64,000 bases of DNA from Selaginella tamariscina (taxonomy: Eukaryota; Streptophyta; Lycopodiopsida; Selaginellales; Selaginellaceae), in contig PUQB01000910.1 of assembly GCA_003024785.1 (NCBI GenBank), positions 1 through 64,000 on the forward strand, written 5' to 3'. This document shows, one piece after another, positions 1 through 64,000 of the stretch; within the stretch, counting starts at the first letter, position 1, and each line of letters starts with the position of its first letter. Below the pieces are notes generated by a model, which worked only from the letters and a program-made list of their open reading frames with translations, was not told the origin of the DNA and did not search any database. The translations under genes were made by a program, and so were the position numbers.

Positions 1-126
1 TATATCTATGCCTCTTAGTTTAAATACGATATGAATTTCTGTTATAGTGCTCATTAGATTGTGTTTGTGTGTGTGTGTGTGTGCGCGAGTGAGAGAAAGA
101 GAGAGATGTATCAATAATTTTTTCAG

Positions 127-2405
127 GGTGGTGATGGGATTTTTAACGAGGTATTAAACGGGTTAGCGTTGAGAAGACATTCACCTGAAGCAATACACAC
201 GCCACAACAAATATCTGAATTATTAACTGAGGAAATGAACAGCATATTTTGAGAAATGAACAGCATATACTCAGTGACTCTCAACCTCTTATTGATTCTT
301 CTGTTCCTCCAACCTCGGAAACAGTCAGCTTCGAAAGAGGTACTGACAATTGTTTCTAGTATTGATATTATGGTGTGCATATTGACATCATGGTTTGTTA
401 TTCCTTACAGATAGACTGTCAAAGTGCTTTAACACAACCGTTGATTCCATGGCTTCGTTTTGGAATCATACCTGCTGGCTCTACGGATACAATAGTTGTG
501 AGGTACATAAGTCTGTGTATATATAGAGATGGAGGAGGGAAGCACACAGAGACTAAGACTTCCTATATTATATGTGGCAATAATATAAAATAATATGTTT
601 TGTGTGCGTGTGTGAACTAAAATGTGATTGGCGCAGTACTACAGGGACGCGTGATCCAGTTACAGCTGCTCTTCATATAATAATGGGGGACAGCATGCCT
701 TTAGATATTGTTCGTCTCACTGCATGGAAGGACTCTAGAGAGAATATGCTCCCTGAGATTCGTTATGCTGCATCTTTTGCTGGGTATGCATAATTATACA
801 GTCATATGTGTGTTTATGCTTATGTACTCTCGATATATATCTGGGATAATTACAGGTATGGGTTTTATGGGGATGTAGCAAGAGAAAGTGAAACGCTAAG
901 ATGGATGGGACCTGCTCGATATGATTACGCTGGGACTATAGTCTTCATGAAACACAAGTATTTATATTCGTATTGTTTCGTTTAAATAATAATCATACAA
1001 ACTGGCACTATATTATCTATTTATACTTGTGGGTGATACATATATCATGTGTATATATACATGGGTGTGTGTGTGTCTGAAGCTAAATACGTTACACGCA
1101 GGAAATATGAAGCAGAAGTTTCGTACCTGGAGATACCGGAAGATTCTCCGGATCTCATATGTCGTGTTAATTGCCCTGTTTGCGCCAAAGAACTGGTGAT
1201 GGTTTAATATATTTATAAATGTGTGTGGTGTGTGTGTGTGTGTAACACGTTGTATATTCATGTACATATAGTAACGTACCTTATATATAGGTTATACCCG
1301 AGGACACAAGTAAGCTTAAGTGGAGAACAGCACGAGCTCATTTTCACAGCGTGGGAGCAGCTGTAATGGCATGCAGAAATGACAAAGCCCTGATGGGTTG
1401 TTACTCATGCCCATTTGTCCGACGGCCTTCTTCATCTTATACTTATTAAACAGTGCTCGCGTCCTGGTTACTTACTGTAAGAATATGTTATATGTATGTG
1501 TATGTATACATGTATATGTAAAGATAGATATCTTGTATGTATGTACATACAATGACACATATGTACCAAGGACACCCATGATTTACGTACAGTTGTAGTT
1601 CTTGCTATTCTTACATATTTGTAAATGTATAAGTATGTCTATATATACATGTCATGTATATAAGCATGCATACATAGACACACGCACACGCACACAAACA
1701 TTTGCATCACATACACAAGGACTTCAAACATATGATATAAGGACCTTAGAGAGTGCACTTCATAATATTCTGCACATGTATGTCAATTTATGTGTATATG
1801 TAGTATACATGTAATGATATACAACTATACACCTATAGACAGATTCATGCATATTTATTTACATCTGTTTATATTATTGTTTGTGTCGTACACACAGGTA
1901 TGTTTTCCTGCATGGAATACATGTGTGTATTTAAACAGTACTTACGTAAGTTACATAGGTGTATATTCATGTGCATATGTAATGTACATATACATTACTC
2001 CGATGTTTTCTGACTTTTCAGGCAGCTTATACAGTTAGCTAGAAGAGGAGGTGATCCTTTGGGATTCGATTTTGTAGAGCACCATAAGGTGATTATACAC
2101 TTGTTATTTGTCATATAAATATTATGTTAAGTATATAGTGTGCACCTCTCCCTCCTGTGTCTATCGCTTGGAAAGTAGCATGGAAATACGCACACAAACC
2201 TTAAACCTTAATTCTTCAATTATATTTAATAATGTTGATATCTTTACAGACACCGATTTTCACGTTTGTGTCACATGGTGAGCAGAGCGTGTGGAATGTA
2301 GACGGGGAGATATTCCCTGCACACAAGCTTTGGGACAAGTTTTTCGAGGTTTGGTCAATTATTTTGCTCGTAGACCAGAGGAATAACAATATTTATGTAA
2401 AATAA
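127..2405 (+). CDS. CERK: Ceramide kinase (ACD5/CERK-like), 3' part, 8 exons
   Basis: Ceramide kinase phosphorylates ceramide to ceramide 1-phosphate; plant ACD5 loss causes ceramide build-up and cell death (family knowledge). Exons with GT/AG borders read 127-339, 411-502, 637-783, 856-957, 1102-1195, 1291-1476, 2022-2088 and 2250-2405. Visible family motifs, in order: GGDGIFNEVLNGL (lipid-kinase glycine loop), GIIPAGSTD, RDPVTAALHI, RYAASFAGYGFYGD, RWMGPARYDYAGT, the Cys-rich CRVNCPVC, AHLSDGLLHLILIK and SVWNVDGEIF. The N-terminal region lies upstream of the window. Two defects are seen. Exon 1 has an in-frame TGA inside an imperfect tandem repeat of about 21 bp (219-262), in a poorly conserved linker. 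Exon 6 needs a one-base shift near 1387-1396 between the VGAAVMACRND and AHLSDG blocks. Identity is secure; whether the gene is intact is not. Confidence 0.9.
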
Positions 2406-3266
2406 TTTGTATACACGCTCTTTATATAATACTTTATGCTGTGACCATGTAAGTCAATACATGATAAATTTTTAAAAATAATGCACATGAGTTGTTTTTA
2501 GAGTAACGGGTGCTCGAAAGGATGAAATTCGTTAAATTATATGTCCACGTGCATGAGAGTGTGTGTCGGTTATATATTGTATGTTAGTGTGTGTGTATGG
2601 GTGGGTTATATTATATTGTATTTTAGACTATGATAACTACAACGTAAGTGTAGTTAAATTTTGAGGTGAGGTGAGTTGAAGACATGGAATTTGAAAAAAA
2701 TATTTGAGTTTGTGAGAGCTTGAAATACATAAATGTGCATATTGTATTAACTTTAATATCATGGTTATATATAAAGTAAGTGGTCTAAATAAAAATTAAT
2801 CAAATCCCACTCTGTTAATAATAATATATAGCATTATTAATTTATGCTATTGTAGTCATACACTTGTACTTTACATCATCCCCTCGTCTTGGAAGGATCT
2901 AAGGTTATTAAGGGGCTTAGATTTGGAGGAGGCACCGGTGCATGCATAAGTGGCACAAAACGCCTCAAGCATTAAAGTTACATATGCACAATATTTAGAG
3001 AATCTAGTTGCATGTTGTGTTGAACCATAAACTTGCAACCTTACTTGCTGTAGCACTTGATATGGTCCCTGTCACTGAGCAAGGAGACTCTTGATCAAAC
3101 CACATATTGTAACCTTGAGAAAACAAATGAACACTAGCTCATCTACTTTGTACTCCGTAGGTGGACGATGGTGAGAGTTGTAGCGTCGATGTTATCCCAC
3201 TTATACGACTCAAGTGTTCTACAAACTTTGCATGGACTAATGAAAGATGCTCGTCAAATATGCAAA
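2406..3266. other. Intergenic A+T-rich stretch with a possible old retroelement scrap
   Basis: This holds the 3' flank of the ceramide kinase gene and no convincing gene. The part at about 2870-3260 is less A+T-rich than its surroundings and has short protein-like stretches in shifting frames on the - strand, which may be a worn transposon fragment. I cannot assign it to a family. Confidence 0.4.
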
Positions 3267-3287
3267 GTTGTAACTAAAATGGGCATG
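3267..3287 (+). repeat. Left terminal inverted repeat of the giant element
   Basis: It begins GTTGTAACTAAA and ends GGGCATG. It matches the reverse complement of 18001-18021 at 20 of 21 bases. Just outside, ATGCAAA on the left and the complement of GTGCAT on the right may extend the similarity by a few bases with a gap. Confidence 0.6.
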
Positions 3288-3907
3288 GCTATAGTCCCAT
3301 TTCCTAATAATTAGCAATTTTAGCTATTTAATTAGCATTTTCTAATATTAAAGGAATATTCTTTAGAATATATGTTTGAAAAGAGAATATTCTTTAGAAT
3401 ATTCTATTTTGTATTCTACCCTTTAATAAATTATAGCATTCATTGAACAAAAATTAATAACATTATAAAAGTAGAATGTATTAAATTATATAATATATTG
3501 CCTAATATAACAATTAAGGAAGAGCATAAGAGGTACATTATATAAATATTGATGTTGTTATTAAAATATTAATATTTAAATATAACATTATTAATTAAAA
3601 ATTTGTAGTAGTAATAATATATATATAAAATCCTATAATAATATAGTCAATCTTCCATATCATTTTTTAAATTTATATAGTTAAGTATACAATTTGGTAC
3701 TATTATTAAAGAGTTTATAATAATTATGAATATTAAATATATGATATTTTATAATTTTGTAATTGCTTTAAGCTTCAGAAAACATACATTCCCTTGCAGT
3801 TTTGTTAATCGTGACTTTATCAACGCTTCTTGACATCCACCCATATCGAATGGATTTAACATTTATAAAACATGCTGGGTCTTTTTGATTGGGAGACCAT
3901 GTTTTCT
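3288..3907. other. A+T-rich subterminal region, no gene seen
   Basis: This is a strongly A+T-rich stretch between the left inverted repeat and the 3' end of the DUF7869 gene. It contains short repeats of the form GAATATTCTTTAGAATAT near 3350-3405. I see no coding sequence. Confidence 0.5.
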
Positions 3908-6894
3908 CTAGGCATCCATTATATCTTTCGCTCTCCTTCTCGTGTCGCCTTTTTTGTGGTTTGAACCATGCAACCTTAACAATACTATTTTTGTGATTAC
4001 TTCAGGTGTGTCGATAATTTGACCCATCCAAATAGGCTGATTATATGACGCATCTGGAGTAATGAGAACCATCATTAGTTTTTGAAGATCCTTGCAGCAA
4101 TCAAAGTATGCTTTAGGTTTTTGGTTCCTTTGTCCAACAAAGTGTGGGGTTTGCACTTCCACATCACTACTGGCTTCTATGTCGTCTGTGCTCAGTGATG
4201 TCATTTCAATCTCCTCTCGCCACCTTGTTTTAGGCCAGAAAGGGTGTTGCAATTCTGTACTTGTGACAGTAGGCCCTTCCAACTCTCGAACAACAGTCTC
4301 CCAATAGTTGACCACATGCTTATATAGTTCTGAGTAACCAGTTGCCTTATCAGAATTCTTTGGCATCGATTTTTGAACCCATGCCACATATTTTTTGATG
4401 CCATCAATAATAACCTCTTGTTCCTTGAGCTGGGCACTCAATGGAATAGGGTCTGGTTGTCCTTCTGGGAGAAGTGGCTTTCCATCCTCTCCACTTTTGA
4501 AGAGCATTAAGCCCTCTTTCGGTAACCACTCCTGCTCTGATGGCCGTAACTTGTACTGCATAATAGGTATACCATCTCGTATGGAGAAAAAGAATTGTAG
4601 CGGCACAAGGTGACCAACTAAAGAATCACTCCCTTCTTTTATATACTCCTTGAGAAATTTTTTGAAGTCTGGCACCTCAGTCACAAGCAAAGCACAACTT
4701 TTTTTGGAGATGCAATTTTCAAAAAGATTCATCATATGCGGTAAGGTAAGTGCACTTGTCCTTTTTGTAGAGTTGGAGACCTTGCTGAAGAACGCATCAA
4801 TATCTTCATGAGTGTGACCAACCATAAGGAAACTGAGCGTGATTGTTTCAAACACACCTTTGGCAACAAGCATTGACAAGTATGCTAGCACATATCTAGA
4901 AAATAAAAGTAAGTATGAGCTTGAGAAACCCTTAAGTAAAATGATTTACCTATTTTTGTTCTCGCCTGCACAATTATCCATCTGTAAAAGCAAATGACGA
5001 GGAAGCTTATTTGATGTTGAGGACACATGTACACTATTTGAGCTAGATCCCTCCACTGAACCTGAACTCTCAACAGGGCCATCTGTTTTTTGTGCAGGTT
5101 GCTGACAATGCCTCTCATATTCCCAAGTAGCCTCAAGTGCAGACGTGTTCATGAGAGCATTATGTAAAGGTTGAAGGTGTTGTTTCTTCACTTTGAGATC
5201 ACTGATAGGACTTGTCTGTGAGTGGGCTTCAAGGTTTCTGAAACACATGGCTAACGACCCAATAGTGAAATTGGAGTCGCTAGACCAATGTGGAAGTGAA
5301 AAGTGTCCATATGACTCACAACCGTGTCCATGTGTTAGCACACCTGTTAAAGAAATCGGAAGTTTCATGACATTTCCAAGGCACTTTGGTGTTGCAAAGA
5401 GCTTTGGAATGCTGGTCTTTGAATGATCCATCTTGTCATGGATCAAGCACAGGTACTCTGATGGGCGTGACACAGAAAGCATGCGGTGTGCATAGTACTG
5501 AGACCGACAAGTTTGTTGTGCAATCATGTGGGCCTCCATCTTCCTTTGAATGGTAGTGATCTCCACCAAGGTTTTTGCACAAGCCTCTGCAGCCTTCAAT
5601 GATGTACAAGTGTCACACTTAGAAAAGCTAGAGTGTTTTGCAATCTCCACATCCTTAAAATGAGTATTCCATATGTTGTTGAAGGTACCAGTGCAGATTG
5701 CTTGGAGCCCCATCAAACTGAGGCACTTGTTCACATGTTCACACAGTTTCAATTGAGTGTAGATTGAAGGTAAAACCTTGAGATTTTCCCTGACCCCTGC
5801 ATTTGTGGTTCGGCATTTGTGAGGCATCCTGTCTGCATTTGCTTCCACAAAAGCCTTGAGTATCTCTATGGCTGCCATGATGTGAGAGCGGGTTTTGACC
5901 AAGCCAGTGTTCCCATGAACTGAGGTTCGCGCTCCATCTAGCCACTCATCCCTCCGACGGTAGAACGTGGTCTTTGGGATCCCGTATATACTGTACCAAG
6001 CTTTGAAGCAGATGGCCACCTTATTAAATACCATGGATGTACTCTGATAACCTGTGTCCGAGGCCATTCCATCAATACACCCAGTTAGTGCAGCATATAC
6101 AAACTCATGCCTTTGCTTTTGGGTGAGCATACGAAAGACATGTCTACATTGGGTAATTTCATTCCGGTCTGCCATCTGACAACACTTCTTCTTGCAACAG
6201 TCAATCGTGGAAATGCTCGTAACACTTTCGGAAGATGTAGGATCCATCTTTACCCTCTTGCTGAAACTTGCAGGGGAAGATCTACAACCCATGAATCGCC
6301 TTTTTCTTACAATAGGACCAATGCAAGGAACCTCTTCAAATATGAGTTGTTCTTCCGGGTTGTTATTATTGAAATCCAACCCAGAATATGTTGAACCATC
6401 TTGCCGTCTTAATTCAGATGTTCGCCACCTCACGAGGGATCCAGGATACAATGTGCCATTAGGTGAAACCTCTGTCACAACTACACCCACGAAGTCGGAC
6501 CCTAGTTTCTCTTCTGACACTGCTTCCATTGGATTTATAGCTGTGATGCCTCTTCCGACTTCAATCTCACGAAGAAAGAGAATCACCTCATCCATCACAG
6601 CAGGCAAGCCATCATCTGGTAAACTCGTGCTACTATTTGTTTGTGACTCTGCATATTTGTGTCAGCCTTGACTTCATCCAAATTCCACAATACAGGAGAA
6701 CCCTCCTCAAATTCCATTCCCAGAACCTCAACATGCTTGTAAATGGTGTTCACCCATACGTACACACAAGATCCTTGGGAAATATTGTGACATGATGCAT
6801 TATTATCTCGAACTTCCACAGTTCCAGTGCCAACTATCTCGTTGTTCCGAAGAAGACATACTTTATCTCCAGTATTAAACATATTGTCCTGCAC
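3908..6894 (-). CDS. DUF7869-domain protein with En/Spm-like N-terminal module (candidate transposase)
   Basis: The gene runs leftward. The 5' part (6894 to about 6650) encodes a small module starting MQDNMFNTGDKVCLL, reminiscent of the domain in plant Ptta/En/Spm transposase proteins. Reading then shifts frame near 6640-6665 into a long exon ending at 4950. A 54-bp intron (4896-4949, GTAAAT...TTTCTAG) joins it to the last exon (4895-3908). The join restores a continuous DUF7869 signature: MDNCAGENKNR, then YVLAY, then VGHTHEDIDAFF. Upstream are IHDKMDHSKT and a Cys-containing segment CDTCTSLKAAEAC. The frame change at about 6650 is a 1-bp indel or an unseen small intron. The DUF7869 function is not established to my knowledge; the spaced acidic motifs (HDKMD, MDN, HEDID) would suit a metal-dependent nuclease, which is inference. 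It is transcribed away from the palindrome array. Confidence 0.75.
4896..4949 (-). other. 54-bp spliceosomal intron in the DUF7869 gene
   Basis: On the - strand the donor is G|GTAAAT and the acceptor TTTTCTAG|A. Removing it joins AAT AG to A TAT GTG in frame, so that NKNR runs into YVLAY. The intron is unusually short for a land plant. Confidence 0.8.
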
Positions 6895-7036
6895 ATAAAT
6901 AATTGTATTATTTATGATATCTGTTTATGCAATATTTTTAAGAAATCTGAATTACGGTTACTTAATAATATGCATATGCAATAATACATAATTATGTTTA
7001 GAGATAATATCTCATGTTTGATTAATACAACTGATG

Positions 7037-7805
7037 GGCGGGATTAATCCCGCCACGAATCCCTCCGACGAGGAACGGTCGGCGGGATTAATCCCGCCGC
7101 CGACTCAACCCCTTCGGAGAGAGTCGGCGGGATTAATCCCGCCTTGGACTCCCTCGACAAGGAAGTCGGCGGGATTAATCCCGCCGGACTCCCCCGACAA
7201 GGAAGAGCCGGCGGGATTAATCCCGCGCCTCTCCTCCTCGGGGGAGTCCCGGGATTAATCCCGCCGACTCTCTCCGACGAGGAAGGGAGTCCGGCGGGAT
7301 TAATCCCGCCGACTCATCCTCGCCGGAGAGAGTCGGCGGGATTAATCCCGCCGGACTCCCTTCCTCGTCGGAGGAAGAGGCGGCGGGATTAATCCCGCCG
7401 GCTCTTCCTTGTCGGAGGGAGTCCAAGGCGGGATTAATCCCGCCCACAATTCTTACGACGGGGAATGGGTGGCGGGATTAAACCCGCACATAACTCTCTC
7501 CAAAACTATGATTTCAAAGAGATCTCGGGATAAATCCTGTCCCCAAATCTTTAAAACAGGAAGTGGTGGCGAGATTAATCCCGCCACCCCTTCCCTGCCT
7601 CCTAAAATGGTTGGCGGGATTAATCCCGCCGACAACTCTTTCTAATAAATTCTGGTAACTCTTCATCAGTTGAGAAGGTTATCGACGGGATTAATCCCGC
7701 CACTCTTTTTCAGTGGCGGAGAAGCATTGCCCGGGAGATGGTGGCGGGATTAATCCCGCCACTTCTTCAAAGAGGCGAAAAAGAAATGGCCGGATTAATC
7801 CCGCC
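7037..7805. repeat. Palindrome array 1: about 17 copies of GGCGGGATTAATCCCGCC
   Basis: The unit is an 18-bp perfect palindrome. Clean or nearly clean copies start at 7037, 7081, 7126, 7168, 7210, 7248, 7293, 7335, 7382, 7427, 7471, 7568, 7613, 7684, 7743 and 7788, with a degenerate one near 7527. Start-to-start spacing is mostly 42-45 bp. The G+C-rich spacers are themselves related and partly self-complementary, with variants of GACTCCCTCCGACGAGGAAG in both orientations. The array lies about 140 bp upstream of the start of the DUF7869 gene, in A+T-rich surroundings. The open reading frames that cross it on both strands are by-products of the repeat. Confidence 0.95.
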
Positions 7806-9180
7806 GCCCCGGTTAACCTAGAATATTAAGTTAAAAGGATATTTAAACGTGATAAATCCCTAACGGAATATATTATAATCCTAATGCATTTCTAAACCCC
7901 TAAATTGTAATTTTAAGAGAGAATGTAAGAGAGTGAATCTTAATAAGTATTTTTAAATTTGTTTATAATACTTACTTGTAAACAGCACTGAAGGCGCCGT
8001 GCTTTCCTATAAAGAATAGCACCCAATTTAATCTCGCTCCTGAGATGATCACTATGAAGAAAAAAAGATCTAAAGAGTGAAAAATACAGAAATGAAGAAA
8101 CCCTTGCCGGAGAAAGAACCAGATCTGAATTTGAGTGGGAAATTAAATGCATTTTCAAATTTACATGTCAGACCGACAATACATATGTCAGAAATTCAAA
8201 TTTTTTAAAAAGAACAGAAAATAAAATTTAAGATGAGTTGACACAAATATCCGACACTCTGACATATATACTCTCCAGTTCCAATGAGTATTTTAAAATT
8301 GCATTTAATGTTATTCAAGTGATTCAAGCTGTTTAATATTACGAAATTTTAGACTATATTCTACATTCTTAGTATTCAAGTATATTTATATTATATATAT
8401 ATATAAATATATACTTATACAATAAATAAATTGATATATTATTATGTATCATTTAAAATATATTCATAGTCTGTTTATTATTATTTTCTTAATTACTCGA
8501 GTATTTAGTTTTCATTTCCTAGTATCAATGGGATATTCTTTAATATTTTATTAATATTTGAAGAATATTCTAATATTAAACCTGATTATCATAATTAAAT
8601 TAGTCTTGTTCTTAATTATTGCAGTAATTATTCTACATTTGTATATATTAATGGGATTTTCTCAATTAATTTGTTATTATTTCAAGAATATTCATGTGTT
8701 AAACCTTATTATCAATATTAAATTAATACACACTATGAACATATTTTAAATTATACATAATAATACATCATTTTATCTAATATATAGTCATATATAGTTT
8801 TAATAATATATATATTAATATCATTTCCTTAATTACTTGAGTAATTAATCTTCTTTATATTAATGGGATATTCTTTATTATTTTCTTATTATTCCAAGAA
8901 TATTCCAATATTAAACATGATTATGATAATTAATTTAGTTAATTATTTGAGTACTTAATTTACATTTGTATATATTAATGGGATTTTCTCAATTAATTTC
9001 TTATTATTTCAAGAATATTTCAATGTTAAACCTTTTTATCAATATTAAATTAATATATATTATTAAAATATATGGCTATATATTAGATAAAATATATTAT
9101 TATGTATAATTTAAAATATGTTCCTAGTGTGTTTATTAATTTTATTTTCTTAATTATTCGATGTTTGTTTTGCACACATA
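7806..9180. repeat. A+T-rich core with a ~330-bp tandem duplication
   Basis: No gene is seen. From about 8520 two similar blocks of about 330 bp follow each other (8520-8850 and 8857-9180), each with motifs such as TATTAATGGGATATTCTT and TTAATGGGATTTTCTCAATT. The first part (7806-8280) is unremarkable A+T-rich sequence. Confidence 0.6.
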
Positions 9181-9388
9181 TATAAACACAATCATAAATT
9201 TACACACGCATTACAAGAACTTACAAAAACACATATGCACACACATGCACAACCCTAAACCAAACTGAAGAAATAGTTGCTTCTTTATTGAAAACATCAT
9301 GTTCAACGCATGTATGATATACTCAATCTGTGTATATGTAACACATTGAATTTACATGTGTAATATTTATATTAAGCTTGTTGGGAGC

Positions 9389-9418
9389 AAACCCTAAACC
9401 CTAAACCCTAAACCCTAA
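9389..9418. repeat. Telomere-type tract (CCCTAAA)4
   Basis: Four consecutive copies of the plant-type telomere repeat in CCCTAAA orientation lie inside the element core. Nearby (9500-9990) are repeated segments containing CATACACACCATGCATGATCC. Confidence 0.9.
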
Positions 9419-9857
9419 TATGTAACACAATGAATTTACTCATGTAATATGTATGTATGTCTGTGTGTATACACGTGTGCATGTATATATGTGTACTCTG
9501 TATGTATATGTATATGTGTACTTTCTGTCTTCTCTCATACATACACACCATGCATGATCCATGTTAATATGTACTGTCTCTCTTCTCTCAAACATACACA
9601 CCATGCATGATCTATAATATGTACTCGGTCTCTCTAATATTATGTACTAATATGTATGTATGTCTGTGTGTATAATACACACCATGCATGATCCATAATA
9701 TGTACTGTCTCTCTTCTCTCATATACTATGTATGTATATCTGTGTATAATATGTGTAAGTATATATGTGTACTAATATATGCAATGTGTACAAAAATAAT
9801 TTTCAACACTCTCTCTTCTCTCATACATACACACCATGCATGATCCATCCTAAATCC

Positions 9858-9885
9858 AAAACCCTAAACCCTAAACCCTAAACCC
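9858..9885. repeat. Second telomere-type tract (CCCTAAA)n
   Basis: About four CCCTAAA repeats, same orientation as the tract at 9389. Degenerate TTTAGGG-like pieces also occur at about 10090-10210. Confidence 0.85.
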
Positions 9886-10249
9886 ATGTAATATGTGTGT
9901 ATGTCTGTGTGTATACACGTGTGTATGTATATATTATGTGTATTAATATATGCAATGTGTAGATACACATGAAACTTTAACACTCTCATGGACACACACA
10001 TGTTAAATCCCTGCATGATTTATATTTTTGAGGTGTATGTGATACACCCACCACACGCACGCGCTAATAATATAATGAAAGAATATTCGTTTAGGGCGAA
10101 TCTATATTTTATTCTTTTTAGGGTTTAAGTATATTCTCAGAAGGAATATTCTATTAGGGTTGATATATATATTTAATTCCTTTAGGGTTTAGGTATATTC
10201 TTAGGGTTTCAAGAGGCGGCGGCTGTGAAATCGGCGGCGGCGGCTGTGC

Positions 10250-10510
10250 ACACAGGTGAGATCTGTGTGTGTGTGTGTGTGTATGTATATATGTATAGGA
10301 GTGTGCGTATAATTTTTTTAGTTTTATCTCTCGCACACACACGCACACTCCTGTGTATGTATATGTGTCTGTGTGATCTGTATTTATTTGTTTCGCTCAC
10401 ACACGCATACACACGATATACATATACACATATATATATATACCTATATACATATATACATACATATATTATGTGTACCAGTATCTGTAAATTTTTTTTA
10501 TTGATCTTGC

Positions 10511-10569
<59 letters not shown>

Positions 10570-11330
10570 GTGTACCAGTATCTGTAAATTTTTTTTTATT
10601 GATCTATCTCTCCCACAACACGCGCACTGCTTTACAACACACACACACACACACACAGATATATATATATACAACACTAGTTTATATATATGCTTATATC
10701 ATATGGGTTATATATCTATATACACACATATATATATGTGTGTTTTCTGTATAATTTTATTATTTATTAGTTTTATCTCTCGCACACACACGCACACTCC
10801 TGTGTATGTATATGTGTGTGTGTGTGTTGTTTGTTTATCTGTATGATTTTATTTGTTTCGCTCACACACGCATACACACAATATACATATACACATATAT
10901 ATACCTATATACATATATACATACATACAACACTAGTTTATATATGCTTATATATTCACAGACTCTCTCTCTTCTCTATAGATTATATATCTATATACAC
11001 ACATATATATGTGTGTTATCTGTATAATTTATTTATTTATTAGTTTTATCTTTCGCACACACACGCACACTCCTGTGTATATATATATGTGTGTGTGTGT
11101 TTGTTTATCTGTATGATTTTTTGTTTCGCTCACACGCATACACACGATATACATATACACACATATATATACCTATGTACACACATATATAGGTGTACCA
11201 GTACTGTATAATTTTATTTATTTATCTATCTCTTGCACACACACGTACACTCCTATACATACATACATACATACATATATATACACACACACATATATAT
11301 GTGTGTGTTTTATCTCGCTAAGCCCCTCGA
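10250..11330. repeat. TG/CA and TA microsatellite zone built of ~270-300-bp tandem units
   Basis: Units contain, in order, CACACGCACACTCCTGTGTATG, TTCGCTCACACACGCATACAC and TACAACACTAGTTTATATAT, each recurring at 10330-10450, 10785-10940 and 11060-11160. Small open frames here are microsatellite artefacts and I see no gene. A related zone begins the decayed second element at 18460. Confidence 0.8.
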
Positions 11331-11923
11331 GCGCGGATTAATCCCGCCGCTATATAGTTGGGCCATGGCGGCGGATTAATCCCGCCGCCGAGGCCCCAGG
11401 CATGGGTGAGCGGCGGGATTAATCCCGCCGAGGCCCCTCACGCAGGCTATGGCGGCGGGATTAACCCGCCGCTCTACGACAAACCGAAGAGCGCGGATTA
11501 ATCCCGCCGCCCATGGCCTGCGTGAGGGGCCTCGGCGGCGGGATTAATCCCGCCGCTCATCCATGCCCTGCGCGGAATGCGGCGGGATTTATCTCGCCGG
11601 CAATGGCCTGTGGAAGGTTCTAATGGGCGGGATTAATCCCGCCGGATTCCGCGCAGGCATTTAGAGGGAATGCGGCGGGATTAATCCCGCCGCCGAGGCC
11701 CCTCACGCAGGCCATGGGCGGCGGATTTAATCCCGCCGCTCTTCGGTTTGTCGTAGAGCGGCGGGATTAATCCCGCCGCCCAGGGAATTCACGCAGGACA
11801 TGAACGCCGGGATTAATCCGGCCCCACGCTCATGCCCTTCGCGGAGGGCGGCGGGATTAATCCCGCCGTTCATGTCCTGCGTGAATTCCCTGGGCGGCGG
11901 GATTAATCCCGCCCCACCCATCC
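11331..11923. repeat. Palindrome array 2: about 14 copies with nested inverted spacers
   Basis: The same palindrome as array 1 appears about every 38-48 bp, often extended to GGCGGCGGGATTAATCCCGCCGCC. The spacers are also inverted relative to one another. For example GAGGCCCCTCACGCAGGC at about 11430 reappears as its reverse complement at about 11512-11535, and CTCTACGACAAACCGAAGAG near 11472 reappears inverted near 11737-11757. The array is therefore a palindrome of palindromes. Confidence 0.93.
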
Positions 11924-12862
11924 CTGTTCAAAAATGCCGCAGCCAATATATATGTGTGAGCGCATGATTTACGAGAGGGCGGCGGGATTAGCCGCCGAAC
12001 CTTCATTTACCCGGTGGCGAGATTAATCTCCGAACCTTCATTATCCCATTGGTATGTTGAATCAATCCCGCCTAACTCTGTCTGAGACGGAGAAGGTTTA
12101 CAAAATACCAATGGAGGGAACCGAGAAGGGTGGTGGGATTAATTTCACCATCCCTTACATGGTGGGCGGGATTAATCCCGCCGTGTACGCATGCCCTGCG
12201 CGGAATCGGGCGGGATTTATCCCGCCGCCATTGGCCTGCCTGAAGGGCCTAGGCGGCGGGATTAATCCCGCAAGATTTCGCACAGGGCCTGGGAGGCGGG
12301 ATTCATCCCGCCGAACGCCAATGCCCTGTGCGAAATCGGGCGGGATTTATCCCGCCGCCATTGGCCTGCCTGAAGTGCCTAGGCGCGGAATTAATCCCGC
12401 CCGATTCCGCGCAGGGAATTGGCGTCCGGAGGGATTAATCCCGCCGCATAGGGATCGAGTGAAGGCCCTGGGCGGCGGGATTAATCCCGCCGAGTCTTCA
12501 ATGCCTGTTGGAGAAATGAATCTCGCCACCCTTCCCTTTTTCCTCCATTGGTGAGTTGGACCAATCCCAAACGTTTCTGTCTAAGACGTAGAAGGTTTAC
12601 AACATACCAATGGAGGGGACTGGGAAGGGTGGCGAGATTCATTTAACCATCCCTTACATGGTGGGCGAGATTAATCCCGCCTCCTTTCTGGAGTCACTGA
12701 AGGGGTGTGAGAAATAAATCCTGCCCAGTTCTCTCTGAGACCGAGAAGGGTGGCAAGATTAATTCCGCACTCCCGTTCAAGGCCTCCAGAAAGGTGGCGA
12801 GATTAATCCCGCCCACTCTTTCAGGAGGCATTGAAGGGGTGGCGAGATTAATCCCGCCGCAC
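11924..12862. repeat. Palindrome array 3: about 16 clean and degenerate copies
   Basis: Copies lie at about 11978, 12166, 12210, 12255, 12296, 12339, 12384, 12429, 12473, 12663, 12793 and 12840, with weaker ones between. A segment of about 125 bp at 12056-12180 recurs at 12553-12680, each carrying ATACCAATGGAGGG and ACCATCCCTTACATGGTGGG. The array ends about 300 bp before the first ParB-like exon. Many right-hand copies show GGCGAGATTAAT in place of GGCGGGATTAAT. Confidence 0.9.
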
Positions 12863-12973
12863 CTTCCATGTGAATATATATGTGTATTAGTATATATAAG
12901 TTGCATATCTCATTTTATTTACTTTTATCATCTTATCATAATATTTCGAGTAAAAGCTAGGAATCTATGTAAA

Positions 12974-13058
12974 ACTGTCCAGAGCTCACATTTGTGGTGG
13001 TTCTAAAACGAAATGTTATCTTTCTTTTGCACTAACACAAATGTGAGCTTCGGACAGT
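12974..13058. repeat. Stem-loop with 23-bp arms upstream of the ParB-like gene
   Basis: Arms 12974-12996 (ACTGTCC...CATTTGTG) and 13036-13058 (CACAAATG...GGACAGT) are inverted copies with a few mismatches, separated by about 39 bp. It could be a small inverted-repeat insertion, a hairpin RNA source or a regulatory hairpin of the flanking gene. Confidence 0.7.
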
Positions 13059-13162
13059 TAATTACGTCTACTTCTCTCTGTGTATTATTTTTGTATATTC
13101 GGATTTATACAAGTGTGTGTGCGTTTTTATATAATTTATATTTATAGTGTATTATTTTGCAG

Positions 13163-14767
13163 AAGGACGATTTGATAAAACAAGGAGATCGAGTCATTAT
13201 TAGTATGGAGTCGTCGTCAAATTTCTGGGAAGAATTAAAATAAAATCTGTTATACTCGGATACTTGAACTAATCATTTTTGTATTCAGATGTGGAATTGA
13301 AGGTGACATTAAAGACAAGAGCAGGAGAAGAGATGGGAGGGGGATTTTGGAATCAACTTGGCCATATTTTAAGATAAATGGGAAGCGCATTGGAGCAACC
13401 ATGGTTGCTGTCAAATTAACCTCTGTCACATCTCATGGACAAAAACAATGGAAAGTTGATTCGCTAGTCAAGCACCCGAAAGCAGGCTGCGAACCCAGAT
13501 TGGACGATGCTCGACAGATATGCCTTGTTCCATCCAATGTCACGTTCTCGGATCCAGAGGTCGTCAGTTACAACATTAATCTCGGGTGGTTTTGTCGACT
13601 TGTGGATAATGATGTTCACGTGTTCACTAATGATGTTGACCTTGGAGTTCTTCTTCAACTCAACGAAAGCCCATCTATGGAGGGGATCCATCTGGATGTC
13701 TACTTCGAAGATCTTCAGACTCATCGAGTAGGTGTATTGTCAGGAGATATTGTTTCACAATACAGAAAATCAGCAAGTGGAGCAATCTTCCCTCTTGACA
13801 TTGAAGAAGAACACAGCGACATCATAAGGGAGATTGAGAAGGTGGCTCGGTCTCAGGTTCTCTACAGATCACGTTCAATTTGCTTAGGAAGCTTCGGGAG
13901 CTGGAGGAGTGTGCCGAGAACACTAGAACAGCTGCAGTCGGGGATCACACATGTTGATTCGGATCGCAAAAGAAAATCATCAATCGTTTTGTCAGCTGCA
14001 CCTGTGGCATCTCATGCTGCAATAAGTCACAAGGAAATGATGTTGGATGATAAGATTTATCCTTGTAGGGTTAAATATTGCAGCGTCAACCCAAACTTCA
14101 ATTACAGGCCACTCAACCAGGAACGTGTAGCTGAGCTCATGGAGAAGATGAAGGACGACAATTCTTATACCGTTCCACATAATGCTGTTTTGTGTCCATA
14201 CTATGAAAGAAGGAAGGGTGCTGACAAAGTCTGGATCACAACACCAGAACAACTCATGAAGATTCAGACGGAGAATAAAAGATCTATCAAGTACTACATC
14301 ATTAGTGGCCAGCACACAATAACGGCAGCCCAACGACTTCTCGATGAACACAACAAAGGAACGATGGCAACAAAACTTTCCGAGCATACCCGTGAGAAGC
14401 TGACAAAAAGATCGGCGTTTTTAGCTAAGCCGAATCTCACAATCGAGCAGTACCATAAGTTATCGGCGGAATGGGACGCTGCCGACACCAACCACTACAA
14501 CAGCAAAATATGGGAGAAGTTTAAACACACGCGAGCCGTGTGGGAATCTCTTCAGCGACCACAAAGAGCTACCGCAGGGAATACACAATCTGCGGAATAC
14601 CGGGTAAGCAAATTGTTTGGGCGGGATTTATCTCGCCGGTATATTAATCTGTCTTTTTCCTCAGAGAGTTGAAGAAATTGCAGCAGTTGATTTTGCCCAG
14701 GTGGGCGGGAAGGAAACATCATTTCTGATGATGTTGATTTCTTGCCCCGAATAGGATCTTTGCCAAA
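13163..14767 (+). CDS. ParB/sulfiredoxin-fold-like protein, N-terminal part of a ParB-methylase-like gene
   Basis: A probable first exon after TTTTGCAG at 13162 reads KDDLIKQGDRVIISM, resembling the GDKVCLL start of the DUF7869 gene. The main exon is open from at least 13347 to 14603. Its C-terminal half has RPLNQERVAELMEKMKD and YYIISGQHTITAAQRLL, which match the ParB N-terminal nuclease/CTP-binding fold in layout (a residue-range block, then a hydrophobic-SG-x-R/H-AA box). A 61-bp intron (14604-14664) is followed by RVEEIAAVDFAQ and then a frameshift. Further coding-like sequence (SDDVDFLPRIGSLPNGWG) continues toward 14770. In bacteria and phages this fold binds palindromic parS-like sites or sits beside methylases. 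Here it is directly downstream of palindrome arrays 2 and 3. The start codon is unresolved. Confidence 0.65.
14604..14664 (+). other. 61-bp intron carrying one copy of the array palindrome
   Basis: Donor CGG|GTAAGC and acceptor TTCCTCAG|AGAG fit a spliceosomal intron. Inside, 14620-14637 reads GGCGGGATTTATCTCGCC, differing from the array palindrome at two positions. Confidence 0.75.
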
Positions 14768-14779
14768 TGGTTGGGGATT

Positions 14780-16303
14780 ATGGAATCCTTTTCAAAAGGA
14801 ACACTGAAGAAGAAGCAGACAAGTGAAGGGGAGCCCTCAGAAAAGTCTGCAAAGAAACCCAGTAAGACGCCGAAGGCTAAGTCTGTTCAATCTACAAAGG
14901 ATGTAGACAACGATTTCAAGCTCACATGGTTGAAGCCTTTAAATGGAACAACGATGGAGGAGATGGAAGTCTTGGCTGATTTGGTGATCGATGGCAAACT
15001 ACAAATTAATAACAGCAGCCCAACCTCTCCTTTTCATCTCAAGGCAATGGAGTTGAAGACGGTCAGGCATTTCAAGGAGTGGTTGGGAATACACTGCCAC
15101 AAACTGGGTTGGACCTCGACTTCAACATATGAAGAGGTTAGCAAATATTTGCATGTGACGAACGATGATATGCTTGTCGAATGGGTGAACCAATCGGAAG
15201 ATCTAGGCAAGAATCTATTGCACGCCAACGCCAAAAAGGAGAACATTGGGATGACGCCTTCTCTTATGGCAGTCCTTCAGCAGCGGAGAACCGAATTGAA
15301 CCTTATAAAGGAGGATGCTACGAATCACGACAAGCCCTACAGATGTTTGTTGTTAGATTCGAGACTTTATGGGGTAACATCACTGCTTGTAGGAAACCGT
15401 TTCAATTGTTCGTGATGGATCGGCGGGTGTCAAAAAATCTTTCGACAGATAGGGCACTAGAGGATCTGGTGGAGAAACTTAGCCGTGCAAGCATATACAT
15501 AGAAGGTATTTATTATTGAATTCATGCTTGCGCTCTTCACTGATACCTACTTTTTCAGGTATTTATTTCTTAATTCTTGCTCATGCACCGATACTTTTGC
15601 CTTCGCCTTCGCCAAGAAGAATAGACATCGTTGGACAGGATTTTATATGAACGATGCTAATCCCAAGTGCATTGATACTGTTGTTCACTTGGTTGTTAGG
15701 AATGCGCCAAACAATTTCAAGCTTCCAAATGACTGGCCAGGCATCTGTTTGCACTCCAACGGCCCTGAACCTCCATCCGATACACCGATAGGTATGAGTG
15801 ACGTATTCGGCAATGTACGTTATCCAAACATTACAAGTCAAGCGGCACGGAGCATCGTCAACTTGATCAGGGGTCCTCACAGTGATGCGTGGGTTTTTGA
15901 CTACTGCACTAGGGGGTCCGTCTTGAAGGAGTGTTACCTTCGGCATACATGTGTGTTTGCCGTTGAGAAGGATAAGACCATGGTTGAGGACCTGAACAAG
16001 TGGATAGATTGGGTCTCAACTGAGTACCCCAACGATTCCATAAAGGCGTATTTGAGAAAGTTCCCTCCAGATAAGTGCGATAGCTCTGAAGGTGAATCTG
16101 GTTCAATCTCGGAGTCTGAGAACGAACATCAATCAGATATTAGACCGGAAGTTATCTCGAGGAGTACAGAACATTCGCACACTCCAGGACCCATGGAAAC
16201 ATCAATAGAAGATGCAGAAGATCTTGAACCATCTCACAAGCGGCTTAGACCTTCTTCGCCTCATTCAGAAGGTAATAGCGAAGAAGAATTGATAATGAAT
16301 TGA
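14780..16303 (+). CDS. DNA N6/N4-methylase-like C-terminal part of the ParB-methylase-like gene
   Basis: The frame opens with a Lys/Ser-rich stretch (TLKKKQTSEGEPSEKSAKKP), then a helical segment to about 15340. It shifts to a second frame around KPFQLFVMDRR (about 15395-15425), and again near 15560-15640 into the last open frame ending at 16303. That last block has NVRYPNITSQAARSIVNLI followed by DAWVFDYCTRGSVLKE and VFAVEKDKTMVEDL, which match the HPTQKP-like region and the motif-I loop plus acidic SAM-binding residue of beta-class amino-methyltransferases. In that class the catalytic DPPY box precedes motif I. At the corresponding place I read VMDRRVSKN, so the catalytic box seems lost or mutated. 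The Ser/Glu-rich tail ends EELIMN. It is probably one gene with the ParB-like part upstream, but two genes cannot be excluded. Confidence 0.55.
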
Positions 16304-16507
16304 TAGAGTGATGAATAGTTGTAAATGAGTGTAACATAAGGCATTTTTGTATATTTCTTTTATATTTGTACAGAAAATAAATTCTCAAGGATTAATGAAG
16401 CTTTTAGTTCAAACATGGGTCACACATTAACAAGGTAAATAATATACCTTGATAATTTTAAGGTCAGCTAATTATCATTTTGCAGATGTAATGAAATAAT
16501 TGAGAAC

Positions 16508-17739
16508 ATGGATTTTCAGCATTGCCATGAGGTAAGAGAGGGGTTTGGCGACAATTTCTTGTGCCACATGTCAGAATGACAGAGTTCATGCAGGAAATGG
16601 ATAATAATGCAGCTCAAAACATCGTTACCATGGGGGCCACTTCATCATCATTTTTATTGGCTTCAGTTCCGAAATCAATTTCTTCAGCGCATGCAATATC
16701 TGAATCTTGTAAGGATGATGTACAATTAAATGATGAAGGGATAGGCAACGAAATAGTGGCAACGGATAAATGTGAAAGGGAGCAAACAAGTGATTTGCAA
16801 AGTATTCAAGAGGCAACGCTATCTCATGTTACTCATGGCCATATTGTGTTGTTGGATGTCAATGGTGTTCTGCTTCATCGACAAAGGCCCGAGGATAGAA
16901 AAACAGAAATCAAACAAGGAGATTTCATTCCTTGTCATGGTAAATTTCGATATGATATTATTTTTCGTCCAGGGTTGGATCGTCTCTTTCAAAAGCTTAA
17001 GGAGATGGGTGCGCTTGTGGGGATTTGGTCATGCATGCAGATTCATAACTTAACACCGCTGTTGAGTTTACTTAAGAAACATTGTAGTGTTGCAGAAGAG
17101 GTGATTCGTAAAGATTGGATTTTTGACCAGCGAATGTGTTATAAACCTCTCGAATTTCACAATATAAGAAAGGAAAGCAAGCCATACTTCTTCAAGAATG
17201 AAAGAATAATTGGGACTCATGGGGAGATCAGTCGCTTAAGGATAACGAAGAATGCACATATCTTAGTAGTAGACGACTCTCCTCAGAAGGCTATGCTCAA
17301 CCAAAACATTGCTTGTATTCATCCAATCACTTTCGATCCATATTCTGATACGATATCATGGATGAGCTAGTGAACTACTTGGATACGTGCCTCAGAAAGA
17401 AGAATCTCGAAAATTTTTGTGAGCAGTATCCACCGTATCATACATTTCCTGAAGCTTTTCTTTCTCGTGATATTGAATTTTATAAAATGAAGGATAGCAA
17501 CCGGGCTTTATAATATTATTCTTAAGGAACGTCAGTTTTTAGATGAGCCTTTATGCAGACCTTCTCTTATCACATCTTATGTATTAACAAGGATGGCAAC
17601 TCCCAATTGCATTCGTGAGAGTGTTAAGTGGTGGCAACAACATCAAGATATTGACCAAAATGATTTGATTAATCCGGAGAGTGATGATTTAGACAAAATG
17701 AAAAGATTTCTTTGTATGATAGAAAGAAAGTATTTATAA
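16508..17739 (+). CDS. FCP1/NIF-type HAD phosphatase-like protein (frameshifted)
   Basis: FCP1-homology phosphatases remove phosphate from protein substrates such as the RNA polymerase II tail (family knowledge). The likely start is ATG at 16508 (MDFQ); an extra base near 16537 shifts into the long frame at 16561-17370. Motifs are VLLDVNGVLLHR (motif I with Asn in place of the second Asp, as in plant LDLNG-type members), FRPGLDRLF, GIWSCMQ and ILVVDDSPQKA (motif IV). A shift near 17355 continues as MDELVNYLDTCLRKKNLENF, and another near 17510 leads to a conserved tail ending ERKYL at 17739. The decayed copy at 23264-24478 has the same tail, so these frames were once one protein. It sits about 200 bp after the methylase-like gene, same strand. 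Confidence 0.75.
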
Positions 17740-18000
17740 AAAATTAACATGTTGATAAGAAAATGATTTCATTTGTAATTATGTTTGATAGTATTTCTTC
17801 ATTATTGTAAACTATTTTTAGAATAATATGAATATTCTAAGATATTTTAGGAATATTCCTTACTAAGTAAGGTTATTGAAGGATTAATTAATTAATTAAT
17901 TAATATTTAAGGCTTAATTACATATTAATTAAATGATTAATTAATAATTAAAACTTAAGTATTAATTAGTAATTTATTTTATATTCCCATTTTCACGTAT
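17740..18000. other. A+T-rich right subterminal region
   Basis: TTAATTAA-type simple sequence lies between the phosphatase-like gene and the right inverted repeat. No gene is seen. The same segment follows the decayed copy at 24480-24720. Confidence 0.6.
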
Positions 18001-18021
18001 CATGCCCACTTTAGTTACAAC
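18001..18021 (-). repeat. Right terminal inverted repeat of the giant element
   Basis: It starts CATGCCCACTTTAG and ends TTACAAC; it is the reverse complement of 3267-3287 with one mismatch. A degraded version, CATGCCCATTTTATGC, closes the second copy near 24730. Confidence 0.6.
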
Positions 18022-18459
18022 GTGCATATATGTACTAACGTGACACATTCACATATGTACTATGTGTGTATGTATGTATTGTGTATACGTGAAAATTTAA
18101 CACACTCATAGACACACATATGTTAAACCCATATAATAATATGTACTATGTGTGCATGATTTATATTATTTGTGTGTATGTGATACACCCACACACCTAC
18201 ACACACAAACACAATAAGCTTATTGATAATATAATGAAAGAATATTTATTTAGGTTAATATATATATATTAATTTTTAATGTTTAGGGTATTCTTAGGGT
18301 TCAAGGTGTGGAGTAGAGAGGCGACGAAAGATTTGAGAGCAGCGGCACCACAGATTCATAGATCCACTCTCACAAGAAGGCTAGAAGGCGTGGTGGTGTA
18401 AGAAAGCACGACGATGCAAATAAGGTTTAAAGGCAGTGTAGCAAGGTTAAATCTCTTTC

Positions 18460-19370
18460 TCACACGCACACTCCGTATATACATATACATATATTATATG
18501 TGTGTGTATCTGTATTATTTAATTTATTTATCTATCGCTTGCACACACACCGTATATACATATACAATATCAATTTATTTATCTATCTCTCACACATACA
18601 CAAAACATGTGATTGTATCTGTATAATTTATTATTTATTTATCTCTTGCACACACGTGTATATACATATACATATAAATGTGTGTGTGTATTGTATACTA
18701 TTTTTTTTTATTACTCTCACACACACACAAACACATGTGACTGTATCTATATAATTTATTATTTATTTATCATGCACACACTTGTATATACATATACATA
18801 TATGTGTGTGTGTCTATATACTATATTTTATTTATCCATCTCTCGCACACACCGCACACTCCTGCATATACATAAACATATATATGTGTGTGTATTTGTA
18901 GAATTTAATTTATTTATCTACACGCACACTCTTATATATACATATACAAATATATGTGTGTTTATCTGTATAATATAAATATATATCTTGCACACACAAC
19001 ACACACTTGTATTACATATACATATATATTTGTGTGTGTATGTATATTATCTATATAATTTAATTTATTTATGTATCTCTCGCATAGACAACACACACAA
19101 ACAATATATACATATATATGTGTGTGTGTGTGTATGTGTGTGTATCTGTGTAATATAATTTATTTATTTATTTCTTACACACAAAATTGTATATGTATGT
19201 ACCTATGTATTTGTATATATATATATAATTACTTTATCTCTCTCTTGAATGTATATGTATGTGTGTATTTGTATATATAATTTCTCTATCTTTCTCTCAC
19301 ACACACAATTCTATATATATATACATGTTATATATATTTTATAAATTTTTATATTCTTTATTATTACACA
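18460..19370. repeat. Microsatellite zone of ~100-110-bp tandem units
   Basis: Repeats of CGCACACTCCTGTATATACA followed by TGTGTGTGTATCTGTATAAT and TTATTTATCTATCTCTCGCA form about eight irregular units. Open frames here are low-complexity artefacts. Confidence 0.8.
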
Positions 19371-19383
19371 CACATGCTTGAAA

Positions 19384-19516
19384 TGGTGGCGGGATTAATC
19401 CCGCTACCTTTCTAGGAGGCCTAGAAGGAGTGGCCGAATTAATTCGGCCACCTTTTTGGTAGCAGGATTAATCCCGCCACTCCTTGTAAGCCTCCTAGAA
19501 AGGTGGCGGGATTAAT
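19384..19516. repeat. Small palindrome cluster, about 4 copies, in the second element
   Basis: Copies are GGCGGGATTAATCCCGC, GGCCGAATTAATTCGGCC, AGCAGGATTAATCCCGCC and GGCGGGATTAATTCTGCC. The second has compensating changes on both sides (GGCCGAATT/AATTCGGCC), so palindromy is kept although the sequence differs. Confidence 0.85.
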
Positions 19517-19704
19517 TCTGCCACACTCATATATATATACATATACAAATATATATGTGTGTTTATCTGTATAATATAATATATTTATCTATCTATCTCA
19601 CACACACTCTCATGTATATACATATACATATATATGTGTGTATATATACTATATGTATAATTTAATTTATTTTGTATCTCTCGCACAGACACACACACAT
19701 GTAT

Positions 19705-20342
19705 ATCTTACATGCTACCATCCACGTTTTGACTTTGCTCCTCATGCTTCTCCTTCTTCCGCTCTTGCAGTACAGGATCGTTTCCAACATCTTCGTCATG
19801 TACATGAGGATCTCCGGGTTCATCTTCAGCAGGCACAGGAATGGTACAAGCGTCATGCTGATGCTCATCATCAATCGGCACCTACATACAAGATTGGTGA
19901 TCTCGTGTGGCTTCTTCGTCGGCATATTTGCACCAACAGGCTTTTTCTAAGTTGGATTAGGCCCTTACAGGATTGCGACTAAGATCAATCCTGTAGCTTT
20001 CTGACTTAAGTTACCATCTATGGTGAAACTTCATCTTATGTTTCACACCTTTTTGTTAGAGCCATATCATCCTTCTTCTCTTCCTAGTTGTGCTTCTTCT
20101 CCTCCCCCTCTTGTGGTCACTGACGGTGAACCTGAGTACGAAGTTACAGCCATCCTTGATTCTCGTCTTCATCGCTGCCAACTTTAATACTTGGTGGATT
20201 GGAAAGGTTATTTGCCTACCGATCGCACTTGAGAACCTGCATCTAACTTACTCCATGCTTCTTCCAAAGTTGCTACTTTCCATCGGCGTTATCCTGCTAA
20301 ACCAGGTCCCAAGACTCGTGGAACTCGTCCTTAGGGAGGAGG
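19705..20342 (+). pseudogene. Ty3/gypsy chromovirus pol 3' end: integrase tail plus chromodomain
   Basis: Protein-like frames read RFDFAPHASPSSALAVQDRFQ, then QQAQEWYKRHADAHH and YKIGDLVWL, the typical integrase C-terminal region of plant chromoviruses. A frameshift is followed by a chromodomain-like block (EYEVTAILDSRLHRCQ, YLVDWKGYLPTDRTWEPASN). A purine-rich run GGGAGGAGG lies just before the LTR at 20343, as expected for a polypurine tract. The upstream pol and the 5' LTR are absent, so this is a 3' fragment nested in the second element. Confidence 0.85.
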
Positions 20343-21566
20343 TGTTGTTATAGAGTAGTATTTAGGCATCATAGAATTTCTAAGTTTACACGTGTTTCAT
20401 TAGGAAAGTATAACGGGGAAATACCAAAAACAATATATATGGTGAAAAATACGAGAGTTAGAGAAGAACATAGAATGTACATGATTCAAGTATTATCGGA
20501 ATATGCAGTGCCAGAGGGAACCGGAATACGGCAGTTCCAGATTTTAGCGTATTACGTCTAAGGGAGCAGTTATCATAACGACATTAAGGAAGTTACGCAA
20601 CCAACTGGATAAGATTCAAAGGAAGTTACGATAACTGAATGTACTGGACTAGAAGTGTGGTATAAATAGATGAAGTTAGGGGTAAGAAAGCATCCCGGTG
20701 TATATTGAATATTGTACTATGTTTTGACAATATATACTCTCCTCTTACTCTCACTCTTTAGTATCTTACTTGATTTCTACTTCTCATTTCTACTGCGTTT
20801 GGGATCTGTAGTACTACTTACTATACTATTCTCTTTCTACTATCTTTGGTATCTTACTTGATTCTTTGATGTCTATTGCGTCGAGATCTACAATATTACA
20901 TGCGATATCTTTACTCTTCTTACTTTCTCTATGGTATTTTTCTTGATTCTTTGATTCTACTTCTCATTTCTACTGCATCGAGATTGCAGTACTACTTGCT
21001 ATATCTTTCTCTTCTCACTCCCGGTTGACCATTTGAGGATTGGTTTCTAGTCTGTGAGTCTGTTACCCTTATTACGGGTCTGTTTGTGAGTCTGTTACCC
21101 TTATTACGGGTTTGTTTGTCTCTCTATCACCCTTATTATGGGTTTGTCTGTGAGTTTGTTACCCTTATTACGAGTTTGTTTGTTATTCTATCACCCTTAT
21201 TACGGGTTTGTCTGTCACCCTTATTACGGATTTGTCTATCACTCTTATTACGGATTTGTCTGTGAGTTTGTCACCCTTATTACAGGCTGTTTGTGAGTCT
21301 GTCACCCTTATTACGGGTCTGTTATATGTTATACCCTTATTACGGGTATGTGTTAGTGCTATACCATATCATGTTATCTTAATCTTTTCCTTTTATTTCT
21401 ATTGTGATGGGATTTGCAGTTTTACCTACTACATACCTTGCCATCCTTACCTTTCCCGACCTTCTAAAGTCTGATCTATACTTTCATATTCCGATAGACT
21501 CTTAATACGGGTTTGTCGGTGGCAACCACTGCTATGTTTAGACTATAGAATTTTCTTGGTTCAACA
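20343..21566 (+). repeat. LTR of the gypsy fragment (TGTTG...CAACA)
   Basis: It follows the purine tract, starts TGTTG and ends CAACA, an inverted 5-bp pair normal for LTRs. A TATAAATA box is at 20661-20668. From about 21060 to 21350 it contains roughly ten variants of ACCCTTATTACGGGT separated by TTTGTCTGTGAGT-like spacers. The right boundary is deduced from the terminal inverted pair only. Confidence 0.65.
20661..20668 (+). promoter_or_regulatory. Putative TATA box of the LTR
   Basis: TATAAATA lies within the LTR of the gypsy fragment about 320 bp after its start, in a position suitable for the U3 promoter. Confidence 0.5.
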
Positions 21567-21568
21567 GC

Positions 21569-22047
21569 TGTCACAACCTGATACAGGATGCAGAATACAG
21601 GATATACCTATAGAATATTCCTATAGGATATGTCTATAGGATATACCTACATGATATACCTGCAGGATATTCCTATAGGACATGCCTATAGGATATACCT
21701 ACATGATATACCTGCAGGATATTCCTATAGGACATGCCTATAGGATATACTACAGGATATGCCTAGAGGATAAGAGTCACTATTTTTAGCTCATGACTAG
21801 ATTATACTCATGGCTAGATCAGCTTAGAGTTGTGAGTATAAAAACTCCGACTTAATTGTTGTACAATCAGTTATTATCAGCACCAGTCTTTTTACGATTA
21901 ATCTTGTCTTGTCTTGCTCCTTGCCTCATGCTCTTGTCTTGTTCCTGGTTCCTAATTCCTGTCCTGCTCCTTGTCCTGCTCTTTGTCATGCTTCTGAGTC
22001 AAGCTTCCTTGTTTGCTCACTTCTTGTTCCTGGATCGTGGCTTGACA
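21569..22047. repeat. Second, unrelated solo-LTR-like sequence (TGTCA...TGACA)
   Basis: The block begins TGTCACAACC and ends GGCTTGACA, giving TGTCA/TGACA termini. Its left part (21583-21775) is a tandem array of GGATATACCTACAGGATAT-type units. TATAAAA occurs at 21837-21843, followed by a CTTGTCTTGTTCC-rich tract. It starts two bases after the preceding LTR. No target duplication is visible. Confidence 0.55.
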
Positions 22048-22243
22048 ACTCCTATATATACATATCCATATATATGTGTGTGTATGTATACTATCTGTAT
22101 AATTTAATTTATTTATCTCTCGCACAAACACACACACACATGTATATATATAATATGTGTGTGTGTGTGTGTGTGTCTATATAATATATTATTTATTTAT
22201 TTCTTACACACACACAAACTGTATGTGTATTACCTGTGTATTG

Positions 22244-22277
<34 letters not shown>

Positions 22278-22393
22278 AATTTCTTTATCTCTGTCTCTCA
22301 CACACACACAATTTTATGTATATATACATGTTTATATATTTTTTATAAGTTTTTTATATTTCTTTATTTGTCACATAACACATGCTTGAAGTG
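22048..22393. repeat. Microsatellite sequence continuing the zone interrupted by the LTR remnants
   Basis: TG/CA and TA repeats with the CTCTCGCACAAACACACA motif match the unit structure left of the retroelement insertion. No gene is seen. Confidence 0.7.
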
Positions 22394-22415
22394 GTGGCGG
22401 GATTAATCCCGCCAC
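22394..22415. repeat. Single extended palindrome GTGGCGGG...CCCGCCAC
   Basis: This is one perfect copy of the array palindrome (22396-22413) extended by two bases on each side. It is joined directly to methylase-like sequence. Confidence 0.9.
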
Positions 22416-23062
22416 CCCAATGATGCTGATTTCAGATGTATTGATACGGTTGTTCACTTGGTTATTAGGAATACGCCAAATAATTTAAACTTTCAAATTA
22501 CTGGTCAGGCATTTGTTTTCACTCCAACGGCCTGAACCACCATCTAATACATTGATAACTGAGAGGGACATATTCGACAATGTATGTTATCTAAACATTA
22601 CAAGTCAAGCTGCATGGAGCATTGTCAAATTGATCAGGGGTCCTCACAATGATGCATGAGTTTTTTACTACTGCACTAGGGGATCCGTTTTGGAGTGTTA
22701 CCTTCGAGATACATGTGTGTTTGCCATTGAAAAGGATAAGACCATGGTTGAGACTTGGAACAAGTAGATAAAGAGGTTCTTAACTTACTACCCTAACAAA
22801 CCCATACAGGAATTTTTAGGAAAATTCCCTCCCGAGAAGTGCAATAACTCTGAAGAGGAATTTGGTTCAATGTTGGAGTCTGAGAAATCTTGAACCATAT
22901 ATTATACTAGAAGTTATCTCGAGTACATAACATTCGCTTACTCTATTGACCATGGAAACATCAATAGAAGAAATGGAAAATGTTGAACGATCTTCCAAGC
23001 AGTTAAGACATTCTTCATCTCACTCAAAAGGTAACAGCAAAGAAGCATTGATAATGTGTTGA
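22416..23062 (+). pseudogene. Methylase-like gene remnant (second copy)
   Basis: It parallels 15640-16303: RCIDTVVHLVIRNTPNN matches CIDTVVHLVVRNAPNN, and the TSQAAWSIVKLIRG, CVFAIEKDKTMVE and Ser-rich tail segments are recognisable. Many indels and stops break it. It starts about where the last methylase frame of the first copy starts, so the ParB-like and catalytic-loop parts are gone. Confidence 0.8.
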
Positions 23063-23263
23063 TAGAGTGACAAATAATTATAAATGAGTCTAACATAAGG
23101 CATTTTTATATATTTCGTTTATATTTGTACAGAAAATAAATTATCAAAGATTAAAAAAGCTTTTAGTTCAAAACAAGTCACACATTAACAAAGTAAATAA
23201 TATACCTTGGTAATTATAAGACCAGTTAACTATCATTTTACAGATGTAATAAAACAGTTGAGA

Positions 23264-24478
23264 ACATGGATTTTCAAAAGTGGCATGAGGTAAGAGAGGT
23301 GTGGCAAAAATTTTTTGTGCCACATGTTAGATTGACAGAGTTCATACAGGAAATGGATAATAATGTAACACAAAATATCATTACTATGGGACCACTTCAA
23401 TTTTTGCATCACCATTTCTATTACCTTCAGTTCCTAAATCACTTTTTTCAACGTCTGTAATATATAAATCTTGTAAGGATGATGTACAAGTAAATAATAA
23501 AAGGATCAGTAATAATATAGCATCAAAAGATAAATGTGAAAGGGACAAACAAGTGAGTTGTAAAGCATTCAAGAGGCAACATTGCCCCTTGTTACCCATG
23601 GTCATATTGTGTTGTTGAATGTTAATGGTGTTTTATTTAATTGACAAACAAAGAAAAAGAAGTGATTTCATTTGTTGTCATGGTAAATTTCAATATAATA
23701 TTATTTTTCGTCTGGGGTTGGACCGTCTCTTTCAAAAGCTTAAGGAGATGGGTGCACTTGTGGAAATTTGGTCATGCATGCAATTTCACAACTTGACACC
23801 ACTACTGAATTTGCTTAATAAACATTGTAGTGTTGTAGAAGAGAGATTGGATTTTTGACCAGTGAATATGTTATAAACTCTCGAATTCTACGATGTAAGA
23901 AAAGAAAGTAAGTCATACTTTTCAAGAATGAAAGATTAATTAGGCTTCATTGGGAGATCAATCAGTTAAGGATAATGAAGAATGCACATATCTTAATGGT
24001 AAACGACTCTCTTCAAAAGGCTATGCTTAATCAAAACATTGCTTATATCCATCCAATCACTTTCTACCCATATTCTAATATTAATACCATGGATGAGTTT
24101 GGATATGTGCCTCAGAAAGAAGAATATTGAAAACTTTTGTGAGCAATATTTACCATATAAAACATACCATAACGCTTTTATTTTCTTATGATTTTGAATT
24201 TTATAAATTAAAGGAGAACAATCGGACGCTTTACAAATTATTATTAAGGAACGTCATTTTTTAGATAAGCCTTTATGCACTCCTCTTCTTATCACAGCTT
24301 ATGTATTAACAATGATGGCAACTCCTAATTGCATTCGTGAGAGTGTTAGGTAGTGGCAACAATATAAAAATATTGACCAAAATGATTTGATTAATCCGAG
24401 AGTGATGACTTAAATAAAAATGAGGAGATTTCTTTATATGGTTAAGACGAAAGTAATTATAAAAAGATTAACATGTTG
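23264..24478 (+). pseudogene. FCP1-type phosphatase-like remnant (second copy)
   Basis: The 5' end is better preserved than in the first copy: MDFQKWHEVREVWQKFFVPH is open without the shift seen at 16537. FRLGLDRLFQKLKEMGALVE, WSCMQFHNLTPLL and the tail MATPNCIRESV are visible, interrupted by stops and shifts. Gene order and spacing after the methylase remnant match the first copy. Confidence 0.8.
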
Positions 24479-24859
24479 ATAAGGAAATGATTTCATTTGT
24501 AATTATGTTGATAGTATTTTTAAATTATTGTAAAATATTTTTATAATGCAGAATAATACGAATATTTTAAGATATTTTAGGAATATTCCTTACTAAGTAA
24601 GGTTAATGAAGAATTAATTTGTTAATTAATTAATATTAAAACTTAATTATATATTAATTAAATAATTAATCAACAGTTAAAACTTAAGTATTAATTAGCA
24701 ATTTATTTTATATTCCCATTTTTATGTATCATGCCCATTTTATGCATACCATGTAAATATTTATATAAAAAAGTACAAAGTGGTAATTAGGGAAAAAAGA
24801 ATGTGTAACCACATCACAATTTAAGCCATATTTCATGTGTGTGAATTAAAATCACCTTC

Positions 24860-26815
24860 AAAAATTACACCTCAATATACTTAATAATTTAAAATATAAA
24901 TTAAATTTTAACATTACCACTTTAATTTTTTAATTATCATAAATTTAAAGTTTGAAAAAAGTAATTAAAAAAAATAAAAATTTATTTGAAGAACTTCATA
25001 TGATATTTTTAATAATGTTGAATCGCTCTCCTTATTTTTGAACTTAACCACATATTCTTTATTTTATTTGTGTAAATGAAATAGAATATATATATATTTA
25101 TACACACACACACATATAATAATAATAAATGCAAAATAAAACTTAATTAAAAATGTATATTTATTTTATAAACACTGAAATGACAAATGAATAAGCAATA
25201 TTAGTAAATGCCATACATTTTTAGCTATATATTATAATATGCAGGTTTAATTAATTTTATTTTGAAGTTCAATCACATGAATTTTAAATTTTATCTTTTT
25301 CTTAAGGATATTCCTTCGGTTAACGGACTAATCCACTCGGTCATGACACCGTATAATCTGGACTCACTAAGCTAAATTAACGAACTTACAATTAACAAGT
25401 GTATGAAAAAGAATATTTAGGATACACACGATTGATAGTTTGTGTATGTATTATTAATTTAAGTGTCTTTAAAACCCATATGTATATATATATATATATA
25501 TATATTATTAAAAGCATTTGAAATACTCAATATGAACTTCACATATTAAAAATGGTAACAAAAGTTATAAATGGCTTTAAATAACACTTTGTATAAACAT
25601 GAAGTATCATGTTTTAAATAATTAAATAATGAAGTTTTTTAAGTATCATGAAGTATATGTTTTTGAATTATCACATCAAATAAAAAATAAAGTTCTATGT
25701 GCATAACAACATTTGTGTTAAATGTAATAAGTTAGTGATCACATAGCAATATGTTTATAAATCTATAAGTTATTATATATGTGGATACTTAAACATATGT
25801 AGAAGAACTATAAATATATACATTATTAACACACACACATATATACACAAATGAGTAAAGAAAGGATTTGTATCATTTTAGACGATTGAGAAGGTTTTAG
25901 AATGTATGAAAATCAAAGTGTACTAAAATACATATTTATATATTGTATCCTTGTATAGTTGCCATTTGTTATCTATATCTTTCATTTAAATAAATACAAT
26001 TGTTATATAAAACAGCAAAAACCCAATATATAGTTTTAATAAATGACAAACTTGATTATGCCTCATGTTTCACACTCTTATTATAAGTATAATTATGTAT
26101 TGTTGTATATACTCATGAATTAAAATATTAAGGTATTATTTAAGAAATGAAATATGTAAATAATCACAATATAAGAGGGAGATGTGTGTATATATTTTAA
26201 TGTATTTAAACGCACACATACACATATATATTTTTATATAGGATTGTGAAAGCATGGTGTGTTAGATACATGCTCCAGGAAGATATACATATACGTCAAA
26301 AAAGCATATTGTTAACCGAGGGAATATTCTAGAGAAAGAATGTGAATTTATATCAGCGTGACAAAATATTTTAACCCCATGAACTTAAAATATATATAAA
26401 AAATTAAAATTCATGTGACTTAACTTCAAAATAAATTTATTTAAACATATATATATTATATATAATATAGTTATTTAAACTTATGGCATTTACTAGTATT
26501 GCTTCTTTCATTTCAGTTTTTATAAATTAAATAGATGTTTTTAATCATTTTCATTTCGATTTGTTTTAATGAAATTTATATATTTAATTCATTTTATTCT
26601 ATTTATTCTAATTTTCAGCAAAAATAAAATAATAACAAGAATACTTCATTAATTTTAATAAAGTGAGTGATTAAACATTATTGCAAATATCATATCAAGT
26701 TTTTAAAATAAATTTTTCTTGATTTAATTTAAAAAAAATTTAGTGGTTATAATAAAATTTAATTTATATTTTAAATTATTAAGTATATTCTACAACCTTA
26801 CCTCTCATGTTGTAA
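24860..26815. repeat. Foldback (inverted-repeat) element centred near 25840
   Basis: The left arm at about 24860-25330 pairs with the right arm at about 26300-26815. Matching segments are TTAATAATTTAAAATATAAA at 24880 with its complement near 26770, TTCAATCACATGAATTTTAA at 25270 with TTAAAATTCATGTGACTTAA at 26403, and TTCCTTCGGTTAAC at 25312 with GTTAACCGAGGGAA at 26310. Arms are diverged. The inner ~900 bp is A+T-rich and has no gene. Confidence 0.65.
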
Positions 26816-26945
26816 AGATTTTATAGGGTATGTAAATTTTAAATTTTAGTAATTAAACTATTCATTCATATATGTATAATTTGTTTCAAAATAAAATGAA
26901 TATGATTTCTTGTAATTATTAATATTATTTTATCTTATATTATAT

Positions 26946-26987
<42 letters not shown>

Positions 26988-27055
26988 TTGTGCTTCATCG
27001 GAAATGTCATTTGTGCTGAGTTTAAATGTGTTAATAAATGGCCAAACTAAGAAAC
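26816..27055. other. A+T-rich spacer with a long (TA)n run
   Basis: An uninterrupted TATATA run lies at about 26948-26986. No gene is seen. Confidence 0.6.
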
Positions 27056-27115
27056 TGGTGACATCTGTGGATTAGAACCTAAATCCAACATCTTAAACCA
27101 CTCGGCCAAGCTGTC
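27056..27115 (-). pseudogene. tRNA-Leu-like relic lacking the T arm
   Basis: On the - strand it begins GACAGCTTGGCCGAGTGG, the 5' acceptor strand and D-arm start of cytosolic tRNA-Leu. A TTGGATTTAGGTTCTAA anticodon arm follows (loop with TAG). It then goes directly to AGATGTCACCA, which can pair with the 5' strand GACAGCT except for one mismatch and ends in CCA. The variable and T arms are missing, so it should not be functional. Confidence 0.5.
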
Positions 27116-27390
27116 ATTTACAACACTATTATATATCTTTGTATGTACACATGCATTTATGTATAGTTATGTGTGTGTCTAGATGTATTAAGTTTTATGG
27201 TTGATATATCGGTATCATTCTTATATATAATATACGATTACTTAATAAGTTTGTAAATAAATGACTGTATATATATCTTATAAAGCCATGTATTTTTGTT
27301 AAAATCCCTAAGAATATATTAACAACTAATGTGAAAAAACTTAAGGAATGTTTTATCCTCAATTTTCCCTGATACGTATATGTATATTTA

Positions 27391-27460
27391 TAGATATGTA
27401 TATGCATGTACATATATTTAGTACACCTACTAAATATATGTACATGCATATACATATTTA
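27391..27460. repeat. Near-perfect cruciform, ~33-bp arms
   Basis: Arms TAGATATGTATATGCATG...TTTAGTA (27391-27423) and TACTAAA...CATGCATATACATATTTA (27428-27460) flank a 4-bp loop CACC. It directly abuts the MITE at 27466. Confidence 0.85.
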
Positions 27461-27465
27461 TAAAT

Positions 27466-27811
27466 GGGCCGCGCTAGGGACACACCCCCCCTTACTGCGC
27501 ACACACCCCCTATTAGCTGGAGCTTAGTGGCATGCTTACATGGAATGCTGATTAGATATTGTTTATTCGTAAGATAATAAATGGAGTCGGTTACACAGCT
27601 GAGAAGCGGCAAGTGGGTGTGGAGTTTACAGCGCCTCAATCTCCAGCGCCTCAATCTCCTGAATTTCTAGTTCTAGCTACGGGAGTTTTTTGATGGATCA
27701 CACTCATGCTTCATTGTCTGATGCTGAATCACATGTTCAAAGCATGCCACCTAATCGCCAGCTAATAGGGGGTGTGCGCAGTAAGGGGGGGGTGTGTCCC
27801 TAGCGCGGCCC
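27466..27811. mobile_element. 346-bp MITE with ~54-bp terminal inverted repeats
   Basis: The left end (27466-27520) begins GGGCCGCGCTAGGGACACAC and ends TTAGCTGG. The right end (27758-27811) is its reverse complement apart from one C-run difference and one CA. Direct repeats TTATAAAT flank both sides (27458-27465 and 27812-27819), an 8-bp target duplication as made by hAT-type elements. The 237-bp interior has no credible coding sequence. Confidence 0.92.
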
Positions 27812-27819
27812 TTATAAAT

Positions 27820-30080
27820 AAGTGTAAAACATGTTTACCCACACCATATGCCAGTATTTCTAGAGTTTATTTTGCATGAGAACAAAAGTAATATTTTTAA
27901 AAGAATCAAAATCAATAGTTAAGAATGAATCTTTAATTTAATTTAATAAATTAAATTGATATATTAATAGATCAGGACGAAGAAAATATAACCACAAACA
28001 TACACTTGTAGTAACTAGTTAAAAACATATATAAGTATTAATGTGTATATATATAAAAGTTACAGATAATGCTTTCCTAATAACCTTCCACAAACACACA
28101 TATATAACTGGCACCTTAGTCACCTCATCCCTATAAACTAAATAAATATGTGAGTGGGTCGAGGAATAAATTAAAATTTTCTTTCCGTATTTAATACACC
28201 TATCTGTATATATCTCTTTATATCTCTCTCTCACATTCTTGTATGCACAAGTTCATAAATCTTTTATAGATATAAATGCATCTATGGTTTGTATGCGTAA
28301 TACAATGGTAAATGGATTATATGTAACAGTTTTGTGATTGCAAACAACAGCTAGTGGTTCAATCCCACGGCTGTCATTCTAATATATTATATTCATAAAT
28401 TTAAGATGGTACTTGTACAGAACAACTTAACGAGTATATACTAAAATATGCTGGCATTTGCATTCACTTATAAGTGGAATTACTATTGTTTAAAATATAA
28501 AGTATTTATTTATAGAATTTAACTTGAACATGGAGTTGTTAATTACCCTCATTTAACATACACATCCATGATATACATACATGTAATAAGTGGTCCAAGC
28601 ACTAATAAAGAAGATAACACATAGACAAGTTCAATAAATAATAATAATAATAAATATAAGTAGTAATAGTACATATATGTATATATTTGATTCTGCTTCA
28701 CGATGTTTTATACTTATATTATAAATATAAATTTGAATATGTATATTATTATATAATTAATTAATTGCATTTAACACACAAATATTTTTATGCAGATTGT
28801 TTAATATAATCATTTAAAAACGTGGTACTTCATGTTTATTATTGGTATACTATTCATATGAAGAATATAAAAACCATTTATTGCAGTGTTGTTATGTATA
28901 GTTTAAAACATAAAAAACTTCATTGTTTGATAATTTAAAACACAATGCATATCATATACGACATAATGTGTACACGTATAGACACACATAAGTACTTACG
29001 ACACTAACCGTATTGAAAAACGCTACGGATTAATAATTAAAGTAGATTAATAATAAAATAAATTAGTAATTAAAACATTTCCATAATATTTTTCGATTAT
29101 GGCTCGGTTGACTACATATAAGTACTTACGACTCTGTGGACAACATTTCATACACACACAAAGAGATGCACACACGTGTGTGTGAAGGTACCTGCAGCTC
29201 TTGTTATATATATGCGTTCATTGTCAACATGAGGTGAGAGAGATAAGAGTCTCTCTCTCTTTCTGTATGTTTCTATCTCTGATGATACGTCCCATTGGTA
29301 TATCACACAAACACAGACCCCCCCTGTGTGTGTGGCTGTGTGAATGTGTGTGCATTAAGTCCATTTCTATTTAAATATACATATGTACAGGTCATTGTAT
29401 TGTATGTGCAAGTTCATGTATGGTAATTAGCTTTGACTATTTTGGAAAATGTGTAATATATTCTCTCACAAACAGAATAATAATAAGCTTGTTTTTTTTA
29501 TTATATATCTATCCTTTCATCTATAAGTGTTAACTAGAAACCGTGTTTTATGTGTATCAATATTCTCCGTACAAATACACCGAATCGTACAAGAATCACA
29601 ACAGAGTGTATTATTTATATTTAATTTATAATATACAGGTAATATTTATACACACTACATACCAAACCGGTGCGGGTTCTAGAAAACTCATATATAAGGA
29701 ATACTTATTAATGTTTATAAGTAATAGGTATTATTTAATATGTTATGCATCACGTATATAAGCTGATTCTAACTTAGGTTACACATCATTCAGATATTAG
29801 TCTTGCACAATTGTAAATTTTCATTTCTCCAGATGTTTAAATAAATGTGAGATACACTATATATATATATAAATCTACTAAACATGTGAGGGCTAGTTGG
29901 GATGATCTATAACCAAATTCATCGTTATATATATTAGTTTTTAAAATGTTTCAATCCTGTATAAGAAACATACTTACGCATTTATGTTTGTAAGCTTGAA
30001 AATATATAATGTTAATATATATTTACTTTAACCATTAATTATTACAAAGAATATGCACAGCATATTTACTTTAACCATCG
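27820..30080. other. A+T-rich intergenic region, no gene seen
   Basis: It holds short microsatellites (CTCTCTCT near 29250, GTGTGTGTG near 29325) and one tRNA-like B-box region (28300-28376). Open frames here have no protein-like composition. Confidence 0.5.
28300..28376 (+). pseudogene. tRNA-like 3' half (B box)
   Basis: GTGGTTCAATCCCAC forms a T-arm-like stem-loop with a good B box at 28356-28365, followed by GGCTGTCA as an acceptor-like 3' strand. The 5' acceptor strand is not found, so this is a relic or chance match. Confidence 0.3.
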
Positions 30081-30120
30081 GTTCATGTGCACTCTTGCGT
30101 GAGCGTGCGCATGAGCTGTT

Positions 30121-30131
30121 CCGTATATAAA
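30121..30131 (+). promoter_or_regulatory. Putative TATA box upstream of the F-box gene
   Basis: CGTATATAAAC lies about 205 bp before the F-box start codon. A 29-30-bp tandem duplication (AAATTAGGCTATACAGTGTT...) sits between them at 30239-30297. Confidence 0.35.
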
Positions 30132-30334
30132 CATGGCAACCACTTAGGTCAATTCCATATTTCAGGGTTTTCTAATTCACTCAGTGTGAGAAATTCAGCG
30201 CATTTTTTTGTTCTGTATATAATACACACAAACAAGGGGAAATTAGGCTATACAGTGTTGCAACTGAGGAAATTAGGCTATACAGTGTTGCAACTGAGAT
30301 TTAGAGTACATCTCCATCTTCATAGTCATTTGAA

Positions 30335-31434
30335 ATGTCCATATGTGAGAAAGAGTCGAGGAAGCGTGTCAGAATTGAACAGTTCGCTCCTTCGAAGAAG
30401 CGTGTCAGTACTGAACACGAGGATAACTGGGGGGAGTTTAATAGATTTTATAGCCTTGGAGAGGCACTGGACAGTCTTCCAAGTGATGTGTTTGGTGATA
30501 TTCTAGGATTTGCAGCTGAGTTTGAATACAGAAAACTACTTATCTTAGGTTCTGTGTGCAAAGCTTGGAAAGAACTCATCGTAAGTCAGGTGAAAGTAGT
30601 CACTATAAATATGTGGCACCCTGAGTACGCATGCACATCAGTGTGTCAGTTTCTTGAGAGTTACAGTGGCTCGATCCAGACGGTTAAGATTGTGGGGTGT
30701 CGTGAACATACTCTGGATTGGAAAGCTCTATTGCAAACGTTACTCAAGTGCAGACAGTTACAGAATCTTACTGTACGGAAGAGTGCTTGGCAGATAGAGG
30801 ACGACCCAGTTGCTGCCACTGTATTTAAAAAACTCGTTACTTTAAGGCTGCACAACTGGTGGCCTCGGCGGCCAAGTGAACTGAGCATTGCATCTCCACA
30901 CTTGCGGACTCTTGAGATTGAAGACATTTTCAGTGAAGATGGAGTGCTCAATCTGGTGGGCGTACAATCTTTGGACTCCCTTCACATTATGGATAGGAAA
31001 TTAATAATGGTTAATGCTGCGGATCTTTTACACGTAGGGATGTTTTCAATTGGATACTCGTCAAAAGAGTTAACATTTGCTGCCCAAAGCTAAAGGGCAT
31101 CTTCCTTTCAACCAAGGCTAAGCCTAAGAGAGATTATTAAAGATGTGCAGAATGTTCAAGTGAATACACTGTGTGTAGATTACCCAGATGACCTTATTCG
31201 GGAAATTTGGCCATGTCTGCATGTGCCAAAGCTTGTATTTAATGTGAAAACACAAGTGGATATACAGGCAAAATGTTAAGATGGATAAAGTGGTTTGAAA
31301 GGAATAATAAGTCCCTGGTAGAAGTGGTACTGAATATTAATTACTATTGGAACACCATAGCTAACAGGACCTTATCAAGGATACTAGCCAAATCCTTAAA
31401 AAGAGCTCGTCTTACAGTTACAGGACTTGAATAG
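30335..31434 (+). CDS. F-box/LRR-like protein (one internal frameshift)
   Basis: F-box proteins recruit substrates to SCF ubiquitin ligases (family knowledge). From ATG 30335 a basic N-terminus leads to an F-box, LDSLPSDVFGDILGFAAEFE with LLILGSVCKAWKELI. Leucine-rich repeats follow (KLVTLRLHNWW, HLRTLEIEDIF, VQSLDSLHIMDRKL). The frame stops at 31093 because a C is missing in GCTGCCCAAAG, where copy 2 reads GCTGCTCCAAAG. In another frame coding continues (VDYPDDLIREIWPCLHVPKL, then MLRWIKWFERNNKSLVEVV) to a stop at 31434. Codons missing or altered relative to copy 2 show which changes are recent. It may be a young pseudogene. Confidence 0.75.
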
Positions 31435-32660
31435 TAAAAGTAGCAATCACCATTATGATATGTGTTTTGGTTTGAATAAATAAGAAATCATTTTGCTTTA
31501 CTTTTATATCACAATGCATTGGTGGATTAGGTATCACGCACATACGCTCCACACTATGAGGCAGTTACTTGGACATAAATAAATATAATAATATCTTGTA
31601 CATATAATGTACAGTAAATTAAACTTATTACATCATTATTTTAATATACATTTTACTAGTTTTCTAATTGCACTTTTGATCGTAAATGTGTTGTTGCTGG
31701 TGAGTGCTATCTTTTTTAACTTAAAAACTAGATATTTATAGTTTTATTCAAATTTAAGAAATTAAAATCATCATTCATAACAATATCATCTCGTATAACA
31801 AAAAGTTAAAAAATGAAGCGTCACTCGTACTCACATGTGTATAAAATAAGTACGAGTGGTCACTCTTGAGATTACGTATAGAATATTCTTGGAATACTAA
31901 GAAATTTTCAGTCATTTTTTGGGGGAGAAAATGTGTACAATGAACATATAATGAGAAAAAAAACACGTGTGTGCATCTCTCTTTGTGTGTCAAATCTTCT
32001 CATATAGTCTCCGCTTTATATGCTTGTAAAGATTCTAAGGATGTCTACTTTTATGCTTTACATTTTTATTATTAATAATATTATTATATATATCCATTGT
32101 CTATTATAGTGTGTCGACAGATATTATACACACGCTAGTACCTCATTGAAGCTTTGAAGTGCAAGAGGAAATTACTCGGACATGTAGTGAATCTTCATGT
32201 ACTAATTAAAAAATAATAAATAAAAGGATTTATGTTTAAAAAAACTATCCACTGGTTTTAAAGCTTTATAGATTTTCTTATTTGATTTTATAATGCTATA
32301 AGCATATTATGCATCATATGATGCATCTCGATTTTCCTATTTTAAACTATATAATAAGTAAACTTATCATCACCATAAACTCTTACTTTTGCATGAAATA
32401 TATACATATATGTTAATATTTATACACTAAAGAAATACATATATTGGTGTGTGTGCGCGTGTGTCTAGAGAGAGAGAGAGAGAGGATTCCTGACATATAT
32501 ATGTAGGTATAACACATATACCTACATGTAATTCTTATAAGAGGTCCAGAATATCTACACAATTTGAATATGTTAATCTAATATTATCATAATAAAAAAT
32601 CCACATGAACATTATATAAATGTGTATATATTGCATGTATTGAAAACAGCGTTTTCAATT
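31435..32660. other. A+T-rich spacer, no gene seen
   Basis: It contains an AG microsatellite (about 32467-32483) next to a small hairpin ATATATGTAGGTATA...TATACCTACAT (32498-32527). The frame at 31775-31993 has no protein-like composition and is disrupted in copy 2. Confidence 0.5.
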
Positions 32661-32669
32661 TTACCAATT

Positions 32670-34129
<1,460 letters not shown>

Positions 34130-34143
<14 letters not shown>

Positions 34144-34955
34144 GCCCACGCACGCACGCACGCACACACCTGCTCGCCAAGGTCATTGATAATGATATTG
34201 AAAGTCCTAGCAACAGGTGTCCAGCCCCCATAACCATTCTATAATATATCTTCTTAGCTTCAAGGGGCTTGCCTGCTTTACAATATGCATCAATCAAAGA
34301 ATTCCAGGTAACAACGTCCGGTTTGATCCCGCTCTCCTGTATTTTCTCAAAAGCAGCGCTTGGCTGTGGTTGCCTCGCTATAGCAATGCTGTTTATAATC
34401 ACATTGAGTATATGCCTGCTCGGAGGAACTCCATAATGCTGCATCTCTCTTAGAAGCCTATCCACTGTCCTGTAGTTATCATCCTGGCGTACATATACGT
34501 ATTTGGCCGTATATCCTTGTCACGCATCTCTTGGTAAAGACTCTCTAGTGTATCCATGAGCCCCGCACGAGAATATGCATCTATAAGTATGCAGTATGTG
34601 ACCTTGTCGATTGCTATACCATCCTTCAAAGTCTTCAGTAGGTTCTCTATCCGGTTTAACTCGATAACCCGCTAGAAGTGTTTTCAGGTTCGGCGTATGC
34701 CCCTGCTGTTCATCTCCCCAAGAATATGCTCTGCTTCTGAGGTCCTCCCCAGTGCCTGAATCAGTGATACATAGCTCTCATTGTCTACCGTGTATCCGCA
34801 TCTTCCTCAGGCCCTCATTCGGCCTCCGTGTCCCTCCACAAGCATATACTATGTCATTCAGTACCTTTGCATCTACAAGCCTGCAAGAAGTTGGTAAAGA
34901 GCTTCTCTGTGGTATGTGTTGTACATAAGCTTCACATGCATTTCGGTCATGTGTG

Positions 34956-35010
<55 letters not shown>

Positions 35011-35460
35011 CATTAAAATGATATTAACCAGAATGTTGTTCACCATCCCCCCTCCTCTCTCTCACACACCGGCTCTTTCTGTACCTGAATAATGTGACTG
35101 TATGCAATGTTTTCATCTTCGTCAGTGTCTGGAGCACCATGTCGAAGTCGTTAATCGTTGCATAGGCTCCAACTAAGGCATTGTAGCCACACCTCTCGAG
35201 GTTTCCTTCACCCAGGGAGTCGATGAACTCCAGTGCTTCCCTGAGAAGTCTCTCCCTTCCCATAACATGGATGTTTGCACAGAGAGCTTGTATGAGCCAG
35301 TGCCATGTTTGTTCGGGGACTTGCTTGTGAAATCGACGGACCAGATCGTTGCTCAGCCTCTCTTTTATTCCACCTTCTACAGATAGAGAGATCTCGCTTT
35401 GTCATGTTCCTCAAGTGGGTTTCTATCTCCTCCACTGGTGGAAACTTGTGCTCCTTTCTA
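34130..35460 (-). pseudogene. Pentatricopeptide-repeat (PPR) gene, copy 1, frameshifted
   Basis: PPR proteins bind organellar RNA (family knowledge). In - strand order: PPVEEIETHLRNMTK, a segment WHWLIQALCANIHVMG, CGYNALVGAYATINDFDMV, an intron region with a TG/AG microsatellite (about 34915-35085, donor TTCAG|GTACAG), YTVDNESYVSLIQALGR, VTYCILIDAYSRAGLMDTLE and finally GIKPDVVTWNSLIDAYCKAG, which is a textbook PPR repeat. Frames shift several times between these blocks. The same shifts appear in copy 2, so they either predate the duplication or hide unrecognised introns. The 3' end runs into a CACGCACG microsatellite. Confidence 0.8.
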
Positions 35461-36557
35461 TCTTCATTGCAGTTCTTAAAAATACATACATAAATATATG
35501 CATACATACACACGTGTGTACGTACATATAAACACAGACAAAGTGTTGTGTGTGGTTGTGTGTGGGAGAGAGAGAGAGAGAGATATTCATTTCCCAGAAA
35601 TCTTCCACATTATGAATACTACAACTGTGTATGCGGTAAGAGTGTTCTAATATTCTATATGAAATGTTATCACACACACACACACGCATGCATAAATGCA
35701 TATACATACTTTGAAGACCAGATATAGACGTGTTTGTGTTTTTATGTATAATATATAGAGACTCTCTCTTTTCTGGGGGCCTAATTTCATTCAAAGATTT
35801 ATTGTGTTATTTTATATGTAACACTGTGACACACACGCACGCGCACACATACACACATATGAACCTGGCGGCTTGATTTCATTCCACGATTCATCTTCTT
35901 AAACATTTCTGTATAATTCTTGTTCTGATTCTTCAAATCGGCTCTTGGAAGAGCACAGCCATCAACAAACTATAAACCGTCCATTAGGTTTATGATTTTT
36001 TGAAACAGCCGCATATACTTTGATAACATACCGCCTTATGACATAAGCACCATGTGTGCAAAAATAAAAATATAAAGTGCTTGTCTATTTAAATATTTTA
36101 TTGCCATGCCTCCTTATTAACTGTAATTTAATTCTGTCTAAACAAATTAGCAATTTTTAATTTTAAATTTAAATATTTTCTTCTGTTAAAATTAACTCAT
36201 GATGCCACATCATATGGAGGACTTTAATTTTAGAATGTTTCCGTATAAATTGCGTATATCATGTTAGGTATAATTTTGTTAAAGTTAATAAAATCATATT
36301 GTTGAGGTGGTAAAAAATCAGCTTAAAAATTTATGAACATTTGGGTTATTATTATCTAAGAAATTTCTTTTACTTTTGAAAAAATTAATATTAGAAGGTC
36401 TACAAAGTGAATATACAAATATGGGGTGTGTATTGTATATGTTTTGTACGGGTGTGTTAATTTTTCATTAAATAACTTGGATTACAAGAATAGCAGGACA
36501 ATTAGAATTAGGTTTTAATTTTATTATTTAATATTGTAAATTTAGATTCTTAGTGTT
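35461..36557. other. PPR 5' flank and empty copia target site
   Basis: Short - strand protein-like pieces (NKSLNEIRPPEKR near 35780, KNQNKNYTEMFKKMNRG near 35910) may be 5' exons of the PPR gene. At about 35853-35857 the CATAT target site of the copia element is intact and uninterrupted. 36300-36557 is repeated directly at 42220-42470. Confidence 0.55.
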
Positions 36558-37299
36558 TATTATGAGGAGTATGGATAGTGAAAAATTCCTATGCCAGAGT
36601 TAAATATGTTTTTAAAAATGTTATATTAAGTTTTCCTGCTATATAAAGGAGTTGCAAATATTTTTATTATAGAACAATTTCTTAATAGAAATATATGTGG
36701 GTCCTATCTTTTAAATCATAAGAACATTTTTAAAGGGATTTAGATTTACACGAGACTTCTAAATATTATATAGTCCTCCAATAACTCAATCAATAATAAG
36801 CTTTAACAAGGTTTTGTTAAGAAAAATGTGGAAATGATCTTGTTCAAATGAAAAAAAATAATTAAAATTAAAACAAAACCATTTAAAGAGTCTCTTACAT
36901 GAAAGAAAAGTATTAAATAATACATTTTTAAGAATGTAATTAGAATATGGAAGCAAGAATGATAAGAATTTTTCAAGTAGCTTAGTTAACTTAACTATGG
37001 CTTGTTATCAAGCGACAGAAATAATTATGACGTATTCTCTGTATTCTGTATCGTTTCTTCATCTCCACCGTGTATAAAGACACGGTGGAGAAACATTGCA
37101 TCATCCGATTATAACGTGGCTCGGACGTGCTTAGCTGCTGAGTCCAGCATGGCCCTTGGATGTGGCTAGATTCAACAAACCGATTCTAACATTACTTGCA
37201 ACCGGTGGCTACATGGTTTGTCTGTATTATTGTGTGTGTGTGAGAGAGAGAGAGAGAGGTGTGGTATCTTTATGTAAGAGTCCATTTATATATACAGGA

Positions 37300-37334
<35 letters not shown>

Positions 37335-40300
37335 AATTCCATGGTGAATACAAGGCACATACATTCATACAGTTATGTCTGCTTCTAGGCTGCAATATAT
37401 AATATAAACCTGACAAAAGGAGCATATTTTAGATATATTTGTGTGCACTCGCTATGAGATATACGTGTATATATATCGTATGTATCTTCGGAATCAAGAT
37501 ACACTTAATATATATCCAAATGTCATGTGCGCTTTATAGAGGTATCTATGGACACACACAAACACCATTGACTCCCGGTAAATATATTCAGCATAAAGCA
37601 GCGTGTATACCTGAATAAATGTCTTTGATTAAATTGAACTACACTTACTGTTGCATGTGTTTATATATAGTCGAGATTAAGAAGGTTTAGCTAATAAGCA
37701 AAAAATAACAAGTATTTTTTATAGCATGTAAGCATTCATTGAATTGTTTATATTTTGACATTTTATCTCTGAATGAATATTGAAACCTAGAAAAAAAAGT
37801 CATCTCTAACATATATAGCTTATTAACAAAGCATAAATTTATTTATATTTATAATGTAAGTGTGAAAGATAAGCAATATGAAATTCTAATGTAATTAATA
37901 TAAAACAAAATATAGGGAAAAGTATACATTAAGGATGTCAAGTATTTAGAAGTTATTAATAAACATAAAATACATAATTCTGCATATAGAAATTAAACAG
38001 TAAATATTTTATTTATCCAGAAATTTTAAATAGTAAATTGTGTTATATTACGTGTAAATATGTTTGTTAAATAAATAATCTTGATGGGATTACATACATG
38101 TTATGGTAAAGATATTTTTTCAAATCACATTTAGATAAGGAGTTACTATTGGTCAAAAATGAATTTTTAATTTTAAAATGATTTATAAGTTTATTAAAAA
38201 ATATAATAATTTAATAACGATCATTTTGTCACAAATTTAAAAAAGAGTTATGACAAAAGTGGTTAACGAAAAATAATGTGATGATAAAATTGATTAATTA
38301 AAGTTTGTGTTATTTTTAATTTCAATACATAAATATAACTAATAAACCTAAACCTAAAAATTAGTAATTTTTTTTTTATAATATTTTGAATAAACTATAC
38401 ATTTCAACGTGTATGAAATCCCATGGAGGTTATTTATTTAACAAACATGTTAAATGTTTTAACTATTTAGATATTGTGATATTTATTGAATTGTGTTAAA
38501 GATGTTAAATATTTATAAGTAATTAAAAAATAAACTTTCAGACCTTAAAATGAGAGCAATAACAATTTATAATATTATTAGTAAAGTATAAGAATTTAAT
38601 AATTATCATTTTTAAAAATAAAATGTCACTATAGTTGAAGAAGTGTTGGACTATTTATAAATTACAGTGAATTTAATGAAATTAAAAATCATAAAGTTTT
38701 CAAAGATGGTATATACGAATTTTCTTTGTTTGTTTTTATCACGGTTATGTTAATCGAATTAATTATTTATTCAAGATTAAATCGCCATCTATTCTTTATT
38801 TGTGAATTAGATGTGAGTCTCTTTCTCTTTTTTTTTTTATCTCTTTTAATGTATTAATTATGAATAAGTTTGATGTAGTGGTGCATGTTATTGACAAATA
38901 TGTTACATGCCTAGTTAAAATGAATATTGTACAATCTGTTTTCTTTGTAATGTTCATAATGACTTTGTATGTTATTATTTAAACTCTAAAGACTATTGTG
39001 TTCTTAAAAGTTTTATTATTAAAAACTTTTTCTTACTATATAAAAGTAATACATATTTACATTTTACAATTGTGGTTTTAATAATATTTATTAACAATTA
39101 CATATTTATTTGTCATTAATATTTATTATCGACATTTATGTTGTTAAGGAATGATTTCATAAGCTGTATAGACCATTCTTTCTTTATTTTACACAATGAG
39201 ACTATGTTTCTTTAATATAATTTCAAGATTATTTCGTTTCACTATTTTTTTTATCACAGTCATTATAACTCATAATAACCCTGCTATTTTAAATAAGGTA
39301 TTACAAAAAGAATTTGCTATTTTGGAAGGTCAATAATAATTTTCCTTTTCCAAAATAATTACACATGTTATACTCACTTTAATTCAATATTTAAAAAAAA
39401 ACTAAAAATTTAAATAACATGCGTAATTACTTAAAAGAAAGAAATCATCCTTAACATTTTAAGATATCAAGTCTCCTCCACAGTACAACATTTAAAGTAA
39501 CAAAGTTTTAATAAATTGTAATGACAATGACAAAAGAAGGAATGGAACAAAATAATTTTAAAATTATATTAAAAAAACATAATCCCACTACATAAAACAA
39601 GGAAAGAACGAACTATATAACTTCTGAAATCGATCATCTTTTTCAAATAACATAAATGTTAACAATAAATATTAATAACATTAACCATGTAACTGTTAAC
39701 AGATATTATCAAAACCACAATTTTAAAATGCAAATATGTATTATTTTTATATAATGAGAAAGAATTGCTTATTAATAAAAACAATTAATCCTTTATAAGG
39801 TTTATATAATAACGTACAAAATAATCATGAACACTACAAATAAAACAAACTATATAATATTCATATCAACTAGGCATGTAATATATTTTCTTAATAACAT
39901 GCACCATTACATTAAATTTATTCATAATTAATACATTAAGAAAGATAAAAAAAAAAGAAATTCATGTCTAACTTATAAGTGAAAGGTAGATAGTGATTTA
40001 GTCTTAAATAATAATTAAATCGACCAATACAACCATAATAAAAACAAAACAGAAAAAACTCACATAAACCATCTCTAAAAACTTTACGATCTTCAATCTT
40101 ATCAAGTCCAATCGAATTTATAAATAGTCAACACTTCTTCAACTATAATGATAGTCACCCTGTAAAAATTTAATATTTAATAATGTCTATAGTAAAATGA
40201 ATTACATATACATGGTTTTCATCTATCTACATGTGGTTGCTTATTAATATGTATATAATACATATAGATAAAGAAATTATATATATGTATTCATGGATGT

Positions 40301-42130
40301 ATAAGATCTGTATGCACATTACACACAAATACATGTGCTTACATGCATGTGTGTGTATATATGTGTGTAGACTACTATAGTATAGAAACTATCTAATTAA
40401 ATTTTAATTAGTGTAAATTACCTCCACTGTCCCTGAGGGACTAAAACTTGGTTGTTAAGTTCAGTGCCTTCAATCTCCCCGTTGACTGCTATGCCTTTGA
40501 AAAAACAAATAAAATATATGTATGAGAGACAGAGACCTTGGTACATAACGGTTTGTTGACACTCACCTATAGTAAGAATTAACAATCTTAGTTTCACAAT
40601 TATTGTAACTTTTGTGTGTGTGTGTGTGTCCATTTATCTATGAATGAAGTTATATAATAAAGTGTGATACGTACTTTACAAGATTCTTTGCAATGCCAAA
40701 GACCTTCGATTGTTTTAAATTAAGATAAAATTGCCTATACCCGATTAAGCTACATTGGTGTCTACAATGCTTCTGTTTGCTATATTTGCACTGCCGTGGT
40801 AAACATCGACTCCCCCACACAGAAATATCAGAAATCAAAATGTACAAATTTGCACTTACCGTGATCTCCTCCTCATCAAACGCTGGTCGTGGAAACTCGA
40901 AGATCTCTCCTCGCGTCATCTCCATAGCCATAGCGCGTGCACCCTGGATCTCTTCACACGTCCGAAGAACCCTAAACCCTCTGTTTTTGCCCTAATGTAA
41001 TTGATGTGTGTGTGTACGAATAACTGCCGAAATATCTCTGTATTATGTATATGTGTGATTGTTCATAGTTATAACGATCATTTAAGTCACTACATGAGCA
41101 AGCATATTATTATATACATACGTGTGATTATTCATAGTTATAACGATCATTTAAGTCATTACATGGGCAAGCATATTATTATATACATACGTATACAGGA
41201 GAGTTGTGCAAGTTGTCTTTCCATTATACTCTAACATAATGTGTCTTTTCAATATATATATGTTATCTTCTATTCCAAGTACAAATACACATACACAAAC
41301 ACGTACTCTAGTCGATCTGTGTAATTAATGTGTGTGTATATATATTGGATCATAATAAACTCCAATAAAGGTTTTGTGTTATAAACAGAGAACATTTAGT
41401 TATATATATAGGTATATCAGATACAGGTTCTTTACATAAGCTTATTTATTTAGGAGGTAAATTGAAATATGTATACATTCATCTGAATTGATATGAAAAT
41501 GAGCTTACATTTATAAGAGAAAGTATGCTTCATCTCTCTCTCTCTCTCTCTTACACACACACACATACACACAATGAAATGAAATAATACACATAGCCAA
41601 GTAATAAACACATGAATTTCCATGCTGGAATATATTATTGTATCAGCAGGTAAACACGTAGGGAGCCACGTTATGTATGGACCGTAAGATGCAATGGAAT
41701 AAATTTACACGGTGGAGATGAAGTCATGAGTCATCCATAGTGACGTCATATTATTTCCGTGAACTTCCATATTATAATTATATTTTTAAACAATTTACTT
41801 TAATGCTTTTCTTGAAAAGGTTTAATTTTCATTTAAACAAGATCATTTCAACATTTTCTTAAAAATACCTTGTTAAAGCTTATTCAGTTATTGGAGTACT
41901 GTTTAATTTAAAAGTCTCGTGTAAATCTAAATCCACTCTGCACCTTTCAAATGTTATTATGATTTAAAACATTGGAATATTAACACTCACTTATATTTTT
42001 ATTAAGAAATTGTTCTTTAATAATAAAAAATACTTGCAACTCTTTTATATAGCATAGGAAAATTCAATTAAAAAACATATTTAACTTTGGCAGAGGATAT
42101 TTTCACTAGTAAAATTGGATCATGTTCTTT
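36558..42130. mobile_element. Large foldback (imperfect palindrome) centred near 39390
   Basis: Outer arms 36558-37100 and 41690-42130 are inverted copies: ACAAGATCATTTCCACATTT at 36840 pairs with GATCATTTCAACATTTTCTT at 41840, and both have the ATATAGCA/GCTATAT segment. Inner arms pair about 38640-39390 with 39400-40160; GTTGAAGAAGTGTTG at 38635 is the complement of CAACACTTCTTCAAC at 40129. The centre has AATTACACATGTTAT...ATAACATGCGTAATTA (39358-39431). A perfect hairpin TCCACCGTGT/ACACGGTGGA sits at 37066-37091. The segments 37100-37800 and 40420-41690 are not mirrored; the latter holds captured exons. Confidence 0.7.
40422..40931 (-). pseudogene. Captured exons of an unrecognised plant gene, copy 1
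   Basis: The - strand ATG at 40931 opens MAMEMTRGEIFEFPRPAFDE and ends at donor ACG|GTAAGT (40860). A further exon (40494-40422, after TTCAAAG) reads IAVNGEIEGTELNNQVLVPQ and splices in phase to a third exon at about 40165-40075 (TIIIVEEVL...). In copy 1 that third exon is frameshifted, whereas at 57203-57291 it stays open as FINSIGLDKIEDRKVFRDG. A middle exon (VFGIAKNLVK, about 40660-40690) is possible. A telomere-box AAACCCT upstream (40969-40980) is common in plant promoters or 5' UTRs. I do not recognise the protein. The gene stops inside the foldback. Confidence 0.55.
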
Positions 42131-42177
42131 TTTAATAAAGTTAACGCACCCATACAAAACATATACAATACATACAC

Positions 42178-42202
42178 GGGGTTTAGGGTTTAGGGTTTAG
42201 AG
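42178..42202. repeat. Interstitial telomere-type tract (TTTAGGG)3
   Basis: GGGGTTTAGGGTTTAGGGTT lies just outside the right arm of the foldback. The same tract is at about 59295-59319 in copy 2. Confidence 0.85.
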
Positions 42203-42470
42203 TTAATTGTAAATCATATGGTAAAAATTCAGCTTAAAAATTTATGAACATTTGGGTTATTATTATTTAAGAACTTTCTTTTACTTTTGAAAAAATTAAT
42301 ATTAAAAGGTCTACAAAGTGAATATACAAATATGGTGTGTGTATTGTATATGTTTTGTATGGGTGTGTTAATTTTTCATTAAATAACTTAGATTACAAGA
42401 ATAGCAGGATAATTAGAATTAGTTTTTAATTTTATTATTGTAATTTTAGATTCTTAGTGTTTATTAATTG

Positions 42471-42706
42471 GTAATATCAAATGAGAATCCTCCCCATAAG
42501 GGCCTATTTATTAATCTTTACTCATGCCTCTTTAAATAGATCTGAACCGTCAAAGTTTTAATCGGATGGCTAGATAAAGCTAAATCATGGACGGGCACAA
42601 ACTTGGCATGCTGGCAAAGGAAGATCTTGGCCGTTTAAAAAAGCTCTTGTTTAAAAGGTATAGCGGACTATGTCCCACAGAAAAGAACATGATCAAATTT
42701 TTAACA
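42471..42706. repeat. Insertion-like segment (~265 bp, truncated here)
   Basis: Before it, 42220-42470 repeats 36300-36557. The sequence then switches from GTGTTTATT into AATTGGTAATATCAAATGAG. In copy 2 the same segment runs 59582-59842 before resuming TTATGAGGAGTATGG. It looks like an insertion of about 265 bp, and the duplication breakpoint lies inside it. No terminal repeats are seen. Confidence 0.5.
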
Positions 42707-42707
42707 T

Positions 42708-43299
42708 GTTACTTTAAGGCTGCACAACTGGTGGCCTCGGCGGCCAAGTGAACTCAGCATTGCATCTCCACACTTGCGGACTCTTGAGATTGAAGACATT
42801 TTCAGTGAAGATGGAGTGCTCAATCTGGTGGGCGTACAATCTTTGGACTCCCTTCACATTAATGATAGGAAATTAATAATGGTCAATGCTGCGGATCTTT
42901 TACACGTAGGGATGTTTTCAATTGGCTACTACTCGTCAAAAGAGTTAAGATTTGCTGCTCCAAAGCTAAAGGGCATCTTCACCTTTCAACCAAGGCTAAG
43001 CCTAAGAGAGATTATTAAAGATGTGCAGAATGTTCAAGTGAATACACTGCGTGTAGATTACCCGATGACCTTATTCGGGAAATTTGGCCATGTCTGCATG
43101 TGCCAAAGCTTGTATTTAATGTGAAAACAAGTGGATATACAGGTAAAATGTTAAGATGGATAAAGTGGTTTGAAAGGAATAATAAGTCCCTGGTAGAAGT
43201 GGTAATGAATTATTGGAACACCATAGCTAACAGGACCTATCAAGGATACTAGCCAAATCCTTAAAAAGGGCTCGTCTTACAGTTACAGGACTTGAATAG
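42708..43299 (+). pseudogene. Truncated F-box/LRR copy
   Basis: Only the LRR half exists, because the duplication breakpoint fell inside the gene; the F-box itself is absent. The reading frame stays open through SKELRFAAPKLKGIFTFQPR, where copy 1 is broken, but loses one base at ATTACCCGATGACC, where copy 1 has ATTACCCAGATGACC, and ends early. The promoter is also missing. Confidence 0.85.
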
Positions 43300-44700
43300 T
43301 AAAAGTAGCAATCACCATTGTTATATGTGTTTTGGTTTGAATAAATAAAAAATCATTTTGCTTTATTTTTATATCACAATGCATTGGTGGATTAGGTATC
43401 ACGCACATACGCTCCACACTGTGAGGCAGTTACTTGACATAAATAAATTATAATAATATCTTGTATATATAATCAATTACATATGTACAGTCCTATAAGT
43501 TGCAATATTCCATTCGATCATGTTTTAATGAATTTAACTAGATATAAAACTTACCACAGTTATTTTTATATACATTTACCAATCTTAGTAAAAAATATTA
43601 AACTTATTACATCGTTATTTTAATATACATTTTACTAGTTTTCTAATTGCACTTTTGCTCGTAAATGTGTTGTTGCTGGTGAGTGCTATCTTTTTTAAAT
43701 TAAAAAATGAGTTATAGTTTTAAGAAAGAAGCCGTCGAACCTAGATATTTATAGTTTAATTCAAATTTAAGAAATTAAAATCATCATTCATAACAATATT
43801 CATCTCGTATAACAAAAAGTTTAAAAATGAAGCGTCACTCGTACTCACATGTGTATAAAATAAGTACGAGTGGTCACTCTTGAGATTACGTATAGAATAT
43901 TCTTGGAATACTAAGAAATTTTCAGTCATTTTTTGGGGGAGAAAATGTGTACAATGAACATATAATGAGAAAAATAACACGTGTGTGCATCTCTCTTTGT
44001 TCATATAGTCTCCGCTTTATATGCTTGTAAAGATTCTAAGGATGTCTACTTTTATGCTTTACATTATTATTAATAATATTATTATATATATACCATTGTC
44101 TATTATAGTGTGTCGACAGATATTATACACACGCTAGTACCTCATTGAAGCTTTGAAGTGCAAGAGGAAATTACTCGGACATGTGGTGAATCTTCATGTA
44201 CTAATTAAATAATAATAAATAAAAGGACAAAACTTCACTAAAGATATTTATGTTTAAAAAACTATCCACTGGTTTTAAAACTTTATAGATTTTCTTATTT
44301 GATTTTATAAATGCTATAAGCATAATTATGCATCATATGATGCATCTCAATTTATCCTATTTATTAAACTATATAATAAGTAAACTTTATCATCACCATA
44401 AACTCTTACTTTTGCATGAATATATATATATACATGTTAATATTTATACACTAAAGGAATACATATATTGGTGTGTGTGCGCGTGTGTCTAGAGAGAGAG
44501 AGAGAGAAGATTCCTGACATATATATGTAGGTATAACACATATACCTACATGTAATTCTTATAAGGGTCCAGAATATCTACACAAATTGAATATGTTGAT
44601 CTAATATTATCATAATAAAAATCTTAAAGAACACAAAAGATTCTCTTAATATATAAGATATAAATACATTATATTAAATGTGTATATATTTGCATGTATT
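43300..44700. other. A+T-rich spacer, copy 2
   Basis: It matches 31435-32660 with scattered indels, for example extra sequence at about 43480-43600. No gene is seen. Confidence 0.5.
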
Positions 44701-44714
44701 GAAAACAGCGTTTT

Positions 44715-45325
44715 CAATTTTATCAATTTTGCTTCCACTTGGATGTGGAAGCTCAGTTTGTACCCACATTATGATTGTAACTATGAGCGGTCCGGTGTTC
44801 AATTAATAAGGCTCCAGTCAGTATGTTCTTCATTAATTATGATAATATTATATAATTATATTAAATTTGACTAGCGTTGACAAATCAGTTTACAACTAAA
44901 ATTGCTGATTGAAAATGATAAAAAACCGTTCCATTTTAGTGAAAGTGTGCCATTGGGTTGATATGCTGGAGGTAAACATAAGTTATTCATGTGTATGTGT
45001 GTGTGTGAGAGAGAGATGCACATATACGTTTATACAAGGATATTCAGTAAAACAAGTGTAAATGTGAAACTCAACCAACGTGCCAAAACTGTAGAGAGAA
45101 GATCCCGGACTCATGGACTGCATCAACAACGGGCTCCCATGCCTTGACTTACCAAATTCGTAGTCATGTACTACAAGAATTGTAAGTACACACGCACGTA
45201 CACACATGTAAGAGTTTGAATACATACCCCAAAGATGTCGGGGAAATCCCAGTAGCTTCAGCTATTAAGAGGCTTCCCTGGGTCGTTCTCTCAGTAATAC
45301 AGGGCAGCATGAGGTTGTGAAATGT
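44715..45325 (-). pseudogene. 12-oxophytodienoate reductase-like gene fragment, copy 2
   Basis: The layout is as in copy 1. The second exon reads [15 protein letters not shown] and [10 protein letters not shown] without the shift seen in copy 1, but a TGA replaces the Arg codon after WHVG. The two copies thus carry different defects. Confidence 0.75.
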
Positions 45326-45329
45326 GATT

Positions 45330-46180
45330 ACTTGTATGAATTAAAGTATAAGTAAAAAAAATTAATATGAGAACAAGTTCTTTTTAAATATTGATGATAT
45401 ATTAATATTATAGTTAAAATTTTCTACAACACTTAAAAGATCAAAATTCATATTAAATGTCTTAAACAATTATTTATCAAGATATATTTAAACTTTTATA
45501 TAAACTTTAGTCTATATTAAATAAATTGAAATCCAAAAGTACTCATTGTAGCTTATTACTCATTATTAGTTTATTTTATATTGTCAAACTTGAAATTAAG
45601 ACAACTTGGTTTAAGATTAAATATTGTACAACTCATAAACTTGTTTCAAATTAACTATGCAAATGCTTGTTTAATAATATACATAATTATATAAATCATG
45701 ATTAATTATTTGTTTAATATGTGATTTCAATTAGTTATAAGTTAGAAGTCAAAATGTTGGCTCTTATTCTCCTTATTTGAAAATATATGGTTCAATTATT
45801 CTTTCAATAAAAGGTTCGAATAATGTAAATATATAGCCATACAATCAAAATCATTATCATGACCATGTGATCTTGAGACATGAGTTACCAATATTACATT
45901 ATTATATTATACTGTTGAACATTTTAATACATGAGTGAATGTAAAAAATGTCTGTGTGCGTGCTATGTGTGTGTGTGTGTGTGGATTATGTTTTAGTATT
46001 TCTCCAAAGCGTGTGTTAATATTTTATGTATTTTGTGCCTTTTTGTGGATGGGACTTATCTAGCAGACTACACCTGGAGACCTTTCCATATAAATTAAAA
46101 ATTACAATAAATAAATGGTTTACATAACAAACAAATACTTCCAAACATTGATGAAATAAAACACATATTATTAATACTCT
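45330..46180. other. A+T-rich spacer, copy 2
   Basis: It matches 33261-34110 with scattered small indels. No gene is seen. Confidence 0.5.
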
Positions 46181-46239
46181 CTCTCTCTCTCTCTCTCACG
46201 CACACACACACGCGCCCACGCACGCACGCACGCACCACC

Positions 46240-47025
46240 TGCTCGCCAAGGTCATTGATAATGATATTGAAAGTCCTAGCAACAGGTGTCCAGCCCCCAC
46301 TAACCATTCTATAATATATCTTCTTAGCTTCAAGGGGCTTGCCTGCTTTACAATATGCATCAATCAAAGAATTCCAGGTAACAACGTCCGGTTTGATCCC
46401 GCTCTCCTGTATTTTCTCAAAAGCAGCGCTTGGCTGTGGTTGCCTCGCTATAGCAATGCTGTTTATAATCACATTGAGTATATGCCTGCTCGGAGGAACT
46501 CCATAATGCTGCATCTCTCTTAGAAGCCTATCCACTGTCCTGTAGTTATCATCCTGGCGTACATATACGTATTTGGCCGTATATCCTTGTCACGCATCTC
46601 TTGGTAAAGACTCTCTAGTGTATCCATGAGCCCCGCACGAGAATATGCATCTATAAGTATGCAGTATGTGACCTTGTCGATTGCTATACCATCCTTCAAA
46701 GTCTTCAGTAGGTTCTCTATCCGGTTTAACTCGATAACCCGCTAGAAGTGTTTTCAGGTTCGGCGTATGCCCCTGCTGTTCATCTCCCCAAGAATATGCT
46801 CTGCTTCTGAGGTCCTCCCCAGTGCCTGAATCAGTGATACATAGCTCTCATTGTCTACCGTGTATCCGCATCTTCCTCAGGCCCTCATTCGGCCTCCGTG
46901 TCCCTCCACAAGCATATACTATGTCATTCAGTACCTTTGCATCTACAAGCCTGCAAGAAGTTGGTAAAGAGCTTCTCTGTGGTATGTGTTGTACATAAGC
47001 TTCACATGCATTTCGGTCATGTGTG

Positions 47026-47091
<66 letters not shown>

Positions 47092-47530
47092 AAATGATAT
47101 TAACCAGAATGTTGTTCACCATCCCCCCTTCCTCTCTCTCACACACCGGCTCTTTCTGTACCTGAATAATGTGACTGTATGCAATGTTTTCATCTTCGTC
47201 AGTGTCTGGAGCACCATGTCGAAGTCGTTAATCGTTGCATAGGCTCCAACTAAGGCATTGTAGCCACACCTCTCGAGGTTTCCTTCACCCAGGGAGTCGA
47301 TGAACTCCAGTGCTTCCCCTGAGAAGTCTCTCCTCTTCCCATAACATGGATGTTTGCACAGAGAGCTTGTATGAGCCAGTGCCATGTTTGTTCGGGGACT
47401 TGCTTGTGAAATCGACGGACCAGATCGTTGCTCAGCCTCTCTTTTATTCCACCTTCTACAGATAGGAGATCTGGCTTTGTCATGTTCCTCAAGTGGGTTT
47501 CTATCTCCTCCACTGGTGGAAACTTGTGCT
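46240..47530 (-). pseudogene. PPR gene, copy 2, frameshifted
   Basis: The block 46250-46980 looks the same, base for base by eye, as 34190-34920, including all frame shifts. At the 5' side copy 2 keeps open PPVEEIETHLRNMTKPDLLS and HWLIQALCANIHVMG, where copy 1 has small changes. It then shifts at GGAAGAGGAGAGACTTC, where copy 1 reads GGAAGGGAGAGACTTC. The microsatellite intron is longer by several AG units. Confidence 0.8.
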
Positions 47531-47929
47531 CCTTTCTATCTTCATTGCAGTTCTTAAAAATACATACATAAATATATACATACACACGTGTGTACGTACA
47601 TATAAACACAGACAAAGTGTTGTGTGTGTGTGTGTGTGTGGAGAGAGAGAGAGAGATTCATTTCCCAGAAATCTTCCACATTATGAATATACAACTGTGT
47701 ATGCGGTAAGAGTGTTCTAATATTCTATATGAAATGTTATCACACACACACACACGCATGCATAAATGCATATACATACTTTGAAGACCAGATATAGACG
47801 TGTTTGTGTTTTTATGTATAATATATAGAGCTCTCTCTTTTCTGGGGCCTAATTTCATTCAAAGATTTATTGTGTTATTTATATGTAACACTGTGACACA
47901 CACGCACGCGCACACACATACACACATAT

Positions 47930-48104
47930 TGTTGGAGGGACATCGTGGACTCCCTCTAACATGGCTCTTCCACGTGGCTCCACCACGTCTGCAGGGGAGA
48001 GGTAGATGATCTCTCCACATTCTAATTGGGGACTGAGACTGGGTAGAAGAAGGGGCTTAGTTTTTAAGTCGGTGATGAGATGAATAAACAAGTGTTCTGT
48101 AACA
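47930..48104 (+). repeat. 5' LTR of the copia element
   Basis: It is 175 bp, starts TGTTGGAGGGACATCG and ends GTTCTGTAACA. It is almost identical to 52308-52482. Confidence 0.96.
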
Positions 48105-48118
48105 TGGTATCGGAGCTA
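48105..48118 (+). other. Primer binding site (initiator tRNA-Met type)
   Basis: TGGTATCGGAGCTA follows the LTR with no gap and matches the usual TGGTATCAGAGC site complementary to the 3' end of initiator tRNA-Met, with one mismatch. Confidence 0.85.
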
Positions 48119-48123
48119 GAGTG

Positions 48124-48994
48124 ATGGCAGAGTCTCAAGCTCTCCTTCCAAAGGACACTGGGCAAATGGCGGCAGTGCAGCAGATTGTTGTCATGGATGC
48201 GCCACCACCCAAATTCACCGGTCAAGAGTTTTACCTTTGGCGGGTGAAGATGGAACTCTACCTCGAAGACTTGGAGCTTTGGGAGATCGTGTCTGGCATT
48301 GAAGCCAAGCCCACAACTCCTGCTATCGACGTAGCCGCATGGGAGAAGAAGGACCGCAAAGCCAAGGGTAAATTATTCAAAGCCCTCGAGCAACGCGAGT
48401 TCCGGACAGTGGTGCGCTGTAAAAGTGCTGCCGAAGTCTGGATATCCCTCAAGGCAACGTACGAGGCTCCACGAGCAAGCAACCGCATTTATCAAGCGAA
48501 AGCTGTTCAACACCGTTATGACTGAGGGAGACTCTCTCCTTGATCATGTCGGCAAGGTAAGAGCCATATTGGATGCCCTCCAAGGAGTGGGAGCTACTAT
48601 GGACGAGGCTGAGGAGTGCGAGTACATCCTGTGCTCACTTCCCCCCTCGTACGACTCACTCGTCTCCACCCTAGGTTGCCAAACTACTCCACTCAAGTTG
48701 GCTGAGGTCCAAGCGGCATTGCAAGACCTTGATACCCGGCGAAAGAACACGGAGCATCAGCCAAGCACCGCCCTCTTCACGGCAGTGCGCAAGGGGAAAC
48801 AGAATGAGGACACCAGCTCATCTAGCTCACCAAGGCGAAAATTCAAGCCTAAGGTGAAGTGTTCTCACTGCAAGAAGAAAGGTCATGAGGAAACAAAGTG
48901 CTGGGTTAAACACCCGGAACTCAAACCTGGCCCTGATGATGAGCGTGGCAAGGCTCTACTCGTTGGTGATGTAGCAATGTACATGGTCCATACA
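48124..48994 (+). pseudogene. copia gag region (one frameshift)
   Basis: ATG at 48124 opens the capsid-like part (PPKFTGQEFYLWRVKMELYL). A shift at about 48490 continues in the next frame through a UBN2-type gag segment to a CCHC zinc knuckle, CSHCKKKGHEETKC, at about 48870-48910. It would package the element's RNA into virus-like particles. Confidence 0.88.
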
Positions 48995-48995
48995 T

Positions 48996-50280
48996 TTGTG
49001 GGGTGAAGAACCCCACACCTTCTATGTGGACTCAGCAGCAACACACAACATTACAAACACCCGCAACTGGTACGTGATCTTCGAAGCAACTTCACCTAGT
49101 CAACATGTCCTAGTGGGAGATGGACGCCCTCTTCCTATACTAGGATCTGGGACGATTCGTCTTACCTTGCTGAGTGGACACCAGGTGCAGATCAAGGATG
49201 TGCTCTACGTCCCTGAACTTCAGGCCAACTTGTTAGCACTTGGGCGGCTTTGCGATGCTGGCTACACCTTTCATGGTGATGGCACTCGCATCTCCTTCAC
49301 ACCCCAGACAGGACGTGCACCAGCACTGCATGCACATCGTGATGGCAGTGGGAGCTTGTATAAGCTAGAGATGGAGCTCGACCCAACTTCCCCCAGACCG
49401 CAAGCTCTAGTTACTCAAGGTCAAACTGAGGAGCTAGAGTTGTGGCACCAACGTTTTGGCCATGCTGCGACCTCACGGATTGCTCAGTTGGTACGAGAAC
49501 AGATGGTAGAAGGACTAAAAATTCCCCCCACTGGGGAACTGTCGTTTTGTAGGGGATGTCAGCTCGGAAAGATGCCTCGCCAAGCTTTTCCTCGCAGCGG
49601 AGCAACCAGGGCGACTAGAGTGTTTGAGCTCGTGCACACAGACCTCTGTGGGCCGATGCAAACACAGTCCTACGCTGGCGCTCGCTACTTCATGACCTTT
49701 GTGGACGACTTTAGTCGCTACTGTACCGTGTATTTCCTTCGAGAAAAATCACAAGCCCTGGATTACATGCGGTTGTACTACACATGGGTAGCACCCAGAC
49801 TGGTCAGATGCTGAGACGTCTACGCTCCGATGGTGGTGGCGAGTACACCTCCAATGCCTTTTATCAATTCTGCAAGTCAGCTGGCATTGCACGGGAGCTA
49901 ACAACAACCAACTCACCACAACAAAATGGCGTGGCAGAGAGGAAGAATAGGACGTTGATGGAGAGTGCACGGAGCATGCTCCAGACAAGCCAACTCCCAC
50001 AAATGTTCTGGGCAGAAGCAGTACACACCGCCAACTTCCTGCAAAATCGCCTACCAACCTCAGCATTGAAAGGGATGACGCCACATGAAGCTTGGACTGG
50101 TAGGAAGCCATATGTAGCAGGACTGAAGATCTTTGGCTGTGAGGCCTATGTCACGCCATTGATGACTCGTCACTCAAAAAGCTTGATGCCAGGAGCATCC
50201 GATGTCGTTTTTTGGGCTACTGCACAGATAAGAAAGCCTACAAGCTATATGATCCTATTGCCAGGAAACCGATTTTGAGC
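48996..50280 (+). pseudogene. copia protease and integrase region (frameshifted)
   Basis: The aspartic protease site is in DSAATHNIT near the start. The GAG-pre-integrase segment has LWHQRFGH and the CRGCQLGK finger. The integrase core shows HTDLCGP, FVDDFSRY and NGVAERKNR, the three acidic positions of the catalytic triad. Frames change near 49780 and again near 50210, so no single product is read. Confidence 0.9.
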
Positions 50281-50284
50281 AGGG

Positions 50285-52288
50285 ATGTGGTCTTCAACGA
50301 ACGCCCCCTGCTCAGCTACCATCAGGACTCCTCAACAATTCACGGAGCTTCTTCCAGCTCTGGACCTGGTGAGTACTCACGGACAATTGAAACCTCGCCA
50401 TTGGACTCAGCTCCAGAAGGCGTGGAATCTGCTCCAAGTGCAACCAACCAATGGGAGTTCGAGTCACCATCCTCCAGTAGCTTCCCACGGCACTGATGCT
50501 GCACCAACTCCAGCACATGGCGCTTCTACAACAGACCCTGCAGCTCAAGCTTCCTCACCTGGCACAACCCTAAACGCAGTTAGTACAGGGCCGACGACTT
50601 GTCGGCATAGCAAGGCACCCCCTCCACCTCGCATGCAACCAGCTCGCACCCGCAAGGCACCTGACAGACTCATCACGACCATGCTCCTACATGCACAGGT
50701 CGTGCATAGAGTACCCTCCAATCTGAGAGAGGCACAGGCGTCACCGGATGCAGAGCATTGGCATGCAGCATGCTTGGAGGAGCTTGGATCCCTGGCTGAG
50801 AACAAGACCTACGACTTGGTGGCACCAGAGGAGGTTCCAATGGACCGCAAGCTAATCAAAAGCATGTGGGTGTTCACACTCAAGCTTCATGCTGATGGCA
50901 CCATTGCTAGGTATAAAGCTAGGCTTGTGGCCAAGGGATGTGCACAGGTTCCTGGCATCGACTTCACAGAGACGTTTGCTCCTGTGGTAAAAATGACCAG
51001 CCTACGTTTACTCTTCTCACTAGCAGCAGTTGGGGATTACGAAATCCACCAAATGGATGTAAAAACAGCTTTCCTTTACGGGGAGTTGGAAGAGGAGATT
51101 TACATGGAGCAGCCTGAAGGTTTTCAAGTTCCTGGACATGAGAGTGCTGTGTGCAAGCTCAAGAAGTCATTGTACGGGTTGAAACAAAGTCCACGTGCAT
51201 GGTACACTCGACTGGACAAGTTCCTCCTTCAAGCTGGCTTCTCTAGGAGCAATGCTGACCACAATGTGTACATTCGGCGAGTGGGAGCTGACTTCGTTTT
51301 CATAGCAGTGTATGTTGACGACCTTCTGATCATCAGCAACAAGAACAGCCGACTGCTACCATTTGCGAAGGAGGTTCTCGCCAACCACTTTGCGATGAAG
51401 GACCTTGGTGAGGCCCAGTACTGCCTTGGCATCCAGATTGTTCGTGACCGAGACAAGAAGTTGATTCATTTACACCAAGGTAAGTACCTACGAGACATTC
51501 TCCGCAAGTATGGGATGGAGAGTTGCCATCCGGTGGCAACTCCCATGGACACACATTTGAAGCTATCGATGGAGCAGTGCCCAAGCACTGATGCTGAGAA
51601 AGCAGCAATGACAAACATTCCTTACAGGAGCGCAGTGGGGAGCCTGATGTTCCCCATGATCTGCACCAGACCTGACATCGCCTACACTGTCAGCCAGGTC
51701 AGCAAATTTCTTGATAATCCTGGCATGGCACATTGGGCAGCTGTGAAGCGGATTTTCCGCTACCTCCAAGGCACCCTCGATTACGGCCTTTGCTATGAAG
51801 GGGTCCAGCCCACTCTCGTTGGATACTGTGATGCTGACTGGGCAGGTGATCCAGACAATAGGCGTTCCACCACAGGCTATTCATTTGGCCTTGGCAGTGC
51901 TGCAACTTCATGGAGCAGCAAGCGCCAATCCACAGTGGCGACCTCTAGCACGGAGGCTGAATACATGGCTGCCTCAGCAGCCACCAAGGAAGCCATTTGG
52001 CTTCGCATGTTAGTTGCGGATCTTGGCTTCACGCAGGAGGACGCAACTACAATCTACACTGATAATTTGGGGAGCCTGGCAATCTCCAAAAATCCTCGCT
52101 TCCACTCCCGGACGAAGCACATTGAGGTGGTACACCACCTAGTTCGTGAGAAGACTGAAGACGGTTACATTAAACTAGTCTACTGTCCGACAAATGACAT
52201 GGTGGCGGATATCTTCACCAAGCCTCTTCCTCGAGATCGCTTCGAGCAGCACCGTACTGCTCTCGGAGTTTTACCCCTGCCAGAGTGA
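50285..52288 (+). CDS. copia reverse transcriptase and RNase H region
   Basis: The long open frame begins with a non-conserved Pro/Ser-rich linker. The RVT_2 domain follows, with KARLVAKGCAQVPGIDF, MDVKTAFLYGEL, SLYGLKQSPRAWY and the catalytic box VYVDDLLI (about 51305-51335). RNase H comes next, with YCDADWAGD, TSSTEAEYMA and YTDNLG, ending DIFTKPLPRDRF and a stop at 52288. The conserved part starts near 50700; upstream it is fed from another frame. Confidence 0.93.
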   Translation: MWSSTNAPCSATIRTPQQFTELLPALDLVSTHGQLKPRHWTQLQKAWNLLQVQPTNGSSSHHPPVASHGTDAAPTPAHGASTTDPAAQASSPGTTLNAVSTGPTTCRHSKAPPPPRMQPARTRKAPDRLITTMLLHAQVVHRVPSNLREAQASPDAEHWHAACLEELGSLAENKTYDLVAPEEVPMDRKLIKSMWVFTLKLHADGTIARYKARLVAKGCAQVPGIDFTETFAPVVKMTSLRLLFSLAAVGDYEIHQMDVKTAFLYGELEEEIYMEQPEGFQVPGHESAVCKLKKSLYGLKQSPRAWYTRLDKFLLQAGFSRSNADHNVYIRRVGADFVFIAVYVDDLLIISNKNSRLLPFAKEVLANHFAMKDLGEAQYCLGIQIVRDRDKKLIHLHQGKYLRDILRKYGMESCHPVATPMDTHLKLSMEQCPSTDAEKAAMTNIPYRSAVGSLMFPMICTRPDIAYTVSQVSKFLDNPGMAHWAAVKRIFRYLQGTLDYGLCYEGVQPTLVGYCDADWAGDPDNRRSTTGYSFGLGSAATSWSSKRQSTVATSSTEAEYMAASAATKEAIWLRMLVADLGFTQEDATTIYTDNLGSLAISKNPRFHSRTKHIEVVHHLVREKTEDGYIKLVYCPTNDMVADIFTKPLPRDRFEQHRTALGVLPLPE

Positions 52289-52307
52289 GCTCCACTCTGA
52301 GTGGGAG

Positions 52308-52482
52308 TGTTGGAGGGACATCGTGGACTCCCTCTAACATGGCTCTTCCACGTGGCTCCACCACGTCTGCAGGGGAGAGGTAGATGATCTCTCCACATTC
52401 TAATTGGGGACTGAGACTGGGTAGAAGAAGGGGCTTAGTTTTTAAGTCGGTGATGAGATGAATAAACAAGTGTTCTATAACA
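52308..52482 (+). repeat. 3' LTR of the copia element
   Basis: It is 175 bp, preceded by a purine-rich GAGTGGGAG polypurine tract at about 52299-52307. It differs from the 5' LTR by one visible base near its end. Confidence 0.96.
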
Positions 52483-52487
52483 CATAT

Positions 52488-53159
52488 GAACCTGGCGGCT
52501 TGATTTCATTCCACGATTCATCTTCTTAAACATTTCTGTATAATTCTTTGTTCTGATTCTTCAAATCGGCTCTTGGAAGAGCACAGCCAAAACCCTCCAT
52601 TAGGTATATGATTTTTTGAAACAGCCGCATATACTTTGATAACGTACCGCCTTATGACATAAGCACCATGTGTGCAAAAATAACAAAAAAATAAAGGAAA
52701 CATTCTGCTTGTCTATTTAAATATTTTATTGCCATGCCTCCTTATTAATTGTAATTTAAATTCTGTTTAATTTTAAAATTAAATATTTTCTTTTGTTAAA
52801 ATTAACTCATGATCCCACATCATATGGAGGACTTTAATTTTAAAATGTTTCCATATAAATTTGCGTATATGATGCTAGTATAATTTTGTTAAAGTTAATA
52901 AAATCATATTGTTGAGGTGGTAAAAAATCAGCTTAAAAATTTATGAACATTTGGGTTATTATTTATTAAGAACTTTCTTTTACTTTTGAAAAAATTAATA
53001 TTAGAAGGTCTACAAAGTGAATATACAATATGGGGTATGTGTATTGTATATGTTTTGTATGGGTGTGTTAATTTTTCATTAAATAACTTGGATTACAAAG
53101 AATAGAATTAGTTTTTAATTTTATTATTTAATATTGTAAATTTAGATTCTTAATGTTTA
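52488..53159. other. Spacer right of copia, copy 2
   Basis: It resumes the sequence found at 35858-36557 in copy 1 with small indels. It includes a short PPR-5'-exon-like piece on the - strand and A+T-rich DNA. No independent gene is seen. Confidence 0.5.
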
Positions 53160-53823
53160 TTATGAGGAGTATGGATAGTGAAAAATTCCTATGCCATAGT
53201 TAAATATGTTTTAAAAATGGTATATTAAGTTTTCCTATGCTATATAAAGGAGTTGCAAATATTTTTATTAAAGAACAATTTCTTAATAGAAATATATGTG
53301 GTGTTAAATTCCTATCTTTTAAATCATAAGAACATTTTAAAAGGGATTTAGATTTACATGCCTCCAATAACTCAATCATTAGGTTTTGTTAAGAAAAATG
53401 TTGAAATGATGAAATGAAAAAAAAAATTTAAAATTAAAACAAAACCATTTAAAGAGTCTCTTACATGAAAGAACAGTATTAAATAATATTTTTTTAAGAA
53501 TGTAATTAGAATATGGAAGTAAGAATGATAAGAATTTTTCGAGTAGCTTAGTTAAATTAATTATGGCGACAGAAATAATTATGGCGTATTCATATATCGT
53601 ATTTGTATTCTGTATCTGACGTATTCTGTATCGTTTCTTCATCCACCGTGTATAAAGACATGGTGGAGAAATTGCATCATCCGATTATAACGTGGCTCCG
53701 ACGTGTTTAGCTGCTGAGTCCAGCATGGCCCTTGGATGTGGCTAGATGCAACAAACCGATTCTAACATTACTTGCAACCGGTGGCTACACGGTTTGTCTG
53801 TATTATTGCGTGTGTGTGTGTGT

Positions 53824-53887
<64 letters not shown>

Positions 53888-56800
53888 GTGGTATCTTTAT
53901 GTAAGTCCATTTATATATACAGGATGCATATATATATAGTCCAATTCCATGGTGAATACAAGGCACATACATTCATACAGTTGTCTGCTTCTACGCTGCA
54001 ATATATAATATAAACCTGACAACAAGGAGCATATTTTAGATATATTTGTGTGCACTCGCTATGAGATATACGTGTATATATATCGTATGTATCTTCGGAA
54101 TCATACATTTACTTAATATATATCCAAATGTCATGTGCGCTTTATAGAGGTATCTATGGACACACACAAACACCATTGACTCCCGGTAAATATATTCAGC
54201 ATAAAGCAGCGTGTATACCTGAATAAATGTCTTTGATTAAATTGAACTACACTTACTGTTGCATGTGTTGTATATATAGTCGAGATTAAGAAGGTTTAGC
54301 TAATAAGCAAAAAATAACAAGTATTTTTTATATAAGCATTCATTGAATTGTTTATATTTTGACATTTTATCTCTGAATAAATATTGAAACCTAGAAAAAA
54401 AGTCATCTCAAACATAGTTCTACACCTTTCTTGAAGTTGTAATAATTTGTGCTTACATTAAGTAAATATACATATTTAAAAAATATGCTAAAATATGTTA
54501 AATTTGCTTTAGAATATGCTTCAAAATGTTAACCAGATTTGATTTTTGGGACTCTCGATGAATGGCTAAGATTGAATCTCTTCTATATAATAAGCATATG
54601 CAAAAATTATATTTAATAAATCTATCGATTTTAAGAATCCAACTTAGAAATAAACTCACTAAAGTTAAGATATAACTATATTAAGGATATATACTTTTAA
54701 TTAGGATATTGATATGTGTGCTTAATATAATCAGCTGTTATTCTTAATTTAGTTATAAAATGTGTATAAAAAGTATAGAAACATTAATATTTCATAATGC
54801 ATAAATAGAGCACTGTATAAAACCATATGCGTTTTAAAACATATAAAAATAATTAATAATTTTAAATAATAAGAATTTTAATTTTAATTAAAATGTATAT
54901 ATTTAATATATATGTTCTTATAAATAATACTTTAATATCTTAATATATAGCTTATTAACAAAGCATAAATTTATTTATATTTATAATGTAAGTGTGAAAG
55001 ATAAGCAATATGAAATTCTATAGATGTAATTAATAAAAACAAAATATAGGGAAAAGTATACATTAAGGATGTCAAGTATTTAGAAGTTATTAATAAACAT
55101 AAAATACATAATTCTGCATATAGAAATTAAACAGTAAATATTTTATTTATCCAGAAATTTTAAATAGTAAATTGTGTTATATTATGTAAATATGTTTGTT
55201 AAATAAATAATCTTGATGGGATTACATACATGTTATGGTAAAGATATTTTTTCAAATCACATTTAGATAAGGAGTTACTATTGGTCAGAAAAATGAATTT
55301 TTATTTTAAAATGATTTATAAGTTTATTAAAAAATATAATAATTTAATAACGATCATTTTGTCACAAATTTAAAAAAGAGTTATGACAAAAGTGGTTAAC
55401 GAAAAATAATGTGATGATAAAATTGATTAATTAAAGTTTGTGTTATTTTTTAATTTCAATACATAAATATAACTAATAAACCTAAACCTAAAAATTAGTA
55501 ATTTTTTTTATAATATTTTGAATAAACTATACATTTCAACGTGTATGAAATCCCATGGAGGTTATTTATTTAACAAACATGTTAAATGTTTTAACTATTT
55601 AGATATTGTGATATTTATTGAATTGTGTTAAAGATGTTAAATATTTATAAGTAATTAGAAAAATAAACTTTCAGACCTTAAAATGAGAGCAATAACAATT
55701 TATAATATTATTAGTAAAGTATAAGAATTTAATAATTATCATTTTTTAAAAATAAAATGTCACTATAATTGAAGAAGTGTTGGACTATTTATAAATTACA
55801 GTGAATTTAATGAAATTAAAAATCATAAAGTTTTCAAAATGGTATATACGAATTTTCTTTGTTTTGTTTTTATCACGTTATGTTAATCGAATTAATTATT
55901 TATTCAAGATTAAATCGCCATCTATTCTTTATTTGTGAATTAGATGTGAGTCTCTTTCTCTTTTTTTTTTTATCTCTTTTAATGTATTAATTATGAATAA
56001 GTTTGATGTAGTGGTGCATGTTATTGACAAATATGTTACATGCCTAGTTAAAATGAATATTGTACAATCTGTTTTCTTTGTAATGTTCATAATGACTTTG
56101 TATGTTATTATTTAAACTCTAAAGACTAGTTGTGTTCTTAAAAGTTTTATTATTAAAAACTTTTTCTTACTATATAAAAGTAATACATATTTACATTTTA
56201 CAATTGTGGTTTTAATAATATTTATTAACAATTACATATTTATTTGTCATTAATATTTATTATCGACATTTATGTTGTTAAGGAATGATTTCATAAGCTG
56301 TATAGACCATTCTTTCTTTATTTTACACAATGAGACTATGTTTCTTTAATATAATTTCAAGATTATTTCGTTTCACTATTTTTTTTATCACAGTCATTAT
56401 AACTCATAATAACCCTGCTATTTTAAATAAGGTATTACAAAAAGAATTTGCTATTTTGGAAGGTCAATAATAATTTTCCTTTTCCAAAATAATTACACAT
56501 GTTATACTCACTTTAATTCAATATTTAACAAAAAAACTAAAATTTAAATAACATGCGTAATTACTTAAAAGAAAGAAAATCATCCTTAACATTTCAAGAT
56601 ATCAAGTCTCCTCCACAGTACAACATTTAAAGTAACAAAGTTTTAATAAATTGTAATGACAATGACAAAAGAAGGAATGGAACAAAATAATTTTAAAATT
56701 ATATTAAAAAAACATAATCCCACTACATAAAACAAGGAAAGAACGAACTATATAACTTCTGAAATCGATCATCTTTTTCAAATAACATAAATGTTAACAA

Positions 56801-59225
56801 TAAATATTAATAACATTAACAACCATGTAACTGTTAACAGATATTATCAAAACCACAATTTTAAAATGCAAATATGTATTATTTTTATATAATGAGAAAG
56901 AATTGCTTATTAATAAAACACAATTAATCCTTTATAAGGTTTATATAATAACGTACAAAATAATCATGAACACTACAAATAAAAACTATATAATATTCAT
57001 ATCAACTAGGCATGTAATATATTTTCTTAATATGCACCATTACATTAAATTTATTCATAATTAATACATTAAGAAAGATAAAAAAAAAAGAAATTCATGT
57101 CTAACTTATAAGTGAAAGGTAGATAGTGATTTAGTCTTAAATAATAATTAAATCGACCAATACAACCATAATAAAAACAAAACAGAAAAAACTCACATAA
57201 ACCATCTCTAAAAACTTTACGATCTTCAATCTTATCAAGTCCAATCGAATTTATAAATACCAACACTTCTTCAACTATAATGATAGTCACCCTGTAAAAA
57301 TTTAATATTTAATAATGTCTATAGTAAATGAATTACATATACATGGTTTTCATCTATCTACATGTGGTTGCTTATTAATATGTATATATAATACATATAG
57401 ATAAAGAAATTATATATATGTATTCATGGATGTATAAGATCTGTATGCACATTACACACAAATACATGTGCTTACATGCATGTGTGTGTATATATGTGTG
57501 TAGACTACTATAGTATAGAAACTATCTAATTAAATTTTAATTAGTGTAAATTACCTACTGTCCCTGAGGGACTAAAACTTGGTTGTTAAGTTCAGTGCCT
57601 TCAATCTCCCGTTGACTGCTATGCCTTTGAAAAAACAAATAAAATATATATGAGAGACAGAGACCTTGGTACATAACGGTTTGTTGACACTCACCTATAG
57701 TAAGAATTAACAATCTTAGTTTCACAATTATTGTAACTTTTGTGTGTGTGTGTGGTCCATTTATCTATGAATGAAGTTATATAATAAAGTGTGATACGTA
57801 CTTTACAAGATTCTTTGCAATGCCAAAGACCTTCGATTGTTTTAAATTAAGATAAAATTGCCTATACCCGATTAAGCTACATTGGTGTCTACAATGCTTC
57901 TGTTTGCTATATTTGCACTGCCGTGGTAAACATCGACTCCCCCACACAGAAATATCAGAAATCAAAATGTACAAATTTGCACTTACCGTGATCTCCTCCT
58001 CATCAAACGCTGGTCGTGGAAACTCGAAGATCTCTCCTCGCGTCATCTCCATAGCCATAGCGCGTGCACCCTGGATCTCTTCACACGTCCGAAGAACCCT
58101 AAACCCTCTGTTTTTGCCCTAATGTAATTGATGTGTGTGTGTACGAATAACTGCCGAAATATCTCTGTATTATGTATATGTGTGATTGTTCATAGTTATA
58201 ACGATCATTTAAGTCACTACATGAGCAAGCATATTATTATATACATACGTGTGATAACGATCATTTAAGTCACATGGGCAAGCATATTATTATATACATA
58301 CGTATACAGGAGAGTTGTGCAAGTTGTCTTTCCATTATACTCTAACATAATGTGTCTTTTCAATATATATATGTTCTATCTTCTATTCCAAGTACAAATA
58401 CACATACACAAACACGTACTCTAGTCGATCTGTGTAATTAATGTGTGTGTATATATATTGGATCATAATAAACTCCAATAAAGGTTTTGTGTTATAAACA
58501 GAGAACATTTAGTTATATATATAGGTATATCAGATACAGGTTCTTTACATAAGCTTATTTATTTAGGAGGTAAATTGAAATATGTATACATTCATCTGAA
58601 TTGATATGAAAATGAGCTTACATTTATAAGAGAAAGTATGCTTCATCTCTCTCTCTCTCTCTCTTACACACACACACATACACACAATGAAATGAAATAA
58701 TACACATAGCCAAGTAATAAACACATGAATTTCCATGCTGGAATATATTATTGTATCAGCAGGTAAACACGTAGGGAGCCACGTTATGTATGGACCGTAA
58801 GATGCAATGGAATAAATTTACACGGTGGAGATGAAGTCATGAGTCATCCATAGTGACGTCATATTTATTTCCGTCGAACTTCCATATTATAATTATATTT
58901 TTAAACAATTTACTTTAATGCTTTTCTTGAAAAGGTTTAATTTTCATTTAAACAAGATCATTTCAACATTTTTCTTAAAAATACCTTGTTAAAGCTTATT
59001 CAGTTATTGGAGTACTGTTTAATTTAAAAGTCTCGTGTAAATCTAAATCCACTCTGCACCTTTCAAATGTTATTATGATTTAAAACATTGGAATATTAAC
59101 ACTCACTTATATTTTTATTAAGAAATTGTTCTTTAATAATAAAAAATACTTGCAACTCTTTTATATAGCATAGGAAAATTCAATTAAAAAACATATTTAA
59201 CTTTGGCAGAGGATATTTTCACTAG
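53160..59225. mobile_element. Large foldback, copy 2
   Basis: It is equivalent to 36558-42130 and includes about 530 bp (54415-54945) absent from copy 1 but present in the third copy at about 61230-61735, so copy 1 suffered the deletion. The AG microsatellite at 53848-53885 is longer than in copy 1. The captured exons lie at 57203-58058. Confidence 0.7.
57203..58058 (-). pseudogene. Captured exons of an unrecognised plant gene, copy 2
   Basis: Exon 1 is 58058-57987 (MAMEMTRGEIFEFPRP...). The second exon near 57628-57553 has lost two bases, creating CAG TAG before its donor. The third exon, 57291-57203, is open and reads TIIIVEEVLVFINSIGLDKI with donor GATG|GTTTATG. Copy 1 is the reverse: its exon 2 is intact and its exon 3 broken. 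A decayed mirror of exon 3 lies on the + strand at about 55770-55860, in the opposite arm of the foldback. Confidence 0.55.
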
Positions 59226-59581
59226 TAAAATTGGATCATGTTCTTTTTTAATAAAGTTAAGCACCCATACAAAACATATACAATACATACACGGGGTTTA
59301 GGGTTTAGGGTTTAGAGTTAATTGTAAATCATATGGTAAAAATTCAGCTTAAAAATTTATGAACATTTGGGTTATTATTATTTAAGAACTTTCTTTTACT
59401 TTTGAAAAAATTAATATTAAAAGGTCTACAAAGTGAATATACAAATATGGTGTGTGTATTGTATATGTTTTGTATGGGTGTGTTAATTTTTCATTAAATA
59501 ACTTAGATTACAAGAATAGCAGGATAATTAGAATTAGTTTTTAATTTTATTATTGTAATTTTAGATTCTTAGTGTTTATTA

Positions 59582-59842
59582 ATTGGTAATATCAAATGAG
59601 AATCCTCCCCATAAGGGCCTATTTATTAATCTTTACTCATGCCTCTTTAAATAGATCTGAACCGTCAAAGTTTTAATCGGATGGCTAGATAAAGCTAAAT
59701 CATGGACGGGCACAAACTTGGCATGCTGGCAAAGGAAGATCTTGGCCGTTTAAAAAAGCTCTTGTTTAAAAGGTATAGCGGACTACCCACAGAAAAGAAC
59801 ATGATCAAATTTTTAACACATAAGTTTAAACTGATCCGCCTG
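59582..59842. repeat. Insertion-like segment of ~265 bp, complete copy
   Basis: It separates GTGTTTATT (59575-59581) from TTATGAGGAGTATGG (from 59843), which are contiguous at 36548-36575. It contains GGGCCTATTTATTAATC and GATCTTGGCCGTTTAAAA. No inverted termini are recognised. Confidence 0.5.
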
Positions 59843-62800
59843 TTATGAGGAGTATGGATAGTGAAAATTCTTATGCCAGAATTAAATATGTTTTTAAAAA
59901 TGGTATATTAAGTTTTCATATGTTATATAAAGGAGTTGCAAGTATTTTTATTAAAGAATAATTTCTTAATAGAAATATATGTGAGTGTTAAAATTCCTAT
60001 CTTTTAAATCATAAGAACATTTTTAAAGGGATTTAGATTTACATGCCTCCAATAAATAATAAGGTTTTGTTAAGAAAAATGTTGAAATGATCTTGTTCAA
60101 ATGAAAAAAAAAAATTAAAATTAAAACAAAACCATTTAAAGAGTCTCTTACATGAAAGAAAAGTATTAAATAATACATTTTTTAAGAATGTAATTAGAAT
60201 ATGAAGTAAGAATGATAAGAATTTTTCGAGTAGCTTAGTTAACTTAATTATGGCGACAGAAATAATTATGACGTATTCATATATCGTGTTTACCTGCTGA
60301 GTCTAGCATGGCCCTGGATGTGGCTAGATGCAACAAACCGATTCTAACATTACTTACAACCGGTGGCTACATGGTTTGTCTGTATTATTCGGTGTGGGCT
60401 AATAGAATACGGCCCCTTTATTCCCAATATTATTTAGGAGGGATTTAGGACACCGTGTGGTATGACATGAGAAAAATTTAATGATATAAATTAAAAAAAC
60501 ATCAAATCCTTATTGAAAATTAAAAAATTAAAACGTAATGGCCCTTAGGGTTAATGCATTTCTGAATTAATATATATTTTTTATTTAAATGCATTTATGA
60601 ATGGGTTTTTAGTGTATGTTATATATAAGAAACCCCTGGGAATTAAGGTAAATGTGAATTTTCCTTTTATTTTTTATACACGTCCTAAAGGGGGGGCCGT
60701 GTTCTGCGAGTGTCCCATGCATATATATATATACGAGTCCAATTCCATGGTGAATACAGGGCACATACATTCATACAGTTATGTCTGCTTCTACGCTGCA
60801 ATATATAATATAAACCTGACAACAAGGAGCGTATTTTAGATATATTTGTGTGCACTCGCTATGAGATATACGTGTATATATATCGTATGTATTTTTGGAA
60901 TCAAAATACATTTACTTAATATATATCCAAATGTCATGTGCGCGTTATATCTGTATCTATCGACACACACAAACACCATTGCCGTTAAATATATTCAGCG
61001 TGTATACCCGAATAAATGTCTTTGATTAAATTGAACTACACTTAGTGTTGCATGTGTTGTATATAAAGTCGAGATTAAGAAGGTTTAGCTAATAAGCAAA
61101 AAATAACAAGTATTTTTTATAGTATGTTAGAACAAAGTATATAGTTTATTATGTAAGCATTCATTGAATTGTTTATATTTTGACATTTTATCTCTGAATA
61201 AATATTGAAACCTAGAAGTAAAAGTCATCTCAAACAACCTTTCTTGAAGTTGTAATAATTTGATTAAGTAAATATACATATTCAAAAAATATGTTAAATT
61301 TGCTTTAGAATATGCTTAAAATATGTTAATCAGATTTGGTTTTTGGGACTCTCGACGAATGGCTAAGATTGAATCTCTTCGATATAATAAGCATATTCAG
61401 AAATTACACGATTTTAAGAGTCCAACTTAGAAATAAACTCACTAAAGTTATATTAATAATTATATACTTTTAATTAGCTAGATATTGTGTATATTTTCTG
61501 TGCTCTAATTTATTAATATATCAGCTGTTATTCTTAATTTAGTTATAAAATGTGTATAAAAAGTATAGAAATATTAATATTTCATAATGCATAAATAGAG
61601 CACTGTATAGAAACCATATGCGTTTTAAAACATATATAAATAATTAATAATTTTAAATAATAAGAAATTTTAATTTATAATGTATATATTTAATATATAT
61701 GTTCTTATAAATAATACTTTAATATCTTAATATATAGCTTATTAACAAAGCATAAATTTATTTATATTTATAATGTAAGTGTGAAAGATAAGCAATATAA
61801 ATGCAACTAATAAAGACAAAATATAGGGAAAAGTATACATCAAGGATGTCAAGTATTTAGAAGTTATTAAAAGATATAAAATACAATAATAAAAATTGAA
61901 CATTAAATATTTTAATTATTTAGAGATTTTAAATAGTAAATTATGTTATATTGAGTGTAAATATGTTTATTAAATAAATAATTCTGATGGGATTGCATAC
62001 ATAAAGATATTTTTTAAAATCACATTTAGATGGGGAGTTGTTATTAACTAGAAAAATGAACTTTTAACTTTAATATGATTTATAAGTTATATAATAATTT
62101 AATAATGATCATTTTGTCACAAATTTGAAAAAGATTTATCACAAAAGTGGTTAACAAAAATAATGTGATAATAAAATTGATTAATTGAAGTTTGTGTTAT
62201 TTTTTAATTTCAATACATAATCTTAAAAATTAATAAAAAAAATTTGTAATATTTTAGAATAAACTATACATTTCAACGTGTATGAAATCTCATGGGGGTT
62301 ATTTATTTAACAAAGATGTTAAATGTTTTAACTATTCAAATATTGTAATATTTATTGAATTATGTCAAGGCTGTCAAATATTTAAAAGTAATTAGAAAAA
62401 TAAACTTTTAGACTTTAAAATGAGAACAGTAATAATTTATAATATTATTAATGAAGTATAAGAATTTAATAATTATCACTTTTTAAAAATAAAATGTCAT
62501 TACAATTGAAAAAGCACTGAATTATTTATAAATTACAGTCGAACTTGGTAAGATTGAAAACCATAAAGTTTTTAAAGATGGTATATACAAATTTTCTTTA
62601 CTTTGTTTTTATTACGGTAGTGTTGGTCGATTTAATTATTTATTTAAGATTACATCGCTGTTTATCTTTTATTTGTAAATTAGATGTGAGTCTCTCTCTT
62701 TCTTATCTTTTTTAATGTACTAATTATAAATAAGTTTAATGTAGTGGTGAATGTTATTGACAAATATGTTACATACCTAGTTAAAACGAATATTGTACAA

Positions 62801-64000
62801 TTTATTTTCTTTGTAATGTTTATAATGACTTTGTACGTTATTATTTAAATTTAATCTTATTCTTAAAAATTTCATTGTTAAGAAGCTTTCTCTCATTATA
62901 TAAAAATAATACATATTTACATTTTACAATTGTGATTTTAATAACATTTATTAACAATTACATATTTATTAATATTATTAATATTTATTATTGACATCTA
63001 TATTATTAAGAAAATATAACTAATTTCATAAGTTGTATGAATTATTCTTTTTTTGTTTTACACAATGAAACTATATTTTTTACAGTTTCAAAATTATTTC
63101 GTTTCACTGCTTTTTTTATCATTATCACAATCACCAACCTTGCTACTTTAGATAAGATATAAATAAAATATTACAGAAGGAACTGTTACTTTAAAAGGTC
63201 AATAATAATTTTTTTCCGAAATAATTACACATGTTATACTAATTCTGATTCAACAAAAAAATTAAAATTAATATAACATGCGTAATTATCTCGAAAAAAA
63301 AATCATTATTAATCTTTTAAGATATCGAATTCCCTCACAATATAACATTTAAAGCAGCAGAGTCTTAATAAGTTGCATTGACAATAATAAAAAGAGAATA
63401 AGACAAAATAACTTTAAAACTATATTTAAAAAATATAATCTCACTGCACAAAACAAGGAAAAAACAAATTATAATTAACAAAACCAATCATCTTTCCCAA
63501 ACAATTGACAATAAATATTAATAACATTAATAACTATATAATTAGTTGTTAATAGATATTATCAAAATTATAATTGTAAAATACAAATATATATTATTTT
63601 ATATAATAAAAGAGAGTTACTTATTAATAAAACTTTCAAGAACATAATTAATTCTTTGCACGATTTATATGATAGCATACAAAATCATCATAAACATTAC
63701 AAAAAAAAAAAAAAAAAAAACTGTACAATATTCATATCAATTAATAAACTGTACAATTTTTATATTAACTAAACATGTAATATATTTCATTAATAACATG
63801 CACTTCTACATTAAATTTATTCATAATTAATACATTAAGAGAAATATAAAAAAAACTCATATCTAACTTATAAATAAAAAATAAATAGCAATTTAATCTT
63901 AAATAAATAATTAAATCGACAAATACGACTGTGATCAAAATAAAACAGAAAAAACTCACATAAACCAGCTCTAAGAACTGCACAGTTTTCAATTTTACCA
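59838..64000. mobile_element. Third foldback copy, diverged and cut by the window end
   Basis: It follows the same order as 53160-57250 but with many substitutions, mainly in 61800-64000. The microsatellite between GTCTGTATTATT and GTCCAATTCCATGG is replaced by about 330 bp of unrelated sequence (60390-60720). The last bases correspond to the third captured exon on the - strand (GKIENCAVLRAG). It is an older duplicate than copies 1 and 2. Confidence 0.75.

Follow-up and report, generated by a model that had tools for sequence, protein, structure and literature searches.

A high-copy DUF7869 transposon of Selaginella tamariscina with arrays of an 18-bp palindrome upstream of two divergent genes

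Introduction

In bacterial ParB/parS systems, clustered palindromes lie near the gene of the protein that reads them. The TnpA protein of Spm is thought to keep the Spm promoters open, and is associated with Spm demethylation. Two articles present VANC proteins as anti-silencing factors of the Arabidopsis VANDAL transposons (PMC5735166; PMC10398659); the first describes VANC motifs as tandem repeats in noncoding parts that differ between VANC proteins, the motif of VANC21, YAGTATTAY, being short and not palindromic (PMC5735166). Another article describes En/Spm (CACTA) elements as having a transposase and a second DNA-binding protein, TnpA, which recognises repeated motifs varying between subfamilies, and mentions repeats able to form stem-loops in soybean Tgmt* (PMC2613891).

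We analyzed 64,000 nucleotides of the Selaginella tamariscina genome, hereafter the window (bases 1-64000 of contig C1294; the assembly comprises 300.7 Mb in 1391 contigs). The window harbors a transposon with three genes, A, B and C, and with arrays of the palindrome GGCGGGATTAATCCCGCC. As far as the cited passages describe the VANDAL/VANC system, the locus resembles it in having a second protein encoded by the element, a short motif repeated in tandem in noncoding sequence, and a motif that varies with the protein. It differs in that the site is an 18-bp palindrome whereas the VANC21 motif is not palindromic, in that the transposase belongs to DUF7869, and in that gene B has no Pfam match, any direct comparison with VANC aside. 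With En/Spm, again as described in the cited passage, it shares a transposase accompanied by a second protein (here the candidate B) and repeated motifs, but the TnpA motifs are subterminal whereas these arrays are internal and beside promoters, and the ends of the element read GTTGTAACTAAA and not CACTA. Like ParB/parS, it has palindromes in clusters close to the gene that presumably encodes their reader; unlike it, there is no ParB family match, and the sites number dozens, in two arrays of an integrated transposon.

The transposon and its copies

The element and its terminal features are the following.

3267..18021, no strand assigned: DNA transposon, whole element of about 14.8 kb, with ends common to seven other copies with few changes
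3267..3287, plus strand: left terminal inverted repeat GTTGTAACTAAAATGGGCATG, present in the window and in other copies
18001..18021, minus strand: right terminal inverted repeat, GTTGTAACTAAAGTGGGCATG read inward
3354..3404, no strand assigned: three left subterminal GAATATTC palindromes, candidate transposase sites; two or three at matching places in all seven other copies
17830..17858, no strand assigned: two right subterminal GAATATTC palindromes; two near the right end in all seven other copies
22396..24742, plus strand: second copy, decayed and internally deleted, in which a single palindrome runs on into the final part of gene B, followed by gene C and the right end

The seven other two-ended copies (R1, R2, R3, R4a, R4b, R5 and R6) all come from contig C1 and are 11.8-14.8 kb long. 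The inverted repeat at 3267 and 18021 is real: the 21-bp ends of R1, R2 and R6 equal the window sequence on both sides, and those of R3, R4a, R4b and R5 depart from it by one or two changes, on one side or on both. TGCA flanks the window element on both sides (3261-3264 and 18023-18026), and lies outside the left end in 7/7 and outside the right end in 6/7 of the other copies. The motif GAATATTC occurs 15 times in the window, against 2.2 expected; in R4a and R4b its right pair is about 45 bp closer to the right end. These two copies have identical flanks and are probably a single duplicated insertion, not independent observations. We rejected GTTGTAAC/GTTACAAC as a target duplication, because other copies carry it at both ends, which means that it belongs to the ends.

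Six of the seven copies are arranged alike. From the left end they run through gene A on the minus strand, an array, a site-free stretch of 3.0-3.6 kb, the other array, gene B and gene C to the right end. R2, the remaining copy, is internally deleted and has neither array 2 nor the first part of gene B. The homology of the second window copy to the element stops at 18013; its positions 22419-24742 are 82% identical to 15650-18013, and where the two differ, the second copy mostly shows C-to-T and G-to-A changes (174 versus 55 in the opposite direction).

Genes A and C

3908..4891, minus strand: second exon of gene A, DUF7869 C-terminal part with the motif VGHTHEDID; Pfam PF25273
4949..6607, minus strand: main exon of gene A, carrying the first and second invariant acidic residues
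16561..17735, plus strand: gene C, NIF/FCP1-like phosphatase-fold protein; Pfam PF03031, E 2.3e-10; frame broken near 17350

The joined protein of gene A matches PF25273 with an E-value of 5.8e-47 and 160.2 bits (curated cut-off 26 bits). It is hence a clear member of DUF7869, a family of mosses, liverworts and invertebrates that is listed without an assigned function and on which we found no publications in the open-licence PMC literature. Our searches gave 124 relatives of gene A, with no DUF7869 relative among 196 stretches of viral contigs. The columns invariant across 39 sequences include D192, D353 and D393/D395, all present in gene A, and the protein has the RNase H-like core expected of DDE/RNase H-like transposases. 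By its fold and invariant acidic residues, gene A is likely a DDE transposase, whose putative catalytic residues were assigned among these positions from the alignment. A widespread eukaryotic family thereby gains a probable job. In another copy of the element, gene C matches PF03031 with an E-value of 6.4e-12.

Palindrome arrays

7037..7805, no strand assigned: array 1, 16 sites, upstream of gene A
11331..12858, no strand assigned: array 2, 24 sites, upstream of gene B, with nested fold-backs
14620..14637, no strand assigned: single palindrome inside the gene B intron 14604-14662
19388..19522, no strand assigned: short array outside the element, three sites and a symmetric variant at 19432

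Allowing up to 3 mismatches, the window has 45 sites, with 0 expected from 100 shuffles. The earlier note had described about 45 perfect copies in two blocks: the total stands, with 40 sites in the blocks and only 20 perfect palindromes, 19 of them inside the blocks. It was right that both blocks lie directly upstream of the two divergent genes, as the positions in the window show. The intron palindrome has a counterpart in 6/7 other copies, R2 lacking that region. Four palindromes fall outside the element (19388, 19461, 19505 and 22396), and the short array is probably part of an older related copy.

The 18 bp are under constraint. Information content is 1.4-2.0 bits within the site and 0.03-0.48 outside it, the inside figure being inflated since sites were picked by similarity. 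Related spacers diverge by 0.236 and 0.230, and the sites adjoining them by 0.037 and 0.113 (23 and 36 spacer pairs). Most adjacent sites of the window are 38-48 bp apart. Across the fetched genome loci, the 93 spacings below 140 bp comprise 60 of 36-51 bp, 22 of 73-90, 10 of 127-136 and one of 31. Single-site flanks showed no palindromy above chance, except at a few distances. The observed/expected ratio of CpG is 1.12 and 1.04 for the whole arrays, which is owed to the sites; in the spacers it is 0.63, versus 0.68 in the rest of the window, and we saw no sign of methylation protection in the CpG of these spacers. No mention of the string GGATTAATCCCGCC was found in the open-licence PMC literature. 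The palindrome is present in one viral contig, with about one occurrence estimated by chance at that collection size.

Gene B

13292..14603, plus strand: long exon of gene B, the region earlier called ParB-like
14663..15510, plus strand: middle exon of gene B, frame broken in the window copy, continuous in the copy L115
15557..16303, plus strand: last exon of gene B, the region earlier called methylase-like, with no family match

We scored the best 100 of 6,514 first-look candidates for gene B exons, window included; they are 89-100% identical, 92 have no stops, and a frame of 477-479 codons is open in more than half of them. The dN/dS ratio is 0.32-0.55 in eight comparisons with other copies, a ninth, with the locus L117, being saturated. 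Gene B thus encodes a protein under purifying selection, though some copies decay. The stretch YYIISGQHTITAAQRLL is conserved across most gene B lineages, but not in the broken row of L117.

Gene B has no recognisable DNA-binding domain, and the searches made found no relatives outside this genome. Neither label of the earlier note was confirmed. Against Pfam, NCBIfam and PHROGs, at E-values up to 10, there was no ParB and only weak unrelated matches. The ParB_N family PF02195 has no match in the whole genome, while the same search was positive in 10/14 control genomes. Sequence comparison with the PDB gave no ParB relative, nor did the 7,993 candidates sharing most words out of 5.8 billion proteins; in another search of this protein collection, none of 68 candidates reached an E-value of 10. 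Phage genomes gave three matches (E 4-9) and no support for ParB, and viral and prokaryote contigs gave nothing.

Profile comparisons gave weak hints at best. With a ParB profile of 31 segments (the 31 of 80 loci passing a motif filter), 6/200 shuffles outscored the gene B region, and the matches listed did not include the whole exon. With 80 segments, 6/500 shuffles scored as high as the region and 14/500 as high as the whole exon. An hhalign comparison of ParB with gene B scored 18.5, with 1/60 column shuffles as high (16 rows, some broken). We take these sequence scores as a faint indication of ParB likeness and not as support for it. The last exon has no Pfam match to a methylase, and in a weak test, whose profile was built from just two sequences, the score of the methylase-like region was reached by 321 of the 357 shuffles listed (of 500). 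A single-sequence structure model had a mean pLDDT of 43, too low for a meaningful fold search.

Linkage of sites and genes across the genome

The exact palindrome has 27,128 copies in the genome and its reversed-sequence control 0; a one-base variant with a TTTA centre has 777 and 795 copies on the two strands. To study linkage we took the first 100 exact sites listed, which all lie on C1, one of the 1391 contigs, and fetched every region. Joining sites less than 1 kb apart resulted in 17 clusters, and 16 of these have a match to gene A or gene B within 1 kb; the exception is a lone site 1.3 kb outside a right end. The earlier note had named palindrome arrays without such neighbours as evidence against its reading, and no such pattern was seen on this contig, where all clusters but one adjoin gene A or gene B. 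Among 12 further gene B loci, at least nine sites lie upstream in eight, four in L117 and none in three, two of which have a truncated gene start while the third abuts a fragment of gene A. On other contigs, eight divergent pairs of A and B exons, selected by eye from the listed exon matches, are 6.65-7.25 kb apart, as compared with 6.74 kb in the window.

A shifted site in a divergent gene B lineage

L117 is the gene B locus that has diverged furthest (33-51% identical). None of its 11 upstream sites (up to 6 mismatches) has a TTAA centre, and 10 have TTTA or TAAA. On C1, a decayed locus related to it shows TTTA or TAAA in 3/3 sites (up to 7 mismatches). Taken together, the two divergent loci have TTTA or TAAA in 13/14 sites and TTAA in 0/14, whereas in the window TTAA is the centre of 44/49 sites (up to 4 mismatches). 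At the window's limit of 4 mismatches, the divergent loci still have TTAA in 0/8, and at six intermediate loci TTAA is in the majority, from 8/12 to 20/21. The difference gives a Fisher p of 3.6e-10, to be read with the caution that sites of an array are not independent and that only two divergent loci were found. The arrays are kept while their centre shifts in a divergent gene B lineage, which suggests coevolution of reader and site. Motif arrays differing between protein lineages, as in VANC, are thus found here at few loci. Alternatively, the changed centre could track gene A or descend by concerted evolution.

Candidate readers of the palindrome

The idea that the element carries a site together with its own reader agrees with the linkage of 16/17 clusters and with the shifted site, while its ParB, methylase and parS-like part found no support. 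We propose that the DDE transposase of gene A would act on the inverted ends, perhaps on the subterminal GAATATTC sites, and that the two arrays would be clustered operators to which a protein binds in dimeric form, on the 18-bp palindrome. The product of gene B, encoded by the element, is the best candidate for this protein. By loading on the arrays before genes A and B it would control the promoters of the element, and most probably keep them open against host silencing in the manner of VANC or TnpA. We give about even chances to a gene B product that acts as a dimeric binder controlling these promoters, most likely against silencing. The arrays at the promoters of A and B, the kept sites and the site shifted with the lineage together match the VANDAL/VANC pattern, and less closely that of TnpA in Spm.

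The transposase of gene A might instead bind the arrays, either as internal, enhancer-like transposition sites or as an autoregulatory operator of its own gene. All seven two-ended copies have an array immediately upstream of gene A, and R2, without the start of gene B, retains the array by gene A. However, the first site is 3.73-3.77 kb from the left end in all seven copies, about 4.4-5.2 kb separate array 2 from the right end in the six copies having it, and a different palindrome, GAATATTC, occupies positions near both ends. We consider this unlikely, with a chance of perhaps one in five. A more speculative version of the gene B reading is also unlikely: a protein with a new fold, or one ParB-like beyond detection by sequence, would load on the palindromes and spread to form a silencing-free domain, with arrays renewing themselves by palindrome-seeded fold-back amplification.

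The arrays might also act as folded nucleic acid, with long fold-backs that produce double-stranded RNA or cruciforms and so feed either silencing RNA or rearrangement, and the palindromes would be a by-product of fold-back amplification. Parts of both arrays do outfold their controls. Folding energies of the array segments are -483.5 and -384.8 kcal/mol (z -27.5 and -24.9 versus shuffles), and controls with sites kept and spacers shuffled have means of -342.5 and -283.5. Array 2 has symmetry axes near 11614, 11836 and 12305, and there are spacers identical to the reverse complement of another spacer. Fold excess recurs at the loci L118, L121 and L128 and is weaker in L117 (-239 versus -201, sd 6.9); symmetric double changes occur in sites of L118 (three), L121 (two), L122 and L124 (one each). 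Against a function of the fold itself, 28/29 variant sites of the window are uncompensated in the opposite arm, and in L117 0/6 spacer pairs are inverted at 70% yet the sites persist. We regard this explanation as doubtful; the simplest view of the fold-backs is amplification or arm-to-arm conversion, eased by the palindrome, though hairpin RNA may also play a part.

A host factor could read the sites and thereby tie the firing of the element to S phase. The E2F-like core is CCCGCC, and each palindrome has two inverted CCCGCC cores in a promoter-proximal position. Yet the centre bases are as strongly constrained as the GC arms, a control palindrome with an ATATAT centre, differing in two central bases, has 1 genomic copy versus 27,128, and the centre varies with the gene B lineage, all of which makes such a factor improbable. 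Last, a true ParB/parS-like system, with B loading on the palindrome and spreading for segregation or insulation, could appeal to the weak profile scores and to the YYIISGQHTITAAQ motif of gene B, at the place where ParB has its GERR/GHR box, but is very improbable given that PF02195 is absent from the genome, that 0/68 candidates came up at E 10, that six shuffles exceeded gene B in one profile, that the structure model is too poor to use, and that a transposon integrated on many contigs would have no evident need for partition. A literature search for ParB linked with transposon and moss/Physcomitr* found nothing in open-licence PMC.

With gene candidates numbering thousands at first look and some 27,000 exact sites, this is a high-copy natural system for measuring how a selfish DNA-binding protein and its site evolve together. 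Were B an anti-silencing factor, another genome would have come to the VANC strategy by way of a protein that seems unrelated.

Age of the copies and surroundings in the window

The transposon is common and has recently spread. For gene A, the best 78 of 6,957 first-look exon candidates, window included, are 99-100% identical and have no stops. As only the best candidates were scored, the scored exons of A and B represent the youngest part of a larger family, and many fetched loci are decayed. Frameshifts seem to interrupt A, B and C in the window copy, where other copies have longer open frames, and this copy is thus probably not autonomous today. No RNA families or tRNAs were found in the window; some of its open frames read as F-box, PPR and Copia-like, and AAACCCT repeats are also present.

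Variant sites and divergent lineages

The locus at G000:C1:1817702-1819581 (L108, L113), on another contig of the genome, and L117, the most divergent gene B locus, represent lineages of this element that are both old and divergent, and in each the centre of the 18-bp palindrome is changed. In some variant sites, e.g., GGCGAGATTAATCTCGCC and GGCCGAATTAATTCGGCC, both arms are altered symmetrically, a pattern of sequence change that would be favoured if the site were bound by a dimer or if the strand folded.

Symmetric variant sites, in other loci of the element and in the window
L118: 462, 720, 900
L121: 745, 1670
L122: 1254
L124: 1443
window: 19432

A second palindrome

We found a distinct palindrome, GAATATTC, 15 times in the window against 2.2 expected, with 10 occurrences falling within the element. 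Three lie close to its left end and two close to its right end, and all seven other copies having both ends carry 2-3 at the left and 2 at the right.

GAATATTC palindromes in the element
3354-3404
8563-8905
10081-10151
17830-17858

Short runs of the plant-type telomere repeat AAACCCT occur inside the element, between both arrays.

AAACCCT runs
9389-9418
9849-9885

Gene C

16561-17735, plus strand, NIF/FCP1-like phosphatase-fold gene

Proteins of this fold usually have the motif DxDxT, which is replaced by DVNGV in gene C. Compared with copy 2, the decayed second copy in the window, differences at codon positions 1, 2, and 3 number 45, 21, and 47, the second being lowest. Gene C is carried along with the element and is possibly a captured host gene.

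Duplications

Two adjacent element copies (L102-L106, C1:898973-931159) share their flanks and probably represent one duplicated insertion. Within the window, 31618-64000 contains large duplicated blocks, whose identity reaches 98.5% along 4.9 kb.

48121-52288, Copia-like element
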